Assembly (NCBI RefSeq): GCF_029510815.1
Contig: NZ_CP120360.1
Location: forward strand, 248,001-312,000
Direction: 5' to 3'
Length of the DNA: 64,000 nucleotides
Source: Janibacter sp. DB-40
Lineage (GTDB): Bacteria; Actinomycetota; Actinomycetes; Actinomycetales; Dermatophilaceae
In this document: piece by piece, positions 1 to 64,000 of the stretch
Layout of the letters: the number at the start of each line of letters is the position of its first letter
Numbering within the stretch: position 1 is the first letter of the stretch
Program-made: the position numbers and the translations under genes
The notes under the pieces: generated by a model
Database searches by the model: none
Told to the model about the DNA's origin: nothing
The model's input: only the letters and a program-made list of their open reading frames with translations

Positions 1-34
1 TCGGGGCCGACGCGAGCACGACAGGAGCCTCCTC

Positions 35-742
35 ATGATGACCATCTCCGGGCTCAGCGCCGGCTACGGCGCGGGGAACGTCCTGCACTCCGTCGACATC
101 ACCGTCCCCGCGGGTGAGCTGACGGTCATCCTCGGGTCGAACGGCTCCGGCAAGTCGACGCTGTTCCGCACCGTGAGCGGGGTGCTCCGCCCGACCGGCG
201 GACGGATCGAGTTCGCCGGAGAGGACACCACCAGGAGCAGCACGGCCGCCCTCGTGCGCAAGGGACTGGCGCACTGCCCCGAGGGCCGGCACCTCTTCCC
301 GCGGATGTCGGTGGAGAAGAACCTGGTGCTGGGTGCGTACGCCGGCCGCCGTCGGAAGGAGCGGGTGCGCACCCTCCTGGAGCGGACCTACGAGCTGTTC
401 CCGGTGCTCAGGGACAAGAGCAAGCAGTCCGCCGGGTCCTTGTCCGGAGGGCAGCAGCAGATGGTGGCCATCGGCCGTGCCCTGATGTCCGACCCGACGA
501 TGCTGATCCTCGACGAACCGTCGATGGGTCTGGCGCCGCTGGTCACCCAGCAGGTCTTCGACGCGATCGTCGGGATCAACCGGGAGGGCATCGGCGTGCT
601 CCTCGCCGAGCAGAACGCGACCTCCGCCCTGCGCATCGCCTCCTCGGGGTACGTCATGGCCGAGGGTCGGGTCGTCCTGTCGGGCCCGGCCGAGGAGCTC
701 GCCGGGGACCCGGCCGTGCAGCAGGCCTACCTCGGGGTGTGA
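35..742 (+). CDS. livF: Branched-chain amino acid ABC transporter ATP-binding protein, LivF type
   Basis: This is an ATPase subunit that powers import of branched-chain amino acids or related substrates at the inner face of the membrane. The Walker A motif GSNGSGKST is at residues 35-42, the LSGGQ signature at 136-140 and the Walker B LILDEP at 157-162. The H-loop position reads AEQNA, a Gln in place of His, which is characteristic of LivF rather than of most ABC ATPases. Its 235 aa length is normal for LivF. An AGGAG ribosome site precedes the tandem ATGATG start, so either Met may be used. The partner LivG, LivM, LivH and binding protein would lie upstream, outside the window. The exact substrate cannot be read from the ATPase. 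Confidence 0.88.
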   Translation: MMTISGLSAGYGAGNVLHSVDITVPAGELTVILGSNGSGKSTLFRTVSGVLRPTGGRIEFAGEDTTRSSTAALVRKGLAHCPEGRHLFPRMSVEKNLVLGAYAGRRRKERVRTLLERTYELFPVLRDKSKQSAGSLSGGQQQMVAIGRALMSDPTMLILDEPSMGLAPLVTQQVFDAIVGINREGIGVLLAEQNATSALRIASSGYVMAEGRVVLSGPAEELAGDPAVQQAYLGV

Positions 743-766
743 CGGCCGGCCGCCGGCCGGTGGCGC

Positions 767-1672
767 TCAGACGAAGGGGGGCCGCCCCAGCCTGGTCATG
801 GTGAGCACCGTCCGCCAGCCCAGCGGTCGGCGCGCGGGGCGGGTCCGCCACCCCTCCCGGTACCCGGCGAGGACGTCGCGAAGTGGTTGGCGCCGCACGG
901 CGCAGACGGCCGTCCAGATGATCATGTGCGCCAGGAAGAGCGGCAGCGGCAGCGACCGCCAGGCCATCCAGAACCGGTTGCGGGCGAGGAACCACATGTA
1001 GCGGGAGTGCCGCGACGGGGGCGTCCGGGGGTGGAAGGCGGTCAGGTCGGCGGAGTACCAGATGTGCCAGCCGCGGTCCATGAGGCGCCAGGCCAGGTCC
1101 GACTCCTCCATGGCGTAGAAGAAGCGGGGGTCGAAGCCGTCGACCCCCTCGAACGCGCTCCTGCGCACCGCGCAGGCCGCGCCGATGAAGTGGGTGACGG
1201 GCCCCGGCCGGTGTGCCGACCGGCGACCCACGCGCGGGACGTGCCGTCGCTGCGACCGACCCGTGTCTTCCACGATCCGCATCGCCATGGCACCCAGGTC
1301 CGGGTCCTCGTCGAAGCGCTCGAGGACCGATGCCAGGTGGTCATCGCCCTGCAGCTCCGCGTCGTCGTCGAGGAAGACCACGACGTCCGCGTCGGTCGCG
1401 GCGACGCCGATGTTGCGACCGGCCGGGACACCGACGTTCTCCGGCAGCACGATCAGCTGGTCGGCCACCTCGGACTGCGGGGGTTGGCCCCCGTTGACCA
1501 CGAGGACGAGGTGCGGGTCCACGCCGCGCTGGGCGCGGACCGAGGCCAGCGCCCGGCCCAGCTCGGGACGGTCGCACTGGGTGAGCACCACGACGGTGAG
1601 TCGGGGGCGAAGGGGGCGGGGCGGCACCTCCAGCGGTGCGACCTGCTCCCTCACCAGGGTCGCGCTGGTCAT
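767..1672 (-). CDS. Family 2 glycosyltransferase (rhamnosyl/galactofuranosyl-transferase-like)
   Basis: This is a GT-A fold transferase of 301 aa that probably adds a sugar to an envelope polysaccharide from a nucleotide-sugar donor. The motif NVGVPAGRNIG at residues 79-89 followed by the metal-binding LDDDAEL at 101-107 is typical of WbbL/GlfT-like enzymes. I place the start at 1672 rather than at 1750, because that ATG overlaps the TGA of the upstream glycosyltransferase (ATGA) and the extra 26 residues are low-complexity Arg/Pro/Gly. The C-terminal part has a hydrophobic stretch (LPLFLAHMIIWTAVCAV), possibly membrane-associated. It is translationally coupled to the gene before it and lies near glf, so a galactofuranose-containing glycan is plausible but unproven. 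Confidence 0.85.
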   Translation of the reverse strand: MTSATLVREQVAPLEVPPRPLRPRLTVVVLTQCDRPELGRALASVRAQRGVDPHLVLVVNGGQPPQSEVADQLIVLPENVGVPAGRNIGVAATDADVVVFLDDDAELQGDDHLASVLERFDEDPDLGAMAMRIVEDTGRSQRRHVPRVGRRSAHRPGPVTHFIGAACAVRRSAFEGVDGFDPRFFYAMEESDLAWRLMDRGWHIWYSADLTAFHPRTPPSRHSRYMWFLARNRFWMAWRSLPLPLFLAHMIIWTAVCAVRRQPLRDVLAGYREGWRTRPARRPLGWRTVLTMTRLGRPPFV

Positions 1673-2595
1673 GCCCCCACCCCCACGCCTCGGGGGATCC
1701 GGGCGGCGCACCGGGCGGCTTCGCGGGCCTGCCGACCTGCGGGGAGCCACCGACCCGCCCTGGCCAGGTCGAGGGCCGAGCGGCCGGCGAAGTAGACCGA
1801 GTGGGCCAGTGCGCGCCGCACCGTCGGTCCGCGGCGCGACGGAGGGACGTGGGTGGAGATCACGCCGATGGCCTGCACCCGCTCACGCACGTTGGCGCCG
1901 GTGCGTACGAGTGTCGAGGTGTGCGAGGCGTGGTGGCGGCGGTACCGGGCGAGGACCTCGTCGACGAAGAGCACGGGACCGTGCGCCGCGAGGCGGGTCC
2001 ACATCTCCCAGTCGGCCGCGTGCGGGAGGTCCGTGCGGTAGCCGCCGACCTTCGCGTAGGCGGAGCGTCGCACGACGATGCCCGGCGCGCGCACGCGGTT
2101 CGACACCGCGAAGGCGTCGAGGGCCTCCGTCCAGACGCCGGTCCCGTCCCGGTAGGAGCGTGTGGTGTAGAGGTGGCCGCCCTCGGCGTCGACGTCCTGC
2201 ACGCGGCAGACGGCTGCGACCGCCCGGGAGGGGAGCAGCGCCTCCTCCATGGCGGTGTAGAAGCCGGGGAGCGTCTCGTCGTCACCGTGCAGCAGGTGGA
2301 CGAGCTCCCCACGAGCCAGGGCGATGCACCGGTTGAAGGTCGCCACGGCCCCGCGGTTGACGGAGTGGCGGACGTACCGCACCCGTCCGGCCCCGAGCTC
2401 CTCGACCACCCGGTCCGGGGCATCGCCGGAGGCATCGTCGACGACGATGATCTCGGCGTCGTCGCGGTGCCCCAGCTGGGCCACCACCTCGGGCAGGGCC
2501 CGGGCGAGCAGGTCGGCGCAGTCGTGGACGGGGATGACGACGGACCAGCGAAGGGGGGTCTGCGCGTCCGCCGCGATGGTCGGGATCTGAGCCAT
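1669..2595 (-). CDS. Family 2 glycosyltransferase
   Basis: This is a GT-A fold enzyme of 308 aa. The N-terminus has the classic SVVIPVHD strand (residues 18-25), IIVVDDAS (49-56) and the acidic metal site LLHGDDE at 101-107. It probably transfers a sugar to a lipid- or glycan-bound acceptor at the cytoplasmic face. The start is set at the ATG at 2595; the in-frame ATG 27 bases upstream would add residues with no family resemblance. It ends in a 4-bp ATGA overlap with the next glycosyltransferase, so the two form an operon. The gene is divergent from glf, with about 215 bp between the two starts that must hold both promoters. Confidence 0.86.
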   Translation of the reverse strand: MAQIPTIAADAQTPLRWSVVIPVHDCADLLARALPEVVAQLGHRDDAEIIVVDDASGDAPDRVVEELGAGRVRYVRHSVNRGAVATFNRCIALARGELVHLLHGDDETLPGFYTAMEEALLPSRAVAAVCRVQDVDAEGGHLYTTRSYRDGTGVWTEALDAFAVSNRVRAPGIVVRRSAYAKVGGYRTDLPHAADWEMWTRLAAHGPVLFVDEVLARYRRHHASHTSTLVRTGANVRERVQAIGVISTHVPPSRRGPTVRRALAHSVYFAGRSALDLARAGRWLPAGRQAREAARCAARIPRGVGVGA

Positions 2596-2811
2596 GCTGC
2601 AAGGTTCCGGTCCGTGGGCCAACTTGAGGTGAACCGTTGCGGTGCAACAGATGTCGGTCCGTGGACCCTTTCGTGCATTCGCCCGTGAGGGGCCATCCCG
2701 GGCGTTCCGCCCTGCCTACGGTTGCCGCGTGCTGACATCACCACACGCTTCCCTGTGCCCATCGCCCACCGCCGCAACTGCCCGGCACGACCACGAGACG
2801 GAGGTGTCGCA

Positions 2812-3954
2812 ATGAGGTTCGGCATCGCCGGCGCCGGCTTCTCCGGCGCGGTCATCGCCCGCGATCTCGCCGAAGCGGGCCACGAGGCGGTCGTCTTCGA
2901 GTCGCGCGACCACATCGCCGGGAACTGCTACACCGAGCGGGACCCCGAGACCGGGGTGATGCTCCACAAGTACGGGCCGCACATCTTCCACACCGGGGAC
3001 GAGCGGGTGTGGGAGTACGTCACCCGGTTCGGCGAGATGATGCCGTACAACCACCGGGTGCGGACAACCGTCGGTGGCCGGACCTACCTGCTGCCGGTGA
3101 ACCTGCTGACGATCAACCAGCTCTTCGGGACCGCGATGCGGCCCGACGAGGCCCGCGAGTTCATCGCGGAGCAGGCCGACCAGAGCATCGAGGAGCCGCA
3201 GAACTTCGAGGAGCAGGCGCTGAAGTTCATGGGCCGCACGCTCTACGACGCCTTCTTCCACGGGTACACGCGCAAGCAGTGGGGACTGCCTCCGACTGAG
3301 ATCCCGGCATCCGTGCTCAAGCGCCTGCCGCTGCGCTTCAGCTACGAGGACTCGTACTTCAACCACCCGCACCAGGCCATCCCCCGCGACGGCTACACCG
3401 CCATCGTCGCCGGCATCCTCGACCACCCCGGGATCGAGGTGCGGCTGTCGACGCCGTACACGGCCGCGGACCGCCCGCAGTTCGACCACTCCGTGTGGAC
3501 GGGCCAGCTGGACGCATGGTTCGACCACGAGTTCGGTCGCCTGCGGTACCGCACGCTCGACTTCGAGGAGATCCGGGCGACCGGGGACTACCTGGGGTGC
3601 TCGGTGATGAACTTCGGCGACGTGGACGTGCCCTACACGCGCATCGCGGAGCACAAGCACTTCGCGCCGTGGGAGGAGCACGAGGACACGGTGTGCTTCC
3701 GTGAGTACAGCCGGCTGGCCGAGGACGACGACATCCCCTATTACCCGATCCGCATGGCGAACGACAAGACGCTGCTCAGCAAGTACGTCGACGCGGCCCG
3801 TGCCGAGTCGGGCGTGACCTTCGTCGGTCGGCTCGGCACCTACCGCTACCTCGACATGGACGTCACGATCGGTGAGGCCCTAGCTGCGGCCGACGGGATC
3901 CTCGAGGCGATCGGCAGCTCGCGACCGATCCCCTCGCTCTTCGTCGACGCCTGA
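2812..3954 (+). CDS. glf: UDP-galactopyranose mutase
   Basis: This flavoenzyme interconverts UDP-galactopyranose and UDP-galactofuranose, supplying the donor for galactofuranose-containing cell-wall glycans. The FAD-binding Rossmann motif GIAGAGFSGAV is at residues 4-14, and the family-specific KYGPHIFHT is at 53-61. Later conserved parts include RKQWGLPPTEIPASVLKR and YYPIRMAND. Length is 380 aa, as expected for prokaryotic Glf. The start at 2812 follows a good GGAGG ribosome site (ACGGAGGTGTCGCA); in-frame starts further upstream have none. Its 3' end overlaps the end of the converging glycosyltransferase by 75 bp. Its presence next to several glycosyltransferases supports synthesis of a galactofuranosylated surface polymer. 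Confidence 0.95.
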   Translation: MRFGIAGAGFSGAVIARDLAEAGHEAVVFESRDHIAGNCYTERDPETGVMLHKYGPHIFHTGDERVWEYVTRFGEMMPYNHRVRTTVGGRTYLLPVNLLTINQLFGTAMRPDEAREFIAEQADQSIEEPQNFEEQALKFMGRTLYDAFFHGYTRKQWGLPPTEIPASVLKRLPLRFSYEDSYFNHPHQAIPRDGYTAIVAGILDHPGIEVRLSTPYTAADRPQFDHSVWTGQLDAWFDHEFGRLRYRTLDFEEIRATGDYLGCSVMNFGDVDVPYTRIAEHKHFAPWEEHEDTVCFREYSRLAEDDDIPYYPIRMANDKTLLSKYVDAARAESGVTFVGRLGTYRYLDMDVTIGEALAAADGILEAIGSSRPIPSLFVDA

Positions 3955-5235
3955 GGGCAGGGCGGTCCCGGAGGGGGCGGCGCCCGACTCGAGCCGACGC
4001 TCGATGTCGGTCAGCCGCTCCTCCATCCGGCGCAGCCGCCGGTCGATGACCACGAGACCGAAGAGCACGTCCCGCCCGCTCGAGTCGGGTGCCTTGCTGC
4101 GGGCCCGGGTCAGGTAGCCGGACAGCCGGCCGCTCGGCGCCGAGTTGCGCAGGTAGCGGCTGGTGAGTACAGCGGTGTGCCGGAGCCCCGAGTGACGCAG
4201 GTGGAAGGCCGCGGTCACCACGGGGTTGTCCGTGCCCGGTCGCGTGGAGAGGGTGCGCGCGAAGGTCCCGTACTCCCGCTTGGCCACGGCGGTGCTCAGC
4301 CGCTGCGCGGTAGCCCCCTTGTTGTTCTCCTGCAGTGCCCGCCGGACCGTCTCGAGGGAGTACTGGGCGAAGATCGGCACGAGGACGTCGAAGAGCCGGC
4401 GGCGCAGCTCGGGTGGCGTGCGTCGGGAGATCCACTCCATCTGCGAGATCACCCAGCCCAGGAGCGGGCCCTGGTAGAGGTCGAGCAGCCCCCGTGAGGC
4501 CAGCCACGAGTGGATCGTGTCGTGGTGGTGGAAGATGTGGAACAGCCGCTCGTCGGCCGTTGCCATCGTCTGCCCGCTGCGGGCCACCCGGTGGTGGCAC
4601 AGCACCTCGGGGACGATCGCGATCGACGCCGCGGAGACCACCGTGAACCAGTGGAAGGGGTTGTCCTCGAAGAACCCGTCGCTCACCGGGAAGCGGATCG
4701 AGCGGCTCTCGAGGAGCTCGCGTCGGTACAGCTTGCGCCAGGGCACGGCGATGAAGCGCAGGAAGGTGTGGCTAGTGGGCACGTCGAGCTCGTAGTACGG
4801 CTCGGTCAAGGGGGCCCACCGGTGGGCGTCGGCGGGATCGCGGCGCTCGCGCGTGCCGTCCACCTCCTCCTGGTAGTCGCACATCGCCAGGTCGGCCCCG
4901 TGGGAGACGGCGGCCGCGTGCAGCCGCTCGAACATCGTCGGCTCGATGTGGTCGTCACCGTCGACGAAGCCCACCCAGGTACCGGTCGCGCGATCGAGAC
5001 CGACGTTCGCGGGTGTGGCGACGCCGCCGGGGCTGTTCTCCTCCAGGAGGACGGGGACGAAGCGGGGGTCGCCCTCGCAGAACCGGCTGATGCGCTCGGG
5101 TGTCGAGTCGCTGGACCCGTCGTCCACCACGAGGACCTCGATGTCGGTGAACGTCTGTGCCGCCACGCTCGCGAGACACTGATCGACGTAGTCCTCGATG
5201 TCGTACGTGGTGACGATGATGCTGAGTTCGGCCAC
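3880..5235 (-). CDS. Family 2 glycosyltransferase, large, teichoic-acid type
   Basis: This is a 451-aa glycosyltransferase with an N-terminal GT-A domain: LSIIVTTYD at residues 4-12, VLVVDDGSSD at 34-43 and the metal-binding VDGDDHIEP at 91-99. A long C-terminal helical extension of about 200 aa follows, like those of EpsJ/TagE-neighbourhood enzymes that build teichoic-acid or capsule chains. The last part contains a short amphipathic helix rich in Arg/Glu/Leu (RRMEERLTDIERRLE), a possible coiled coil for oligomerisation or membrane contact. The C-terminal 25 codons overlap glf on the other strand. Another glycosyltransferase ends about 20 bp upstream in the same direction, so they are likely co-transcribed. 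Confidence 0.85.
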   Translation of the reverse strand: MAELSIIVTTYDIEDYVDQCLASVAAQTFTDIEVLVVDDGSSDSTPERISRFCEGDPRFVPVLLEENSPGGVATPANVGLDRATGTWVGFVDGDDHIEPTMFERLHAAAVSHGADLAMCDYQEEVDGTRERRDPADAHRWAPLTEPYYELDVPTSHTFLRFIAVPWRKLYRRELLESRSIRFPVSDGFFEDNPFHWFTVVSAASIAIVPEVLCHHRVARSGQTMATADERLFHIFHHHDTIHSWLASRGLLDLYQGPLLGWVISQMEWISRRTPPELRRRLFDVLVPIFAQYSLETVRRALQENNKGATAQRLSTAVAKREYGTFARTLSTRPGTDNPVVTAAFHLRHSGLRHTAVLTSRYLRNSAPSGRLSGYLTRARSKAPDSSGRDVLFGLVVIDRRLRRMEERLTDIERRLESGAAPSGTALPSGVDEERGDRSRAADRLEDPVGRS

Positions 5236-5256
5236 AGCGATTCCCTTTCTGAGGTG

Positions 5257-6216
5257 TCAGGCCTGTGCGCGGCGCACGATGCGGCCGGCCAGTCCGGCGT
5301 CCTGCCTGAACCGGATGCGGTGGAAGTCGCTGAGGTCCATGCACAGGACGTGCTCCTGCACGCGCAGGTTGAACTCGTCGCGGACGTCCGGAGTGATGCG
5401 CTCGGAGGCCCACCCGGTGACCCGCGTGACGAGGTCCCAGTACTGCCGGGCGAACTGCCGCCGCTTCACCGGTCGCGCCTCGAGCTCGGTGTACGTCTCG
5501 TCGAGGGCGTCGATGAGGCTCAACCTGGCCCGGCTCTCGCGATTGGTCAGGTTGCGCCCCCCTTCGCCGACGATGTGGGTGCACAGGGGCTGGTCGATGA
5601 GCAGGATGGTCTCCGCGTCGACGAGGGTGAGCCAGTGGCCCAGGACGTCGTTGTGGACCTGGGTGGCGCCGTACCGCAGACCGGTCCGGCGGTAGTGGTC
5701 GGTGCGCGCGATCTTGTTCCACGGGTAGTTGGTGAATCCGAGCAGCTGCGGCACCTCGTCGAGGCGGGCGAGTCGTCGGGGCGAGGTGACGTACTGGTCC
5801 CACACCGCGACGTCGAAGGAGTTCATGCCCTCCGACGTCGTCCCGGCGCGCCGGTACCGGTAGGGGAGCATCGCCACGCTCGCCCCGCTGTCGTCGAGCG
5901 CCCCGAGTGCCGCGGTGAGGGCCTCGGGGTGGATCTCGTCGTCGGCGTCGAAGAAGAGGACGTAGCGGCCGGAGGCGCGGGCGAACCCGTGGTTGCGGGC
6001 GATCCCGGCGCCGTGGTTGTGCATCAGGCGCACGAGCAGGACGCGGGGGTCGTTGATCGCCCTGACCCGATCCACCGAGTCGTCGGTGGACGCGTCGTCG
6101 ACGACGACCACCTCGATGTCGGCCGAGTCGATCGCCAGGAAGGACTCGACCACTCCCACGACCGTGGCGCTCGCGTTGTGCATCGGGATGATGACCGACA
6201 GGTCCGGTGTGCTCAT
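5257..6216 (-). CDS. Family 2 glycosyltransferase
   Basis: This is a 319-aa GT-A enzyme with LSVIIPMHNA near residue 6-15, VVVVDDASTDD at 37-46 and the metal site LFFDADDE at 87-94. Regular family-2 features continue to about residue 200; the tail is helical. The ATG at 6216 is chosen because it follows an AGGAAG ribosome site and gives the standard N-terminus; the longer in-frame ATG at 6303 adds 29 residues unlike the family. It is first in an operon with the large glycosyltransferase downstream and is divergent from the sulfotransferase gene. The acceptor and donor are unknown; participation in the same envelope glycan as the glf product is inferred from position. Confidence 0.85.
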   Translation of the reverse strand: MSTPDLSVIIPMHNASATVVGVVESFLAIDSADIEVVVVDDASTDDSVDRVRAINDPRVLLVRLMHNHGAGIARNHGFARASGRYVLFFDADDEIHPEALTAALGALDDSGASVAMLPYRYRRAGTTSEGMNSFDVAVWDQYVTSPRRLARLDEVPQLLGFTNYPWNKIARTDHYRRTGLRYGATQVHNDVLGHWLTLVDAETILLIDQPLCTHIVGEGGRNLTNRESRARLSLIDALDETYTELEARPVKRRQFARQYWDLVTRVTGWASERITPDVRDEFNLRVQEHVLCMDLSDFHRIRFRQDAGLAGRIVRRAQA

Positions 6217-6415
6217 CGGGCGTGGCTCTTCCTGTCCGTCGGGTCCGGTGGTGGTGCGATCGCGGCCAGCGTAGGCACGGGGAAGCCCGGCGCGGAGCCA
6301 CATCCCGGGTCGGGCAAGGACTGTTCACGGGACGTTCACAGCACGTTTGCGGGGTCGAGGGTGTGGCCCCGTCTAGAGTCGAATTTCCTTCTCCACGAGA
6401 CACATCGGGATATGC

Positions 6416-7168
6416 ATGCCTCTGCCAAACTTCCTCATCGTCGGTAGTCAGAAGAGTGGGACGAGCTGGCTCCACCGCAGCCTGGGCCGGTCGAAGCACA
6501 TCTTCGCCTCGCAGGTGAAGGAGCTGAACTTCTTCAACCAGGCGGACTTCGACGCACCCGAGAAGCTGGCCGCCTTCCGCGAGCACTTCCCGCAGCGGGA
6601 GCTGCCCGGCGTGCAGTACTACCTCGAGAGCACGCCGCACTACTTCCGGGCCCGTCCGACGACGGCCAGGAACATCCGCTCCCTGCTGGGGTCGCCGGAG
6701 ATGGTCGCGGTCTTCCGGGACCCGGTCGACCGGTACGAGTCCGCGTACATCCACCACATGATGAGGGGACGCTTCCCCTACACCCCCGTCATCGACGAGC
6801 TCACCGACGAGTACTCGGTGCTGTCCCTCGGTCGGTACGCGGAGGCCCTGGAGAGCTGGTGGGGCATCCACCCACAGCTCAAGCCCATGCTCTACGACGA
6901 CCTGGTGGGCGACCCGTTGGGCTTCGTCACCGAGGTCATGGACCACCTCGGGCTGACCTGCGACATCACCATGGACGAGCTGACCTTCCGCGCCAACGAC
7001 AAGACGAGGAAGAAGTCACAGCTCGGCCCCGAGTGGGAGGAGATGCCGACTCTGGACCCCGGACTGCGTCGCCGGTTGCACGAGGAGTACGCCGAGGACA
7101 CGCGCCGTCTGGAGGAGGTCCTGGGCCGCGACCTCAGCGCGTGGCGGGCCGTGGTGGCCAGCGGGTGA
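6416..7168 (+). CDS. Sulfotransferase family protein (PAPS-dependent)
   Basis: This probably transfers sulfate from PAPS to a hydroxyl group of a glycan or glycolipid. The 5'-phosphosulfate-binding loop IVGSQKSGTSWLH is at residues 8-20. The 3'-phosphate-binding segment VFRDPVDRYESAY lies at 99-111, with the expected Arg and Ser. The protein is 250 aa, within the normal range, and has no signal peptide, so it acts in the cytoplasm. It stands alone on the plus strand, divergent from the glycosyltransferase operon, and the catalase follows. Its position suggests sulfation of the surface polysaccharide made here, as in mycobacterial sulfolipid or sulfated trehalose systems, but the acceptor is not visible from sequence. 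Confidence 0.88.
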   Translation: MPLPNFLIVGSQKSGTSWLHRSLGRSKHIFASQVKELNFFNQADFDAPEKLAAFREHFPQRELPGVQYYLESTPHYFRARPTTARNIRSLLGSPEMVAVFRDPVDRYESAYIHHMMRGRFPYTPVIDELTDEYSVLSLGRYAEALESWWGIHPQLKPMLYDDLVGDPLGFVTEVMDHLGLTCDITMDELTFRANDKTRKKSQLGPEWEEMPTLDPGLRRRLHEEYAEDTRRLEEVLGRDLSAWRAVVASG

Positions 7169-7259
7169 CCGCGGGGCCCCTCCCGGGCACGAGTCGTGAT
7201 TGACGCCGTCGGCGCCGGGTAGGGCACCGGGCATGGACCCGACAGAGGCTGATGGAGCG

Positions 7260-9503
7260 ATGACGGAGACGGACGCGAAGGGGGTTGACGGGGCGGCGCC
7301 CGCCGCTGAGGTGCCCGGCGTCCCCGCTGCTGCACCAGCTCCCGTGGACGAGCCCGTGGACCCCGGGCCACCGCTGCCGGCGAAGCCGGATCAGGCCGCG
7401 CCGCGGGGGGTCACTCCGACGGGCGCCGAGACCGGGGCCGGACCCGAGGCAGCGGCACAGCAGGGCGCCTACCTGACCACGTCCCAGGGGGCGCGACTGC
7501 GGGACAGCGACCACTCCCTCAAGGCCGGGCGACGCGGGCCGACCCTCTTGCAGGACCACCACCTGCGGGAGAAGATCACCCACTTCGACCATGAGCGGAT
7601 ACCGGAGCGGGTCGTGCACGCCCGGGGCGCCGGAGCGCACGGCGTGTTCGAGGGATACGGCAACGCCGGAGACGTCACCACCGCCGGCTTCCTGGCCGCA
7701 GGCAAGCGGACCGACGTCTTCGTACGGTTCTCCACCGTCCTCGGCTCGCGCGGCTCGGCGGACACGGTGCGCGACACCCGAGGGTTCGCGACCAAGTTCT
7801 ACACCGAGGAGGGCACGTTCGACCTGGTCGGCAACAACATGCCGGTGTTCTTCATCCAGGACGGGATCAAGTTCCCCGACGTCGTCCATGCCGCCAAGCC
7901 CCATCCGGACCGGGAGATCCCGCAGGCACAGAGCGCACACGACACCTTCTGGGACTTCGTCTCCCTGCACACCGAGGCGCAGCACCACACGATGTGGAAC
8001 ATGTCCGACCGCGGGATCCCGCGCTCGTACCGGATGATGGAGGGCTTCGGCGTCCACACCTTCCGGCTCACCAATGCCGAGGGCGCCACGTCCCTGGTGA
8101 AGTTCCACTGGAAGCCCAAGCTCGGGGTCCACTCCGTGACGTGGGAGGAGGCCCAGATGCTCGGCGGCATGGACCCCGACTTCCACCGCCGCGACCTCCA
8201 CGACGCCATCGAGTCCGGTGCCTTCCCCGAGTGGGAGCTCGGGATCCAGGTCTTCCCGGACAATGACGAGGAGACCTTCGAGGGGATCGATCTGCTGGAC
8301 CCGACGAAGATCGTCCCGGAGGAGCTCGCGCCCGTTCAGCGGATCGGCCGGATGACCCTGAACGCGAATCCCACGAACTACTTCAGCGAGACCGAGCAGG
8401 TCGCCTTCCACGTCGGTCATCTCCCGCCGGGGATCGATGTCACGAATGACCCGTTGCTGCAGGTCAGGTTGTTCTCCTACGTCGACACCCAGCTCACGCG
8501 TCTGGGCGGTCCGAACTTCTCGCAGCTGCCGATCAACCGCCCGCACGCCCCCGTCAACGACATGCTGCGCGACGGGTTCGGTCAGCAGGGTTCTCACGCC
8601 GGTGTCGCGCCGTACAAGCCGAACTCCCTGGACGGTGGCTGTCCGTTCTTCGCCGGTTCCGACGTACCCGCGTTCAACGACGTGCCGGTGCGGGTGGCCG
8701 AGGACAGGAAGGTCCGCGCCAACCCGGCCTCGTTCGAGGACCACTTCAGCCAGGCCCGGCTGTTCTGGAAGAGCATGACCCCGGTGGAGAAGGAGCACAT
8801 CATCCGGGCGTACACCTTCGAGCTGGGCAAGTGCTACGAGCAGGGGATCAAGGAACGGCAGGTGCAGCAGCTGGCCAACATCGACCCGGTGCTCTGCGCC
8901 GAGGTCGCGACCGGTCTGGGGCTTCCCGCGCCCGGACCCACCGTCCCCCTCACCGACGAGGCTCCGAGCCCCGCGCTCTCGCAGGTCGCAGGGGAGTGGC
9001 CCCCGGACGGCAGGACGGTGGGGATCCTGCTCGACCCGAGCGGGGATCTCGAAGGGCTGGAGGAGCTGCGGCGATCCGTCTTCGCTGCCGACATGGTCCC
9101 CCTGCTCATCGCACCGCACGGCGGGACGGTGGCCGGTCTGCCCGTCCAGCGGACCTTCGCGACCGGTCGCTCGGTCGAGTTCGACGCACTCCTGCTGGCT
9201 GGCTGCCCGGCAGCGGCCCCGGACGCCATCGCCGCCCGCGACGAGAAGGCGGGCCGGGCGGAGATCGCCGCGCTCGACCCGCGCGCCCTGCTGCTGCTCG
9301 AGGAGTGCTGGCGGCACGGGAAGGCCATCGGCGCGTGGGGCGCGGGCGTCAGTGCGCTCGAGCGGGCCCAGCTCGACGGCACGCGCGGGGTGGTGACCGA
9401 CGACGGCCCGGACGCGGTGTTCACCGCGGTCCGGGGACTCATGCGGGCGCACCGCGTCTGGGAGCGGTTCCCGTCGTCCTCCGACGTGGGGGGACAGGCA
9501 TGA
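7260..9503 (+). CDS. katE: Large-subunit catalase, HPII type
   Basis: This is a haem catalase that breaks down hydrogen peroxide. At 747 aa it is the large clade with an extra C-terminal flavodoxin/glutamine-amidotransferase-like domain (from about residue 590: TVGILLDPSGDLEGLEEL). The distal His is at residue 120 in VVHARGAGAHG, and NMPVFFIQD lies near 196. The proximal haem Tyr is at about 407 in LFSYVDTQ. The His-to-Tyr spacing matches E. coli HPII. The N-terminal 60 residues are a low-complexity arm, also usual for HPII. Three in-frame starts exist (7200, 7233, 7260); 7260 has the better placed GGAG. A DUF2267 gene follows about 90 bp later, a frequent stress-related pairing. Confidence 0.95.
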   Translation: MTETDAKGVDGAAPAAEVPGVPAAAPAPVDEPVDPGPPLPAKPDQAAPRGVTPTGAETGAGPEAAAQQGAYLTTSQGARLRDSDHSLKAGRRGPTLLQDHHLREKITHFDHERIPERVVHARGAGAHGVFEGYGNAGDVTTAGFLAAGKRTDVFVRFSTVLGSRGSADTVRDTRGFATKFYTEEGTFDLVGNNMPVFFIQDGIKFPDVVHAAKPHPDREIPQAQSAHDTFWDFVSLHTEAQHHTMWNMSDRGIPRSYRMMEGFGVHTFRLTNAEGATSLVKFHWKPKLGVHSVTWEEAQMLGGMDPDFHRRDLHDAIESGAFPEWELGIQVFPDNDEETFEGIDLLDPTKIVPEELAPVQRIGRMTLNANPTNYFSETEQVAFHVGHLPPGIDVTNDPLLQVRLFSYVDTQLTRLGGPNFSQLPINRPHAPVNDMLRDGFGQQGSHAGVAPYKPNSLDGGCPFFAGSDVPAFNDVPVRVAEDRKVRANPASFEDHFSQARLFWKSMTPVEKEHIIRAYTFELGKCYEQGIKERQVQQLANIDPVLCAEVATGLGLPAPGPTVPLTDEAPSPALSQVAGEWPPDGRTVGILLDPSGDLEGLEELRRSVFAADMVPLLIAPHGGTVAGLPVQRTFATGRSVEFDALLLAGCPAAAPDAIAARDEKAGRAEIAALDPRALLLLEECWRHGKAIGAWGAGVSALERAQLDGTRGVVTDDGPDAVFTAVRGLMRAHRVWERFPSSSDVGGQA

Positions 9504-9592
9504 CCACCCGGGAGGTCGGCTCCTTCCTGTGAGCGGACTCCCGGCTCCACGCGACATCTGAAGCACACGACCACCAACGAGAAGGAGAACCC

Positions 9593-9973
9593 ATGCGGTA
9601 TGACGAGTTCCTGGCGGCCGTCGCGAAGAGCGGCGGACCCGCCGACCGTGAGCACGCGGACGAGGCCACCCGTACGGTCCTGGCGGACCTCGGGAAGCGT
9701 CTGGTCGGCAACGAGCCCCGCGACCTGGCGGCCCAGCTTCCCAGCGAGATGCAGCAGCCGCTGCTACAGCACGACGGTGAGCAGGAGACGGACGACGACC
9801 TCGACGCCTTCCTCCGCAGGGTCGCTGAGCACGAGGGGCGCGGTTGCGGCCCGGAGGACGCGCTGCAGCATGCCCGGGCCGTGCTGTCCACGATGGCCGG
9901 TTTCGTGTCCGCGGGGGAGATCGCCGACCTGCGCTCCCAGCTGCCGGCCGGGTTCGCCCCGCTCTTCGAGTGA
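9593..9973 (+). CDS. DUF2267 domain protein
   Basis: This is a small acidic helical protein of 126 aa. It begins MRYDEFLAAV and carries two repeats of the DUF2267 type: ATRTVLADLGKRLVG with DLAAQLPSEM, then ALQHARAVLSTMAGFVS with DLRSQLPAGFAPLF. The molecular role of this family is unknown; genes for it often sit with catalases and other stress proteins. An excellent ribosome site (GAGAAGGAGAACCC) precedes the ATG. It follows the catalase by 89 bp and is probably in the same transcript. A strong hairpin terminator candidate begins about 20 bp after its stop. Confidence 0.85.
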   Translation: MRYDEFLAAVAKSGGPADREHADEATRTVLADLGKRLVGNEPRDLAAQLPSEMQQPLLQHDGEQETDDDLDAFLRRVAEHEGRGCGPEDALQHARAVLSTMAGFVSAGEIADLRSQLPAGFAPLFE

Positions 9974-9994
9974 CCTCGACTCCAGGCCCCTCCT

Positions 9995-10049
9995 GACGAA
10001 GGGGGCGGTGCCGGCCGCGACCACGCAGCCCGGCGCCGCCCCCTTCGTC
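9995..10049. terminator. Hairpin terminator after DUF2267 gene
   Basis: A perfect 14-bp stem is formed by 9995-10008 (GACGAAGGGGGCGG) and 10036-10049. The 27-nt loop is itself GC-rich. It lies just past the catalase-DUF2267 unit. No U-tract follows, which is common in actinobacterial terminators. Confidence 0.6.
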
Positions 10050-10101
10050 GTGCCGGGCCCCGCGCAGCCCTCGGCACGGCGAGGCGGGCTGGGAGGTGGC
10101 C

Positions 10102-10428
10102 TCACACACACGGTTGCACCGCCGGACACACGGGCGAAGAACCCATCACTCTCGTGGAGGGCCGGGCGATGGCCTCCGGCACCGGGACGAGGGCACGACC
10201 GCCCCTGGCCAACGCCACCAGCGCGCCCAGGAACCACACCAGGGCGGCCTGAAAGGTGACCACGACGAGAAGGCCGGTCGCCACAACCGCGGCGAGGAGC
10301 GGCCGAGCGGGGGAGTCGAGGTTCCGTCGGCGCTTCGTCACGGCGGGCATGCGCTCTGCCTTCGGTCGCAGGGGGATGGCTGGCTCACGTGGCGGCGGGG
10401 CGGGGGAACGGTCCTTGGATGCCGGCAT
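10102..10428 (-). CDS. Small putative membrane protein
   Basis: No family recognised. The reading frame codes for up to 108 aa with one long hydrophobic stretch (LLAAVVATGLLVVVTFQAAL then VWFLGALVALA), preceded by a basic segment KRRRNL, as in a single- or double-pass inner-membrane protein with the N-terminus inside. Two starts are possible: ATG at 10428 with a distant GGAG, or ATG at 10350 after GAAGG, which would give an 82-aa protein with a tidier N-terminus. It lies downstream of the DUF4386 gene in the same direction. Codon bias is acceptable but the opposite strand is also open, so the gene is only moderately supported. Confidence 0.4.
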   Translation of the reverse strand: MPASKDRSPAPPPREPAIPLRPKAERMPAVTKRRRNLDSPARPLLAAVVATGLLVVVTFQAALVWFLGALVALARGGRALVPVPEAIARPSTRVMGSSPVCPAVQPCV

Positions 10429-10477
10429 GGTGGAAACAGTGCTCCGACGGTGACCGCGATCATCCTTCTTCTGGACA

Positions 10478-11275
10478 TCACTTCTCCTTCGGCATGGCGA
10501 GGAGGCCTGGTGCCCTTGCGGCTGCCGCGGGGATGGTCTCGTCCTGGGTGAGTCGATGGCCGCGGATCACCAGCCAGAGCGCGAGGAGGAACTCGCCGAG
10601 GAAGGTGACCGTGGTGACGGGGAAGGGGGACCCGGTGGACATCACGACGGCGAAGGTGTCGAAGGCGTAGCCCAGGCCGGCGACGACCAGCAGCACCCCG
10701 AGCAGATTGGGCATCTGCGCGGACCGGTAGGTGAGGTAGCCCAGTAGGGTCAGGTGGACTCCGAAGAGGAGGAGGCCGGCCATCCAGATGTCGGTGTACG
10801 CCTCGACCTTGGCCAGCGCCAGGGCGTCGACCTGATCCGGTGAGAAGGAGGAGGTCCCCCTGCTGCTGAGCAGCTCGGGTATGCCGTTGAGCTGGGCGAT
10901 GGCGACGAGGAACACGGCAGAGTAGGCGAGGCGGAACCAGCCGGCGAGCTGGGAGAGCGCGGCGTTGACGGGGTGGAAAACTCGCATCAGCGCCCAGGCC
11001 ACCAGGACGTCGAGCGCGATGACGACGTACAGGCCGGCGACGGCGAGCCGGAAGGCCAACTCGGAGTCGACGACGACTTGCTCGCTGCCGTCGGGGACCA
11101 GCCCCTGGACGACGACGAGGTTCGCGACCGCGGCGACCACGGCCAGGAGCAGCAGGGCAACACCGGCGGTCAGTGCCGCGCGGTGGCGTGGGTTCGCTGG
11201 CCCCCGCCCGGCGAGCTGCTGAGTCGATGCTGGTGGGGGTGTCTCTTCGGCCACGGGTGCCGTGTCGTGGGACAT
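10478..11275 (-). CDS. DUF4386 family integral membrane protein
   Basis: This 265-aa protein has six to seven hydrophobic segments: around residues 33-53 (AALTAGVALLLLAVVAAVAN), 75-95 (LAVAGLYVVIALDVLVAWAL), 110-125, 150-215 and 220-240. The pattern, with the motif LMRVFHPVNAALSQLAGWFRL typical of the family, matches DUF4386, whose function is unknown. These proteins are often encoded next to TetR or Zn-independent alcohol dehydrogenase genes in actinobacteria. Here it follows the oxidoreductase gene by 54 bp in the same direction and so is likely under the control of the TetR-type regulator at 12483. The start ATG at 11275 follows GGAAGGGACG. Confidence 0.85.
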   Translation of the reverse strand: MSHDTAPVAEETPPPASTQQLAGRGPANPRHRAALTAGVALLLLAVVAAVANLVVVQGLVPDGSEQVVVDSELAFRLAVAGLYVVIALDVLVAWALMRVFHPVNAALSQLAGWFRLAYSAVFLVAIAQLNGIPELLSSRGTSSFSPDQVDALALAKVEAYTDIWMAGLLLFGVHLTLLGYLTYRSAQMPNLLGVLLVVAGLGYAFDTFAVVMSTGSPFPVTTVTFLGEFLLALWLVIRGHRLTQDETIPAAAARAPGLLAMPKEK

Positions 11276-11329
11276 GGTCGTCCCTTCCCTTGGATGGTTT
11301 GGGTGCCCGATGCTGGTTCGTCGGCGCGG

Positions 11330-12355
11330 TCAGTGCGTGCTGGTCACGGTGATGGCGACCTTCCCGAAGACCGCTCCGCACTGCAGGTGCCGCATCGCTT
11401 GGGGCACCTGCTCCAGCGGGAACGTGCGGTCGATGTGCGGGACGACTGTCCCCTCCTCGAGAAGCGGGGTGAGCCGTCGCAGGTCGCTGGCTCTCTCCTT
11501 GCTGGCGAGCATGGTCAGCCGTTGGGCGACGAAGCGGGAGAGCAGCGGTGCGCGCAGCGAGCGGCCGAAACCGCCGGTGACCCGGCCCCCTTCCTCGCCG
11601 CCGACCACGACGAGGGTGCCGTCGGGTGTCAGGGCGCGGCGTAGTCGTCGTAGCGGCAGGTTGCCCCCGATGTCCAGGACCAGGTCGTACCTGGTGTGCC
11701 CGTCGGTGAAGTCGTCCCGGGTGTAGTCGGCGACGTGGTCGGCCCCGAGCGCGCGGAGCCGGTCGAGCTTGCCCGTGCTGGATACTCCTGTGACCTGGGC
11801 GCCGAACGCCTTGGCCAGCTGTACGACATAGGTGCCGACCCCGCCGGAGGCGCCGATGACCAGGACCCGCTGTCCGGAGCGCACGTGCCCGGAGTCGGTG
11901 AGTGCCTGCAGGGCGGTGCCGGCCGAGATGGGGACGACCGCCGCCTGCTCGAAGGTCAGGTTCGCCGGCTTGGGGGCCAGCTTGTCCTCCCGAGCCGCGG
12001 CGTAGTCGGCAAACGAGCCTCGGCTCATCCCGTACACCTCGTCACCGGGAGAGAACCGGGTCACCCTGGCGCCCACGGCTGTGACCGTGCCCGAGACGTC
12101 GATGCCCGCCACGGCGTTCTTGGGCCGACGGAAACCGAAGCCGATCACCCGCAGCAGATAGGGGCGGCCGGTCATCATGTGCCACGTGCCCCGGTCCAGG
12201 CCGGCGGCGTGGACCTTGATCAGCACCTCGTCCTCCGCGATCTCGGGCAGCGGGGTGTGCCGGTGCCGGAAGACGTCTGTGGTGCCGTACCCCTCCTGGA
12301 GGACGGCCTGCATCGAACCGCGGGTGAGGCGGGTGGGCGCGCTCTGAGTCCTCAT
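11330..12355 (-). CDS. NAD(P)-dependent zinc-free quinone oxidoreductase / medium-chain dehydrogenase
   Basis: This 341-aa MDR-superfamily enzyme probably reduces quinones or enones with NADPH. The N-terminal GroES-like domain has EVLIKVHAAGLDRGTWHMM and GIDVSGTVTAVG. The nucleotide-binding motif VIGASGGVGTYVVQLAKAFGA lies near residues 165-185. The structural and catalytic zinc Cys residues of alcohol dehydrogenases are absent, which places it with the quinone oxidoreductase/ReNmar type. The start is ATG 12355; a second ATG 14 codons in (MQAVLQEGYG) is equally credible because the first residues are not conserved. It is divergent from the TetR regulator, with a palindromic operator in between, so it is the likely target of that regulator. 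Confidence 0.87.
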   Translation of the reverse strand: MRTQSAPTRLTRGSMQAVLQEGYGTTDVFRHRHTPLPEIAEDEVLIKVHAAGLDRGTWHMMTGRPYLLRVIGFGFRRPKNAVAGIDVSGTVTAVGARVTRFSPGDEVYGMSRGSFADYAAAREDKLAPKPANLTFEQAAVVPISAGTALQALTDSGHVRSGQRVLVIGASGGVGTYVVQLAKAFGAQVTGVSSTGKLDRLRALGADHVADYTRDDFTDGHTRYDLVLDIGGNLPLRRLRRALTPDGTLVVVGGEEGGRVTGGFGRSLRAPLLSRFVAQRLTMLASKERASDLRRLTPLLEEGTVVPHIDRTFPLEQVPQAMRHLQCGAVFGKVAITVTSTH

Positions 12356-12410
12356 GGTGTGCCGTTCCGGCTATGGCACGGGGCGTCGCGAGAGTGCTCG
12401 CGCCGACGTC

Positions 12411-12444
12411 GTACTTTGTATGGAGACGCTAACATACATAGTAC
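12411..12444. promoter_or_regulatory. TetR-type operator in divergent promoter
   Basis: An inverted repeat has arms GTACTTTGTATG (12411-12422) and CATACATAGTAC (12433-12444). They are complementary at 11 of 12 positions, with a 10-bp spacer. It sits 55 bp from the oxidoreductase start and 38 bp from the TetR start, in a noticeably AT-rich patch that would also hold both promoters. It is most likely the autoregulatory site of the adjacent TetR protein. Confidence 0.72.
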
Positions 12445-12482
12445 GATTCTGGAATGGGTTCGAGTCAGAAAATGGGAAGCAG

Positions 12483-13163
12483 ATGAGTGACGTGAGGCGG
12501 GAGGGCCGCGCGGCCCGGCCCCGGTTGACCAGGGAGCGGGTGCTGCGGACGGCGATGACCGTGGCCGACGACGGTGGCATCGCTGCCCTGACCATCCGCT
12601 CACTCGCCCATGAGCTGGGGGTCAAACCCATGTCGGTGTACCACTACGTCGCCAACAAGGAAGAGATCCTGGACGGCATCGTCGACATGGTGTTCAGCGA
12701 GATCGAACTGCCGCGCGTCGGAGTTGACTGGCGCGCCGAGATGCGCCGCCGCGCGCACTCGGCGCGCGCCGTGCTCGGCTGCCACCGGTGGGCAATCGGC
12801 CTGCTGGAGTCACGTCCCAGGCCGGGGCCGGCGACCCTGCGGCATCACGACGCGGTCCTCGGCACGCTGCGGGCCGCCGGGTTCTCCCGCGAGATGACGG
12901 CCCATGCGTACGCGTTGATCGACAGCTTCACCTACGGGTTCGCGCTGCAGGAGGCCAGTCTGCCTTTCGAGGCCCAAGGAATCGTGGCCGACGACGCTGA
13001 CCCGGACCCGGACCTCGAACAGTTCACGGATGAGGAGTACCCACACATGGCGGCGATGGTCACCGAGCACTACGTGCAGCCTGACTACCGCTTCGGTGAC
13101 GAGTTCGACTTCGGGCTGGATCTCGTCCTGGACGCCCTCGACGCCTCGCTGTCCACGCACTGA
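12483..13163 (+). CDS. TetR/AcrR family transcriptional regulator
   Basis: This is a 226-aa repressor. The helix-turn-helix occupies about residues 35-58 (ALTIRSLAHELGVKPMSVYH), followed by the family hallmark YVANKEEILDGIVD. The C-terminal all-helical ligand domain resembles the TetR_C-type domain found in tetracycline-like repressors (residues 90-220, including HRWAIGLLESRP and SFTYGFALQEASLP). The start at 12483 is preceded by GGGAAGCAG. It is transcribed away from the oxidoreductase and DUF4386 genes and probably represses both promoters through the inverted repeat at 12411-12444. The inducer is unknown. Confidence 0.92.
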   Translation: MSDVRREGRAARPRLTRERVLRTAMTVADDGGIAALTIRSLAHELGVKPMSVYHYVANKEEILDGIVDMVFSEIELPRVGVDWRAEMRRRAHSARAVLGCHRWAIGLLESRPRPGPATLRHHDAVLGTLRAAGFSREMTAHAYALIDSFTYGFALQEASLPFEAQGIVADDADPDPDLEQFTDEEYPHMAAMVTEHYVQPDYRFGDEFDFGLDLVLDALDASLSTH

Positions 13164-13313
13164 GCTCACCGTCTGGTCGCCACGCGTGCGCCACGTGAGC
13201 CGGCCCCCGGTGGTGAGGGTGCGTGTCGGGCACACACCTCGCTGAGGCTCCGGAGACGGGCGGCAGCAGCGGTGTCGTGGCTGCAAGCATCTCGGCGGTT
13301 GTCCCCGGCGTCG

Positions 13314-13357
13314 TCCGCAGGAGGGTTCCGACTAAACTCCCCATCCGCCGGGCCTCT
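13314..13357 (+). repeat. Left direct repeat of putative island (attL-like)
   Basis: These 44 bases match 51727-51770 at 40 positions in the same orientation, including 20 identical bases at the 3' end (TCCCCATCCGCCGGGCCTCT). In the right copy the last eight bases are the 5' end of tRNA-Lys; here no tRNA follows. The 360-bp stretch between 13164 and 13524 holds no gene that I can support. Confidence 0.65.
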
Positions 13358-13375
13358 GGGGGATGGGGACTTTAG
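13332..13375. repeat. Inverted arms within left island boundary
   Basis: Arms at 13332-13346 (CTAAACTCCCCATCC) and 13361-13375 (GGATGGGGACTTTAG) are complementary at 14 of 15 positions, with a 14-bp centre GCCGGGCCTCTGGG. The right-hand arm is the exact reverse complement of 51745-51759 next to tRNA-Lys. It could be a recombinase core site or a hairpin. Confidence 0.55.
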
Positions 13376-13524
13376 CTGGTGGCGCTGGATCCGACGAGGT
13401 CAGGAAGGCCGGGGTCATGCCAGATTGGGATACGTCAGGACGAATGACGGACCAGCAGGTCGCCGATCCGGAACGCATCCTCGATACGATGTCGGCCCTC
13501 AAAAGCGATCTGCGCGATCGATAG

Positions 13525-16500
13525 TTACCCGTCAGGTAGCGTCACATGGCGTTTGCCCTTCCCTTTGCGACTGCGGACCAAGTGCGCCCTGGATAGGCGC
13601 GCCAACACGATCTCGAGTGCTTCGTCGTCTGGAACCTCGAACTTGCTCTGTGCGTGACTAGCAAAGTTGTCGTAAGGCGCTGGGAGCTTTCCGAGGATGC
13701 TCATGGTGGTGGTGGCATCAAGGTCGGCACTGGCCAGTAGCGGGATCGTCGTGTCGGGATCCCTCGTGACAGTGACGATGCGGACGATCTGCTCAGCGGT
13801 CAAGTGTGTTGACGTACGGACCGCGTAGCGAGCAACGGCGCGAAGAGCGTCCGAGTCGTCGTCGTTGACGTAGGCATCAAGTTCGTTCAGGATGCGCATC
13901 TTTGTGCTAAGCGGTATGTGTGTGCTGTCGAGAGCCTCGACGACAAAGCCGGAGAGCACCTCGGGTGAGGCGATGGCGGCGACGTCCTCGGCCGCTGGTA
14001 ATGCGCTGTTGAGAGTATCCCAGCCAGCATCACGATACGCCAGAAACACTTCCTGTGACTCCGCCACCAGCTGATGCTTTAGAAGAAGCCGCAAGAGGTC
14101 ACCTTCCTCGACCGGAAGCGCGTCGACCGAGAGGGGGTCTTGGAGTTCAAGGCTGAGCACAAGCTCGGCTCGTGTACTCGGCGACGGGAGGACGTCGTTC
14201 GCTTGGAGAATGACGATGGCCGCGGATTCCCGAGTTTCCTGATCATCGTCCGCAGATGTAGATAGCCGACCCGCGCCTGTCAAGAGATCGGCAAGGGGCT
14301 CGTCCAACGAGCCCTTCTGCTTTAGGTAGGTCTGGAAGTTGTGCAAGGAAACCTCGACGAGATGGTGAGAAGCGAGTCCCGCCCACATTGAAGGGGGGGC
14401 CAAATTGAAGCTCGCCAACTTGGTTGTGGGGGCCACGCCCTGGAGGAGCCTGTCGATTTGGTCAGAGGTCCAAGTTTCAGATACCTGTCCGAGCGTGAAC
14501 TCCAACGTGCTGGACCGCTCTACGATGTGGGGCGTATGCACGTCAGAATCCAGTGCGTCGAGGAAGCTGTCGGGTTCGTCAATGCAGTAGCTCAGCACCG
14601 GCCCGAGCTTCGTGTCTTCAAGCTCTTGCCTGTCAACGACCTCGAGCCCCTCGTTCTCGATTATGGTGTCGATCGACACCGATCCTGTTGTTTGCAGTGC
14701 GTGCCGGAGATTGTCTGCCGTCATCTGGTAGAGGTGGGCTTCCACCATGGCTTCACAAGCAGCACCGGACAAGTAATGAAGCTCGGGGATCACGATCTGC
14801 GAGCGTCGAAGCACGGCGAGCGCACTTTGTGTAGCGACCTCGCTGCGATCCTCGGTTAGGCTGGTCAGTTGTGGGTAGTTGCCAACGAGGTAGTCTCTGA
14901 AGGACTTGTTTAATTCGTAGGTATGTTTGCGCTCGGCGTTACTCAGCGCTGTGTCGAGTAGTGGAATGCGGCGATCGTCCGGCACGCTGGGGTCCTCTGC
15001 CAGATGAGCGAAAACGCGGGTCCATCGCTTCTGCGCGAGCCTTGCTATCAACCGGCCTGGGGCCGTGCTTGAGTTGAGAAAAGTGCTGAGGAACGCGGAT
15101 GCATCGGTGGTCGGGTCGTCGAGGGCGCAACCAGTCATTATGTGTTTCACAACACTATCGGCTCCGGCCGGGTCGTTGTCGAGGAGGTACTCGAGTACGG
15201 AGACGTTTAGTGCGGCGTGTGAGTTGACGAAGTCGCTCGGTGCGTCATGCAGGAGTGCCTCAACCTGGGGGTACGTGAATTGCTGATGCATGTCAGGCGT
15301 GTTGGTGTATACATTGTGAACGAGGTATCGGTCAACCTCTACACCCGCCGAGTGTCCCCGATACTGGGTGGCGTACAGAGTGAAGTTTCTGTCGATATAG
15401 CCGTGCCGTATGAGGTCGCGCGAAAGAGATGACTCGATCGTCTCTTCCAATATTTCTTTGAAGTTCTTGGGTTCCTCAGAAGTGGTTGTGAGCGTGAAAC
15501 GCGGAGCCTGCACCAAGTCCTCGAAACTCGCTCCGCGAAGAAACCGAAGATCAGAGTCTATTTGATCTTGCTGCTCACTGACCTCCCTCGCGTGGGCCTC
15601 GCTCCATTTGACCGAAAGAACACCTGGCAACAGAGCTTTTATGGCTTCCTCGCCCAAAGACAGTTGCTTTAGTCCGTATGGCGGAGAATTTCGGGTGACC
15701 GTTAGTCTTGGGTGTGCCTTGAGAGCTTCCCAAAAATCATCGGTCGAGAGTGCCTCTGAATCGTACGTCGTGTCGTTGACTCCGAAAGATATTGTGGATT
15801 GCGGTGCCCTATGGTCGTGCGGAATCGACTCGGCGAGGAGGGTCAAGTGCCCTGCGGCGCGTTCGGCCGCCACTGAGTGGCGCTCTGACGACAAGCGATT
15901 GCTGATGATCTCTCGTTTTTTGGCTTCCAGATGCGCAACGTTTTGCCTTATTAGCTTGCGCCTGCTCTCGATCAGGCTGTCGAGCGAGCTGTTACCTCGT
16001 GATATGCGCTCAAAATTCTTGAGGTGGAAGTTTTTGAATGCAACGAGTGCGAAGATCTTGGAACTCGTAATCCCCGGTGCGGCATGCATGCGAGCGGCAG
16101 CAGTCGCTGGACCGGTCGGTGTCTCTGTGGCGTCCCCGTTGACCTGAAGACGTTCCGCAAAGACTCTGTATTCGTTGCAAATGTTGCGCAGCAGCCTCAT
16201 GTCTGTCACGTGACGGGCCACAGTCTCCAGCAGGCGAGGTTCGATGGTTTCGATGCGATGGGCCTGTAATTCTTCAAGGAGGATCCGATGGGAGTTCATA
16301 TGTGATATGAAAGGCACGATCGGTATGACTACATCAAAAAACTTGGTCCGGTTGGCCCGTTCCAATCCGTCGCTTATTCGCGCATCTGAATTTGATGCGC
16401 GCGTCCTGCCAATTTCTTCGAAGAGACTGTCCTTGATCGCATAAATGAAGCGAGTCACGTGCTGTGGGGTCTGATCCCTGGAGTTGAGCAGGGTGTTTAG

Positions 16501-17265
16501 CTCCCGAAGCTCCTCGAAGATCTGTACGTTATCGAACCGGTCCAAGTCTTCAAAGATTACATAATTGGGCCTTGTGCGGTCGAAGAAGTAGACGAGTTCG
16601 TCGAGGTACTCGTCGAAATAGGTTGTATTTCGTGAAAGTTTGAGTGCAGCGCCCCCAGCGCCGACGTCAGTTACTTCACGTCCATCGACAGCAAGCCAAG
16701 CCCAAGCGGTCAGCGTCGTCAAGAGTGCCAACATGATCACCCACCCTGAAGCGGCGATCCAGCCATTTTCTGCTTCCACGGTGACGGGCGTCGGTAGCCA
16801 ACCCACAGTAAGGAGCAGCACCATGGCGGCGCTCACCAGCGCGAAGGACTTCCCTACGATAGGCCAGTAGTTGGGGTCGGCGATGCGGTCGAAGCGTGAG
16901 CGAGGCAAGCGGAAAGGCGCGACCTTGTACAGGAGCTGCTTGACCACCTCCTTTTGCAGGCGGTTCGTCAAGTCGTAGTCGTTCGGCTCCGGTCCGAGGG
17001 TTGATATTCCAACGCGAATCGTTTCACCGGGGTGCGTGCGTTCGAACTCTTGTAGCACACTCGACTTGCCTGTGCCGTAACTGCCGGTCAGGGCGATGTT
17101 GCGGTTGGTCTGTTCCTTGACCTGTTCGTTCAGGTGACGCAGGTAGGTGCCGTGCTCTTGCAGATTGAAGCGAGGAGCCAGGGATAGAAGACTTGGGGAG
17201 GCTGTCTCCGGCTGCACTTGTTGGGGGGCATGTGGACGGGGGTTGGATCGTCCGGGAGCGGTCAT
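13525..17265 (-). CDS. KAP/YobI-like P-loop NTPase with membrane segments
   Basis: This very large (1246 aa) ATPase has Walker A GSYGTGKSS at about residues 61-69 and a Walker B of the KAP/YobI form, YVIFEDLDRFDN, near 238-249. Two hydrophobic segments (around 138-160 and 170-195) are inserted between the two motifs, as in KAP NTPases, which anchor the ATPase at the membrane. The remaining 850 residues are helical with no known domain that I recognise. Proteins of this group are suspected STAND-like signal or phage-sensing ATPases, and many lie in defence islands. The gene is clearly AT-richer than its neighbours, with rarer codons (AGT, TTG, CTT), indicating transfer. It is the first gene inside the left repeat. 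Confidence 0.7.
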   Translation of the reverse strand: MTAPGRSNPRPHAPQQVQPETASPSLLSLAPRFNLQEHGTYLRHLNEQVKEQTNRNIALTGSYGTGKSSVLQEFERTHPGETIRVGISTLGPEPNDYDLTNRLQKEVVKQLLYKVAPFRLPRSRFDRIADPNYWPIVGKSFALVSAAMVLLLTVGWLPTPVTVEAENGWIAASGWVIMLALLTTLTAWAWLAVDGREVTDVGAGGAALKLSRNTTYFDEYLDELVYFFDRTRPNYVIFEDLDRFDNVQIFEELRELNTLLNSRDQTPQHVTRFIYAIKDSLFEEIGRTRASNSDARISDGLERANRTKFFDVVIPIVPFISHMNSHRILLEELQAHRIETIEPRLLETVARHVTDMRLLRNICNEYRVFAERLQVNGDATETPTGPATAAARMHAAPGITSSKIFALVAFKNFHLKNFERISRGNSSLDSLIESRRKLIRQNVAHLEAKKREIISNRLSSERHSVAAERAAGHLTLLAESIPHDHRAPQSTISFGVNDTTYDSEALSTDDFWEALKAHPRLTVTRNSPPYGLKQLSLGEEAIKALLPGVLSVKWSEAHAREVSEQQDQIDSDLRFLRGASFEDLVQAPRFTLTTTSEEPKNFKEILEETIESSLSRDLIRHGYIDRNFTLYATQYRGHSAGVEVDRYLVHNVYTNTPDMHQQFTYPQVEALLHDAPSDFVNSHAALNVSVLEYLLDNDPAGADSVVKHIMTGCALDDPTTDASAFLSTFLNSSTAPGRLIARLAQKRWTRVFAHLAEDPSVPDDRRIPLLDTALSNAERKHTYELNKSFRDYLVGNYPQLTSLTEDRSEVATQSALAVLRRSQIVIPELHYLSGAACEAMVEAHLYQMTADNLRHALQTTGSVSIDTIIENEGLEVVDRQELEDTKLGPVLSYCIDEPDSFLDALDSDVHTPHIVERSSTLEFTLGQVSETWTSDQIDRLLQGVAPTTKLASFNLAPPSMWAGLASHHLVEVSLHNFQTYLKQKGSLDEPLADLLTGAGRLSTSADDDQETRESAAIVILQANDVLPSPSTRAELVLSLELQDPLSVDALPVEEGDLLRLLLKHQLVAESQEVFLAYRDAGWDTLNSALPAAEDVAAIASPEVLSGFVVEALDSTHIPLSTKMRILNELDAYVNDDDSDALRAVARYAVRTSTHLTAEQIVRIVTVTRDPDTTIPLLASADLDATTTMSILGKLPAPYDNFASHAQSKFEVPDDEALEIVLARLSRAHLVRSRKGKGKRHVTLPDG

Positions 17266-17491
17266 GTTCTCGTCTTTGCGGTCGTGGATGTTTCGTCCAG
17301 CCTAAGGAACAGTCACGACAATGGCTGGGTGCCGCTCCTCACGATCACAACCTCAGCCATCCGATGCTCGGGAACTGCGCAATCTAGCCGGCTTCCGTGT
17401 TTGACGATCAGGGGACAGGGGTTGCATCGGTCGCCATCGCCCAGTCCGTTGCGCGCGCATGCCTACCACCCAGCCGGAGCGTAGTTATGGT

Positions 17492-17837
17492 TCAGCCCGC
17501 GGATGCGTGAGTCGAGGGGCAAGGTCTGCGGTCCCCAGGTCGAAGAGACGCCAGGGCCAGTTCGCTAGCGATCTCGCCCTCGTTTCGCACGACTGACCAC
17601 AAGCGGGCCCAGTCACCGTCTCCTGGATGAAAACCACCACACAGGTGACCGCGCGGAAACGACCGCAGTTTGGCGTGACTGGCGCTGGGTGTACGCGAGG
17701 ACCTCAACATCAGTCGAGTCGGGGTGAATCCCAACGAGTCCGTCATCATGCTCGTCCACATAGGCGTGGCGAATGACGAGGGTCTCGGTCGGGTCAATCC
17801 CGGCCGAAGCCATGATGGCACCGAATGTGAGGGTCAT
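17492..17837 (-). pseudogene. Frameshifted remnant of a hypothetical nuclease-associated protein
   Basis: The N-terminal part (start 17837) reads TLTFGAIMASAGIDPTETLV, then IRHAYVDEHDDGLVGIHPDS, which I recognise as the N-terminus of an actinobacterial family often annotated as GIY-YIG nuclease-like. The frame breaks near 17650, and a different frame continues with GDWARLWSVVRNEGEIASEL, which belongs to the same family. After that the similarity stops, so the gene is both frameshifted and truncated. Its ATG overlaps the stop of the GIY-YIG/DUF4357 gene (ATGA), so it was once the second gene of that operon. The 225 bp between this remnant and the NTPase gene hold nothing that I can identify. 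Confidence 0.6.
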
Positions 17838-18793
17838 CCGCCGTCACCCGTGGAGAGTTGGTGGCCGCCTTCCCACGCTGCGTACGTCGCACCGTCTTCA
17901 CGCGTCCATGCCACGCGTCCGTTGATGGAGACCGTTCCCAGGCAGATGGCGCCGGCGGCGGAGGGAGAGGAGAAGGCCACGTCTCTGGTCAGACTGCCGC
18001 TGCCGTCGCTGCCTGCTTCGATGGATCCGTCCTGGACGAGTTGGCCGTGTTGCGACTGGCGCAGTTCGTACTGCCGGGCTGAGCTTGGGCTGTAATCGTC
18101 CCGGTCGGGCATGACCGCACGCACTCGTGATCCGGCAAGGACGGTGAACTCTCCGTCGATGACCTGCGCCTTGGCATCGACACCCTTGCTGGCCTGGCGG
18201 AGATAGAACGTCGGCGACTCGGTCGGCGCCGCTTGCGCCGGGGAGCCTGCGGCCGCGGGAGGCGCTCCAACCTGCGGCGTGCGGGTTTCGCGGCCACGGA
18301 AGACGTCGACACCCAGGACGGGCAGGACGACCCGAAGCTGTTCGATGAAGTACTCCATGTCCGAGGCGTCGGCCTCCGGCAGGTCGGCTCCACCGGTGGG
18401 CTCGTTCCCGTTCTCCAGGGGCACGCGACCGATGGCTTTGGCCAGGCGGACGAGCCGAGCCTCGAGATAGCGCACGTGAGCACTGGTGAGATTCATGTCC
18501 TTGGAGGTCACGATCGCCACATCGGTCCAGAAGTCCTTCTGGATGTCGTGATGCTGCAGACGCTTGGCCACGTCGTCGCTCTGCCCGACGTAGGCCAGCC
18601 GACCACCGCTGTCGGGGTCCTCGCCCAACAAGATGTAGACACCCGTCCTGTGGGACTCAGCGCGGCGACGGATTTCCCCCAACTTCTCCCGAGAGCCCTT
18701 CAGCACGTGACCCGTCCAGTTGACGATCTCCGCCGTGATCAGACCCCCTGCGGTCCCATCGACCAAGAACAGACGAAGCTGCTTGCCAACCAC
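17834..18793 (-). CDS. GIY-YIG nuclease with C-terminal DUF4357
   Basis: This is a 319-aa nuclease. The GIY-YIG core is present as GVYILL at residues 51-56 and LAYVGQS at 66-72, with the catalytic Arg in DVAKRLQ (about 78) and the metal-binding Glu in RYLEARLVRL (about 112). A linker rich in Ala/Pro (about 175-200) leads to a C-terminal DUF4357 domain ending with AFSSPSAAGAICLG and SINGRVAWTRED. Such fusions are found in restriction and mobile-element contexts. It begins the two-gene unit that ends in the frameshifted remnant. Whether it restricts foreign DNA or serves as a homing-type enzyme cannot be decided from sequence. The 289 bp upstream have no gene. Confidence 0.85.
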   Translation of the reverse strand: MVGKQLRLFLVDGTAGGLITAEIVNWTGHVLKGSREKLGEIRRRAESHRTGVYILLGEDPDSGGRLAYVGQSDDVAKRLQHHDIQKDFWTDVAIVTSKDMNLTSAHVRYLEARLVRLAKAIGRVPLENGNEPTGGADLPEADASDMEYFIEQLRVVLPVLGVDVFRGRETRTPQVGAPPAAAGSPAQAAPTESPTFYLRQASKGVDAKAQVIDGEFTVLAGSRVRAVMPDRDDYSPSSARQYELRQSQHGQLVQDGSIEAGSDGSGSLTRDVAFSSPSAAGAICLGTVSINGRVAWTREDGATYAAWEGGHQLSTGDGG

Positions 18794-19082
18794 AGCACTC
18801 CCTTTCCATCGAAGCCGTTGGTCTGCACGTCAGTGTGGCACCGAGCCCTGTCTGCCCGGCCCGTGAACTGAGTACAAGTTCGGCCGGTCTCCGGAGCGTC
18901 CCGTGGATGAAGCCATGAAGGGATGAGTGCTGCCCGACTGCTCGACGGCCAACGCGATTCGCGGGGCGGGGTTGTCGCCTCCATTTTCGTTTGCCCTACC
19001 GATTCCGGTTCGGGCGCCCCTTCGGCGCACCTTCAGAGCGTGAGCGCTAGTCCGGTTGGGTGAGTGCTAGTGCTGGGACGGG

Positions 19083-19556
19083 TCACTCGTCTGGTTCGAT
19101 GCGGCGAATCCGTGAGGAGATCCGCCACTGCACTTGGGATGGGTTGGCCGGGTCTTCGAAGTAGACGAGGAATGTTCCGCCGACCTCGGGCCACACCCTG
19201 ACGTCCCAGATGGGCGCTTCGACCGCGTCCCACGCGAAGGATTGCGAGCCCTCACCGGGACGGCGGGCGTAGGTGAACCGGTTCAGGTCCCACGCGTGGA
19301 CTGTCCGTTGCGTGAAAACCAGCCAACGACCGTTCATGTCCGGGCTGAGGCACTGGATCTCCTCAGGTTGCCTGTCCTGGGATTCGATGCTGTCTGAGTT
19401 CGCGGTATCGCTGATGTCGTCCACGCCCCAAGACTGCTCCAGGGATGTGACATCACCACGCGCCCGAGATTCGGGGTAAAGCCGGCCGACCAGCCCCAGA
19501 GTCGTCCAAGTCGCAAAGGTAGTTGAGAGTTGCGGCTCATGCGCTCTGGTTGGCAA
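19083..19556 (-). CDS. Hypothetical protein
   Basis: No family recognised. The 157-aa product has no membrane segment. The C-terminal 90 residues are rich in Trp and aromatic residues arranged like beta strands (GRWLVFTQRTVHAWDLNRF, WDVRVWPEVGGTFLVYFED, VQWRISSRIRRI), suggesting a small beta domain. The first 50 residues are less convincing, so the true start may be an internal codon; no clear ribosome site was found at the ATG at 19556. It lies alone between the GIY-YIG gene and a MORN-like gene, both on the same strand. Confidence 0.5.
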   Translation of the reverse strand: MPTRAHEPQLSTTFATWTTLGLVGRLYPESRARGDVTSLEQSWGVDDISDTANSDSIESQDRQPEEIQCLSPDMNGRWLVFTQRTVHAWDLNRFTYARRPGEGSQSFAWDAVEAPIWDVRVWPEVGGTFLVYFEDPANPSQVQWRISSRIRRIEPDE

Positions 19557-19627
19557 GGCCTGCCGCCGGGGTTCCCCCGGCCACGGCTAGCCGTCATCGG
19601 GACGGTGGCGGAACGCGACTGGTCGTG

Positions 19628-20014
19628 TCAGGCGAGCGCGGCAGAGACAGCGACGTAGAGCTCGGCCATCGTGTCGACCTCTTCCTCCCACCACTTACAG
19701 ACTCTCGCGAGCGTCTCGAGCACCTGTGGGGACGTGCCGGGATGATGCATGGACAGCCAGGCAGCCACGACATCGTGGGCAGTGACCTTCCGACCCTCGA
19801 GCCACCAACCGTGTTCCTCCCGCTCGTAGACGATGGCGGGTCCGTCGAGGCGGTGGCGGTCACCGTGTCGTAACCAGCGCCACCCGGTGTTGCCGTCGAC
19901 GACGGCTGCGCCGTCTGTGCGGTGCAGAAGGCCCTGAGTGTCGACCCACGCGAAGTCGCCCATGCGGGTGGACGGGCAGTCGCAGTAGAAGCTGCGGCAT
20001 TGGTCGAAGCTCAT
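19628..20014 (-). CDS. Small MORN/YwqK-like repeat protein
   Basis: This 128-aa cytoplasmic protein contains a short beta-hairpin repeat pattern: LHRTDGAAVVDGNTGWRWLR, then HRLDGPAIVYEREEHGWWLEG. This LHR-x-DGPA-x(n)-GWW-x-G pattern is common in phage and plasmid hypothetical proteins and in YwqK/MORN-type proteins. The N-terminus has a Cys-rich patch CRSFYCDC that might bind metal. The C-terminal 50 residues are helical. I choose the ATG at 20014, because upstream sequence in this frame becomes Pro/Arg-rich and enters a non-coding repeat. Function unknown; the family is often carried by mobile DNA. Confidence 0.6.
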   Translation of the reverse strand: MSFDQCRSFYCDCPSTRMGDFAWVDTQGLLHRTDGAAVVDGNTGWRWLRHGDRHRLDGPAIVYEREEHGWWLEGRKVTAHDVVAAWLSMHHPGTSPQVLETLARVCKWWEEEVDTMAELYVAVSAALA

Positions 20015-20218
20015 GTGTGGACCGTGCCGACGATGCCCTCGGTGGCAGTGGCCGCTGATACCCCGGAGGCCTGTCGATGCCGGCCAGGAAGTCGGCACTG
20101 ACTTCTGACGTGGACGTCCGTGCGAGCATGCTGGGTGGTGGCAGGGGTTGGTGTAGCAACGGTCCGCCGTTCCATCTAGCGACCTGCTCTGCGCGTCGGC
20201 GCCGTCGCGGGGGCGGGT

Positions 20219-20392
20219 GGGTGCAGCGGGGGTGATCACCTCCTTTCTGGTCGCTGCACCCAACCGAGCGCCGCCCCCTGTGTGCGGGCTGCCTGCCGGT
20301 GCTGGGTTTCGTTTTCGCTGTGCAGTTGTCAAGGGTCGTGACGCTCAAGACCGAGGACCGCAGGTCTTGCGCCACTGGAGAAGGTCCGGTCT
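20219..20392 (+). repeat. Two-hairpin repeat unit, copy 1
   Basis: Hairpin A has perfect 10-bp arms (20219-20228 GGGTGCAGCG and 20252-20261) around a 23-nt loop. The loop contains GATCACCTCCTTTCT (20234-20248), the same string as the 3' end of bacterial 16S rRNA (anti-Shine-Dalgarno). Hairpin B has 7-bp arms CAAGACC (20346-20352) and GGTCTTG (20363-20369), followed by GCGCCACTGGAGAA. The whole arrangement recurs at 21024-21196. No gene can be supported in 20015-20624. Confidence 0.6.
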
Positions 20393-20624
20393 TCGGCGTG
20401 GGTGGCAATCACCGGCTACTTGTCCGGCGTCGACGGTGAAGATCGCGCCGACCGGGTCCTCCGCGTGGAGTCGTGCCCCCGCATCCACTTGCGCGGTAGC
20501 AGCCGGGTCCCGCCCAGGTGCCCACACGCCGACACGCAGCGCACGCCCAGGGAGACTCAAGGAGGCCCCGGGTCACCTACGTGCAGGCACTGCCACCACC
20601 CCGTCGAGCGGCACCATCGGCCCC

Positions 20625-20798
20625 ATGCCTAATGCGCCTGAGCCGCCCTTCGTCGTCTGGGTCGTCACCGTCCGGGACCGCATCTCGATGATTCTCGCCA
20701 CCAGCGAAGGTGCCGGCGTTCACCGCGACTTCCTCATCGAGACCGTCGGCGAAGACCCTGCCGACGTCGATGTCCAGGACTGGTACGTGATGCGATGA
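20625..20798 (+). CDS. Small hypothetical protein
   Basis: This encodes 57 aa beginning MPNAPEPPFVVWVVTVRDRI and ending DPADVDVQDWYVMR. The pattern (hydrophobic strand VVWVVTV, helix ISMILATSEG, acidic tail) is protein-like, and the codon usage is good compared with the flanking repeat DNA. No ribosome site is obvious before the ATG. It lies between the two copies of the hairpin repeat. No family recognised. Confidence 0.38.
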   Translation: MPNAPEPPFVVWVVTVRDRISMILATSEGAGVHRDFLIETVGEDPADVDVQDWYVMR

Positions 20799-21023
20799 CC
20801 GATGCGGCACGTTGCCGCGGGTCGCCTGCCCAATGTGCTCCGCGCACCTGCAGTCAGACCAGGTTCCACGGCATGGCCGAAGTACGCCAAAGCAGCCGCC
20901 CTCGTCCTGATCGCGACCTGAAAGTTGTGCCCGCGGTGGGCTCCGTGGCAATGGCGCAGTCGTCCGTGCAGTCGTTCCTTCGCCGCCGTGGTGGTCGTGG
21001 TGCTTGGGCGTGCGCACCGGGTC

Positions 21024-21196
21024 GGTGCAGCCGCGTTATTCACCTCCCTTCTGACCGCTGCAGCTGACTCAGTCACCGGCCCATGCCGGTGCCGCCCCGC
21101 CGGGGTGGTGCTGGTGTCATCGCTGTGGAGTGTTGAAGGTCCGTGACGCCAAGACCGTGGACCGCGGGTCTTGCGCCACTGGAGAAGTTCCGGTCT
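21024..21196 (+). repeat. Two-hairpin repeat unit, copy 2
   Basis: This is a diverged direct copy of 20219-20392. Hairpin A has shorter arms (TGCAGC 21026-21031 and GCTGCA 21057-21062) around a loop with TTATTCACCTCCCTTCTGACC. Hairpin B is fully conserved (CAAGACC 21150-21156, GGTCTTG 21167-21173), followed by CGCCACTGGAGAAGTTCCGG. It lies about 415 bp before the recombinase-fold gene at 21611. The stretch 20799-21610 has no gene that I can support. Confidence 0.58.
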
Positions 21197-21610
21197 AGCG
21201 CGTGTGCAGCAACTCCTGGTCGCGTGCCCGTGCAGCGGCCTCTCGGTGGCGGGGAATCGCGCGATCGCTGCTGCGGGTGCAGCTGTGCCTCGCCGGGTCG
21301 CGCAATCGGCGCCGGGTGTGCGAAGGGGAGCACAGCTGAGGCTGTTGTAGATCCCGGCCTGAAACCATGCCGCCTTCCGGTTCGACTGAGCGCGGCAGGC
21401 GCAGGAGTCGAAAGGGCCGAGGGCATCGCCCCGGACGCTTTGGCCGCGGTGACACCCAGAGGGACCGGTGTCTCGGTCGGTTGTCGCAAGTGGCCGCCAG
21501 CTGGCGTGACCGCTGCATGTGTCCGGGGTCACACAGCGGGCATTGCGGCTGTGTGGGTGGGCTCGGACAAGTCCTGGTGTTCGATCCAATTCCCAGACAG
21601 GAGCACCACC

Positions 21611-22540
21611 ATGAACACGATCACCACGACCACTGCGAGCTCGGCCACCGATAACGATGCGGGCTGCCTTCGTCCTCTGCCTTCCGAACTGGACCTGGTT
21701 TCGATCGCCGAGATGACCGCACAGCTCGAGGTACTCGCCAGGGAAGGCTTCGGGGCGCGCGAAGGGTCAGCAGACGAATTGCTGGACAGGATGGCAGTCA
21801 TCGAACTCGCGGCCGGCCGGAGGGGGATCTGCAGTGTCAGGGACATGCTCTTGAACCAGCACTGCTTGTTGCTCGATCTGGCGGAGTTCGAGGAGGTCAC
21901 GGGGCCGCCGGAGCGTGACACGAGTGAGGACCTGCACATCTACAGGAACCTGATGCTCGCCATCGCGGTCTCTGCGGCTGAGTCAGTCGGGTGCAGCGTG
22001 GCCCGAATCTACGCCCAGTCTGTCCGCCTCGGGCCGCGCACCTGCGCCCCGACTCGGGCGTTGGCCAGCGACGAGATCCTGTTGCTGCGCACCATGGCGA
22101 TGGTGGAGCAGCTTGCGGACTCAACGTCGGTGATGCCGGTGGTGTACGCCTTGATGGATGCGGGTCTGTCGGTGGAGGAGACCATCCACTTCGCCCCCGA
22201 GGACTTTCACGCCCCGGGGGAGACTTTCCCCTTCGCCCGGGTCCTTGCTTGGGGTAGTTCGCAGTACGAACCGGGAATCATCCGCTGTGACGTGTTCGCC
22301 TCGTGCATTCTGTCGCGGTACACCTCCACCGTCCTGGCAGCAGGTGCCTCAGCGACTGAGATGCTGGGAGGACACACGGACACGCAGGACACCAGTGGTT
22401 GGGATGCTGCCGAACGCGCTACTGACTTCGTCCTCAACCGGTTCCTGGACAAGGCTGGCCTGCTGCATGCATGCCACGGCATCACCAGTGACGGTTCGAG
22501 GCGGCTCCGCATCGAGGACGTCGAGGAGGCGCTCGACTGA
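21611..22540 (+). CDS. Degenerate tyrosine-recombinase-fold protein, copy 1
   Basis: This 309-aa protein is alignable by eye with the products at 34585 and 40368: YRNLMLAIAVSAA, LASDEILLLRTMAMV, ALMDAGLSVEETIHF and FVLNRFLDKAGLL have clear counterparts. The segment ALMDAGLSVEETIHF (about residues 180-194) occupies the place of recombinase box I (TGLR-x-SEL), but the catalytic Arg is Ser. The protein ends soon after the box II region (SDGSRRLRIEDVEE), so the C-terminal part with the nucleophilic Tyr is missing. It may act as a DNA-binding accessory protein or be a decaying copy. An AGGAG site precedes the ATG, and a long hairpin follows the stop. Unlike its relatives it has no transposase partner beside it. 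Confidence 0.55.
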   Translation: MNTITTTTASSATDNDAGCLRPLPSELDLVSIAEMTAQLEVLAREGFGAREGSADELLDRMAVIELAAGRRGICSVRDMLLNQHCLLLDLAEFEEVTGPPERDTSEDLHIYRNLMLAIAVSAAESVGCSVARIYAQSVRLGPRTCAPTRALASDEILLLRTMAMVEQLADSTSVMPVVYALMDAGLSVEETIHFAPEDFHAPGETFPFARVLAWGSSQYEPGIIRCDVFASCILSRYTSTVLAAGASATEMLGGHTDTQDTSGWDAAERATDFVLNRFLDKAGLLHACHGITSDGSRRLRIEDVEEALD

Positions 22541-22585
22541 GGTCAGGTAGGGCGGGGGCCGGTGACGACCCGCGCGAGAGTCGCT

Positions 22586-22620
22586 GAGGGAGGGCGGAGT
22601 CCGTGACTCCACCCTCCCTC
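22586..22620. terminator. Long hairpin terminator after recombinase-fold gene 1
   Basis: The stem pairs GAGGGAGGG-C-GGAGTC (22586-22601) with GACTCC-A-CCCTCCCTC (22605-22620) around a CGT loop, with a single C/A mismatch. It is one of four related hairpins in the island (also 23843, 34531, 39681). Confidence 0.7.
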
Positions 22621-22776
22621 TGCGCTGCGATCGTGTGTCAACGGAGACCTTGACGGTCGGCTTCCGGCCGGAGTCACCGCGGGTGCCCGGACGGTGCCCG
22701 TCCGATTCTCTCGCTGCAGTGGCAGCACCGACGCGCCCACCCTCGTGGTGAAGGTGGGCGCTGCGCTGCCGGGGGG

Positions 22777-23268
22777 TCAGGCGGAATCTGCGGCGACCTT
22801 CTCCCGCGCGGTCTTGAACAGGTCGGCGCGCTCGGCCCGGATGAGGTAGCGGCCAATGCCGTCCTCGTCCTCGTAGAAGTAGGTCGGGAGGCCGCGGCTG
22901 ATCTTCGCGCCGTGGCGGCCCGGCCAGGCCAGGACGCCCGCGATGCCGTGGGCGCCGTTCTTGACCCCGATCTTCTCGGCGATCTCATCCCCGGTGTAGG
23001 GGGTGTCGGGGTCGTCCATGAGGAGCGAGAACATGGCCCGCGCCTGCGGCGAGTACTTCCGCCATAGGGTCAGGGCGTCCGCGTAGTCCTCCGCGGTGGT
23101 TCCCCAAGGAACGCGGGGCTTCGGGGGCTCAAGGGCCTCTGCCGGGTCCCCCTCGGGGCTCTGAGGGGTATTGGAGGAGAGGCTGAGCGAGCCAGCGAGC
23201 CAGAGACCGAAGAACTGGTAGAACTCGGCGGTGCGGTCGTTGGGGACGGGGACGGTGATGTCGGCCAT
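22777..23268 (-). CDS. Hypothetical actinobacterial protein, DUF6416-like
   Basis: This 163-aa soluble protein contains a helical N-terminus (FYQFFGLWLAGS), an acidic/proline linker (SPEGDPAEALEPPKP) and a C-terminal winged-helix-like part: LTLWRKYSPQARAMFSLLMD, TGDEIAEKIGVKNGAHGIAG, VLAWPGRHGAKISRGLP. This pattern resembles a conserved actinobacterial family of unknown function, tentatively DUF6416. The ATG at 23268 is chosen over the one at 23361, because the longer version reads through promoter-like DNA. The AT-rich region upstream contains the palindrome TATTG-ACC-CAATA. A role as a transcription factor is possible but not shown. Confidence 0.62.
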   Translation of the reverse strand: MADITVPVPNDRTAEFYQFFGLWLAGSLSLSSNTPQSPEGDPAEALEPPKPRVPWGTTAEDYADALTLWRKYSPQARAMFSLLMDDPDTPYTGDEIAEKIGVKNGAHGIAGVLAWPGRHGAKISRGLPTYFYEDEDGIGRYLIRAERADLFKTAREKVAADSA

Positions 23269-23350
23269 GACGGCTTCCTTTGGTTGGTGCATCCCCGAGC
23301 GGGGTGCGTAGAACAAGTATGCACTCCCTACAGAGGGAAGTAAAGAAGTA

Positions 23351-23363
23351 TATTGACCCAATA
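23351..23363. promoter_or_regulatory. Palindrome in promoter of the 22777 gene
   Basis: TATTG-ACC-CAATA is a perfect 5-3-5 inverted repeat inside an AT-rich stretch (23315-23385) that stands out from the GC-rich surroundings. It is placed about 85 bp upstream of the gene on the minus strand. It probably holds the promoter and an operator. Confidence 0.45.
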
Positions 23364-23739
23364 CAGAACCCTGTTACTTAGGCACAGTCGGCACCCAGGG
23401 GCCTAGCGTCACCGGCGCGCAAGGGTGCGCTGCCAGCTGCGGATGGGCTCGGATGTGGTGTGGCCGTGGTGGTGGGAGTCGACGATCCAGGACTGGGCGG
23501 AGCAGCGAGCGGTGTTCCAGCCGCTCGTGCGGCGCGTGGTACCTGACACGAGGTGCGCCGCGGGGGCACGTGACGCGCCAGGGCGTGGGGGCGCCACCCG
23601 GCGGCGGGTGCTAGCTAACAAGGGGTGGCTCGCGCGGCCGAGGTGCGCGGGGACCGACGCGTCGTGCTGGTCGATGTAGCGATGCTCTGGGTCGCACGCG
23701 GAGACCGACCGCGTGGCATAGCAGGTGCGGCGGGCGCGC

Positions 23740-23796
23740 ATAACCAGTGACGGGCTGCGGGCGCGTCTCGACGACGTCGTGGAGGCGTTCGACTGA
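23740..23796 (+). pseudogene. 3'-terminal remnant of a recombinase-fold gene
   Basis: The 57 bases ATAACCAGTGACGGG... to the TGA at 23794 match the last 60 bases of the gene at 21611 (22481-22540): both read TSDG then basic residues then (I/L)(E/D)DVVEAFD/EEALD and stop. The GGCCGGGTGTAG-like sequence and a related terminator hairpin also follow here. The rest of the gene is not recognisable upstream, so this is a leftover of a second copy. Confidence 0.6.
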
Positions 23797-23842
23797 GGCC
23801 GGGTGTAGGGCGTGCGGTCTGGTGAGCCGCGCCGGAACCCCT

Positions 23843-23876
23843 GAAGGAGGGGGGAGTTACGACTCCGCCCTCCTTC
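23843..23876. terminator. Hairpin terminator after the recombinase remnant
   Basis: GAAGGAGGG-G-GGAGT (23843-23857) pairs with ACTCC-G-CCCTCCTTC (23862-23876), with a single G/G mismatch. It is a diverged sibling of the hairpin at 22586-22620 and sits at the same distance from the stop codon. The stretch from here to 24121 holds no intact gene; a short segment DVWWVDLTQR near 24058-24087 echoes the protein at 39151. Confidence 0.6.
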
Positions 23877-24121
23877 TGTCATCTCGTTCGGCGTCGACAG
23901 ATCGAGCGCCGGCCGCACTCTCCGGCATTGGTGCGCTTGGTGAGTACGAGCGGGCCAGTCCCGGCACAGGTCCACCGTGACCGGATGAGCGAACGGAGGG
24001 CTGCACCGTGTAGGGCCAGTTCGGCCACGGAGGAACGGCCTTTGCGAGTCCCCCGGGATGTCTGGTGGGTGGACCTCACCCAGCGATTGGATGCGCGCGA
24101 CTTGCCGCGTGGTTGCAGCGG

Positions 24122-25090
24122 TTAGGGGTTGGTGTGCAGCGCGATGGTTTCGTTGATCGCTGCGGCCGTCATCGTCGCGGTTTCTGCGATCTGTTCGCGC
24201 ATGCGGTCGAGGAGTTCCATGATCTCTTGGGCAGCTTCGTCGCTGAGGCCCTCATCCAGCGGTTCGTACTGGTGGCGTGCCATGTGGGCCTCGATGGCCG
24301 TGATCCGGGCGGCCGTGTCGGGCAGTTCCGGCTGGTTGCGCAGGTAGTCGTCGTAACGCACTTGGCCTTTGGCGGTGTTGCAGTCGCGACAGGCCGGCAC
24401 GAGGTTGCCGAGCCGGTGCTCACCCAAGGCCTTCTTGATCAGGGTCTTGTTGCCAGGCGTCTTGATCCGGATGCTGATCGGCACGGCGTGGTCCATCACC
24501 AGTTGTCGCCCGCTGCTGCAGTAGACGCAACGGTGACCGAATGAGGCCTTGACCGTCAGCCAGTCCTTCTGAGTGAAGGATTCCTGGCCCAGCCGGCCCA
24601 GGACGTTTCGTACCGCGGAGTTCTGCGCGTTGCCGATGGCGTGCACCTTGTGCCGGGCGCCGCTTGGCGAACCGGACTCTGTTGCGGCCGCCGTTGCTGG
24701 CGGTGGGGGTGGGGGCGTGGTGATCTCGGTCAGTTGGGTGTCGAAGGCATCGCTGGAGATGCCAACAGGCGTCAGACCCTTCTCGGCCAGGTACAGCAGG
24801 AAGTGCTCGCGATGATTCTTCCGCTCCACCCAATGGTTGGTGACTCGGACCTCGTGGTCGAGCACCTGGTAGACGGGGGCCCAGTATCGGTCCTTGCCGT
24901 TCTTGTCCTGCTGCCGGATCAGTTCGGCCTCGGCCGGTGTCGCCAAGAAGGCCCAGTTGAGGTTGAAGACTTCGTTGCAGTACTCCTTGTCGGAGAGCTT
25001 GGTGATCTCTTCCGGGTCGTACTGAGCGCAGTGCTCGAAGATCTGCGGCAGGTTGTCTCGGACGAGTTGTCCGATCAGGGGCTCTTCCAT
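24122..25090 (-). CDS. HNH endonuclease
   Basis: This 322-aa protein has a C-terminal HNH nuclease domain. A zinc pair CVYC is at residues 188-191, the catalytic DHAVP at about 201-205, LGNLVPACRDCN at about 227-238 and its Cys pair at 234/237. The N-terminal half is a helical region of unknown role with an Asn/Trp-rich patch (NLNWAFLATPAEAELIRQQ), then a proline run and linker (about residues 130-150). The ATG at 25090 has an AAGGAG site; the longer frame upstream covers the promoter. It is divergent from the FHA-like gene, and a perfect 20-bp palindrome lies 75 bp upstream. HNH enzymes of this type act as restriction or toxin nucleases; the target is unknown. Confidence 0.8.
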   Translation of the reverse strand: MEEPLIGQLVRDNLPQIFEHCAQYDPEEITKLSDKEYCNEVFNLNWAFLATPAEAELIRQQDKNGKDRYWAPVYQVLDHEVRVTNHWVERKNHREHFLLYLAEKGLTPVGISSDAFDTQLTEITTPPPPPPATAAATESGSPSGARHKVHAIGNAQNSAVRNVLGRLGQESFTQKDWLTVKASFGHRCVYCSSGRQLVMDHAVPISIRIKTPGNKTLIKKALGEHRLGNLVPACRDCNTAKGQVRYDDYLRNQPELPDTAARITAIEAHMARHQYEPLDEGLSDEAAQEIMELLDRMREQIAETATMTAAAINETIALHTNP

Positions 25091-25164
25091 GAGGACTCCT
25101 TGGGTGACGGCGGCGGGTGCCACGAGGTGTTGCAGGCGACAGTAGCGAGACAGGCGCACGTGGT

Positions 25165-25184
25165 GGGGTTACCCGGGTAACCCC
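25165..25184. promoter_or_regulatory. Perfect 20-bp palindrome, copy 1 (operator candidate)
   Basis: GGGGTTACCCGGGTAACCCC lies between the divergent HNH gene (start 25090) and the FHA-like gene (start 25211). Its inner 18 bp recur exactly at 25907-25924. The position suits an operator controlling both promoters. Confidence 0.65.
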
Positions 25185-25210
25185 GCCGCTGGGCTGACTA
25201 CCATCACGTC

Positions 25211-25921
25211 ATGGAGTGTCTCTACGACGGCAGGGTGAGGTTGAAGGTCGCCGGCGCGGTGCGTGGCACGTGGGCCCTGCCGACGGACGACGAGGTATCC
25301 GTGGGGCGAGTGTCCGGGGCCGGGATCCACATCCCCAACCGGTGGGTGCCGGAGCACCTGTGCCGGTTCCTGCCCTACGAGCAGGGCTGGTTGCTGCAGC
25401 TGGGGCGGGCGCGGGCGCGAGTGCTCAACAAGTACCTCGACGACATCACTTTCAACCCTCGCGCGGTCATCGCGTTGCAGCCCGGACGGACCAAGGTCTG
25501 GTTCCCGGAGCTGGACGATCTGTGCCGGATGGACGTGGTCATCGGCGCCGGCCAGGCCCAAGGGTTGCCAGTGGCCGAAGACCAAGAAGTCGTCGGTGAG
25601 CGCTCGCGTACCTCCTATGCCGCCTACCGGATCAACTTGACCCCCCTGCAACGTCAGCGGTTGGCGGTTGCCTTCGAGCACCTGCTGAAGGATCAGCGCC
25701 CGCCGGCGAATATCGCGGCCACGGCCGCTGCAAAGCTCGGCACGAGCGAGCAGGTGGTCAAGAAGGTGCTCGCCGAGACGAAGGAGAAGGTCAACCGCGA
25801 GCGGTGGCTCAACCTCGAGACCACCGAGCAGCTCGGCCACTACCTGGTCCGCCTCTCGCGCAACCTCATGTGGGACGACCTGCCTCCACAGTTCCGGGAC
25901 AGCGAGGGGTTACCCGGGTAA
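25211..25921 (+). CDS. FHA-like domain protein with C-terminal helical (HTH-like) region
   Basis: The N-terminal 115 residues follow the forkhead-associated pattern: SVGRVSGAGIHIPN (GR at 32-33), a V-x2-H at 46-49 (WVPEHLCRF), then GWLLQLG at 59-65 and a following loop with ...VLNKYL and LQPGRTKVWF. Such domains bind phosphothreonine. The usual Ser after GR-x(n) and the SRxH signature are altered (VPEH), so phosphopeptide binding is uncertain. Residues 150-230 are helical and resemble winged-helix regulators (LTPLQRQRLAVAFEHLL, AAKLGTSEQVVKKVL). It is therefore a candidate regulator for its neighbours. The last three codons and the stop are part of the second palindrome. The start ATG is 26 bp after the first palindrome. 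Confidence 0.6.
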   Translation: MECLYDGRVRLKVAGAVRGTWALPTDDEVSVGRVSGAGIHIPNRWVPEHLCRFLPYEQGWLLQLGRARARVLNKYLDDITFNPRAVIALQPGRTKVWFPELDDLCRMDVVIGAGQAQGLPVAEDQEVVGERSRTSYAAYRINLTPLQRQRLAVAFEHLLKDQRPPANIAATAAAKLGTSEQVVKKVLAETKEKVNRERWLNLETTEQLGHYLVRLSRNLMWDDLPPQFRDSEGLPG

Positions 25922-25924
25922 CCC
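25907..25924. promoter_or_regulatory. 18-bp palindrome, copy 2 (operator candidate)
   Basis: GGGTTACCCGGGTAACCC is identical to the core of the palindrome at 25165-25184. It covers the stop codon of the FHA-like gene and lies 71 bp before the ARPP-1-like gene, so it could control the downstream operon. Confidence 0.65.
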
Positions 25925-25995
25925 GGTCAAGACCTCGCTGGTGTGCATGCTCCTGTCATCGGTCCACTGGGGACTGAGGAGATGGGAGTTTGGTC

Positions 25996-26919
25996 ATGAA
26001 CGAACTGCACGTAGGACGCGGCACGACCCGCGGAGCGATGACGGTCTTCCCGCTGTGGGGCCAAGCTGGCCGCTACCGGCGGTACACGATCGGCGGCGGC
26101 AGCGATCTGGACGTCACCGAGGTGGTCGAGGACGGCCCGCGGGTGGACACGCTGATGGTGGACAACCCGGGTGATCGGCCGGCGCTGGTGCTGGAGGGGA
26201 CGTTGTTCGAGGGCGGGTGGCAGCACCGCATGGCCTGCCACTCGGTGATGGTCGGGGTGCACCAGCGCATCCCTGTTGAGGTGGCGTGTGTCGAGCAGGG
26301 CCGGTGGGGCGGGACCTCGCGCCAGAACACCAAGGGACGGCGGGCCACGCCGTATGTGCGCGACAGCGGGCGCCGTGGCGGCGACGTGCAGGGAGAGGTG
26401 TGGAACCGGGTGGCGGTGCACACCCAGGACGTGGGCGTGCCCACTCCCGGGCGCCGGTTGTCGCACTCGGACCTGCACTGGGTGCGCCACACGCCCCCTC
26501 CGGGCAACCCGACCGCGTCCTTCGTCCACCGCTTGGACCGCGCGCAGGATGAACGAAAGGCGTGGTCGAGCCTGCGGGCGCTGCCCGGGCAGATCGGGGT
26601 GCTGATCGGCATCAGTGGTCAGCCCTACATCGCCGAGGTGTTCGACTTCCCCAGCCGGCTGCGCAGGCAGCTGCCGGGCCTGCTGGAGGCGGCCGCCCTG
26701 GACGCCCGGGGCATGCCGACTATCGCCACGCCCTCGCGTCGGGCCCACCGATTCATCGACCGGCTCGAGCACGTGAAACTCACCCAGGTCGCGCCCGCCG
26801 GCGTCGCCGAACGCTTCAGCGGTGCTAACGAGTACGCCGACATGAGCAGGCTGCGGTGGCAGGGCCAGGACGTCCACGCCCGGATGACCAACGTCAACCA
26901 CCCGATGCTCGCCGGCTGA
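25996..26919 (+). CDS. ARPP-1-like protein (partner of ADP-ribosylglycohydrolase)
   Basis: This 307-aa soluble protein resembles the ARPP-1 family (ARG and rhodanese/phosphatase-superfamily-associated protein). The recognisable parts are LMVDNPGDRPALVLEGTLFE and GGWQHRM near residues 53-75, IPVEVACVEQGRW at about 93-105, a central basic/Gly-rich loop (GRRATPYVRDSGRRGGDVQG) and LPGQIGVLIGISGQPYIAEVFDF near 195-217. Such proteins are typically encoded beside ARG and phosphatase genes, exactly as here, and their biochemical role is not known. An in-frame TTG at 25990 is an alternative start; the ATG has GGGAG at proper distance. The ARG-phosphatase gene follows after 13 bp, so the two are co-translated. 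Confidence 0.68.
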   Translation: MNELHVGRGTTRGAMTVFPLWGQAGRYRRYTIGGGSDLDVTEVVEDGPRVDTLMVDNPGDRPALVLEGTLFEGGWQHRMACHSVMVGVHQRIPVEVACVEQGRWGGTSRQNTKGRRATPYVRDSGRRGGDVQGEVWNRVAVHTQDVGVPTPGRRLSHSDLHWVRHTPPPGNPTASFVHRLDRAQDERKAWSSLRALPGQIGVLIGISGQPYIAEVFDFPSRLRRQLPGLLEAAALDARGMPTIATPSRRAHRFIDRLEHVKLTQVAPAGVAERFSGANEYADMSRLRWQGQDVHARMTNVNHPMLAG

Positions 26920-26932
26920 CGGGGTGGTAGCC

Positions 26933-28393
26933 ATGAGACTGACCTCTGCCCAGACAGACCGCGCCTGCGGCGTCCTCTTGGCCTCTGCTGTCGGTGACGC
27001 CCTGGGCGCCGGCTACGAGGTCGAATCCACCCCCTACGACGGATGGCCGATCATGGTCGGCGGTGGCTTGGGTGGTTTCGCGCCGGGGGAGTGGACCGAC
27101 GACACCGCCCAAGCGATGGCCATCGCCCACGTCGCTGCCACGGGGGTGGACCTGCGCACACCGGCCGCCCTCGATGCCGTCGCTGCCGGGTTCGCCCGGT
27201 GGTACGCCGAAGGCCCCTGCGATGTGGGGATGCAGACCGGCCAGGTGCTGCGCCTGGCCGGACCCGACACCACCGCCGAGACCATGACCGCCGTGGCGAC
27301 GCAGGTGCACCACCGCAACGACGGACGCTCTGCCGGGAACGGGTCGCTGATGCGCACCGGCCCGGTCGCCCTTGCCCACTTGGGGGATCCCGCCGCACTG
27401 GTCGAGGCAGCGCACAACATCTCCGCGCTGACCCACCATGACCCCATGGCAGGGGAGGGCGCCGCCCTGTGGTGCCTGATGATCCGCCACGCCGTTCTCC
27501 GCGGCGTGCTCCCCACCCCCGGTGATGTCCTGCCCCTGCTGGGGCAGACCACGTACGACTGGGCGGTCGTGCTCGCCGAGGCCGAGAACGGACCCCCATC
27601 CCGGTTCGTGGAGAACGGCTGGGTCGTCGGAGCGTTGCAGGCCGCTTGGTCGAGCATCGTGCACACACCGATACCGGAGGTCACGCCCTGTCGTCATCTG
27701 CAGGAGTCGTTGGCCACGGCCATTGGCATTGGCCACGACACCGACACCGTCGCGGCGATTGCCGGCGCGCTGCTCGGGGCGCGCTGGGGAGCCAGCGCCG
27801 TCCCCCAGGAATGGCAGGGCCAGCTGCACGGTTGGGGCATCCCCACCGACTTCGACCAGCACAGCGGTGGCGCGGCCGCGCTGACCGCGCTGGCGAGCCT
27901 CATGCTTCGCGGCGGCCAGAGGGACGCCCAGGGATGGCCCACCGCCCCCCGCATCGACTACACGGCCTGGGGAGTGGCCAGCACGTGCGTGCCGCACCCA
28001 CTCGTCGAGGGCGTATGGATCGGAAACGCACTGGCCTTGGACGACCTGCCGCCGGAAGTCGACGCGGTGGTCAGCCTCTGCCGCCTCGGAACAACGCAGA
28101 CCCCACCCGGCGCCGTGGCTCACGTCGCGCGCCTGATCGACTCGACAGCAGAGGACAACCCCAACCTCGACTTCGTCATCGACGACGCCGCCCGCACCGT
28201 TCTGCGACTACGCGACCAGGGACGAACAGTGTTCCTGTACTGCGTAGCCGGGCAGAGCCGCACACCCACCGTGGCAGCACGAGTCGCCGTCCTCGACGGT
28301 TCACCACTGGAACAAGCCCTACGCGAGATCACCGACTCCCTACCCGAAGCCAACCCGCAGTCCTGGTTGCTCGATGCCCTCCGCCGCTCCTGA
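26933..28393 (+). CDS. ADP-ribosylglycohydrolase fused to a Cys-based phosphatase domain
   Basis: Residues 1 to about 330 form an ARG (DraG-like) domain that removes ADP-ribose from substrates. GDALGAGYE is at 21-29, the metal site WTDDTAQAM at 54-62, RSAGNGSLMRTGP near 137-149 and GIGHDTDTVAAIAGALLGA near 265-283. After a linker, residues 345-486 form a dual-specificity phosphatase-like domain with the signature CVAGQSR (Cys437, Arg443), preceded by IDDAARTVLRLRDQGRTV. Length is 486 aa. The two activities in one chain suggest stepwise processing of an ADP-ribosylated or nucleotide-derived product. An in-frame GTG at 26924 is an alternative start. It is the last gene of the FHA/ARPP/ARG unit. 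Confidence 0.85.
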   Translation: MRLTSAQTDRACGVLLASAVGDALGAGYEVESTPYDGWPIMVGGGLGGFAPGEWTDDTAQAMAIAHVAATGVDLRTPAALDAVAAGFARWYAEGPCDVGMQTGQVLRLAGPDTTAETMTAVATQVHHRNDGRSAGNGSLMRTGPVALAHLGDPAALVEAAHNISALTHHDPMAGEGAALWCLMIRHAVLRGVLPTPGDVLPLLGQTTYDWAVVLAEAENGPPSRFVENGWVVGALQAAWSSIVHTPIPEVTPCRHLQESLATAIGIGHDTDTVAAIAGALLGARWGASAVPQEWQGQLHGWGIPTDFDQHSGGAAALTALASLMLRGGQRDAQGWPTAPRIDYTAWGVASTCVPHPLVEGVWIGNALALDDLPPEVDAVVSLCRLGTTQTPPGAVAHVARLIDSTAEDNPNLDFVIDDAARTVLRLRDQGRTVFLYCVAGQSRTPTVAARVAVLDGSPLEQALREITDSLPEANPQSWLLDALRRS

Positions 28394-28580
28394 CCCGTAG
28401 ACGCGCTACGCGCTCGGCAAGCGCAACCAGTCAGCTTCGTACATGGACAAGCGTGTCGACTGACGCTGCGAGAGACCCATCATCTGACGTCTCGCCCGAG
28501 GCTGAGGCTACGAACGTCGGGTCACGGGACAGCAGACTGAACTGACCTCGGAAACCTGCGAGGGGCGCATTCGAGTTGGC

Positions 28581-28961
28581 TCACTCGATGGTGATCACGC
28601 GGGCATTCCGGCCGAGATAGGTGTCGGCTGGTGGATCCAGCATTCCTGTCATGTCGATGGCGACATCGACGGCGGCTCCAGGTCGGGCCAGCCCGAGAGG
28701 GCTGTCGGTTGATGCGGTGATACGGACTGAGGTTCCTACGGTCGCGATGCGAAGCCACGCGTTGCGGTAGTGGGCGCGTTCTTGGCCGACTTCGGTGACG
28801 ATGCCTTGGATGCGGATGCGCTCTTGTGCGGTAGCCGCTGTGTGGATGTCAGCTGAGTGTGGGTGACAAGCATGTCTCGTGCACGGGGCATGGCGAGATC
28901 CTTCTTCTGCTCGGGGAATGACTCCGGCGATGGTCCGCCATCGGCCCGCATGCGCACTCAC
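28581..28961 (-). CDS. Possible gene fragment, hypothetical
   Basis: The C-terminal 85 codons look protein-like: AQERIRIQGIVTEVGQERAH, YRNAWLRIATVGTSVRIT, LARPGAAVDVAIDMTGMLD, ending RNARVITIE. The alternation of hydrophobic and polar residues suggests a small beta-barrel, possibly OB-like. The N-terminal 40 codons are unlike protein, and a better N-terminus (MPRARDMLVTHTQLTSTQ) is in another frame, so a frameshift or loss of the 5' end is likely. No family recognised. The stretch 28394-28580 holds nothing clear. Confidence 0.35.
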   Translation of the reverse strand: MSAHAGRWRTIAGVIPRAEEGSRHAPCTRHACHPHSADIHTAATAQERIRIQGIVTEVGQERAHYRNAWLRIATVGTSVRITASTDSPLGLARPGAAVDVAIDMTGMLDPPADTYLGRNARVITIE

Positions 28962-29131
28962 CTGCCCTGGGCGACGTCAGGTCTCACCTTGCGCGGCCGT
29001 GAGTCGGTCCTTGAGGTGCATGCCACAAGGCCACCGAGGGCTCGAGTAGGTCCCGCTCCGTGGAGCGATGGTTCGTGCCGAGACGACTTGTTGGCGTGGT
29101 TCAACTCGGCGTAGTCGTTTGCGTCGACGCT

Positions 29132-29788
29132 TCAGGGTCGACCGAGGATGTTGTCGTTGACGGTGCGCAGATGGTTGCGCATGGCGAGTTCGGCCGCCTC
29201 CGGATCCCTCTGCAGCAGCGCGTCGACGATCTCGGTGTGCTCGAGGTGGTAGCAGCGCCGTCGTTCCGGGCTGGACGTCTGCCGCTTGCGGTTGCCCCAG
29301 ATCGGAAGTGCGCGAGCGGAATTCATCACATCGAACATGCGCAGCAGTAGACCGTTGTGTGCGGCTTCGGCAATGCACCGGTGCAGTTTTGCATCCCAGG
29401 ACTCGAACCCGATGAAGTCGTCAGCCGCACCGCCGCCCGCCAGGCACTCGGCGACCCTGTCCAGGTCGCTAGCGGTCGCGGCCCGCGCTGCCACTGCCGC
29501 GATGGGGGGCTCGATGACGAGTCGAGCCTGCATGATGGACGCGGGGCTGGAGTCCGCGGGCGCGCCCTCGGGCTGGGCTGACTCGGTCAGGAAGGTGCCT
29601 CGACCCACGTGCCTGATGATCAGGCCCTCGGCTTCGAGTTCCTCCAGCGCTCGACGGACCGAGCTTCGCGGAGCGGACAGGCGCTCGACCAGTTCGCGCT
29701 CCGTCGGCAGCTTCGCCCCGGGTACGTAGTTGCCCTCAGCGATGCCGTCCTGGATGAGGGCCCTGAGGGACTGTTGTGTGTTGAGCAC
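29132..29788 (-). CDS. GntR family regulator, FCD (FadR) subfamily
   Basis: This 218-aa repressor has an N-terminal winged helix containing PGAKLPTERELVERL, SAPRSSVRRALEELEAEGLI and IRHVGRGTFL. The C-terminal all-helical FCD domain, which often binds a metal and carboxylate ligands, contains QARLVIEPPIAAVAA, DAKLHRCIAEAAHN and RRCYHLEHTEIVDAL with metal-ligand His residues. I choose the GTG at 29788, because the upstream ATG at 29824 would place an operator-like ACCAAT repeat inside the gene. It is divergent from the catabolic operon starting at 29932, its likely target, and possibly represses itself. Confidence 0.85.
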   Translation of the reverse strand: MLNTQQSLRALIQDGIAEGNYVPGAKLPTERELVERLSAPRSSVRRALEELEAEGLIIRHVGRGTFLTESAQPEGAPADSSPASIMQARLVIEPPIAAVAARAATASDLDRVAECLAGGGAADDFIGFESWDAKLHRCIAEAAHNGLLLRMFDVMNSARALPIWGNRKRQTSSPERRRCYHLEHTEIVDALLQRDPEAAELAMRNHLRTVNDNILGRP

Positions 29789-29809
29789 GGTTGCAGCGTA
29801 GCTCAAGAG

Positions 29810-29926
29810 ACCAATCGAGACCAATATGCGACCGGCTTATTCGCGATGAGACGGGGGCTAGACACGCGATCCATTGCCGGTCTACTCTGCAATCCGTCCA
29901 CATTGGTTTGATTGGTTCAGATTGGT
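29810..29926. promoter_or_regulatory. ATTGGT/ACCAAT repeats in divergent promoter
   Basis: ACCAAT occurs at 29810 and 29820, and its complement ATTGGT at 29902, 29911 and 29921, the last three 9-10 bp apart and ending just before the ATG at 29932. The arrangement of mirrored hexamers near both divergent starts suggests binding sites for the adjacent GntR regulator. Confidence 0.5.
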
Positions 29927-29931
29927 TGCAC

Positions 29932-30816
29932 ATGAAGCTCTTGACCTTCTCCGGCGAGAACGGAGGCCCGCGGGTGGGCCTTGCCGATACCGAGCGCGAT
30001 GTCGTGCGCGACCTCACCGGCACCCTTCCTCATGGCGTGACGCTTCTGGATGTGGTCCGGGAATGGGATGTGTACGAGGGGAAGCTGGCAGCAGCGCAGG
30101 GCTTGGTCGAGTACTCGCTCACCGCAGTAACGATCCACGCACCCTTCCCCGTGCCGAACCGGGACATCTTCTGCGTGGGTAAGAACTACCGTGAGCACGT
30201 GGTCGAGTTCGGCCGCTCAGGGTATGACTCGCCCGACCGCTCCGAGGCTCTGCCGGAGGCTCCGGTTGTCTTTCCCAAGATGACGACGTCGGTCACCGGA
30301 CCCTACGACGACATCGAGTCCCACGCCGCGGTCACGCAAGAGTTGGACTACGAGGCAGAACTCGGCGTGATCATCGGGCGTGGTGGACGCGGCATCAGCC
30401 GAAATGAAGCGTTCGAGCACGTGTGGGGTTACACGATCATCGACGACTTCACTGCTCGTGATCTGCAGCGCAAGCACAAGCAGTGGCTCCTTGGGAAGTC
30501 GCTCGACACCCACTGCCCCATGGGTCCCTTTGCTGTCACCCGGGACGAGGTGAAGAACCCGGACGAACTGCGCGTGCAGTCCTGGGTCAACGGCGAGCTC
30601 CGGCAGGACGGCAGCGTCGCCGACCTGATCTTCGACATCCCCGAGCTGATAGAGACGATCTCTGCGGGAATCACTCTCCAGCCCGGCGACATCATCGCGA
30701 CCGGGACTCCGGTGGGGGTAGGTATCGGCTTCGACCCGCCGCGCTTCATGAAGTCCGGCGATGTGATCGAGGTCGCCATCACCGGCATGGGTAAGCAGCG
30801 CAATCGCATCGCCTGA
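29932..30816 (+). CDS. Fumarylacetoacetate hydrolase family protein
   Basis: This 294-aa enzyme of the FAH superfamily hydrolyses or hydrates C-C or enol bonds in acylpyruvate-like compounds. Typical parts are FCVGKNYREHVVEFGR (near 81-96), PVVFPKMTTSVTGPYDDI (about 111-128), metal ligand region QELDYEAELGVIIGRGGRGI (about 136-155), GYTIIDDFTARDLQ, KQWLLGKSLDTHCPMGPF and GDIIATGTPVGVG. The acidic residues of ELDYEAEL and IDDFTARD coordinate the Mg2+ or Ca2+ ion. Translation starts at the ATG right after the ATTGGT repeats. It is the first of four tightly spaced genes; together they look like a breakdown pathway for a cyclic or acyl substrate that I cannot name. Confidence 0.9.
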   Translation: MKLLTFSGENGGPRVGLADTERDVVRDLTGTLPHGVTLLDVVREWDVYEGKLAAAQGLVEYSLTAVTIHAPFPVPNRDIFCVGKNYREHVVEFGRSGYDSPDRSEALPEAPVVFPKMTTSVTGPYDDIESHAAVTQELDYEAELGVIIGRGGRGISRNEAFEHVWGYTIIDDFTARDLQRKHKQWLLGKSLDTHCPMGPFAVTRDEVKNPDELRVQSWVNGELRQDGSVADLIFDIPELIETISAGITLQPGDIIATGTPVGVGIGFDPPRFMKSGDVIEVAITGMGKQRNRIA

Positions 30817-30853
30817 ACGCGAGCGGTCACAGAACCTCAGGAGGAGAACGAAC

Positions 30854-31615
30854 ATGCAGATACACAGCCATAGCCTGACCGTTGAGGTGGACGGCGCCGG
30901 TCCGGCGGTCCTCATGGTTCACGGTCTGGGCGGCACCACGAACTTCTACCAGGCCCAGGAGGATGCCCTTCGTGACCGCTTCACGGTTGTTCGCGTCGAC
31001 AGCGCAGGAGCCGGCAGGTCGCCGGTGGTGGATGACATCAGCATCGCTCACCACGCAACGGACCTGGTAGCGGTTCTGGATGAGCTCGGGATCGAGACTG
31101 CAGCCGTCGTCGGGCACTCGATGGGCACGCTGGTCGTGCGCGAGATGGCGGCACGCTTCCCGGACAGGGTCTCCAAGATGGCACTACTCGGAGCGGTGCG
31201 GGTCCCAGGCGCTGACGCACAGACGGCTCAGCGGGACCGAGCCTCCGTGGTGCGGAAAGAGGGCACCGGTGGCGTGGCTGGCGGTGTCGTGGCCAACGCA
31301 CTGTCCCAACAAACCCACGACAGTCAGCCAGTGGTGTCGGCCTTCGTGCGAGAGCTCGTCGCCGGCCAGGACCCCGAAGGTTATGCCCGCAACTGCGAAG
31401 CCCTCGCCGGGGCCGGTGACCCTGGCGCTGTGTCCGCCGATGTGCCGCTCCTGCTGATCACCGGTGACGCAGACAAGGTCGGACCGCCGGAGGCTAGCTA
31501 CGAACTGGCCCAGGGCCACCCCGACGCCCGTGTGGAGATCCTCTCCGGTGTCGGCCACTGGACGGCGCTCGAAGCGGTCGCCGAGGTCAACGAACTGCTC
31601 ACCACCTTTCTCTGA
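30854..31615 (+). CDS. Alpha/beta hydrolase
   Basis: This 253-aa serine hydrolase has its nucleophile in GHSMG (Ser89), the acid in ITGDADK (Asp205 or nearby Asp207) and His235 in GVGHWTALE. The oxyanion motif MVHGLGG is at about 23-29. Size and order of motifs match small esterases, lactonases or C-C bond hydrolases such as meta-cleavage product hydrolases. It has no signal peptide. A GGAGGAG site precedes the ATG, 37 bp after the FAH gene. It is probably a ring-opening or ester-hydrolysing step of the GntR-controlled pathway. Confidence 0.88.
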   Translation: MQIHSHSLTVEVDGAGPAVLMVHGLGGTTNFYQAQEDALRDRFTVVRVDSAGAGRSPVVDDISIAHHATDLVAVLDELGIETAAVVGHSMGTLVVREMAARFPDRVSKMALLGAVRVPGADAQTAQRDRASVVRKEGTGGVAGGVVANALSQQTHDSQPVVSAFVRELVAGQDPEGYARNCEALAGAGDPGAVSADVPLLLITGDADKVGPPEASYELAQGHPDARVEILSGVGHWTALEAVAEVNELLTTFL

Positions 31616-31655
31616 TTTCCCTTCTTGTCCCCAACCACTCAAAGAGGAGTAGGTC

Positions 31656-32921
31656 ATGTCAACTGAAAGCCAGCGCATTCTTTTCCGTGATGTCAGGATT
31701 CTCGACTCGACTGGCACGGAGCCGTACGCCGGCGACGTGCTCGTGGAGGGAAACCGCATCCAATCCGTGGGAGCGGTCGAAGTTCCTGGACCCTTCACTC
31801 GGGTCGTCGAGGGGCGTGGCCGCACCCTGATGTCGGGACTGTGCGACGCGCACACGCACTTCTCCTGGATCAACAGCGGCGACCTGGACGGCCTCGGCAC
31901 GATGCCCGTGGAAGAGCACCTCCTTGGCTGCATCGACTCGGCGAAGTCATACATCGACGCCGGGTACACCATGTGCCTGGGCGCGGCCTCTGCCAAGGAC
32001 CGCCTCGATGTGGTGATGCGTGACGCCATCGATGCCGGGCGAGTGCCAGGGCCGCGGTACCTCGCGAACGGTCCCGAGATCGCCGTGACGGGTGGTGCCC
32101 TGGTCAAGGGCATCACGAAGTTCGCAGACGGCCCCGAAGGAATGCGCAAGGCGGTGCGTGAGCTCATCGAGATCGGCGTCGACCAGATCAAGCTGTCGAT
32201 GACAGGGGAGGAGATCACCGGCAGCCAGCGCGCGGAAGACACCTACTTCTCAGACGAAGAGGTGGCGGCCGCAGTGTCCGAGGCACACCGTCGCGGCAAG
32301 CGCGTGTGTGCTCACGCCCGCTCGGCAGAGAGCGTGAAGATGTGCGTTCGCCACAAGGTGGACATCATCTACCACGCCAGCTTCACTGACGAGGAGGGCA
32401 TGGACCTGCTCGAGGCGAACAAGGACTGGGTCTTCGTCGCCCCGGGCATCAACTGGCTGGTGGCCACCCTCTACGAGGCGGAGGCCTTCGGCTTCCCCCA
32501 AGAAGCCGCGGAGGCAGTCGGCTACAAGCATGAGCTGGAAGTAGCCATCGCCGGGTTGCGCGAGATGCACCGACGGGGCATCCGCATCCTTCCCGGTGGT
32601 GACTACGGCTTCGCGTGGACGCCACACGGCACCTACGCACGCGACCTGCAGCACTTCGTCGAGCTGCTGGGATTCACCCCCATGGAGGCCATCCTCTCGG
32701 CGACGACGCTCGGCGGGGAGATCATGCAGATGTCGGGTGAGCTCGGGAAGGTCCAACCGGGGTACCTGGCTGATCTCATCCTCGTCGACGGCGATCCGCT
32801 GGCCGACATCACGATCCTTCAGGACCCGTCGAAGTTGCACGCGGTGATGAAGGACGGGGTCTTCCACAAGGAGCCGTCGGCGGCGTCGGCAGAGAGCACG
32901 ACGGTCAGCGACGCGGCGTGA
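31656..32921 (+). CDS. Amidohydrolase family protein
   Basis: This 421-aa metal-dependent hydrolase has the TIM-barrel plus small beta-domain layout of imidazolonepropionase/prolidase-like amidohydrolases. The HxH pair is at residues 66 and 68 (CDAHTHFSW). Further metal ligands are in IKLSM (Lys of DQIKLSMTG), CAHARS, YHASFTD and the Asp of GGDYGFAWTPHG. The end, LADLILVDGDPLADI, is a classic for this superfamily. It cleaves a C-N bond of a cyclic amide, lactam or similar. It is the third gene of the operon, 40 bp after the hydrolase and preceded by AAGAGGAG; the next gene starts inside its stop codon. Confidence 0.9.
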   Translation: MSTESQRILFRDVRILDSTGTEPYAGDVLVEGNRIQSVGAVEVPGPFTRVVEGRGRTLMSGLCDAHTHFSWINSGDLDGLGTMPVEEHLLGCIDSAKSYIDAGYTMCLGAASAKDRLDVVMRDAIDAGRVPGPRYLANGPEIAVTGGALVKGITKFADGPEGMRKAVRELIEIGVDQIKLSMTGEEITGSQRAEDTYFSDEEVAAAVSEAHRRGKRVCAHARSAESVKMCVRHKVDIIYHASFTDEEGMDLLEANKDWVFVAPGINWLVATLYEAEAFGFPQEAAEAVGYKHELEVAIAGLREMHRRGIRILPGGDYGFAWTPHGTYARDLQHFVELLGFTPMEAILSATTLGGEIMQMSGELGKVQPGYLADLILVDGDPLADITILQDPSKLHAVMKDGVFHKEPSAASAESTTVSDAA

Positions 32922-33280
32922 CCGTCCTGGTCTGCACGACGTGCCCGCGCTATGACGCGGTCACTGGCGGTAGCTTCGTCGGCCGTTTCACGGCGGCGTG
33001 CGAAAGGGTCGGAGCTGACGGTGGCTCGGCTCCGACCCTTCGTCGCGTGCAATGCCTGGGTGGATGCCCCCGCGCGGGGGTGGTGGCCATAGACGGATCG
33101 CAGAAGGCGCGGATCCGCTTCACCGGGTTGATCTCAGTCAACGATGACATCGTCGCGGAGCTGTGCCGCTTCGCCGCTGCCCACGAGCACAGTGCGACAG
33201 GACACCCGAACGAGGTGGGCGTGCCCGTTCGTCTGACGCCCCACCTGAGCTCAATCACCTGCAAGCGCGCAACCCACTGA
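32918..33280 (+). CDS. DUF1636 family metal-binding protein
   Basis: This small 120-aa protein has Cys pairs in CTTCPRYDA (residues 6 and 9) and in QCLGGCPRAGVVAI (about 46-55), the pattern of DUF1636/thioredoxin-like [2Fe-2S] proteins, which are often near cobalt or zinc metabolism and hydrolase genes. The start is a GTG that overlaps the stop of the amidohydrolase (GTGA), so the two are translationally coupled. The C-terminal 30 residues (PVRLTPHLSSITCK) are less conserved. Its role in the catabolic unit may be electron transfer or metal delivery to the amidohydrolase; this is inference. Confidence 0.75.
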   Translation: MTVLVCTTCPRYDAVTGGSFVGRFTAACERVGADGGSAPTLRRVQCLGGCPRAGVVAIDGSQKARIRFTGLISVNDDIVAELCRFAAAHEHSATGHPNEVGVPVRLTPHLSSITCKRATH

Positions 33281-33415
33281 TTACGGCGCCGAAGCCCCGC
33301 CACCGGCCGGGGAGGTTGGCGGTCGCCGTCGCGGTCGTGGCGCAGCGGCGAGGACGCTGAATGCGGGCGCGGGGTGGCATCGCTGGCGGCGGCGAGGTTG
33401 TCGCGGGTGGAGGTT

Positions 33416-33526
33416 TCAGACCAAGTAGGGCCCGAGCGTGGTCCCAAGCGCGACCACCAAGGCGATAACCATCAGCCACACGACTACGAGAGAACTCTCC
33501 CCGGATTCTCCCGATCTGCGTCGCAT
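33416..33526 (-). CDS. Possible single-pass membrane peptide
   Basis: This would be a 36-aa peptide with a basic/polar N-terminus (MRRRSGESGESS) and one hydrophobic helix (LVVVWLMVIALVVALGTTL). Codons fit the genome, but no convincing ribosome site is seen, and longer in-frame starts exist up to 33697. The intergenic stretch 33281-33589 otherwise holds nothing recognisable. Confidence 0.3.
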   Translation of the reverse strand: MRRRSGESGESSLVVVWLMVIALVVALGTTLGPYLV

Positions 33527-33589
33527 GAGGCCTGAGCGTAGATGCGCAAGGCCGAGTCCGCAGGGCGAACGGGCCGATAGCCTGCTGTC

Positions 33590-34366
33590 GTGGAGCACAG
33601 ACTTGTCCTGAGCGACCTGGCGCCAGTGTGGGTCGAGGCGCTTCAAGGCGAAGGCCTGGCGTCGCGAGCGCATGTAGCGCTGTGGCTTGATGGGCACCGG
33701 GAGCCCCCGCCACCGGCGGATGTCGACGCGCTTGTACGTAGGGTGAGCGGCCAGGTCCGGCTGTTAGATCTGGCTAGAGAGCGGGGCGTAGCGCACAGCC
33801 AGGTCCAGGACATGCTCCACCGCGCGGCCCTGCGACTGATCATCCCGCATCTGGACGACGTTGCCGCGTGGCGCAGGGCCCGAAAGACAGGTGTGAGTGA
33901 CGAGGCGATCGCGAGGCTGTCCGACACCCTGCCCGAGGTGGTCACCCTCGCCCTGGATGGTTGGCCGGCCCCGGGGGATCCGGGTCTCGACGAGTCGAGG
34001 GTCGTCGCAGCACACCGATGCTGGCGAGCCGGTGGTTCACGGGCCGAGGTGGCCGCCGCCCTCGGCATTCCTGCCGATCGCCTGATCAGACAGCTGAAGT
34101 CCGGCGAGAGTGACTTGCTGCCCCACCGTCTGACCACCTCGGACCTGCGCAAGCGATACGGCTGGAGCCCTTCGGCTACCGGGCTCTATCGGCGCAAGGG
34201 CGTCCTACCGCCTACTGATGGCCGTGATGGCACTCGTGGTTGGTGGTGGCAGGAGTCGATCGACTCCTGGGGGCGACAACGCGAGCTGCTGTGGTGCGAC
34301 GCCTGTCATCACGCCTTCATCAGTCCCTCCGGGCTTGGCGAGCACCGCACTCGCATGCACGCCTGA
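33590..34366 (+). CDS. DNA-binding-like protein with HTH regions and a C-terminal C2H2 zinc finger
   Basis: This 258-aa protein starts with GTG. It holds helix-turn-helix-like segments (residues 55-75, VRLLDLARERGVAHSQVQDML; about 148-168, RAEVAAALGIPADRLIRQLK; and LRKRYGWSPSATGLYRRKGVL, like a MerR/excisionase recognition helix). At the C-terminus, Cys236-x2-Cys239-x3-Phe-x5-Leu-x2-His252-x4-His257 fits the canonical TFIIIA-type C2H2 finger exactly. Such fingers are uncommon in bacteria outside the Ros/MucR group, which is organised differently. Function is unknown: a transcription factor or an excisionase-like protein of the mobile element is possible. The related-looking recombinase/transposase module lies directly after it on the other strand. 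Confidence 0.65.
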   Translation: MEHRLVLSDLAPVWVEALQGEGLASRAHVALWLDGHREPPPPADVDALVRRVSGQVRLLDLARERGVAHSQVQDMLHRAALRLIIPHLDDVAAWRRARKTGVSDEAIARLSDTLPEVVTLALDGWPAPGDPGLDESRVVAAHRCWRAGGSRAEVAAALGIPADRLIRQLKSGESDLLPHRLTTSDLRKRYGWSPSATGLYRRKGVLPPTDGRDGTRGWWWQESIDSWGRQRELLWCDACHHAFISPSGLGEHRTRMHA

Positions 34367-34530
34367 GCAGCGGCCAGTACCGCATCTGTATGTGCCCCCC
34401 AGCGTGCGGACTCGTAGGCGCATATCTCGCGTTCCGAGTGTGAGCCGTCCGGAAGGGCGCCCTGCGGAAGGCGGTGTTCCTGAATGCCTGTCGAAGCATC
34501 GTGTCGATGGCGCAGACAACCTGTCGTACG

Positions 34531-34568
34531 GCATGAGGGGCGGAACCACATGGTTCCGCCCCTCATGC
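34531..34568. terminator. Perfect 17-bp hairpin, bidirectional terminator
   Basis: GCATGAGGGGCGGAACC (34531-34547) and its exact complement (34552-34568) flank an ACAT loop. It lies between the ends of the converging zinc-finger gene and recombinase-fold gene 2. It shares the GGGGCGGA core with hairpins at 22586, 23843 and 39681. Confidence 0.75.
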
Positions 34569-34584
34569 GCGACCCCGGACTGGG

Positions 34585-35598
34585 TTAGTCCAGGAAGTGC
34601 TCGTCATCGTCGGGCTCGGTGGAGGTGTCGGCCAGCGGTGTGGTCAAGTCGAGGTGGAGCCAGAGCCGATCCATGTCTTCGGTCCCGGGGCCGTAACCGG
34701 CATGGACGAGAGCGGTCTGCGCGCCCTGGTCGTTGTAGACCCGCTCCAAGCGCCACTTGCGGATGCCGCTGGCACTGACGTCGGGCAGGTGCAGCCCCAG
34801 GTCCTTGAGGAAGCGGTTGAGCACTCCTTGGACCGAGGCTGTGGCTGCTGGCGTGCCGGGCAAGTTCGTCTTACCGCGGTAAAGCGCGGTCTCGTGCGGC
34901 TTGAGTCCCTGCTGGCTGGCTTTGGCGACGGTGCTCGTCAGGATCTGGGCGGCGAATCGATCCAGGGGCAGGAAGCGAGCCTCGTGGATGCGGTTGCCGG
35001 CCGCCACGACATGTGTGGGGTGCTCGGCGTCGTCGAGGTCATTGCAGCGAAACTGGCTTGTCTCTCCGGGGGTCATGCCCGCCTCGACCAGTGCGTACAG
35101 CGCGGGCAGGGGGGACTTGGGGTCGGTTCGAAGGGTGACGATGGCCATTAGGCGCGTGAGCAGAACCTCATCGTCGGTGAACGGGCGACGTTGACGGCAG
35201 GTGCGCTGAGCCATGGAAACCGCACGCTCGAGCAGGCCCTTGTGGTTCCAACCGTGCACGTGGGTTGCGGCCAACGCCAGAGTGAGCAACAGGTTGCGGC
35301 TGGTGTGCAGCTGGTCGGAATCCGTGCTGTTGTGGAAAGCGGTGGGGTTGGCGATGCTCGTCAGCGCTGTCAGCAGTGCGCGTTGCTCGGTGACCAGTTG
35401 GCTGGCTCCGGTCAGGTACAGGGACTCGCCCGTTGTGATGATGCGGTGGAGTTGGTCGGCTATGTCCGTGCGCGCAGCCACGGGGATCAGGTCGAAACGG
35501 CGTTCGAGCTCGTGCAGAGCTTCGACGGCCTCAGGAATCGTCACCGTGGCCAGTGCGTCGGGGATGGGGGTGAGCTTGCGGGTCTTTGTAGTGGTCAT
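34585..35598 (-). CDS. Degenerate tyrosine-recombinase-fold protein, copy 2
   Basis: This 337-aa protein is related to those at 21611 and 40368. The box I region reads ALYALVEAGMTPGETSQF, where the catalytic Arg of TGLR-x-SEL is replaced by Thr. Box II reads VSASGIRKWRLERV in place of HDLRHTFAT, and the end AGYGPGTEDMDRLWLHLD sits where LGHSS-x-TT-x-Y-x-H would be, with Trp instead of the nucleophilic Tyr. It therefore keeps the fold but probably cannot cut DNA. The N-terminal 100 residues are helical and could be an arm- or core-binding domain. The ATG at 35598 has a CGGAG site. It follows the transposase-like gene by 151 bp on the same strand, so the pair may be one element. Confidence 0.55.
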   Translation of the reverse strand: MTTTKTRKLTPIPDALATVTIPEAVEALHELERRFDLIPVAARTDIADQLHRIITTGESLYLTGASQLVTEQRALLTALTSIANPTAFHNSTDSDQLHTSRNLLLTLALAATHVHGWNHKGLLERAVSMAQRTCRQRRPFTDDEVLLTRLMAIVTLRTDPKSPLPALYALVEAGMTPGETSQFRCNDLDDAEHPTHVVAAGNRIHEARFLPLDRFAAQILTSTVAKASQQGLKPHETALYRGKTNLPGTPAATASVQGVLNRFLKDLGLHLPDVSASGIRKWRLERVYNDQGAQTALVHAGYGPGTEDMDRLWLHLDLTTPLADTSTEPDDDEHFLD

Positions 35599-35700
35599 GA
35601 CGTGCTCCGGTTTTTCGGCTGGTTGTTCGGACACAGGGATCTGTCCGGGCCGGGGTCTTGGAGCGCAATCGGCGGTTCGCAGACGTTCTGGGTCGCGCAA

Positions 35701-35725
35701 GGCCCGCGCCTGTTGTAGGCGGGCC
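35701..35725. terminator. Hairpin between transposase-like and recombinase-fold genes
   Basis: GGCCCGC (35701-35707) and GCGGGCC (35719-35725) form a 7-bp stem with an 11-nt loop, 25 bp beyond the stop of the transposase-like gene. It may attenuate or end transcription before the downstream gene. Confidence 0.45.
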
Positions 35726-35749
35726 GTGGTGAGGGTGGGGCGCGGCGTC

Positions 35750-37465
35750 TTAGGACTTGTGGTTGCGCCACGTGATGGAGTTGTTCAGTACGCCAGCCAG
35801 GAGGAAGTCCAGTTCCTGACCGGCCGTGGACAGGCTGGCGGCGCGACCCTTACGGGGCAGTCGCTCTCGGTACCACGCGTTGTACGCCTCGGCGTCGTTG
35901 CGGCGGGAGAATGAGCGGCTGAATCGTTTGTCGCAGGCTTCGATGGCGCTCATGTCGACGTCGTGATTGATCCACTTTTCGACGTCGTCCGCGCGGTTGA
36001 GGGGCCGCAACTGCCAGCCCACGTGGTCCTTGGGCGCGCGGTCGGTCTCGGTGCTGTCAGCGGTGAAACGTGTTCCACGAGGTTGCCAGGTGCGCTCGTA
36101 GGTGAAGGCGCCGTCGGCGCAGGGGATCGTGTAGTGGTTGCGGGTACCCCATCGACCTGTTGTTTCGCGCACGCGGGTGCTGGACTGACATGGCAGCAAG
36201 GCGCTCTTGACCACGTCGCCCTCTTCCTCGTCCACTTCGACGAGGAACAAGGCCCCGTCATCGACCGCGAGCGGGTGTTCGCACACCGTTCCGTTGACGT
36301 CGTGGGTGGCCGGAGGCAGCGGGATGAACTTGCTGTGAACGAGGTCGAACTTGTTGGTGGTGGGGTACAGGCTCACTCCCAGAGGGAGCTTTCGGTAGGA
36401 GCGGCCCATGTCGCTGAGTTCGTCATGGCGCATGGCGCGGAGTCCGTTGGCGCTGGGCTGCACTCCGAATTCGGCGGCACGCCGTAGTACTCGACTCGAC
36501 ATGACCATCTCGGAGATGGCCATGTCGACATTGCTCTCCCCAGCGCTGCGGCCGACGGCCTTACCCAGCACTTGGATGCCGAGGGCGCCCATGAGGTAGT
36601 CCACCGACCAGCCAGTGATGGCACGGTCGTTGATCAAGGTGTGAATCGCCCCGCCGGTCAGCTCGTGTGCTGTGTCCAGACGCGAGAGGATCGTGTGCAG
36701 GCTGTCGATGAGGTCCAGGACGGTCCACTGCTCGGCGCCCATGGCGGTGCCCGTGGCCAGCACGACTCGTCCGGCGCGGGTCCATGTGTACACGCCCACC
36801 ATGTTCAGGCCGCGGTCGCACTTGCCGTCGAGACTCATGTCGCTCAAGCAGTGCTGGACGCGCGCGTTGGCTGGGTGCTTCGCGCGGGAGCCGACAGTGA
36901 AGAGCTCACCGGTCAGCGGGTGCACGTCCAGGGCGACGTCGCTGTAGGGAGCGATGACCGTGCCGTCGGTGTAGATGCTGTTGCGCTCATCGGGGTGGCA
37001 GCCGTCCGCGGCGCGCGGCACCAGGTTGCCCAGCTTGCGGGCCTGGCCGAGCGAGACGCGCTGGAACTGGTGCTGCAACCGGGCCATGACCTGCGGGTCC
37101 TCAGTCAGCAGACCACGAAAGTAGTCGATCTGGTCATAGGTGGGTGCCCGGTGCGGCAGGCGCACCCCGTTGCTGTACTTGGCGTAGTTGGCCCTGCAGC
37201 GTTCCCATGTCTCGCGGTGACTGAGGATCTTCAACGCCCCGGCGCGGGAGTGGGCCGCCCGCGCCGCAGCAGTGGCCGCCAGCAGGGCCGTCGCGGGGTA
37301 GCTCGAGTGCTGCCCGCGTTGCCCTGGTCGTGCCATGAGGTCGTCCAAAGCCATGCCCAACTGATGCAGGCCGGCGAACCCGAACAGGTCGACGATTTCC
37401 TGGGTCTTGCTGGCCTTGCTCGTGCCCGTCAGGCTCTTTCGGCGGGTTTCAGGTGCGTAGGGCAT
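35750..37465 (-). CDS. DDE-transposase-like protein, copy 1
   Basis: This 571-aa protein has the arrangement of an RNase H-fold transposase: Asp167 in YTDGTVIAP, Asp280 in LINDRAITG and Glu526 in RRNDAEAYNAWY. The D-to-D spacing of 113 residues is the same as in the protein at 41354, and both share the DGTV and RNDAE-x-(Y/F)N signatures. The N-terminus has helix-rich ALLAATAAARAAHSRAGA and RETWERCRANY segments that have counterparts in the other copy. No IS family can be assigned with confidence; IS1182/ISL3-like enzymes are the nearest in style. A CCGGAGGAAAGC ribosome site precedes the ATG. The recombinase-fold gene follows in the same direction. Terminal inverted repeats were not found by eye. 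Confidence 0.6.
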   Translation of the reverse strand: MPYAPETRRKSLTGTSKASKTQEIVDLFGFAGLHQLGMALDDLMARPGQRGQHSSYPATALLAATAAARAAHSRAGALKILSHRETWERCRANYAKYSNGVRLPHRAPTYDQIDYFRGLLTEDPQVMARLQHQFQRVSLGQARKLGNLVPRAADGCHPDERNSIYTDGTVIAPYSDVALDVHPLTGELFTVGSRAKHPANARVQHCLSDMSLDGKCDRGLNMVGVYTWTRAGRVVLATGTAMGAEQWTVLDLIDSLHTILSRLDTAHELTGGAIHTLINDRAITGWSVDYLMGALGIQVLGKAVGRSAGESNVDMAISEMVMSSRVLRRAAEFGVQPSANGLRAMRHDELSDMGRSYRKLPLGVSLYPTTNKFDLVHSKFIPLPPATHDVNGTVCEHPLAVDDGALFLVEVDEEEGDVVKSALLPCQSSTRVRETTGRWGTRNHYTIPCADGAFTYERTWQPRGTRFTADSTETDRAPKDHVGWQLRPLNRADDVEKWINHDVDMSAIEACDKRFSRSFSRRNDAEAYNAWYRERLPRKGRAASLSTAGQELDFLLAGVLNNSITWRNHKS

Positions 37466-37834
37466 GGTGCTTTCCTCCGGTGACGATGGGTTGTGACACC
37501 ACGACCCGTGCGGCCTCCAGTGCCTTGCCGCAATCCCTTGGGTGCGACCCCATGTCCCTGCTGCGGGCTCGTGCGGTCCTTGCCCCGAGACCGCCGTCGA
37601 CGGCCTGCTCCACAGCGGGAAGGGCCCTCGATCCCTCCCCGCGAGAACTATGTGCTGTCTGCAGCCAGGGACGGTCCGGCGCGTGTAGAACGTTGGTAGC
37701 CCCGTCCTGGGGCGTGACGTCGCGAGCTGGGAAGCGCAAGATGTGATCGACCACCCCAGCGGCTCCCGCAGGGGGCCGAGTCGGAGTGCTCCGCCCCTTG
37801 TTGCGATGTGCCGTGGACGACCAGGAGGACGACC

Positions 37835-38707
37835 GTGTCGAGAGCATGGATCTTGCAGGCCAACCCGGACGTGTGGGATGTGTGGTCGTGGTGGGAGGAC
37901 GAGACCGACGATCTGGACTCGTGGACAATCGCGCGGCACATCGATGACGTTCGGGCCGGCGACAACTTCGCTCTATGGATCAGTGGCGCCAAGGCCGGCG
38001 TCTACGCAGTCGGCCACATCGACAGCTCACCGACTGGGCCCCTACGACCGAGTGGCGGCTACTGGATCGAGCCACCCAAGCACGACGTCTGGGGCATCGA
38101 TCTGCGGCCCACGAAGTACCTTTTCGACACCCCGATCCTCAAGGACCTCCTGCGCCAGGACCCCGACTTCGCCAGCGCGCTGATCCTGCGGATGCCGGGC
38201 GGAGCGAACCCCATACCCCTCGAGCCGGCAGAGTGGAACGCCATCACGCAGAGCATCGGTCGGCGTGGACAGGGCGCCCGCCCCAAACGGACCATGCCAG
38301 TCGTCACGGCCAGACCTCTTGGTGAAGTACCCGAGGACATCACCGTCCCGACAAAGGCACAGGAACAGCGCCGATCCTTCCGGGAGGCCCGGCTCGTCAA
38401 GCGATACGAGAAGTCCCTCGGTCGGCCGCTGACGTGCCGATCCATTCGACTGCCCACCGGTGAGCGGTTGGTCTGCGATGCCTACGACGCGATAACGAAC
38501 ACGCTCGTCGAGGCCAAGAGCTCTGCAAGTCGTCAGGACGTCCGTACGGCGATTGGGCAGCTCTTCGACTATCGGCGCCACCTCGACAAACGTGCGCGCT
38601 TGGCGGTCCTGCTCCCGACCCGGCCCTCTGACGATGTTCTCGACCTGCTGAAGTCCTTGACGATCGATGTGGTGATCGAGGATGGCCGGCAATTCACCTC
38701 CGCGTGA
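37835..38707 (+). CDS. EVE domain fused to PD-(D/E)xK nuclease
   Basis: This is probably a modification-dependent restriction enzyme (type IV) that recognises modified bases with its EVE/PUA-like N-terminal domain. Residues 1-140 carry AWILQANPDVWDVWSWW, GDNFALWISGAKAGVYAVGH and KYLFDTPILKDLL. The C-terminal domain (about 195-290) has Asp215/Asp219 in CDAYDAI, then Glu226-Ala-Lys228 in VEAKSSASRQDVRTAIGQL, fitting a PD-(D/E)xK active site with the trailing Gln. It is 290 aa from the GTG at 37835, which follows CCAGGAGGACGACC; the in-frame ATG at 37808 lacks a good site. It stands alone. The 369 bp upstream show nothing I can identify. Confidence 0.75.
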   Translation: MSRAWILQANPDVWDVWSWWEDETDDLDSWTIARHIDDVRAGDNFALWISGAKAGVYAVGHIDSSPTGPLRPSGGYWIEPPKHDVWGIDLRPTKYLFDTPILKDLLRQDPDFASALILRMPGGANPIPLEPAEWNAITQSIGRRGQGARPKRTMPVVTARPLGEVPEDITVPTKAQEQRRSFREARLVKRYEKSLGRPLTCRSIRLPTGERLVCDAYDAITNTLVEAKSSASRQDVRTAIGQLFDYRRHLDKRARLAVLLPTRPSDDVLDLLKSLTIDVVIEDGRQFTSA

Positions 38708-38949
38708 GTGAAGGACTCTTACCGAGAGGAATCGTCGTGAGAGAGAGTGACCGCGCACGAGCGGAGGCCGGGCGCGTGATGCGCCCGGCCCTGCGCCGCT
38801 GGTGAATGGTCCTCAGTTGCTCGGTGTCCTACCGTGGTGACGCCACTCCAGCGGGTCTCGTGTAGGGCGGTCCGGCTTCGCTGACATCGATGGGGGAGAA
38901 GACGCACCCATCGTCGAGTCACGGTGTTGGAGACACCGTTCCGATGACT

Positions 38950-39144
38950 TCAGAAGGGGATAACCGAGATCTTGACGTTCTGGTCGCCCTCGCCCGCCTG
39001 TTCGTGGAACGCCCGCTTGACGGCCTGCTCTGCCTCCTTGGTGTACGTGCCCTTAGGCGCCAGAACGACCTCGCGGTCGCCGAAAAGGTTGCCGACGATT
39101 CGTGCGCTGTCGGCACTGCCATACGCCAGCCGGTGCGCACCCTG
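38950..39144 (-). pseudogene. 3' fragment of an unidentified gene
   Basis: The minus strand reads a convincing C-terminus: LAYGSADSARIVGNLFGDRE, then VVLAPKGTYTKEAEQAVKRA and FHEQAGEGDQNVKISVIPF. No start codon is available in frame, and upstream of about 39145 the frame is only the shadow of the plus-strand gene. The 5' part therefore seems to have been lost, perhaps when the neighbouring DNA was inserted. Family unknown. Confidence 0.4.
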
Positions 39145-39150
39145 CCTCGA

Positions 39151-39414
39151 GTGAGCACACACCGCGAGTACGAGCCGAGTCCCGCGCCTTCCGATGCCGA
39201 TCTGTGGCCGGGAGAACCGCCCTTCACCGCGTGGGGCCAGTGCGCCGAAGGGGCCATCGATCTGCGGGTCTTCGACCAGGGCATCTGGTGGGTCGACGTC
39301 ACGCAGCGACCGCACAGGCTCACCGAGATGAGCCCGCAGTACCTGACCAACGTCATCACCCACCTGCATGAACACGTCGACCACTTCCACCAAGGCAGTG
39401 CAGACGCCGCCTGA
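39151..39414 (+). CDS. Small hypothetical protein with WWVDVTQR motif
   Basis: This 87-aa protein starts with a GTG (VSTHREYE). The sequence PFTAWGQCAEGAIDLRVFDQ, then GIWWVDVTQRPHRLTEMS, then YLTNVITHLHEHVDHFHQG suggests a small beta domain followed by a helix with several His residues. A related DVWWVDLTQR sequence appears as a remnant near 24058, so the gene belongs to the repeated mobile DNA of this island. A second small gene starts 6 bp after its stop. Function unknown. Confidence 0.55.
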   Translation: MSTHREYEPSPAPSDADLWPGEPPFTAWGQCAEGAIDLRVFDQGIWWVDVTQRPHRLTEMSPQYLTNVITHLHEHVDHFHQGSADAA

Positions 39415-39419
39415 TCGAC

Positions 39420-39575
39420 ATGGCCTGCGACGTCCTGACCGGGCGCCCCAACATCGACCTCATCGCCGAGGCAGCCGGCGCCCCCGCAGTCGGTGACCTC
39501 ACGCCGACCGCGTGGCTGCAAGGCACGCCCCTGATGCGTGCGCTGGTCACCGAGCTCGCCCGTCGCCGGGCCTGA
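39420..39575 (+). CDS. Very small hypothetical protein
   Basis: This encodes 51 aa, starting MACDVLTGRPNIDLIAEAAG and ending ALVTELARRRA, with helical, alanine-rich character. It follows the 39151 gene by 5 bp and has matching codon bias, so the two are likely translated together. No family recognised. A perfect palindromic hairpin about 100 bp later could end their transcript. Confidence 0.45.
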   Translation: MACDVLTGRPNIDLIAEAAGAPAVGDLTPTAWLQGTPLMRALVTELARRRA

Positions 39576-39680
39576 ACCGGGCGTGCGCCCACCGCCGGGA
39601 TGACCGCCTAAGGGCGGGAAGCGTTGGTGGGCAAACCAGTAGCTGCACGCCCTGCCGGTCCGTTCGCGGCGGGGCAGGGA

Positions 39681-39714
39681 AGGAGGGGCGGAGCCGATCG
39701 GCTCCGCCCCTCCT
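39681..39714. terminator. Perfect 34-bp palindromic hairpin terminator
   Basis: AGGAGGGGCGGAGCCGA (39681-39697) pairs with its exact complement (39698-39714) without any spacer. It lies between converging genes and shares the GAGGGGCGGA core with the other island hairpins at 22586, 23843 and 34531. Confidence 0.75.
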
Positions 39715-39770
39715 GGGGTGTGATCACGGGTCATCAGGCCCGCGAGGTCTCGCTGTGCAGGCGGTGGGTG

Positions 39771-40127
39771 TCAGGCTGCCTCGGGTGGGTCGATGTTGAT
39801 CCCGGCCCGTTGTGCGATGGCTTGGCAGATGCCGCACTCGGGGTGCATCCGGTAGGTGTCGTGCTCGAGCTGGACCTCGGCCGCGACCCAGGCGCCGAAG
39901 CGCTCGGCGAAGACCTCGGGAAACTCCTGGTCGATGGCGGCCTCGACGGCCATCTGCTGACCGAAGGTCTGCATGGCGTCCTCGAGCCCGTGGGAACGTC
40001 GCTCCACACTCAGCGTGGACAGGCGGTCCCTGATGTCCAGCAGGCCCTCCAAGCGGGCCCGTCGACGGACGGCATCCAGCTCGACGGGCTGCGCCAGAGC
40101 GGTGGGGGTGACCTTGTTTGTGATCAT
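39771..40127 (-). CDS. Hypothetical helical protein
   Basis: This 118-aa protein has a long helical middle rich in Arg/Leu/Asp (LDAVRRRARLEGLLDIRDRL) and then EDAMQTFGQQMAVEAAIDQE. The end carries a Cys pair (HPECGICQAI) that could bind metal. The ATG at 40127 follows a good AAGGAG site. It is divergent from the recombinase-fold gene at 40368, with the 16-bp palindrome at 40228-40243 in between, so it may be a co-regulated accessory protein of that element. Family not recognised. Confidence 0.55.
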   Translation of the reverse strand: MITNKVTPTALAQPVELDAVRRRARLEGLLDIRDRLSTLSVERRSHGLEDAMQTFGQQMAVEAAIDQEFPEVFAERFGAWVAAEVQLEHDTYRMHPECGICQAIAQRAGINIDPPEAA

Positions 40128-40227
40128 GCTGGCTCCTTGTGAGCCTTGGCGTCCGACCCGCCCGATGCGGGCCGGTGACGCGGAGCGAAAGGAACGCTCG
40201 AAACAGACCGGTTGGCGCGAGCGCGCA

Positions 40228-40243
40228 TCACCCAAGTGGGTGA
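40228..40243. promoter_or_regulatory. Palindrome between the 40127 gene and recombinase-fold gene 3
   Basis: TCACCCA-AG-TGGGTGA is a perfect 7-2-7 inverted repeat, about 100 bp upstream of the minus-strand gene and 125 bp upstream of the plus-strand one. It may be an operator or recombinase site. Confidence 0.45.
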
Positions 40244-40367
40244 CCTCCCGCCGAGGAAATGCATTCCGAAATCCACGGTCGTGCGGCACTGCCGCAGCTG
40301 GCGTCCCTGAGCACGCTGCCCTGTGCGCTCGGGAACGTGCGAGTCCCGGCGCCGGAGGGAGACTCCC

Positions 40368-41357
40368 ATGGCACGACGACTACCTGCCGGCCACGACCGC
40401 GGTCACCATCTCACCGTGGTTGCCGACGACCTGCTCGACAGGAGCGCGTCATCGCTGGCCGGTGAGCTGGACGCGGTACGCCACCGGTGGGACGCGTCCT
40501 CGGCGATGACAGTGCAGACCCGGGTGCGCGTGGAGGAGACCGTCAGTCGCTACACCGCCTGGGTGGACGCCAACGGCCTCGACTCCTTCGGTGACGTCAC
40601 CGCGCAGCAGGCGCGGGCCTTCGTCCTGGCCCCCACGCGCGAAGGGACCCAGCCGGTCATCGCCACGCGGCAGGCGCGCCGCACCGCGCTGCGGCTGCTC
40701 TACCGCACCCTGCGGGTGCTCGGGCACCACGTCGGGGACCCGACGCTGGACCTGCACCTGCCCCCGAAGGGGGCCCGCCCGGCGCGTCCCCTGACCGACG
40801 ACGAAGTGGCACTGTGCCGGATCACCGCCGGCCTGTCCCACGGCACCCGGGCGAGCCTGCGGTCGGTGATGTGGGCGCTGGGGGAGGCCAGCGCCATCTC
40901 CAGCGAGATGAGCGTGGTGCGCCTGCGCGACCTGGACGAACCCACCGCACCGACCCGGGTGCAACTGCCGGGCACCTACCGGCACGCCGCGCGAGTCGGC
41001 CCGCTGACCGACTGGGGACGCCAGATCCTGACCGCCCACGCCACCCGCCTGCTGGCCGCGGGCGCCACCCCCGACACGCGCCTGGCCTACAGCGGAGACG
41101 CCACCCCGGGAGGGGCCACCGCACAAGCCAGCGCCTGCAACGTCATCCGCGAGGTGCTGCGACGCACCGGACTGGACGCCGAGCAGGACCTGCGCCCGGC
41201 CTCCCTGCGGCACTGGGCCGGCAAAACCGCCTACGAACGCGGAGCGAGCATCCAGGACGTCGCGCTGCTGCTGGGCACCGGCTCGCTGGACACCGCCGCG
41301 CAGAACATCCACTTGGACTGGCGCCAGCCCCACACCACGGGAACGAGGAACCGATGA
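40368..41357 (+). CDS. Degenerate tyrosine-recombinase-fold protein, copy 3
   Basis: This 329-aa protein is the clearest recombinase relative. An N-terminal SAM-like helical domain (residues 50-125: VRVEETVSRYTAWVDANGLD and DVTAQQARAFV) is followed by a catalytic-like domain with LTDDEVALCRITAGL, the box I equivalent VMWALGEASAISSEMSVVRL, and box II ASLRHWAGKTAYERGASIQD. VALLLGTGSLDTAAQNIHLDW stands for LGHSS-x-TT-x-Y-x-H. The box I Arg is not conserved, the His before LR is Ala, LGH is LGT, and the nucleophilic Tyr is missing. Only the second Arg remains. It is joined to the transposase-like gene by an ATGA overlap, which makes a joint function likely. GGAGGGAG precedes the ATG. Confidence 0.62.
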   Translation: MARRLPAGHDRGHHLTVVADDLLDRSASSLAGELDAVRHRWDASSAMTVQTRVRVEETVSRYTAWVDANGLDSFGDVTAQQARAFVLAPTREGTQPVIATRQARRTALRLLYRTLRVLGHHVGDPTLDLHLPPKGARPARPLTDDEVALCRITAGLSHGTRASLRSVMWALGEASAISSEMSVVRLRDLDEPTAPTRVQLPGTYRHAARVGPLTDWGRQILTAHATRLLAAGATPDTRLAYSGDATPGGATAQASACNVIREVLRRTGLDAEQDLRPASLRHWAGKTAYERGASIQDVALLLGTGSLDTAAQNIHLDWRQPHTTGTRNR

Positions 41358-42850
41358 GCCGCCGCAGACGCCGCCCCGCGGCGATGACCACCAACCAGAA
41401 GATCACCGCCGTCTTCTCCGACCCGACCCTCTACGAGCTCGGGGCGCTCATCCCCGAACGGCAACCGGTCGGTCGCCGCTCCCACCACCCCGGCTACCTC
41501 CTGCTCGGGTACGGCGTCCTGGCGCGCCTCTTCCGATCGGCCGTGCGCGTCGAGACCGAATTGTCCGACCCCAACACCTGGAACCTGATCTGCCAGACCG
41601 TCGCCCAGATGCAGGCCACCGACCCCGACCTCGTGCCCCGCCTGCCCGGCCCGCGACCGCCCAGCCGCGACGCCTTCCGCTACGCCCGAGACGCCCACCT
41701 GACCTCCGAGGACGTCCTGCCCGAACTGCTCGAGGTGTTCACCGAATGCGCGGTCGACCGCGCCCGAGAGTTCGGACTCCTCAACCCCAACGGCCCCGGC
41801 TCGCTGTCCCACCCCGACCGAACCCGCGTCGTCTACGGCGACGGGACCGTCGTGCGCCCCCTCTACCGGCCACCCACCGCCAAGCGCACCACCAACCGCA
41901 AGGGCGAGACCGTCATCACCTACCTGGACGCAACCGGTGACGCCATCGACGCGCCACGACACCGGTTCGACCCCGACGCGGCCGACTACCACGGCCACGC
42001 CGGGCCCGTGCACGGACAGAACTTCGTCGCGCTCTACGCCCGCGGCGACGACCCCGGCCACCGCGTCGTCCTGAGCGTCGCCCGCGTGGACAAGCCCGGC
42101 CGCGAAGCCGAGACCGCCGTGCAATCGATCAAGTCCCTGCACCAAGTCGCCGGCAACGGCATCCAAGCCATCGTCTACGACGGCGCCATGCGCGGCGCCC
42201 ACATCGACGACCTCATGACGAACCTGGGCGTAGTCGTCATCAACAAGGTCCACGGATCAGCCAAGACCGCCACCCGCAAAGGCCGCAACCACTCCACCCC
42301 ACGCTTCTACCCCCTGGGCACCTGGGAACACGACACCCCCGACACCGGACCTGACGCGAACTGCTGCACCCACCAGATCGGCGCCGTCGACGGCGCCATC
42401 AGCGAGATCGGCCTCAACGAAGAAGGCAAACCCGTGATCATCGCCCGCCTGGAACGACGACAGATCAAACGACCCCGACGCGCCTCAGGCAGATACCACT
42501 TCAACGTCGCCTACGAAGTCCCCTGCCCACACGGCTCCTTCACCGCCTGGATCACCCCACACTCCCTCGCCGGCGAAACCAACCACGCCCGCACCGACGC
42601 CATCAGAGTCATCGCCGAAGGCGAACCCGACTTCGACCGCCTCTACGGACTGCGCAACGACGCCGAATCCTTCAACTCCGAACTCAAGAGAACCCTCCTG
42701 GTCGACCGCGCCATGAGCCTCGGAGCACGCCGACAACTCCTCGACGTCCTCTGCTACGCCCTCCTGCACAACGCCGTCAACGCCGCCCGAGCCGCCAGCA
42801 GCGTCCGCCCACAGCTGAGGCTCGCCGCGCCGTTGACGGACGCCGCCTGA
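41354..42850 (+). CDS. DDE-transposase-like protein, copy 2
   Basis: This 498-aa protein has Asp163 in VVYGDGTVVRP, Asp276 in IVYDGAMRG and Glu438 in RNDAESFNSELKR, the layout of a DDE/RNase H-fold transposase. The 113-residue distance between the two Asp residues equals that of the 35750 protein, while the second Asp-to-Glu distance is shorter (162 against 246). A basic N-terminus (MSRRRRRPAAM) could bind DNA. Between Asp2 and Glu there is a basic region (KGRNHSTPRFYPLG) and a Cys pair (NCCTH). Its start overlaps the stop of the recombinase-fold gene, so the two proteins are made together. Terminal repeats of an element were not found by eye. Confidence 0.65.
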   Translation: MSRRRRRPAAMTTNQKITAVFSDPTLYELGALIPERQPVGRRSHHPGYLLLGYGVLARLFRSAVRVETELSDPNTWNLICQTVAQMQATDPDLVPRLPGPRPPSRDAFRYARDAHLTSEDVLPELLEVFTECAVDRAREFGLLNPNGPGSLSHPDRTRVVYGDGTVVRPLYRPPTAKRTTNRKGETVITYLDATGDAIDAPRHRFDPDAADYHGHAGPVHGQNFVALYARGDDPGHRVVLSVARVDKPGREAETAVQSIKSLHQVAGNGIQAIVYDGAMRGAHIDDLMTNLGVVVINKVHGSAKTATRKGRNHSTPRFYPLGTWEHDTPDTGPDANCCTHQIGAVDGAISEIGLNEEGKPVIIARLERRQIKRPRRASGRYHFNVAYEVPCPHGSFTAWITPHSLAGETNHARTDAIRVIAEGEPDFDRLYGLRNDAESFNSELKRTLLVDRAMSLGARRQLLDVLCYALLHNAVNAARAASSVRPQLRLAAPLTDAA

Positions 42851-42990
42851 AGGGGTCCGCCATGGGGATTGCGCCAACTGACCAGCGCCGCACAGATCAT
42901 CCACGTCTTCCACGACAAACCCGTGGACGAACGCTCGCTGCTCGACAACTCCACAGCGTCACGAAAGCTCAATCACCCACAGCAGAGCCC

Positions 42991-43027
42991 GCCGCGTCAC
43001 CGAACGGAGGTGATAACCAGACGCGGC
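42991..43027 (-). repeat. Hairpin with anti-SD-like loop, copy 3 (inverted)
   Basis: Perfect 8-bp arms GCCGCGTC (42991-42998) and GACGCGGC (43020-43027) enclose a 21-nt loop. On the minus strand the loop reads TGGTTATCACCTCCGTTCGGT, like the loops of hairpin A at 20219 and 21024. It sits about 140 bp past the transposase-like gene. The whole stretch 42851-43843 has no gene I can support. Confidence 0.5.
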
Positions 43028-43843
43028 ACCGATCGGAGCACTCCTCTGCCCACAGCAGTACGCAAGTCGGCGGATGAGGACATGAGTCATTCCTACCGAC
43101 TCCGCCAAAGCCTCAAACCTGTGCAAGTCAGGCCTCAGGGTCTGATCTCCGATCAGGCGCCCCGACGACCTCATTGAGCCGCAACCCGGCGATCGGCATG
43201 AGGGCGCACAGGTTGACAGGTCACGCGAGACCGCCGTGTCACGGGTCACCGATGAGCACCACGCCGCCCGCTTCTGCTCCGTCAGCGTCCGAGGTCGACG
43301 ACGCGGAGCGGTGCTCGACGGCGAACCTCGCGGGTCGGGTGGAACTGGATCGCGCTCTAACGCACCGTACGGTCCCATCGCGCTGGAGAGGGACCGCTCG
43401 TGCGCGAGGTCAGCGATTCCACCCGCCCGTGCAGGCTCACAGGCAGCGACCGACCAATGGCTCGTGTTCTCACCGGGGCGAAGGGCATGCAGAGCGGTGG
43501 CGACATTCCGCGCTCTGCTGCCGGTAGTTCGGCATCGTGCCCGGGTGACCGCTCTCCCATGCGTAAGAACTGGGTTCAGGCCCTCCTCCCGCTGCCGCAC
43601 CGGCTCCTTCACGGTGTCCCGCGCCAACAAGCGCTGGCACCTCTGGAGTGAGGTCGCTTGGTACGAGCACGGGTGTCACGGACTCGTGTCAAATGTAGCT
43701 GAACGTGTCGTCGCCTTGATTGGGCTCTTGTCGCACTACAGCTTTTCTTCGCACGAGATAGAGCGTAAGAACCCGGTACGAGGGGGAGGCGGCGAAGGAG
43801 CTTGGCAAGGGACCTCCTGCGTGCCTCCTAAGCAAGGTGCGAG

Positions 43844-44980
43844 CTAAAACCATTCAGGAGCAAGAGCCGTAACGATCGGGTCGTCGTTTGTCAGTTCGAC
43901 GTCCTCACGATGCGCGGTCACTATTCGGTCCAGTTTGGATGTAGATATACCCAGAATTCGCGATACCTTTGACCGGTTCAGACCAGCGGCCTGAAGTGCG
44001 CGTGCAGCAGTGGCGTAGCGTCGTTCGCGTAAGGTGCCGTACTCCTCCTCCTCTGAGCGGGCTGCCTGGCGCACCAAGAAATCAGTTTGCGCGGGGGTGT
44101 AGCCGTTTACGTAGCGCTCTAAGATCACAAGCCGCGGAGCGCTTTTCGACGCGAATCCCAAGCGGTCCCGCTCGAGTTGAGGCATGTCCCGCACGATTTT
44201 GGCTGCATACTTGGTCAGCTTGCGCTCCAGCTTGAGGCCCATATCGGTTTCGACGCTGCGCCTGTGAAGAGCGGCTGTGATATGGCGCAGCAGTCGAGGG
44301 TCGTCTATGTCTACTCGAGCAGCGATGAACTCTTCTTGCTCCGCGTTCCCTGCGAGGGGGTCGTATGCAGGATCCTTGACGAGCTCGTCGACGAACCGAC
44401 CGGCTTGGTGGTCGAGCTTCTTTCCGACCGTTTCGGTGAAGACTTTTATGGCGACTCGAAGAACCGTGTCCGCGTCATCTGGGCCCAAATGGCGCACGTG
44501 CTCGTCTACGACGTATCTGGTTCGATGGCCATCAAAGCGCTCGTCTGCGACCACGGCATCGACCGCCTCACGAACTTTGCCCGCAACGGGACGAAAGCTA
44601 CGCACATCGAAATAGGGATCGCTGAAGTTATGCACCGAAAGTGAATCGCCAACGGATGCCGGTGCTGCAGACGAGTCATCCACTGTGTCCTGACTCATGG
44701 CGGGGATAATGTCACCCAGCATGTCTCTAACGATCCGTTTCCTTTTAGCGGGGGTGGCAAATATATGGACTACTCCATTAGCGGCGAAGGCTGTGGCTGA
44801 TCCATCAGGGTCGAGATAAAGGATAGGAGGGGAAACCGAGCGAACGACAGCTAAGAAGTCGTCCAGAGCGAAACGTTCCAGAACCAGAGTCGTAGCGCCG
44901 CCCCAAGGAATTCCCTCCCACAGGAGCATATTGGTGGTAGCCGCAAACTGCATGACCTCGGAGTCGATGCTCTCAACCAA
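43844..44980 (-). CDS. Uncharacterised protein beside the type I RM operon, C-terminal HTH
   Basis: This 378-aa soluble protein starts with TTG, supported by GGGAG seven bases upstream. No family recognised. The N-terminal 90 residues look like an alpha/beta domain (TTLVLERFALDDFLAVV, PPILYLDPDGSATAFA). The middle is helical and charged (RYVVDEHVRHLGPDDADTVL, EEFIAARVDIDDPRLLRHIT). The end carries a helix-turn-helix: AARALQAAGLNRSKVSRILG then ISTSKLDRIV. Composition is AT-richer than the neighbours, like the NTPase gene at the other end of the island. It lies 290 bp downstream of hsdR in the same direction. It may regulate or extend the RM system, or be an independent defence gene. Confidence 0.6.
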   Translation of the reverse strand: MVESIDSEVMQFAATTNMLLWEGIPWGGATTLVLERFALDDFLAVVRSVSPPILYLDPDGSATAFAANGVVHIFATPAKRKRIVRDMLGDIIPAMSQDTVDDSSAAPASVGDSLSVHNFSDPYFDVRSFRPVAGKVREAVDAVVADERFDGHRTRYVVDEHVRHLGPDDADTVLRVAIKVFTETVGKKLDHQAGRFVDELVKDPAYDPLAGNAEQEEFIAARVDIDDPRLLRHITAALHRRSVETDMGLKLERKLTKYAAKIVRDMPQLERDRLGFASKSAPRLVILERYVNGYTPAQTDFLVRQAARSEEEEYGTLRERRYATAARALQAAGLNRSKVSRILGISTSKLDRIVTAHREDVELTNDDPIVTALAPEWF

Positions 44981-45009
44981 GGAAGATCTCCCAAAATTGG
45001 GTTACGGGA

Positions 45010-45058
45010 CCGGCTCTCGGAGGATCCTTCCCCCGGAAGAGACTGACGAGAGAGCCGG
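45010..45058. other. Inverted repeat in hsdR-43844 intergenic region
   Basis: Arms CCGGCTCTC (45010-45018) and GAGAGCCGG (45050-45058) are perfect complements with a 31-bp interval. It may be the leader or promoter structure of the downstream minus-strand gene, whose start is 30 bp away, or a terminator for hsdR. Confidence 0.4.
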
Positions 45059-45271
45059 ATTATCGACATGAGGTTTGCGTGTCGTTTGAGGAACTTGACG
45101 CTCACCTCGTAGACACCCTACAGCCCGTTTAGTTCGGGGGCGTGGAGCTGCTTCATGTCGGGATCGCGCACCGTCGAAAGTCGGCGCCGGCGCCAGAGAG
45201 CCGCGGGGTTTGCTGGCGCCACTGGCGCATTCTGATCATCTATCGGCAGCCATCTGTCCGCTGGTCACCCT

Positions 45272-48268
45272 TCAGCCGGCCCGTCCTCTGAACTCGTCGT
45301 AGGTGCCCCCGAGATACCCGAGCAGCATCTGCTTGAAGTCAAGGTTGGCGAAGAACTGGTTGAACAGCAGGTCGCCGTTCTTGTCGTGGCGTTGTAGCAG
45401 GAGACCCTTGATCTTCTCCTCGAGGACGAGTTCGAACTGGGAGCGGTCGTTGTATAGGGCGACGGCCTGCATCTCGTCGTCTTCCATGACGACGGTCCAC
45501 TGCTGGTCGAACCAGATCTTGTCGGCCTCGCCGAGGTCGGCGCCGTACTTCTCGTTCATCACGGCGATGAGCGCGGAGAGCTTGTCGAGCATCGGCTCAG
45601 TCGCCGAGCCCTTGCCCTCGCCTGGCAATGCCACGCCTGCCTCGTCGGCGCCCTCGAGGGCTATGGCTTCTTCTTCGCTGGTCACCGACAAGCGCAGGTG
45701 GGTCAGCTGGACGCTCTTGCTCAGCTGCGGCATCGGGTCCGACTCAGCAGCAGGCAGCTCAGTGAGCAGCAGCTTGCCGTAGAGGAAGAGCCGCTCCAGC
45801 GATGCATCTGCCCACGGCATGACCTGCGCGACGAAGGCGTACGCCCGCACGAAGCGCGTCAACGTCCCCCGGAAGGACTCCTGCGCGTCCTCATCAAGAC
45901 TGATGAACCGTCCGACCGCGGTGCTGACATTGCTGTAGATGGTCGGCTGCTGCTTCGGTTCGTCCGACAGCAGCGCGGTGGTGGCCGCGTCCATCTCGTC
46001 CAGCGACAACACGCCCGCGGACATCAGATCGTGCTCCATCGCGTAGAGGAGGTTCGGGTCTGTCGGCTGGGCCAGGGACTGCTCGTAGAACGGCTCGAAG
46101 GCCTCTTGGATCTCCTCGGCGGTGTTGGCGAAGTCCAGGACGAAGGTGTCCTCCTTGCCCGGGTGCGTGCGGTTGAGCCTGGAGAGGGTCTGCACTGCCT
46201 TGACCCCGGCGAGCTTCTTGTCCACGTACATCGTGTGCAGCAGCGGCTGGTCGAAGCCGGTCTGGTACTTCTCCGCGACGACGAGGACTTGGTAGTCCTC
46301 TTCGAAGCGCTTGGGCAGCTGAGTCTCGGGGAACCCGTTGAGCATCGCCTCGGTGTAGGCGACCTCTGGAGCGTCCGGGTCGGTGACCGTCCCGCTAAAG
46401 GCGACCAGGGCGCGAAGGGGGTGAGCGCCCGTGTCGTAACCCTTGCCCTGGATGTACTTGTCGATGGCTTCCTTGGTGCGCACCGCGTGCAGCCGGGAGC
46501 GGGTGACGACCATGGCCCGGGCCTGGCCGTCGATCTTGTGCGCGGCCTTTTGCCGGAAGTGCTCGACGATTACCTCGGCCTTGGCCTCCATCATGTATGG
46601 GTGCAGCGAGGCGAACCGCGCCAACGCCGCCCGGCCCTTGGCCGAGTCGATTTCCGGGTCCTCCCGCGGCGTGGCCGTCGCGAGCTTGTAGTACGTCGAG
46701 TAGGTCGTGTAGTTCTCCAGCACGTCGAGGATGAACCCCTCATCGATCGCCTGCCGCATCGAGTACGTGTGGAACGGGACCTTCACCCCATCGGCGTTGG
46801 TCTGCCCGAAGGTCTCCAGGGTCTTCGGTTTCGGCGTAGCGGTGAAGGCGAAGTAGGACAGGTTCGACTGCTTCCCCCGGTTGCGCGCCGACTCCAGCAA
46901 CGCATCATCTGGCGCCTCCCCGGCCTCGACCTCCGCCTCAGCGGCTTCGGCTTCAGCCAAGGCGTCGTCCCCGGTGGCGAGCACATTCTTCAGCTTCTTC
47001 ATCGAGTCGCCAGTGGTGGAGGAGTGGGCCTCGTCGACGATGACCGCGAAGCGTCGTCCCGCGATGCCCTTGGCTTCACCCTCAGCGGCCTCCTCGGCGG
47101 CAAGCTTCGCGACGACGGGGAACTTCTGCAGCGTCGTGATGATGATGCGCGCCCCGTGCCCGGACAGGGCGTCCTTGAGCTGGTCGGATTTCTGGTCTAT
47201 GCGCACGATCGTGCCCGGTGTGTGATCCAAGCCCGCGATGGTGTCCTGCAGTTGCCGGTCGAGGACGCGGCGGTCGGTGATGACGATGACCTTGTCGAAG
47301 ATCGGCTGGTCTCCGGGGTCGTGCAGCCGGGAGAGGGAGTGCGCGGTCCAAGCGATGGTGTTGGACTTGCCCGACCCTGCCGAGTGCTGGATCAGCCGGT
47401 CCACGCCAGGACCGTCCGCGTACGTCGCGGCCAGGATCGAGCGGACCGCGTGCCACTGGTGGAACCGGGGGAAGAGCACTCGTCCGTTCTCGGCGTGGAT
47501 GAAGAGCTGCAGCAGCTCCAGCCACGCGTCCTTGTCCCAGACCTGCTCCCACAGGTAGGCGGACTGGTAGCCCTCGCTCGGTGGGTTGCCCGCTGCACCG
47601 GGAAGGCCCGGACCGGCGGTGCCTTGGTTGAACGGCAGGAAGCGTGTTGCTTCGCCCGCGAGCTTGGTGGTCATCGCGACCTGGTGCGGGTCGACCGCGA
47701 AGTGCACCAGCGTGCGCTTGGCGAAGATCCGATCATGCGGGTTCCGGTCGGTGCGGTATTGGTGCATCGCTTGCGCCAGCCCTTGCCCGGTCAGCGGGTT
47801 CTTCAGCTCCGCCGTGGCCACCGGCACCCCGTTGACCACCAGCACCAGATCCAACGAGTCCGCCGGGTGGGACTCCGAATGGTGTAGCTGCCTCACCACC
47901 GTGCACCGGTTCGCCTCGTACTGCTGTTGAAGTTCGGGGGTCAGGGTGTTGGCCGGCCTGAACCAGCACATTCGCAGTGTGACGCCCGAGTCCTTGACCT
48001 TCCCACGAAGCACGCTGATCGTGCCCCGGTGGTTTATTGCGTCCGCGACGACCTTGACGAGCCGTTGGCGCGCCGTCGATTCCCCGCCGTGGCGGGTTAC
48101 GAGCATGTTCCACGCCTTCGGTTGGGACTCCTGGACGAAGGCGATGACCTCGTCCGGGAACAGCCCCAGATCCCGGTCATATAACGAAGGGGGAATCGTC
48201 CCCCACCCATTCGTCGTTAGGTGGGTCTCGATGTTGCCCTCGAAGGCCGCTTCGGTCGTGTTGCTCAC
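45272..48268 (-). CDS. hsdR: Type I restriction endonuclease subunit R
   Basis: This is the 998-aa motor and nuclease subunit that translocates and cuts unmodified DNA. The N-terminal nuclease has the PD-(D/E)xK core SLDLVLVVNGVPVATAELKN (Glu and Lys of ELK). The helicase part has Walker A HSAGSGKSNTIAW, motif II VIVDEAHSS, motif III-like FAFTATPKP, and VAEKYQTGFDQPLLHTMYVD with LSRLNRTHPGK further on. Length is usual. Translation starts with GTG at 48268, 5 bp after hsdS, so it is the third gene of the hsdM-hsdS-hsdR operon. No frameshift was seen; the enzyme looks intact. Confidence 0.95.
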   Translation of the reverse strand: MSNTTEAAFEGNIETHLTTNGWGTIPPSLYDRDLGLFPDEVIAFVQESQPKAWNMLVTRHGGESTARQRLVKVVADAINHRGTISVLRGKVKDSGVTLRMCWFRPANTLTPELQQQYEANRCTVVRQLHHSESHPADSLDLVLVVNGVPVATAELKNPLTGQGLAQAMHQYRTDRNPHDRIFAKRTLVHFAVDPHQVAMTTKLAGEATRFLPFNQGTAGPGLPGAAGNPPSEGYQSAYLWEQVWDKDAWLELLQLFIHAENGRVLFPRFHQWHAVRSILAATYADGPGVDRLIQHSAGSGKSNTIAWTAHSLSRLHDPGDQPIFDKVIVITDRRVLDRQLQDTIAGLDHTPGTIVRIDQKSDQLKDALSGHGARIIITTLQKFPVVAKLAAEEAAEGEAKGIAGRRFAVIVDEAHSSTTGDSMKKLKNVLATGDDALAEAEAAEAEVEAGEAPDDALLESARNRGKQSNLSYFAFTATPKPKTLETFGQTNADGVKVPFHTYSMRQAIDEGFILDVLENYTTYSTYYKLATATPREDPEIDSAKGRAALARFASLHPYMMEAKAEVIVEHFRQKAAHKIDGQARAMVVTRSRLHAVRTKEAIDKYIQGKGYDTGAHPLRALVAFSGTVTDPDAPEVAYTEAMLNGFPETQLPKRFEEDYQVLVVAEKYQTGFDQPLLHTMYVDKKLAGVKAVQTLSRLNRTHPGKEDTFVLDFANTAEEIQEAFEPFYEQSLAQPTDPNLLYAMEHDLMSAGVLSLDEMDAATTALLSDEPKQQPTIYSNVSTAVGRFISLDEDAQESFRGTLTRFVRAYAFVAQVMPWADASLERLFLYGKLLLTELPAAESDPMPQLSKSVQLTHLRLSVTSEEEAIALEGADEAGVALPGEGKGSATEPMLDKLSALIAVMNEKYGADLGEADKIWFDQQWTVVMEDDEMQAVALYNDRSQFELVLEEKIKGLLLQRHDKNGDLLFNQFFANLDFKQMLLGYLGGTYDEFRGRAG

Positions 48269-48273
48269 TCAAC

Positions 48274-49449
48274 TCACCCCGGGATGTTCGATCCAGCAGT
48301 CGACGCGTCCAACTCACCCGAAACCGCTGCCGTGATCAATGACGACTTGTACTCGCTCAGCAGATCAATCGAGGCGCCCAGATGTATGGAACCAGCAGTA
48401 CCGTGGCTCAACAGGTGATCCCATTCGGCAACAAGTTGGACCTGCGTGTCCATCTCTGGCGCCCAAGCGGCGAAGGAACGTACGGACTCGTTATTGAGGA
48501 TCGGCAACGTGGAGGCGGGAGCAGACTGACGCAACTCGTCGCTGCGGGCATTCAACTGATGTAGGAGGAACCGGCCCTTCATCAGTTCTGGACGAGTCTT
48601 GATGTAGGTGAGTTGCTGATTGCCAGAGGCCTCATGGTCGAGCCAAGCGACTTTGCCGGCGGTAGCACCAATAGCAACGAGCAGCACGCTTTCCGCTTCA
48701 AATCGCACGCCCATACTTGAACGTATACGGCGCACTGGTGCACCGATTTGGAGGTCTCCCTCGAAGGACGCAGGCGAGTACCAAGGAAGCCCCTCGGCAG
48801 AGTCTGCCTCCTCGCCCGGGGTCCCACCTGTTTGGACATTGCTTACCAGTCGACGCATTGGCACGAGATCCCCTTCGGCGCAAGCCGCTGACACCTTCGC
48901 CTTCAAGACGTCTGCTGCTATGTCCATCTGCTCGCGGCGGGCGGCGATGATTCGATCGATCCGGGAGACCTGGTCGTCGAGGAAGTCCGCGATCCGCCGC
49001 TGCTCCTCGGGTGCGTAGTCGGCAACTCGAAAGCTATTGACGAACTCTGGGGGCACACGCTGAAGGCCAGCAACCCCTTGGAATGCGGTCACACCCTCGT
49101 CGAGGAAGTGCTTGCTGCGCACGGCGTAGCAGAGCCACCGAGCATCGACACCTTCGCGTGGACGCAGGATGTGAAGCTCTGTCGTTCCTGCACCAACCGA
49201 TCGGGTCACCATCGAACGGCCAGCCTGGAAGGTGGGCGTTACCTTGGGGCACACAACGTCCCCAATTCGGAAGCGCGTGTAGCCGGTCGCCACGTCCGAC
49301 TTTGGCACCAATCGATCGTGGTCTGCCCGGGAGTCACTCCAAACCGTTTCGAGCGGCAGAAATGTCACCGGCTCGCCAGCCGGGATGCGATCAAACTCTG
49401 GCGTGCTCGGGTTCAGATCAGCTAGATGGCGCAGCGGGACGGTCCTCAC
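48274..49449 (-). CDS. hsdS: Type I restriction-modification specificity subunit S
   Basis: This 391-aa DNA recognition subunit has two target recognition domains, each followed by a conserved helical region. The first TRD begins RHLADLNPSTPEFDRI. The first conserved region is APEEQRRIADFLDDQVSRID, then RIIAARREQMDIAADVLKAK. The second TRD starts PMRRLVSNVQTGGTPGEE, and the second helix ends LLSEYKSSLITAAVSGELD. The GTG start at 49449 overlaps the stop of hsdM (GTGA). The longer frame upstream to 49602 lies inside hsdM and is rejected. The recognised sequence cannot be predicted from this. Confidence 0.92.
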   Translation of the reverse strand: MRTVPLRHLADLNPSTPEFDRIPAGEPVTFLPLETVWSDSRADHDRLVPKSDVATGYTRFRIGDVVCPKVTPTFQAGRSMVTRSVGAGTTELHILRPREGVDARWLCYAVRSKHFLDEGVTAFQGVAGLQRVPPEFVNSFRVADYAPEEQRRIADFLDDQVSRIDRIIAARREQMDIAADVLKAKVSAACAEGDLVPMRRLVSNVQTGGTPGEEADSAEGLPWYSPASFEGDLQIGAPVRRIRSSMGVRFEAESVLLVAIGATAGKVAWLDHEASGNQQLTYIKTRPELMKGRFLLHQLNARSDELRQSAPASTLPILNNESVRSFAAWAPEMDTQVQLVAEWDHLLSHGTAGSIHLGASIDLLSEYKSSLITAAVSGELDASTAGSNIPG

Positions 49450-51419
49450 AGCCCAAGGCCCTTCATCCAGCTCTGGATCTGCGTCTCCAACTCCTTGATC
49501 TCGGCTGCGATCTCCTTGACGGGCCGTGGCGGCTGGTAGAGGTAGAACTGTCGGGTGAAGGGGATCTCGACGCCGACCTTGGTCTTGGTGTGGTCGATCC
49601 ACGCATCGGGGACGTACAGGTGGATCTCGTCGGTGAGGTGGCGCTCGGCCTCCTTCTCCATGACGGCCAGGCGGCTGGCTTCGTCGAGGTCGAAGAAGCC
49701 CTCGGGCAGGGGTACGTTCTCCTGGTCTCGGAGGTCAGGGTCTGGCTCGGGCTTGCCCTTCTTCTCGATGACGGGCGCGTCCGGGTCAGCGATCGCGCAG
49801 GCTTTGGCGAAGGCCTTCTTGTCCTTCGTCGATAACTCGGTCACCTCGGCCAGCAGGGCCTTCTCGGTTTCGAACCGGCGCCCCACCAAATCCGCAAATC
49901 GCGCGAAGGGCTCACTGGCGACGGCTTCGGGGGTGACTTCCCACCTTCGCCGTAGCGGTCGCTCGACAGTGACGCGCTGGAAGCCGAACTCCTCCCGCGC
50001 CAACACCCGCACCCGCGCGTCGTCGGCGAACTCATCCCGCGCGCCGCCATACAACCGGGTGAGCTCGGCGATCGCGTCCGGGGTGAGCTCCTTGCGCTTG
50101 TCTCCCAGCGACTTGCGCATCTTGGTGCCCATCTCCCGACCGTCAACCAGGCGGACCAGGCCACGGTCCCCTTCGTCCTTGTCGTTGGTCAGGATCCACA
50201 CGTAGGTGGAGATGCCGGTGTTGTAGAACATTGAGTCTGGTAGGGCGACGATGCCTTCGAGGTAGTCCTGCTCGAGGATCCATCGGCGGATTTCCGACTC
50301 GCCCGAGCCGGCCGCCCCGGAGAAGAGCGGAGAACCTGACAGCACGATCCCGACGCGGGAGCCGGACGGCTTCATCTTGGCGAGCATGTGCTGCAGGAAG
50401 AGCAGTGACCCGTCCGAGACCCGGGGCAGGCCAGCGCCGAAGCGCCCGTGGAAGCCCTGGTTGTCGTGCTCGTCCTTGATCGGCTTGGCGTAGGACTTCC
50501 AGTCCACCCCGTACGGCGGGTTGGCCAGGATGAAGTCGAACCGCTCGCCGGGGAAGGCATCTTGGGTCAGGGAGTTGCCGAAGGCCATCTGGCCGGGGTC
50601 GGTGTCCTGCATCATCAGGTCCGACTGCGCGATCGCCCATGTCTCCGGGTTCAGCTCCTGTCCGTACACCTGTACCCGCGCCGCTGGGTTGGCCTGGGTG
50701 ATGCCGTGCGCGGCGCCCATGAGCATCCCGGCTGTGCCTGCGGCGGGGTCGTAGGCCGTGCGCACCGGCTTGGGGTTGGCGGAGAGCTCCTGCGAGGTCT
50801 TGCCGTGGAGAAGCAGGTGGACCATGAGGTCGATGACTTCCCGCGGGGTGTAGTGCTCACCCGCGGTCTCGTTGGACATCTCGGAGAACTTCCGCAGCAG
50901 TTCCTCGAAGATGTAACCCATCGCCTCGTTGCTCACCGCGGCCGGGCGCAGATCGAGGTCGGCGAAATCGGCTAGCACCGGGTAGAGGATCCCTGCCCGG
51001 TCCATTCGCGCGATCTTCGCGTCGAAGTTGTAGGCCTCGATCACGCCGTAGGCATCCGCCGACAAGCGGCGGATGTAGCTGGCCAGCTGCTCCGCGAGCT
51101 CCTTGTCGCTCTGCAGCATGCTCGTGAACGTCAACGGCGACAGACTGTAGAAGCGTTGCCCCGCGACGTGCTTGAGCACGTAGTCCATGCCCTCATCCAC
51201 GGCCTTACCGGTGGACTTGCGGTCAGCCTGCAGGGCGCCGAGCTGTACGGCCTGGTCGAGCACGGCCTCCTTGGTCGGTGCGAGCACCGCATCCATGCGC
51301 CGCAGCACCAGCAGGGGTAGCATCACCGACCCGTACTCGTGCTGCTTGAACGTCCCCCGCAGCTTGTCGGCGACCTTCCACACGAACGCGACCTTGTCCG
51401 CGAACCCCACCGGCGCCAT
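49446..51419 (-). CDS. hsdM: Type I restriction-modification methyltransferase subunit M
   Basis: This 657-aa N6-adenine methyltransferase has the N-terminal HsdM helical domain (FVWKVADKLRGTFKQHEYGS, VMLPLLVLRRMD). The SAM-binding motif I AYDPAAGTAGML is near residue 225, and the catalytic motif IV ILANPPYGVDW is near 310. GEHYTPREVIDLM lies before motif I, as usual for this family. The C-terminal part (from about 520) is helical and charged. The ATG at 51419 has AGGGAGAAAG directly before it; the in-frame ATG at 51434 does not. It heads the operon with hsdS and hsdR. The stretch 51435-51726 has no gene that I can support. Confidence 0.95.
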   Translation of the reverse strand: MAPVGFADKVAFVWKVADKLRGTFKQHEYGSVMLPLLVLRRMDAVLAPTKEAVLDQAVQLGALQADRKSTGKAVDEGMDYVLKHVAGQRFYSLSPLTFTSMLQSDKELAEQLASYIRRLSADAYGVIEAYNFDAKIARMDRAGILYPVLADFADLDLRPAAVSNEAMGYIFEELLRKFSEMSNETAGEHYTPREVIDLMVHLLLHGKTSQELSANPKPVRTAYDPAAGTAGMLMGAAHGITQANPAARVQVYGQELNPETWAIAQSDLMMQDTDPGQMAFGNSLTQDAFPGERFDFILANPPYGVDWKSYAKPIKDEHDNQGFHGRFGAGLPRVSDGSLLFLQHMLAKMKPSGSRVGIVLSGSPLFSGAAGSGESEIRRWILEQDYLEGIVALPDSMFYNTGISTYVWILTNDKDEGDRGLVRLVDGREMGTKMRKSLGDKRKELTPDAIAELTRLYGGARDEFADDARVRVLAREEFGFQRVTVERPLRRRWEVTPEAVASEPFARFADLVGRRFETEKALLAEVTELSTKDKKAFAKACAIADPDAPVIEKKGKPEPDPDLRDQENVPLPEGFFDLDEASRLAVMEKEAERHLTDEIHLYVPDAWIDHTKTKVGVEIPFTRQFYLYQPPRPVKEIAAEIKELETQIQSWMKGLGL

Positions 51420-51726
51420 CTTTCTCCCTTGCATTAGAGCGTGTGATGGTCACCATACGGGTCAACAGACTTGGGCTGCTGGGTGCAGCGGAGGCTGTAG
51501 CGCGGCACCGACTTCAGTCGCTTGTAACGGTTTCGTCACGAGGCGAAGCGCCGATTGCGCGACGTTTCGAACCTCGAACCGTGAAGGGTATGAAGTCTGA
51601 GACCCGCCCCACGCCCCCGCGCCCCGTCGAGCCTCGTGCCCTACATCTCCGAACCCTGCATGATGAGGACAGTCCTACCTGTAATCTCTCGCCTGGGGTT
51701 TTCTTGGTTGGTTCTTCCCAGGGTTT

Positions 51727-51770
51727 TCCGCAGGAAAGTTCCAACTAAAGTCCCCATCCGCCGGGCCTCT
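51727..51770 (+). repeat. Right direct repeat of putative island (attR-like)
   Basis: This 44-base sequence matches 13314-13357 at 40 positions. Its last eight bases (GGGCCTCT) are the start of tRNA-Lys, and the 36 before it are the tRNA's upstream flank. Together with the left copy it brackets 38.4 kb. Confidence 0.65.
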
Positions 51771-51835
51771 AGCTCAATTGGCAGAGCTGCGGACTTTTAA
51801 TCCGTAGGTTGTGGGTTCGAGTCCCACGGGGCCCA
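51763..51835 (+). tRNA. tRNA-Lys (anticodon UUU)
   Basis: A 73-nt cloverleaf: acceptor GGGCCTC (51763-51769) pairs with GGGGCCC (51828-51834), with one G-U pair. The D arm is GCTC...GAGC. The anticodon loop CTTTTAA (51794-51800) has anticodon TTT at 51796-51798. The T arm is GTGGG-TTCGAGT-CCCAC, and the discriminator is A. No CCA is encoded; the sequence continues CGAAC. Confidence 0.97.
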
Positions 51836-51988
51836 CGAACGTGCGGGGTTGTACGAGCACTCGCGCCGCTCTGGTCGAGCAGCGTCGCGACGGTCTTGCG
51901 GTATGTGTGCTGCCCGTCCACGCTGTGATGGCTCATTGGGCCACCGGTGACCGGTCACCGGGCCAGCGCCCCCCTTCGTCCGCCTGTT

Positions 51989-52440
51989 TCAGATGTCCGA
52001 GTGAGCGCGCTGGCGCAGGCCTCGGTGCGGTGACCGGTGGCCACGGCGGTCGAAGGCATCCACCCCGAGCGCGACCAGCAGACCCCCGGCCAGTCGGGTG
52101 TGATGCAGTGCGAGATAGCCCAGCGCCACCCCGAGAACCAGCACCCAGATGGCCGCGAACGGGTCGTCCCGGTCCGTCAGCCCCTGCGCGGACTCGACGG
52201 AGCCGCGCACACGGTGAACGCGGTGAGCACGATGAAGGCCCAGGGCGCGATCCGGCGAGACCAGAACGCGAACGCACTGAGCGCGATCGCCAGCACCAGC
52301 CAGGGTGCGGTGCTGCCGACCGCCTGCGTGGTCTCGACATCAGAGGACGCGGACCGCGCAGCGAGGACCCCGCCGAGCACCCCGGTGAGGGTCATCAGCA
52401 CAACCGCCGAGTACTTGAGGAGCACGGCAGGGCTGCTCAT
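51989..52440 (-). pseudogene. Frameshifted small membrane protein
   Basis: The gene starts at ATG 52440 after a clear GGAGG site. The first frame gives SSPAVLLKYSAVVLMTLTGV, VGSTAPWLVLAIALSAFAFW and APWAFIVLTAFTVCAAP, three membrane helices, and then runs to a stop at 52177. A second frame continues the sense from about 52200 (SVESAQGLTDRDDPFAAIWV, LVLGVALGYLALHHTRLAGG) with further helices and ends at 51989. The two parts read as one roughly 150-aa protein, so a single frameshift near 52190-52210 has probably disabled it, unless the assembly has an error there. Function unknown. Confidence 0.6.
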
Positions 52441-52726
52441 GCCAGTCACCTCCGCTCACCTTCTCGCACCCATGGACGCCCTACGGATCGGGACCTCCAG
52501 TATCCTCCCCGATGGAGTGATCCGAGCCGTTTCGTCGGTCACGTCCGCCAGGGGATTGGCGCCGCTGCCGGCACGGACCTGCCGCTCGTGCCGCGTTCGC
52601 CCGGACCGTAGGCTGTCGGTCCGAGCCCCGGGTCTCCAGGGATCTCGCACCGTGCTCCCAGACGGACGTGCTGGGATGGGCGAGGGGCGTTCACGGCCCA
52701 CCCACCACCACGCCCGAGGAGCGACC

Positions 52727-53929
52727 ATGACCGGAGCACTCGTCCTGGACATCGTCCTGCTCCTCGCGCTCGCCGCCTACGTGAGCGGCATGTACCGCAC
52801 CGGCCTCGTCGCCGGCGCCTTCTCCCTCGTCGGCTTCCTCGGTGGCGGCCTGCTCGCGCTGTGGGTGCTGCCCGGCGTCCTCGCCCGCTCGGACCTGGCC
52901 GGCGGGGACCCCCTTCGCAGCGGTGTCCTGCTCGTCGTCGGCGTCCTCATCGCTGCGGCGCTCGGCCAGTCGTTCGGCGCGATGATCGGCCTCCGCCTGC
53001 GCTCGTGGGTGCGCTTCCGGCCGGCCCGGGCGCTCGACTCGCTCCTCGGCGGTGTCGCAGCCCTCCTCGTCGGCGCCGCCGTCGCGTGGTTGGCGGCCTC
53101 GGCCGTCGTCGGAGCCTTCCCGGGCGCCGCGCAGCCCGTGGCCGGATCCAAGGTCATCCAGACCATCGACCGTGCGATGCCGGCGCCCGCGGACACGGTG
53201 CTCGGCGGTGTCTACCGGGCCCTGGGTGCCAACGACTTCCCGCGCGTCTTCACCGGTGTCCGGCCGGAAGCGATCCGACCGGTCGAGCCACCCCCGTCGG
53301 GGGTGGCCGCGGGCCCGGGCATCGACCAGGCGGCCAACTCCGTGGTCAAGGTGAGTGGCCTGGCGGCCGGCTGCGGGCGCGGTCAGACCGGCAGTGGGTG
53401 GGTGGCGGCGCCCCACCGGGTCGTGACGAACGCGCACGTCGTCGCCGGCGTGGACCAGCCCTCGGTCCAGGTCGCCGGGAGCGGGCAGACCTACCCGGCG
53501 ACGACGGTCGCCTTCGACCCGCGACGGGACGTCGCCGTCCTCGCCGTACCCGACCTGACGGCCCCGTCGCTGCCCACGGGGGAGCCGCAGTCGCACGGTG
53601 ACGAGGTGGTGGTCGCCGGCTTCCCCCTCGGGGGGCCCTATGACCTCAAGGCGGGCCGAGTCCGTGAGCTCATCACCGCACGGGGAGCCGGCATCGACGG
53701 CACGCCGGGTGTCAACCGGCAGGTCTACGCGGTCAACACCCGGGTGGAGCAGGGCAACTCCGGCGGGCCCCTGCTGTCACCGACCGGTCAGGTCGTCGGC
53801 ACGATCTTCGCGAAGTCCCAGGCGAACCGGGACACCGGGTACGCACTCACCCTCGAGGAGACCCGGCCCGTTCTCGACCGCGCGGCCCGGGCCACCGAAC
53901 CGGTGTCCACGGGGTCCTGCGCGGCCTAG
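52727..53929 (+). CDS. marP: MarP family periplasmic serine protease
   Basis: This 400-aa protein combines an N-terminal CvpA-like membrane domain with four helices (about residues 3-20, 28-48, 65-83 and 105-125) and a C-terminal trypsin/HtrA-like protease. The catalytic triad is His in VVTNAHVVAG, Asp in RRDVAVLAV and Ser in EQGNSGGPLLS. In mycobacteria, MarP anchors in the membrane and helps cells withstand acid and envelope stress. Two Cys residues in the protease domain (GCGRGQTG and the terminal TGSCAA) could form the disulfide seen in MarP. The ATG at 52727 follows GAGGAGCGACC. The stretch 52441-52726 has no supported gene. Confidence 0.93.
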   Translation: MTGALVLDIVLLLALAAYVSGMYRTGLVAGAFSLVGFLGGGLLALWVLPGVLARSDLAGGDPLRSGVLLVVGVLIAAALGQSFGAMIGLRLRSWVRFRPARALDSLLGGVAALLVGAAVAWLAASAVVGAFPGAAQPVAGSKVIQTIDRAMPAPADTVLGGVYRALGANDFPRVFTGVRPEAIRPVEPPPSGVAAGPGIDQAANSVVKVSGLAAGCGRGQTGSGWVAAPHRVVTNAHVVAGVDQPSVQVAGSGQTYPATTVAFDPRRDVAVLAVPDLTAPSLPTGEPQSHGDEVVVAGFPLGGPYDLKAGRVRELITARGAGIDGTPGVNRQVYAVNTRVEQGNSGGPLLSPTGQVVGTIFAKSQANRDTGYALTLEETRPVLDRAARATEPVSTGSCAA

Positions 53930-55221
53930 GTGTCGTGTGCGGCTTCTTGGCGTGCAACCGGGCCGGTGCGTGCGCGGTCGGCCCCACGGGATCGACGGGC
54001 GGTCGCCCGGAGAGTATGTAGACGGCGTGTCGCCGCGTGTCCATGGTTGAGGATGGTCCGGGCTCCACGAAGGACCGTTGGCCCGCCGGGCAGGTCGCGC
54101 ACGCGCTCCTTGGCGGACTCGACGGGCGTGGCCCGGGGCCGTGCGGCCGGCTGTGCGCGTCCTGCTCGACCCGTCCCGACCAGGACCGACGCCACGACCG
54201 CTTCGACCGCGGTGTCGATGGGCAGGGTGTCGGGGACCGGGACCTCACCCGGCTCGGTGGTTCCGACGGGCTCGTGGAGCGAGGTGAGGTCACCGAGGAC
54301 GCGCACCCGGCTGTCGGCGATCCGATCCGCGATCTCCCGACCGTAGGTCGTGGCTCGCTCGGCTGCCCACTGTGGGAGCACGATCCGGCGCGGCTCACCC
54401 CGCACGTCTGGTTCGGTGCGCAGCATGCGGGCCACTGCCTGGCGGCGATAGGCCAGGGCGTACTCGCGGATGGGAACGCCTCTGCGCCTGAACGCCTCGT
54501 TCTGCCGGCGGAAGAACTCGGCCTCTGCCGGGGACAGCGACCGGTTCGCCGCGCCGCCGTCCGCATCGGCGTTCGTGAGCATGCCGGGCGGCAGATCGAG
54601 CAGGCGTTCGAGCGAGGCAGGCACCCGGGCGGGGTCCGCCTTGTCAGCGATGATCACCGTGACGCGGTCCGGGCCGAGGAGACGCTCCCAACGCTCGACC
54701 ATCCCGGCCTGGTCGCTCTGCCGGTCCCACTGCTCGTCGTGTCGGAGTCCGGGTGGGGTCGCCAGCGCGTCGCGCAGCCACGTCTCGAACGGAGGCGTGA
54801 CCCGGCCGTTCTTGACGATCTCCTGCCAGTACGAGCCCAGCATCCCGGCCAGCGGGCGGAGGGTGATCGCGACGTGGGCGCGCTCTCCGAGTGCGTCGAC
54901 GAAGCGTTGGGCCATCGCGTCATCGGCCTCGCACGCCCATTCGTGGCTGATGAAGATGCGGTTGGTCTCGTCCGCCTCGACTTCCTCCATCAGCTCGTGC
55001 CATGTCGACAGGTCGGGGTACTCCCCTTCGCGTCGGACGCCCATGAAGGCTGCGATCGGCGTGAAGTGGTTCAATCCTGTCCCCGGGTAGCGCACCCCAC
55101 TCCTGAGGAGCGTCGTGCGCCGCTGGGACGCAGCGCGTTGCACCGCCGTGGTGCCGGACTTCATCGCACCGATGTGGAGCAGCCGGGACCGCGGAGGAGT
55201 CGGTGCCACGGATTCCAGCAT
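53926..55221 (-). CDS. Sulfotransferase-like protein
   Basis: This 431-aa protein begins with a PAPS-binding-like P-loop LLHIGAMKSGTTAVQRAA at about residues 14-31. It continues with RIFISHEWACEAD and HVAITLRPLAGMLGSYWQE (about 120-140), the position of the 3'-phosphate binding RDP segment, which here is RPLAG. The C-terminal 80 residues are basic and low in hydrophobicity. Its N-terminal layout resembles actinobacterial sulfotransferase-family proteins that modify carbohydrates. The start ATG is at 55221; the frame upstream to 55308 is not family-like. It converges with marP, overlapping its last 4 bp. Substrate unknown; it may act on the same envelope glycans as the enzyme at 6416. Confidence 0.75.
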   Translation of the reverse strand: MLESVAPTPPRSRLLHIGAMKSGTTAVQRAASQRRTTLLRSGVRYPGTGLNHFTPIAAFMGVRREGEYPDLSTWHELMEEVEADETNRIFISHEWACEADDAMAQRFVDALGERAHVAITLRPLAGMLGSYWQEIVKNGRVTPPFETWLRDALATPPGLRHDEQWDRQSDQAGMVERWERLLGPDRVTVIIADKADPARVPASLERLLDLPPGMLTNADADGGAANRSLSPAEAEFFRRQNEAFRRRGVPIREYALAYRRQAVARMLRTEPDVRGEPRRIVLPQWAAERATTYGREIADRIADSRVRVLGDLTSLHEPVGTTEPGEVPVPDTLPIDTAVEAVVASVLVGTGRAGRAQPAARPRATPVESAKERVRDLPGGPTVLRGARTILNHGHAATRRLHTLRATARRSRGADRARTGPVARQEAAHDT

Positions 55222-55291
55222 GAGCGTCAGGGTAGTAGTCGCGTGCAGGGTGTGACGGTCCCGTCCCGGACGTGGATGGCACGATCGGTGC

Positions 55292-55966
55292 GTGCGACTC
55301 CTCCTCATCCGTCACGGCCAGACGCCCCACAACGTCACGGGGGCGCTCGACACCGCCTTCCCCGGAGCCGGCCTGACCGGTCTGGGGCACGTGCAGGCCC
55401 GCGCCGTCCCCGACGTGCTGACGGAGGCCGTCTCCGGCGTCTACGCCTCACCCCTCGTGCGGACCCAGCTGACGGCCGAGCCGCTCGCGCTCGCGCGCGG
55501 CGTCGACATCCGGGTGCGCAAGGGCCTCGAGGAGATCTCCGCCGGTGAGCTGGAGCTGCGCTCGGACGAGGGGTCCCGCGAGGCCTACATCGCCGCCCTC
55601 GTGCGGTGGATGGGCGGCGACCTCGACTACGTGCTCGGTGGTGGGGAGAGCGGTCGCGGCTTCCTGGCCCGGTACACCTCGGCGGTGGAGGCGATCGCCG
55701 CCGAGCACTCCGACGGGGAGACGGTCGCGCTCTTCAGCCACGGTGCGGCCATCCGCGTCTTCGCGACGGCGGCCGCGCGCCTGACCGCGGCCCGGGCCGC
55801 GGACCTGAGCATCATGAACACCGGCATGGGCGTCCTCGAGGGCGACCCGCGGTCGGGATGGCGCCTGGCCGGCTGGTCCAGCGAGCCGCTCGGGGGCCTC
55901 GACCTCGAGGACCCCGAGGCGCAGGACGTCACCGGCGAGAGCGCCGAGGAGGTCCTGGACGACTGA
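55292..55966 (+). CDS. Histidine phosphatase family protein (phosphoglycerate mutase-like)
   Basis: This 224-aa enzyme has the RHG signature LLLIRHGQTPHN at residues 3-14, whose His forms the phospho-intermediate. The second catalytic His lies in ALFSHGAAIRVFA (about 148-160), and the proton donor Glu is in LEEISAGELE (about 80-90). It removes phosphate from a small molecule or nucleotide; mutases and broad-specificity phosphatases share these motifs. The start is GTG at 55292. The protein has no signal peptide. It is divergent from the sulfotransferase, with about 70 bp between the starts. Confidence 0.9.
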   Translation: MRLLLIRHGQTPHNVTGALDTAFPGAGLTGLGHVQARAVPDVLTEAVSGVYASPLVRTQLTAEPLALARGVDIRVRKGLEEISAGELELRSDEGSREAYIAALVRWMGGDLDYVLGGGESGRGFLARYTSAVEAIAAEHSDGETVALFSHGAAIRVFATAAARLTAARAADLSIMNTGMGVLEGDPRSGWRLAGWSSEPLGGLDLEDPEAQDVTGESAEEVLDD

Positions 55967-55985
55967 CGAGGGGGACGCCCGTGCG

Positions 55986-57707
55986 TCAGCGCACGGCCGC
56001 GGCCGCGTCGAGGATCCCGTCGCCGAAGAAGCCGTTGCGCTCCGTGGTGCCGGTGCACACGGCGCTGGTGCCGCCGCCACCGTCCTCATCGCTGCCGGGC
56101 GCGGTGCACCCGTGGTCGCGGGCGCTGCGGCGCAGGGTCTGCACGACCTCGTCGGGAGCCATCGGGCCGTCGTTCTCGCTGATGACGAGTGCGGCGGCCC
56201 CGCTGACGTGCGGGGCGGCCATCGACGTGCCCATCAGCCACGTGTACAGGCCGCACTGCGCGTCGGGGTCCGGCTCGCCCCGGCCGATGCCCTCGGGGCA
56301 GCCGCGCACGATCCCTTTCTGGGCCCCGGAGACGGTCACCCGCCCCCGGTCGTCGACGTCTCCAGTGGCGAGCAGCTCGTCGCGCGATGCCGTGGAGAGG
56401 ATGGGCAGGCCGTTGTCGTCGCCCGTGCCGCCCGGCGCCGCGAGCGCGACGTCGTCCGAACCGGGGTCGGACGTGTAGTTGGAGAAGCCGCTGCGGGTGA
56501 GGTCCTCGTCGATCGAGGAGACGCCGATGACGTGCGGTCCGTCGAGGGGCAGCTGCCGGCAGTCCCGGTTCAGCGTGCGCTCGTGCGTGCTGCCACCGAA
56601 GTTGGGGCTCGTGTTGTCGGTGCCCGGGTCCGCGAGGTCGCGGGAGTTGTTGCCGGCGGCCGTGACGAGCGTGACGCCCTGCTCGTGGGCGAGCTCGAGG
56701 GACCGACGCATCAGCTCGATGGTCACGTCCTGCGCGGCGGCCTGGGCGGGGGAGTCCTCCGGAGCACCGCCGGGGCAGGAGTAGAGCCAGGGGTCGACGT
56801 AGAAGCTCATGTTGAGCACGTCGAGCTCCTGCCCGGCGCCGGCGGTGATCGCGTTGGCGACGGGGCCGAGGAAGAAGTAGCCGGCGTCCTGGCCGGCGCG
56901 CAGGTCGACGATGCCGACCTCGGGGGCGAGGCCCTGCACGCCCAGCCCGTTGGCCGAGGCGGCGATCGTGCCCGCGACGTGGGTGCCGTGCCCGTTGTCG
57001 TCGCTGCCGACGGGGTCGACGCACCCGTCGTGCTCGCACGCTCCGTCGAGACCGGGGATGTCGGTGACGAAGGACCGCGAGCGCTCCGCGTCCACGCGCT
57101 CGACGAGGTCGGGGTGGCTCGAGTCGACGCCGGTGTCGATGACGCCGACGCGGACGTCGGGGCTGCCGGTGGTGACCGACCGGGCCTCGGCCGCGTTGAT
57201 CTCCGCCATGCCCCACAGCCACCCGTCGAAGGGGTCGCCACCCTCCGGCGGAGCCGGGGGCTGCAGCGTGCTGTCCGCCGGCTCGGTGTCCTCGGGGGAG
57301 GAGGTGGGCTCCTCGTCGGGCGACCAGCCGACGCCCTGGTCGGTCACGGCCTGCACCACCCCGTCGACGTCCTCGGCGCTCGCCCGCACGTCCTCCCGGG
57401 TGCTGCGCAGAGTCACCATGCCGATGCCCCTGTTGACCGAGGTCAGCGCGAGGCCGGCCTGCTCGAGGTCGTCGGCGACGCGGTCGGTCTCCTGCGGGTC
57501 CTCGACGAGGACCACCCAGTCGCGGCCCTTCGCCGGCTGCTCGAAGGTCTCGACGAGCTCCGCCTCCGCCGCACTCGAGGAGGTGGACGACGACCCCGAC
57601 GACGCCGACTCCGATGACGAAGGGGGGTCCCCGCCGGGCAGGGAGCACCCGGCGAGCACGACGGCGAGCACGAGCCCCAGTGCCGCCCCGGTCGCTCGTC
57701 CACGCAT
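55986..57707 (-). CDS. Subtilisin-like serine protease, lipoprotein (S8 family)
   Basis: This exported 573-aa protease has a lipoprotein signal (GAALGLVLAVVLAGC, Cys20) and a Ser-rich linker (residues 28-50). An inhibitor/prodomain-like region of about 120 residues follows (WVVLVEDPQETDRVADDLEQ). The catalytic domain carries Asp in VGVIDTGVDSSHPDL, His in NGHGTHVAGTIAAS, Asn in TAAGNNSRD and Ser in GTSMAAPHVSGAAALV. It probably stays on the outer face of the membrane. The start ATG at 57707 follows AAGGGGGAGACACC; the frame upstream to 57770 is rejected. It runs away from the cobalamin operon. No S8 partner genes (e.g. type VII secretion) are nearby, so it is not the mycosin type. Confidence 0.92.
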   Translation of the reverse strand: MRGRATGAALGLVLAVVLAGCSLPGGDPPSSSESASSGSSSTSSSAAEAELVETFEQPAKGRDWVVLVEDPQETDRVADDLEQAGLALTSVNRGIGMVTLRSTREDVRASAEDVDGVVQAVTDQGVGWSPDEEPTSSPEDTEPADSTLQPPAPPEGGDPFDGWLWGMAEINAAEARSVTTGSPDVRVGVIDTGVDSSHPDLVERVDAERSRSFVTDIPGLDGACEHDGCVDPVGSDDNGHGTHVAGTIAASANGLGVQGLAPEVGIVDLRAGQDAGYFFLGPVANAITAGAGQELDVLNMSFYVDPWLYSCPGGAPEDSPAQAAAQDVTIELMRRSLELAHEQGVTLVTAAGNNSRDLADPGTDNTSPNFGGSTHERTLNRDCRQLPLDGPHVIGVSSIDEDLTRSGFSNYTSDPGSDDVALAAPGGTGDDNGLPILSTASRDELLATGDVDDRGRVTVSGAQKGIVRGCPEGIGRGEPDPDAQCGLYTWLMGTSMAAPHVSGAAALVISENDGPMAPDEVVQTLRRSARDHGCTAPGSDEDGGGGTSAVCTGTTERNGFFGDGILDAAAAVR

Positions 57708-57794
57708 CTGGTGTCTCCCCCTTCGTCCGTGCCGGTCTCCCGCGCAGTCTACGGACGGGCGCACCGACATCGGAGTCGCTGCTAGGGTCCGTCA

Positions 57795-57952
57795 CGAGTC
57801 AGACGCACACCAGTGCAAGGGAATCCGGTGCGAATCCGGAACTGTCGCGCAGCGGTGAGGGTGACTGACGGGGTGTGAACCACTGGGCCGCCAGCCCGGG
57901 AAGGGACCCCGTCGGGACGACCCCGAGTCCGAAAACCTGCTGTCTCGCCGTC
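57795..57952 (+). ncRNA. Cobalamin riboswitch
   Basis: The leader contains the cobalamin riboswitch landmarks in order: AAGGGAATCCGGTGCGAATC with CGGAACTGTCGCGCAGCGGT, then the GTGTGAACCACTGGGCCGCC-AGCCCGGG region, then GAGTCCGAAAACCTGCTGT, which is the B12-box end. It lies 50 bp before the permease gene, so binding of adenosylcobalamin or a related corrinoid should reduce expression of the importer operon. Confidence 0.93.
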
Positions 57953-58001
57953 ATCCGTACGGGCCTCGCGATCTGGGCCCCTGATGCAGGTGGAGTCTCG
58001 C

Positions 58002-59060
58002 ATGTCCCACGACCGACCCGGCGGGCGCCGTGTGCCCGTCCGCCCTCTCCTCGTCCTCCTCCTCGCGCTGACCATCGGCAGCGCGGTGCTCTCCCTCGCG
58101 CTCGGCTCGGAGCCGCTCGCGGTCTCCGGGGTGCTCGACGTGCTCCGCGCCCGTCTCGCCGGCACGCCCGGTCTGGACCCGACCCTCGACACGATCGTCT
58201 GGGACCTGCGGGCCCCGCGGGTCGTCACGGGCATGGTCGTCGGGGCCGGTCTGGCGATGGCCGGAGCCTGCATGCAGACCCTCGTGCGCAACCCGCTGGC
58301 CGACCCCTACCTCCTGGGGGTCTCCTCGGGCGCCGGTGTGGGGGCGACCCTCGTCATCGTGCTCGGCGTCCTCGGCGGCCTCGGCGTGTGGGCGCTGTCG
58401 CTCGGTGCCCTCGCTGGTGCCCTCGCGGCGACGGCCCTCGTCTTCGGCATCTCGATGTGGCAGGGCGGCATCACCCCCCTTCGCCTCGTGCTGACGGGTG
58501 TCGTGATGTCCGCCGCCTTCTCGTCCGTCTCGAGCTTCCTCGTCTTCGTCAGCGCCGATCCGCGGGCGACCCAGTCGGTGCTCTTCTGGCTCCTCGGGAG
58601 CCTCTCCGGGTCGGTGTGGGACCGCGTCCTGCCCTCGGCGGTCGTCGTGGCCCTCGCGATGGTGGTGCTCATGGCCCTGCACTCGTGGCTCGATGCGCTG
58701 GCGGCCGGGGCGGACGTCGCCGCCGGGCTCGGCGTGCCGGTGAGGACCCTGCGCATCGGTCTCTTCGTCATCACCTCGGTGCTCGTCGGTGTGCTCGTGG
58801 CCGTCTCCGGCGGCATCGGCTTCGTCGGCCTCGTCGTGCCGCACCTCGCCCGCATCCTCGTCGGGGCACTGCACCGCAGCGTGCTGCCGGTCGCCGCGGT
58901 GGGCGGGGCCCTCTTCCTGCTCTGGGTCGACGTCGCCGCCCGCGTCGTCGTGCGACCCCAGGAGATCCCGCTGAGCGTCGTCACCGGCCTCGTCGGTGCC
59001 CCGATCTTCCTGCTGCTCCTCGGTCGGCGTCACTACACCTACTCGGGGGGCGGCGAATGA
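58002..59060 (+). CDS. btuC: Vitamin B12 ABC transporter permease (FecCD family)
   Basis: This 352-aa membrane protein has about 9-10 hydrophobic helices, starting VPVRPLLVLLLALTIGSAVL. Family motifs include RAPRVVTGMVVGAGLAMAGA, MQTLVRNPLADPYLLGVSSG and the cytoplasmic coupling segment GGIGFVGLVVPHLARILVGA. The cobalamin riboswitch upstream supports uptake of cobalamin; FecCD members also handle iron-siderophores. The ATG at 58002 has GGTGGAG; an in-frame ATG at 57984 lacks it. It overlaps the ATPase gene (ATGA). Confidence 0.93.
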   Translation: MSHDRPGGRRVPVRPLLVLLLALTIGSAVLSLALGSEPLAVSGVLDVLRARLAGTPGLDPTLDTIVWDLRAPRVVTGMVVGAGLAMAGACMQTLVRNPLADPYLLGVSSGAGVGATLVIVLGVLGGLGVWALSLGALAGALAATALVFGISMWQGGITPLRLVLTGVVMSAAFSSVSSFLVFVSADPRATQSVLFWLLGSLSGSVWDRVLPSAVVVALAMVVLMALHSWLDALAAGADVAAGLGVPVRTLRIGLFVITSVLVGVLVAVSGGIGFVGLVVPHLARILVGALHRSVLPVAAVGGALFLLWVDVAARVVVRPQEIPLSVVTGLVGAPIFLLLLGRRHYTYSGGGE

Positions 59061-59869
59061 CCCACCTCTCCTGCCGCGGGCTCACCTGCGCCGTCGGCGA
59101 GCGCACGATCCTCTCCGACGTCGACCTCGACATCGGGCGCGGCGAGATGGTCGCGCTCGTCGGCCGCAACGGCAGCGGCAAGTCCACGCTCATCCGCACG
59201 CTGACCGGCCTGCGGCCGCCGGCCGCCGGGTCGGTGCACGTCGACGGCACCGACCTCACCGCTCTCTCGCCCCGCCGGCGCGCCGGTCACCTCGCCCACG
59301 TCGGCCAGGAGGAGGGCCCGCCCGAGGACCTGCTCGTCGGCGAGATGGTCGCCATGGGGCGCATCCCGCACCGGCGACCGTGGTCCGCCGGGACGAAGGG
59401 GGAGGAGCGCCTCGTCCTCGACGCCCTCGCCGCGGTCGGGCTGGCCGAGCAGGTCGACCGGCCCTGCCAGCACCTGTCGGGCGGTGAGCGACGGCGGGCG
59501 ATGCTCGCGCGCGGCCTCGCCCAGGGCACCGACCTGCTCGTCCTCGACGAGCCGACCAACCACCTCGACGTCCACCACCAGATCCAGCTGCTGGAGACCG
59601 TCCGCGGCCTCGGCCGCACGGTCCTGGCGGCCGTGCACGACCTGTCGCTGGCCGCCGCGCACTTCGACCGGGTGGCCGTGCTGCACGAGGGGCGGTTGCA
59701 CGCGTTCGGGGAGCCCACCGAGGTCCTCTCCGCGGACACCCTGCGCGAGGTCTTCGCCGTCGACGCCGTCCGTCTCACCGACCCGGCCACCGGCCGGGTC
59801 CACCTCTCCCTCGGCCCGGGAGCACTCCCCACGGCCGCCGCAGTCGCCACCCGGAAGGCCCTCGCATGA
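59057..59869 (+). CDS. btuD: Vitamin B12 ABC transporter ATP-binding protein
   Basis: This 270-aa ATPase has Walker A VGRNGSGKST at residues 35-44, Q-loop HVGQEEG near 82, signature HLSGGERRR at about 139-147, Walker B LLVLDEPTN at 157-165 and H-loop AVHDLSLAA near 195. It drives the transporter with the permease before it and the binding protein after it; all three genes share ATGA overlaps (59057 and 59866), giving a compact operon under the riboswitch. Corrinoid specificity is inferred from the riboswitch. Confidence 0.93.
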   Translation: MTHLSCRGLTCAVGERTILSDVDLDIGRGEMVALVGRNGSGKSTLIRTLTGLRPPAAGSVHVDGTDLTALSPRRRAGHLAHVGQEEGPPEDLLVGEMVAMGRIPHRRPWSAGTKGEERLVLDALAAVGLAEQVDRPCQHLSGGERRRAMLARGLAQGTDLLVLDEPTNHLDVHHQIQLLETVRGLGRTVLAAVHDLSLAAAHFDRVAVLHEGRLHAFGEPTEVLSADTLREVFAVDAVRLTDPATGRVHLSLGPGALPTAAAVATRKALA

Positions 59870-60933
59870 CCCGCCGTCGCACCGTGCGCACCACCGCCGC
59901 CCTCGCTCTCGTCGCAGCCGTCCTCGCCGGGTGCGGCACCGGGGGCTCCGGTGGTACCGGTCACGGCGCCGGCTCCGCCGCGGCGGAGCCGGGCGGGGCG
60001 ACGGTGACCAACTGCGACCGGGAGGTGGCCCTCCCTTCGCCCGCGGAGCGGATGTACGTCACCGGCGACGGCAACCTGCTCTCGCTGGTCCTCGCCCTGG
60101 GCGCCGAGGAGCAGGTCGCCGGGGTGACCGGACTCGACGACGGCAGGGAGGCCCTGTCCACCGTCTACGGGCAGGACGTCGTGGAGGGTCTGCCGGTCGC
60201 CTCCCCCGACCGCCCGACGCTGGAGAACGCCATCGCGCACGAGCCGGACGTCGTGGTCTCCGGGTGGAGCTACGGCTTCTCCGACGAGCAGAACTTCACC
60301 CCGGGAGGGCTCGCGGAGCACGGCATCGGTGCCTACGTCCTCTCGGAGAGCTGCCGGCAGGAGGGCGGCGCCCGCGGGACGATGCCGCCGTGGGAGGCGC
60401 TCTACGCCGACCTGGCCAACCTCGGCAGGATCACCGGGCACCCGGGTCGCGCGGACGCGGTGGTGGAGGACATCGAGGAGCGCCGCCGGGCCCTGGAGCA
60501 GGCTCCGCAGGCGCAGGAGCCCCCGACGGTCTTCCTCTTCGACTCGGGGACGAAGGAGATCTTCACCTCCGGGTCGTACGGCGGACCGCAGGCGATCATC
60601 GAGACGGCCGGCGCGCGGAACGCGACCGGTGATGTCGCGGACACGTGGACCGAGGTCTCGTGGGAGCGGCTCGTGACCTCCCAGCCGGACGCCATCGCCT
60701 TCGTCGACTACCCGGGCCAGACCTTCGAGCAGAAGGTGGAGGTCCTCGAGACCAACCCGGCGACGAAGGACCTGCCGGCCGTGGAGGAGGAGCGCTACGT
60801 CAACCTCCCGATCGCGGCGTGGACGAGCGGGCCGTTGAACATCGACGCCGCCGAGCAGCTGCGGGTCACCCTCGAGCGTCACGGCCTGGTCCCCGAGAGC
60901 GCCATCGAGCCCCGGCACGACCTGCGACCGTGA
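59866..60933 (+). CDS. btuF: Vitamin B12 ABC transporter substrate-binding lipoprotein
   Basis: This 355-aa periplasmic-binding lipoprotein has a basic N-terminus (MTRRRTVRTTAA), a hydrophobic stretch and the lipobox LAGC (Cys23), followed by a Gly/Ser-rich linker. The class-III binding-protein fold is shown by VTNCDREVALPSPAERMYV, VLALGAEEQVAGVTGL, HEPDVVVSGWSYGF and PWEALYADLANLGRITG. It catches cobalamin or a metal complex outside the cell and hands it to the permease. It starts inside the stop of the ATPase gene. After the stop there is a short gap before the next unit. Confidence 0.9.
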   Translation: MTRRRTVRTTAALALVAAVLAGCGTGGSGGTGHGAGSAAAEPGGATVTNCDREVALPSPAERMYVTGDGNLLSLVLALGAEEQVAGVTGLDDGREALSTVYGQDVVEGLPVASPDRPTLENAIAHEPDVVVSGWSYGFSDEQNFTPGGLAEHGIGAYVLSESCRQEGGARGTMPPWEALYADLANLGRITGHPGRADAVVEDIEERRRALEQAPQAQEPPTVFLFDSGTKEIFTSGSYGGPQAIIETAGARNATGDVADTWTEVSWERLVTSQPDAIAFVDYPGQTFEQKVEVLETNPATKDLPAVEEERYVNLPIAAWTSGPLNIDAAEQLRVTLERHGLVPESAIEPRHDLRP

Positions 60934-60981
60934 TCGCGAGAAGGGGTCGGCATCCGTGTGTGGGGTGACTATGGTGCAGGT

Positions 60982-61707
60982 GTGGGAGTCACGTACGAAG
61001 CATCCGACCGCTTGGCCCGAATCGTCCTCGACCGGCCCGAGGCGGGCAACGCGCTCGACCTCGACATGGCCCGCGAGCTGCGCGAGCAGGTCCAGCGTGC
61101 CCTCGCGGACCCGTACGTGGACATCCTGACGCTGACCGGCAACGGCACCGACTTCTGCGTCGGCTCGGACACGAGCAAGGCCGAGCAGTCCGAGGACCCG
61201 ACGACCGCCGTCTTCGAGCTCGCCGCTGCCCTCGAGGAGCTCTTCGCCCTCCTCAACTCCTCCGCCAAGATCGTCCTCGTCGGCGTCCAGGGCCTCGCGG
61301 CCGGCTCCGGCCTCGGTCTCGTCCTCGCCGGGGACCTCGCCTTCTGCTCCGGCGACTCCTGCTTCCGCGTCCCGCCGAAGGGGGGAACCGGCGCCCCGGA
61401 CCCGGGGCTGGCCTGGCTGCTGCCCCGCGCGATCGGCCAGCAGCGCGCGCTCTCCTTCGGTCTCGGTGGCCGCACGCTCGACGCGGCGACGGCCGACAGC
61501 TGGGGCATCGCCGAGCTCGCGCCCGACGGGGACGTCCCGGCAGCGCTGCGGGACGCCGCCGAGAACCTCGGCGGCAAGCACCTCTGGGCCAACTCCGAGA
61601 TGCGTCGCCTGCTCCACGCCTCGTGGGAGACCTCCCGCACCGAGCTGTCCCAGTCCGAGGCGGTCACGCTCGTGCGGGCGCTGCTCAACCGGCAGCGGCG
61701 GCGCTGA
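60982..61707 (+). CDS. Enoyl-CoA hydratase/isomerase family protein
   Basis: This 241-aa crotonase-fold protein has RIVLDRPEAGNALDLDM (about residues 13-29), the acyl-CoA/oxyanion segment LTGNGTDFCVGSDTSK (about 49-64) and VQGLAAGSGLGLVLAGDLAF (about 98-117). The catalytic Glu residues of classic hydratases are not clearly present at the usual places (GGTGAPDPGLAWLLPR occupies that part), so the reaction may differ. The GTG at 60982 gives the family-like N-terminus; an upstream GTG at 60958 is an alternative. A hypothetical gene follows at a distance of 3 bp, forming a pair. Confidence 0.85.
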   Translation: MGVTYEASDRLARIVLDRPEAGNALDLDMARELREQVQRALADPYVDILTLTGNGTDFCVGSDTSKAEQSEDPTTAVFELAAALEELFALLNSSAKIVLVGVQGLAAGSGLGLVLAGDLAFCSGDSCFRVPPKGGTGAPDPGLAWLLPRAIGQQRALSFGLGGRTLDAATADSWGIAELAPDGDVPAALRDAAENLGGKHLWANSEMRRLLHASWETSRTELSQSEAVTLVRALLNRQRRR

Positions 61708-61710
61708 GCC

Positions 61711-62313
61711 GTGGCCGACGCCGGTCGACCCCGACGCCCCCTCCACTTCGGCCCCGACGCCATGGAGGCCCATGGCGGCACGCTCCCCGATCCTGCCGAG
61801 GCGGCCGAGGCCGCGCATGCCGCCGCGGTGACCGTCGTCGAGGCCGGACGCTCCGACGCCGACCCGGCCACGACCGACCGGCTCGTCCGGCTGGTCGACG
61901 AGCTGGGCATCGACACGCTCGCCCACCTGTGGTCCGACCGGCCGGCGCGCAGCCTGCCGGGCGCGCTGTGGCGGATGTACCTGCTGCGCGAGTGGGTGCA
62001 GCGCCAACCACTGGAGGCCGCGCGGCAGTACGCGTCCGGCATGATGGTCGCCCCCGTGAGCCACGTCATCGCCGGCGTCGTCGAGCCGCCGGGTGTCGAC
62101 GAGGTGCGCCAGCTGTCCGACCGGATCCTCTCCGGGGTCTTCGACGGGGACCTGGCGATCGCCCTGGAGCGGGCCGCTGCCTTCTGCCGCGTGATCGCGA
62201 CCGGCCGGGCGCACCTGGAGGACGGGGACGTCACCTCCGCCTCGGCCATGATCGGCACCGCCGAGGACCTCGAGGCCGGCGCCCGCCTGTGGCGCAGCGG
62301 CCACCTGGCCTGA
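61711..62313 (+). CDS. Conserved hypothetical actinobacterial protein
   Basis: This 200-aa soluble, helical protein starts with GTG three bases after the previous stop. It begins LHFGPDAMEAHGGTLPDPAE and continues with VDELGIDTLAHLWSDRPARS, LPGALWRMYLLREWVQRQPL and EAARQYASGMMVAPVSHVIA. I recall similar proteins in many actinobacteria, with unknown function; the GALWRMYLLREW part is the most characteristic. The close coupling to the enoyl-CoA hydratase-like gene suggests a shared role. The tandem repeat begins 23 bp after its stop. Confidence 0.72.
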   Translation: MADAGRPRRPLHFGPDAMEAHGGTLPDPAEAAEAAHAAAVTVVEAGRSDADPATTDRLVRLVDELGIDTLAHLWSDRPARSLPGALWRMYLLREWVQRQPLEAARQYASGMMVAPVSHVIAGVVEPPGVDEVRQLSDRILSGVFDGDLAIALERAAAFCRVIATGRAHLEDGDVTSASAMIGTAEDLEAGARLWRSGHLA

Positions 62314-62336
62314 GTACCCCACCGCACCTGCCTCAG

Positions 62337-62554
62337 CAGTTGCGGGGGTCGGTGGCCGTTTGTCTGCAGGAGCCTAAGCAGTTGCGTCGAGCAGTGGCCG
62401 TTCATCTGCAGGAGCCTAAGCAGTTGCGGGGGTCGGTGGCCGTTTGTCTGCAGGAGCCTAAGCAGTTGCGTCGAGCAGTGGCCGTTCGTCTGCAGGAGCC
62501 TAAGCAGTTGCGCGGTTCAGCGGCCGCTCGCCCGCAGGAGCCCAGGCAGTTGCG
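62337..62554 (+). repeat. 42-bp tandem repeat, five copies plus partial
   Basis: Units start at 62337, 62379, 62421, 62463 and 62505, with a partial sixth at 62547. All share CAGTTGCG at the start and CTGCAGGAGCC(T)AAG near the end. Copies 1 and 3 have GGGGTCGGTGGCCGTTTGT in the middle; copies 2 and 4 have TCGAGCAGTGGCCGTTC(A/G)T, so two subtypes alternate. Copy 5 is more diverged. It lies in a non-coding gap of 470 bp. Confidence 0.85.
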
Positions 62555-62594
62555 AAGGGGGAACATCGTGGCCTCGGTCGCCGTTAGGGTGGGG

Positions 62595-62683
62595 GAGTGC
62601 GCCGGGCCGCGGTAGCCCCGGGTCCCAAAAAACGCCGCTACGAGCGGCCGTGCGCCGTGAGGCGCTCCCGGCCCGGCGCACTC
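62595..62683. other. Multibranched hairpin structure
   Basis: A perfect 14-bp outer stem joins GAGTGCGCCGGGCC (62595-62608) and GGCCCGGCGCACTC (62670-62683). Inside are two small hairpins, CCGCT-ACG-AGCGG and GCGCC-GTGA-GGCGC, and a run of six A residues. It could be a structured RNA, a compound terminator or a protein-binding DNA element; the DUF47 gene starts about 100 bp later. Confidence 0.5.
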
Positions 62684-62785
62684 TCTCTCCCACCGCAGGT
62701 GGACGTCCGATGGCACGGGAGTGACCGGACGGTTCTAGGCTGGCCCCCGACCGCGTGACCTCCCCGGACCTGGAGATACGAACGA

Positions 62786-63412
62786 GTGGGCTTCCTACGA
62801 GCAAAATCCCGAGATGACAGCTTTTACCAGCTCCTCGCCGACAGCGCCCGCGAGGCCGTCGCCGCGGCAGAGATGCTCACCCAGATGCTGGGGGCCAGCG
62901 CCGAGGAGCGCGAGAACCTGGCGCCCCGGCTCAAGGACATCGAGCACCAGGCCGACGAGGCGACGCACGCGATCATCCACAAGGTGAACTCGAGCTTCGT
63001 CACGCCCTTCGACCACAGCGACATCGTCGAGCTGGCCGCAGCGCTCGACGACTGCACGGACTTCATCGAGTCCGTCGGCCAGACGGTCGTCCTCTACCGG
63101 ATGGACGGCCTCATGCCCGAGATCACCGCCCAGATGGAGGTCATCGTGCGGATGGCCGAGCTGACCGCGGATGCCATGCCGCGGTTGGCGACAATGAAGG
63201 AGCTCAAGGACTACTGGGTGGAGATCAACCGCCTGGAGAACGAGGGCGACGCGATCTACCGGCGCCTGCTTCGCGATCTCTTCGGTGGCGCCGTGAGCGA
63301 CCCCATCGAGGTGATCAAGCACAAGGACATCATCGAGCGACTCGAGATGGCGGCCGATGCCTTCGAGAACGTGGCCCACCGGGTCGAGAGCATCGCCATC
63401 AAGGAGTCCTGA
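62786..63412 (+). CDS. DUF47 family protein (PhoU-like Pit accessory)
   Basis: This 208-aa helical protein, resembling PhoU, is thought to control the adjacent Pit phosphate transporter. It has metal-binding acidic motifs in DIEHQADEATHAII (about residues 51-64), FDHSDIVELAAALDDCTDFI (about 76-95), LENEGDAIYRRLLRDLF (about 152-168) and DIIERLEMAADAFENVAHRV (about 181-200). The GTG start at 62786 gives VGFLRAKSRDDSFYQLL, the family-typical N-terminus. The transporter gene begins 5 bp after the stop. Confidence 0.93.
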   Translation: MGFLRAKSRDDSFYQLLADSAREAVAAAEMLTQMLGASAEERENLAPRLKDIEHQADEATHAIIHKVNSSFVTPFDHSDIVELAAALDDCTDFIESVGQTVVLYRMDGLMPEITAQMEVIVRMAELTADAMPRLATMKELKDYWVEINRLENEGDAIYRRLLRDLFGGAVSDPIEVIKHKDIIERLEMAADAFENVAHRVESIAIKES

Positions 63413-63417
63413 CCATC

Positions 63418-64000
63418 GTGGAATGGCTCCCGGTCGCCCTCGTCACCCTGCTGGCGATGGGCTTCAACTACACGAACGGCTTCCACGACGCGGCCAATGC
63501 GATTGCGACGTCCGTCTCCACCCGGGCGCTGACCCCGCGGGTGGCGTTGGCCATGGCCGCGGTCGCGAACCTCTTCGGCGCCTTCTTCGGCGCCAAGGTG
63601 GCCAAGACTGTCGGGCAGGGCATCATCGAGGCGCCGGACGGGCACCTCGGTCTCGTGCTCTGTGCGGCCGCGCTCATCGGGGCCATCGGGTGGAACATGC
63701 TCACCTGGTGGTACGGACTCCCCTCTTCCTCCTCGCACGCCCTCATCGGCGGGCTCGGTGGTGCGGCACTCGCAGCCGGCGCCGGTGTGCAGTGGATGGG
63801 CATCCTCGAGAAGGTCATCATCCCGATGCTGCTCTCGCCCATCGTCGGGATCGGCGTCGGCTTCCTCGTGATGCGCCTGATCCTGAAGGTTTTCCACAAT
63901 GCTCACCCCGGGCGCACCAAGCGGGGCTTCCGGTACGCGCAGACCGCGTCGGCCGCCGCGATGGCCTTCGGTCACGGCATGCAGGACGCCGCGAAGACGG
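63418..64000 (+). CDS. pit: Inorganic phosphate transporter, Pit family (partial)
   Basis: This low-affinity phosphate/metal-phosphate symporter is cut by the end of the window after about 194 codons. It starts with GTG (VEWLPVALVTLLAMGFNYTN). The hallmark GFHDAANAIATSVSTRALTP is at residues 21-40. The second signature SSSSHALIGGLGGAAL is near 104-119, and AFGHGMQDAAKT ends the window. Hydrophobic helices at 3-15, 45-60, 75-95 and 105-150 fit the family. It is translationally coupled to the DUF47 gene, the usual pair. Confidence 0.95.
   Translation, partial: MEWLPVALVTLLAMGFNYTNGFHDAANAIATSVSTRALTPRVALAMAAVANLFGAFFGAKVAKTVGQGIIEAPDGHLGLVLCAAALIGAIGWNMLTWWYGLPSSSSHALIGGLGGAALAAGAGVQWMGILEKVIIPMLLSPIVGIGVGFLVMRLILKVFHNAHPGRTKRGFRYAQTASAAAMAFGHGMQDAAKT

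What the first reader, a model, noticed from the sequence alone, without database searches (positions are those of the whole stretch)
24122..28393. HNH / FHA-like / ARPP-1-like / ARG-phosphatase gene set: candidate conflict or repair system
Four neighbouring genes encode an HNH nuclease (divergent), an FHA-like protein with a possible HTH, an ARPP-1-like protein and an ADP-ribosylglycohydrolase fused to a Cys-phosphatase. ARG plus phosphatase plus ARPP is a known but uncharacterised gene association. Adding an FHA-like regulator and a nuclease suggests a switch that senses a phosphorylated or ADP-ribosylated signal and answers with DNA or RNA cleavage and repair. No ADP-ribosyltransferase is encoded nearby, so the substrate may come from a phage or toxin.
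Basis: partly seen in the sequence, partly recalled or inferred. Interest (0 to 1): 0.85.

Follow-up and report, generated by a model that had tools for sequence, protein, structure and literature searches.

The report
FHA-regulated nuclease and ADP-ribose-removal switch
Four neighbouring bacterial genes form a recurring defence-like module in which an unusual FHA regulator, probably acting through two copies of a DNA palindrome, seems to control both a DNA-cutting enzyme and enzymes that remove ADP-ribose marks.

The parts
24122..25090 (-). HNH endonuclease (322 aa from ATG at 25090), divergent from the operon; separate N-terminal domain (about residues 1-125) plus HNH domain
25165..25184 (.). 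Site O1: perfect 20-bp palindrome GGGGTTACCCGGGTAACCCC in the HNH/FHA divergent promoter region (intergenic 25091-25210)
   Evidence: 18-bp core found twice in the window at up to 3 mismatches, 0.00 expected; 16-bp core at only two places in the genome at up to 2 mismatches, reversed-pattern control 1 place
25211..25921 (+). FHA-like regulator: degenerate FHA domain (about 1-118) plus helical, probably HTH, C-terminus (about 145-215)
25906..25925 (.). Site O2: GGGGTTACCCGGGTAACCCG, overlapping the FHA stop codon and encoding its C-terminal GLPG
25990..26919 (+). ARPP-1 (PF20208; called DUF6569 in the plasmid record), likely start ATG 25996
   Evidence: 169 bits, only match in the genome; C100 and Q78 invariant in 12 aligned
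26924..28393 (+). ADP-ribosylglycohydrolase fused to a Cys-phosphatase, likely start ATG 26933
   Evidence: PF03747 159 bits, DSPc 17 bits below its cut-off; GDALG, TDDT, SAGNG..MR, DTDT and C-x5-R motifs intact

Best explanation
This is an ARG-centred anti-ADP-ribosylation module under an FHA-HTH autoregulator. Shown by sequence: the FHA gene is fixed next to ARPP and ARG/phosphatase; two matched palindromes flank it, one before ARPP/ARG and one between it and the divergent nuclease. Inferred: a dimer of the FHA-HTH protein binds both palindromes and holds the nuclease, itself and the ARPP-ARG operon at low expression. When an outside ADP-ribosyltransferase (phage or rival toxin) marks cell molecules, a phosphate-bearing product (ADP-ribose or a derivative freed by ARG) binds the arginine-rich, remodelled FHA pocket and releases the DNA. 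ARG and phosphatase then strip and process ADP-ribose, ARPP acts on the sugar product, and the HNH nuclease cuts invader or host DNA as a second line.
For: FHA beside ARG in 16 of 16 loci, ARPP in 15 of 16. The palindrome core is at only two places in the genome, both here. Left-out-locus scoring ranks the pre-ARPP/ARG site first in 13 of 16 loci of 6-22 kb, second in 2, third in 1; the site before FHA ranks 1-4 in 8 loci, all with a divergent HNH or PD-(D/E)xK-type gene, and 17 or worse in the other 8. Within a locus O1 and O2 match better than shuffled pairings: 6 of 40320 as good. A distant relative (L041, 30% identity) in another gene context has an 8-of-9 palindrome at its FHA stop, 63 bp before the next ATG; it is the best-scoring site in those 20 kb. 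NrtR-type genes stand divergently before ARPP in 5 loci without FHA; none of the 32 sequences examined has both. HNH relatives sit by ARG/phosphatase with an Xre-type gene in L072, L073. Catalytic motifs intact.
Against: No binding, expression, ligand or phage data. The HTH identity of the C-terminus rests on predicted helices and weak Pfam matches (best 0.0082). The profile alignment behind the pocket comparison is weak (probability 23% local, 2% global). O1 is missing in L037 despite a divergent PD-(D/E)xK gene, and both sites are weak in L038. Background sites score up to 14.1 in FHA loci, so the pre-ARPP sites of L027, L028, L037 and L038 stand out by position, not score. Those sites were located with a motif-guided finder before scoring, and several loci are close relatives. 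No recognised nuclease adjoins FHA in several loci. ARPP was seen without ARG in 8 of 14 class genomes.
Confidence: 0.55

Rival explanations
1. The FHA domain still reads a phosphorylated protein: a Ser/Thr kinase signal, with the fused phosphatase as eraser, switches the regulator.
For: FHA fold is clear; Arg33 of the GR motif is invariant in 32 of 32; a Cys-phosphatase is encoded in the operon. The distant relative L041 keeps the Ser.
Against: In a (weak) profile alignment to FHA domains of the same genome the usual phosphothreonine-contact Ser is Pro in 32 of 32, the His is Leu in 32 of 32, and the Asn of NG is Arg in 31 of 32. L037 keeps FHA but its ARG lacks the phosphatase part. The regulator found in its place elsewhere is of NrtR type.
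Confidence: 0.15
2. The module counters ADP-ribosylating toxins of rival bacteria, or tunes the cell's own ADP-ribose chemistry, rather than phage; the nuclease is a fail-safe or unrelated.
For: ARG, ARPP and phosphatase act on the modification, not the attacker (inference from family); nothing seen here is specific to phage.
Against: Divergent nucleases recur beside the regulator and share its site; the window holds a type I restriction set, and restriction-like genes were read by eye near several sister loci.
Confidence: 0.2
3. The HNH gene is only a neighbour in a defence island and not part of the switch.
For: HNH adjoins FHA in only 2 of 16 FHA loci; HNH relatives occur without an ARG seen nearby (L108; and L074 for its N-terminal domain).
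Against: O1 lies in the HNH/FHA promoter and, among 16 loci, is seen only where a divergent nuclease stands; all 3 full-length HNH relatives among 215 genus genomes adjoin ARG/phosphatase; in the protein searches 6 contig lengths are shared by HNH and FHA relatives, one of them read.
Confidence: 0.12
4. The palindromes are not operators but the nuclease's recognition sites, attachment sites or hairpins in RNA.
For: They are perfect, restriction-site-like palindromes.
Against: They occur in loci with different nucleases or none recognised, placed before ARPP/ARG, and both copies of a locus change together; no terminator-like match at the sites.
Confidence: 0.05

Closest known systems
ARG-centred host systems predicted to counter viral ADP-ribosylation (PMC9503650, section 3.8)
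   Same: ARG, rhodanese-phosphatase-superfamily phosphatase, ARPP, optional nucleases/helicases/Macro, an HTH regulator, no coupled transferase
   Different: Regulators described there are Nudix or WYL; 'FHA' and 'forkhead' do not occur in its text, and its one HNH mention concerns phage SLOG fusions. Here an FHA-HTH regulator has mapped palindromes that also cover the nuclease promoter
NrtR-type Nudix regulators of ARPP loci (L040, L089, L093, L094, L096)
   Same: Divergent, before ARPP (in L093 with one ORF between); sensor domain fused to a DNA-binding domain
   Different: Different sensor fold; no best-scoring FHA-type palindrome lies before ARPP there, only one of background strength (7.3) in L094
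EmbR-type FHA transcription regulators (architecture recalled; EmbR appears among the fold hits)
   Same: FHA domain joined to a DNA-binding part
   Different: Here FHA is N-terminal, the helical part C-terminal, and the usual phosphothreonine contacts are not kept
McrA / Cas9-type HNH nucleases
   Same: HNH fold with two CxxC pairs
   Different: Own N-terminal domain without an assigned fold (that part was barely tested)

Membership tests
ARG-centred anti-ADP-ribosylation system (PMC9503650) | ARG domain, no coupled transferase | tested here: met
   Catalytic motifs intact in 16 of 16 ARG proteins examined (15 FHA loci and L040); no transferase among 19 window ORFs scanned, not exhaustive
ARG-centred anti-ADP-ribosylation system (PMC9503650) | Phosphatase of the rhodanese-phosphatase superfamily, fused or adjacent (a little over 55% there) | tested here: met
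   Sub-threshold DSPc match and C-x5-R in the window; C-x5-R in 15 of 16 examined, absent in L037
ARG-centred anti-ADP-ribosylation system (PMC9503650) | ARPP with conserved Cys and Gln (optional component) | tested here: met
   C100, Q78 invariant in 12 aligned
ARG-centred anti-ADP-ribosylation system (PMC9503650) | Nudix or WYL regulator (over 42% of described systems, so not obligatory) | tested here: not met
   Regulator is FHA-HTH; no NrtR-type match by tblastn in the window or the other 15 FHA loci; WYL was not searched
ARG-centred anti-ADP-ribosylation system (PMC9503650) | Removes ADP-ribose; protects from phage | not testable with these tools
   Needs the bench
FHA domain, phosphothreonine-binding | FHA fold | tested here: met
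FHA domain, phosphothreonine-binding | GR, SxxH and NG pocket motifs (roles recalled) | tested here: not met
   GR kept; Ser to Pro, His to Leu, Asn to Arg by a weak profile alignment
HTH transcription regulator | HTH fold and cognate operator | tested here: inconclusive
   Predicted helices 145-215; weak Pfam matches; operator-like sites strong; no binding data
HNH endonuclease | HNH motif with catalytic His/Asn and zinc cysteines | tested here: met

The most novel reading that the evidence does not exclude
An FHA domain has been converted from a phosphothreonine reader into a sensor of ADP-ribose or a related phosphorylated sugar and, joined to an HTH, forms a third class of regulator for host systems that undo foreign ADP-ribosylation, releasing a nuclease and the repair enzymes together from two matched operators.
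Probability: 0.4. Interest if true: 0.85.

Novelty: new variant of a known kind. Interest (0 to 1): 0.66.

Why it matters
How bacteria detect foreign ADP-ribosylation is, in the one paper found on these systems, a prediction. Here the likely regulator, its DNA sites and the genes next to them are named, so sensing can be tested with one protein, one 20-bp DNA and a panel of ADP-ribose derivatives. It would also be an FHA domain turned from peptide to metabolite sensing, and it ties a nuclease to the de-ADP-ribosylation genes by shared control.

Tried and rejected
Canonical phosphothreonine reading: rejected as the main model. A first hhalign run included wrong-frame segments and was discarded. 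Site as terminator: no terminator-like match at the sites. HNH as fixed partner: rejected, HNH in 2 of 16 FHA loci. Regulon beyond the locus: no further sites in the own genome at up to 2 mismatches. ARPP search of genome contigs with a single sequence found nothing. No FHA relative confirmed in viral contigs.

Plain palindrome counting is weak by itself: of 15 loci tested against 300 shuffles each, the best palindrome was reached by no shuffle in 4 before ARPP/ARG and in 1 before FHA; 3 more before FHA were reached by 3-5 shuffles, and most of the less perfect sites were not beyond chance. The claim rests on shared motif, position and pairing. The Mantel test does not single out the HTH part: r 0.32 (HTH) and 0.35 (FHA) against site similarity, so it may reflect relatedness. 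A MarR-type Pfam match lies outside the helical part and was not counted as support. The N-terminal domain of the HNH protein got no fold assignment.

Left out: G155 (partial match, E 5e-4) was not followed; P0032 (different C-terminus) was not aligned; 31 of 35 genomes with matches confined to the HNH domain (E 1.8e-14 or weaker) were left out of the neighbourhood count. Literature: 4 of 12 paper searches answered (one search found 0 papers); searches failed by time-out. PMC3482391 was seen as a listing and start of abstract only.

Full report
OBSERVATION. Pfam gives HNH (27.9 bits, cut-off 21.4), ARPP-1 (169 bits) and ADP_ribosyl_GH (159 bits) with a sub-threshold DSPc match; the FHA-like ORF has no match over a cut-off. 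PADLOC lists nothing for the FHA, ARPP or ARG proteins and only weak HNH-type matches for the nuclease. The genome is one 3.35-Mb contig and ARPP occurs once in it. The window's ARPP protein found no match in 15 other genomes of the genus and 1 in all 38 other relatives, which suggests gain by transfer.

NEIGHBOURHOOD. This leaves 16 close-family loci: window, L027-L039, L008, L009. ARG lies downstream in 16 of 16, ARPP in 15 (not L009; in L030 its match changes frame near the end), and the phosphatase part in 15 (not L037; in L009 cut by the contig end). The distant L041 (G072, 30% identity) has neither within 20 kb. Directly upstream and divergent stand: HNH in the window and L031; a protein of about 640 aa in L008, L009, L034, L035, L036, L038 (weak, sub-threshold PDDEXK_4 match, tested in L008); a PDDEXK_1 protein in L037; and a 486-aa protein without Pfam match in L032. 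L039 has a DUF4268 protein and L029 a protein without Pfam match on the same strand; no adjacent nuclease was recognised in L027, L028, L030, L033 (part's output was cut). A Pimelobacter simplex plasmid carries the same arrangement.

NUCLEASE LINK. Full-length HNH relatives occur in 3 of 215 genus genomes (E 1.1e-64 or better); all 3 adjoin ARG/phosphatase: L031 with FHA and ARPP, L072 and L073 without a match to either but with an Xre-type gene next to the HNH (HTH_3 52 bits in L073; L072's judged alike by eye). A fourth hit (L074) is the HNH protein's N-terminal part joined to another C-terminus, with no ARG match in 20 kb. In the class sample only the own genome had a hit at E 1e-20 (1 of 394). 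A Vibrio plasmid relative has no ARG among the 17 features annotated around it, in an incomplete table. HNH and FHA relatives share six contig lengths in the protein searches (1850, 7368, 9044, 41507, 42027, 4264922); only the last contig was read (L031).

PALINDROMIC SITES. Upstream regions laid side by side showed a palindrome. In the window GGGTTACCCGGGTAACCC occurs twice at up to 3 mismatches, expected 0.00; in the whole genome its 16-bp core occurs at up to 2 mismatches only at these two places, against 1 for the reversed-pattern control. O1 (25165-25184) lies between HNH and FHA, 26 bp before the FHA start; O2 (25906-25925) overlaps the FHA stop, 70 bp before the ARPP ATG. Ten of 32 aligned family proteins end in LPG, the reading of this site. 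With matrices trained without the locus tested (close relatives kept), the pre-ARPP site (L009: pre-ARG) ranks 1 in 13 loci, 2 in 2 and 3 in 1 of 16; the best site before FHA ranks 1-4 in 8 loci and 17-534 in 8. Against gene content: O1 in 8 of 9 loci with a recognised divergent nuclease, 0 of 7 without (Fisher p 0.0014; loci not independent). O1 and O2 of one locus match at 16.4 of 18 positions against 13.5 over all pairings; 6 of 40320 permutations were as good. Against this: other sites in FHA loci score up to 14.1 (L033), so L027, L028, L037 (12.6-13.6) and L038 (9.2) are carried by position rather than score. Twelve control loci without a close FHA gene gave best scores of 4.9-11.9; none of these best sites lies just before ARPP, while L041's best (10.4) falls at its own FHA stop, 63 bp before the next ATG.

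REGULATOR SWAP. ARPP was found in 14 of 394 class genomes. In the stretches read: ARG/phosphatase in 6 (G000, G029, G119, G200, G219, G417); a stand-alone phosphatase-like ORF with C-x5-R, judged by eye, in 5 (G068, G086, G172, G351, G376); neither seen in 3 (G041 on a short contig, G166, G325). NrtR-type genes stand before ARPP in 5 (G029, G172, G200, G376, G417; NrtR_WHD over its cut-off in the 4 tested, G376 by tblastn), FHA in 2 (G000, G219), never both; the 16 FHA loci have no NrtR match by tblastn. The remaining 7 had neither by these searches.

MECHANISM. Shown: conserved unit, intact catalytic motifs, FHA fold with an altered pocket, paired palindromes. Inferred: the FHA protein binds them; it represses; its ligand is an ADP-ribose-type molecule, by analogy with the NrtR-type regulator in the same place and because of its arginines; the nuclease is an induced second line. 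PMC9503650 (section 3.8 read in full; passages elsewhere) proposes the same logic for Nudix and WYL versions and does not mention FHA.

NOVELTY. The core is published. The FHA-type regulator, its sites, the HNH and Xre variants and the shared nuclease site were not found in that paper or in the four paper searches that answered. Eight further searches failed, so this is a limited statement.

Noticed in passing
window 13525-17265 (-): YobI-type P-loop NTPase (327 bits) with a PADLOC Tmn match of 132 bits, in a stretch of lower G+C: a second defence candidate.
   Followed up: no
window 45272-51434 (-): Type I restriction-modification set: HsdR, HsdS, HsdM.
   Followed up: partly
window 17834-18793 (-): Protein with DUF4357 and a sub-threshold GIY-YIG match.
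   Followed up: no
window 22777-23361 (-): DUF6416 protein (78 bits) just beyond the module; not looked for in sister loci.
   Followed up: no
L007 11620-11919; matches in L029, L030, L094: A protein of about 90-99 aa without Pfam match sits between ARPP and ARG in several FHA loci and follows ARPP in an NrtR-type locus; ORFs of like size stand there in L008 and L035, relation not shown.
   Followed up: partly
L027, L028, L032, L036, L038, L039, L040, L072, L089, L093: NERD-UvrD helicase genes recur within about 10 kb of these modules, with a Macro gene in L027 and L028.
   Followed up: partly
L074 9071-9946: The N-terminal part of the HNH protein is joined to a different C-terminal part, suggesting a movable module.
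   Followed up: no
L041 1-3213: A distant FHA-HTH gene that keeps the Ser of the SRxH motif precedes two genes without Pfam match and has its own palindrome at its stop codon.
   Followed up: partly
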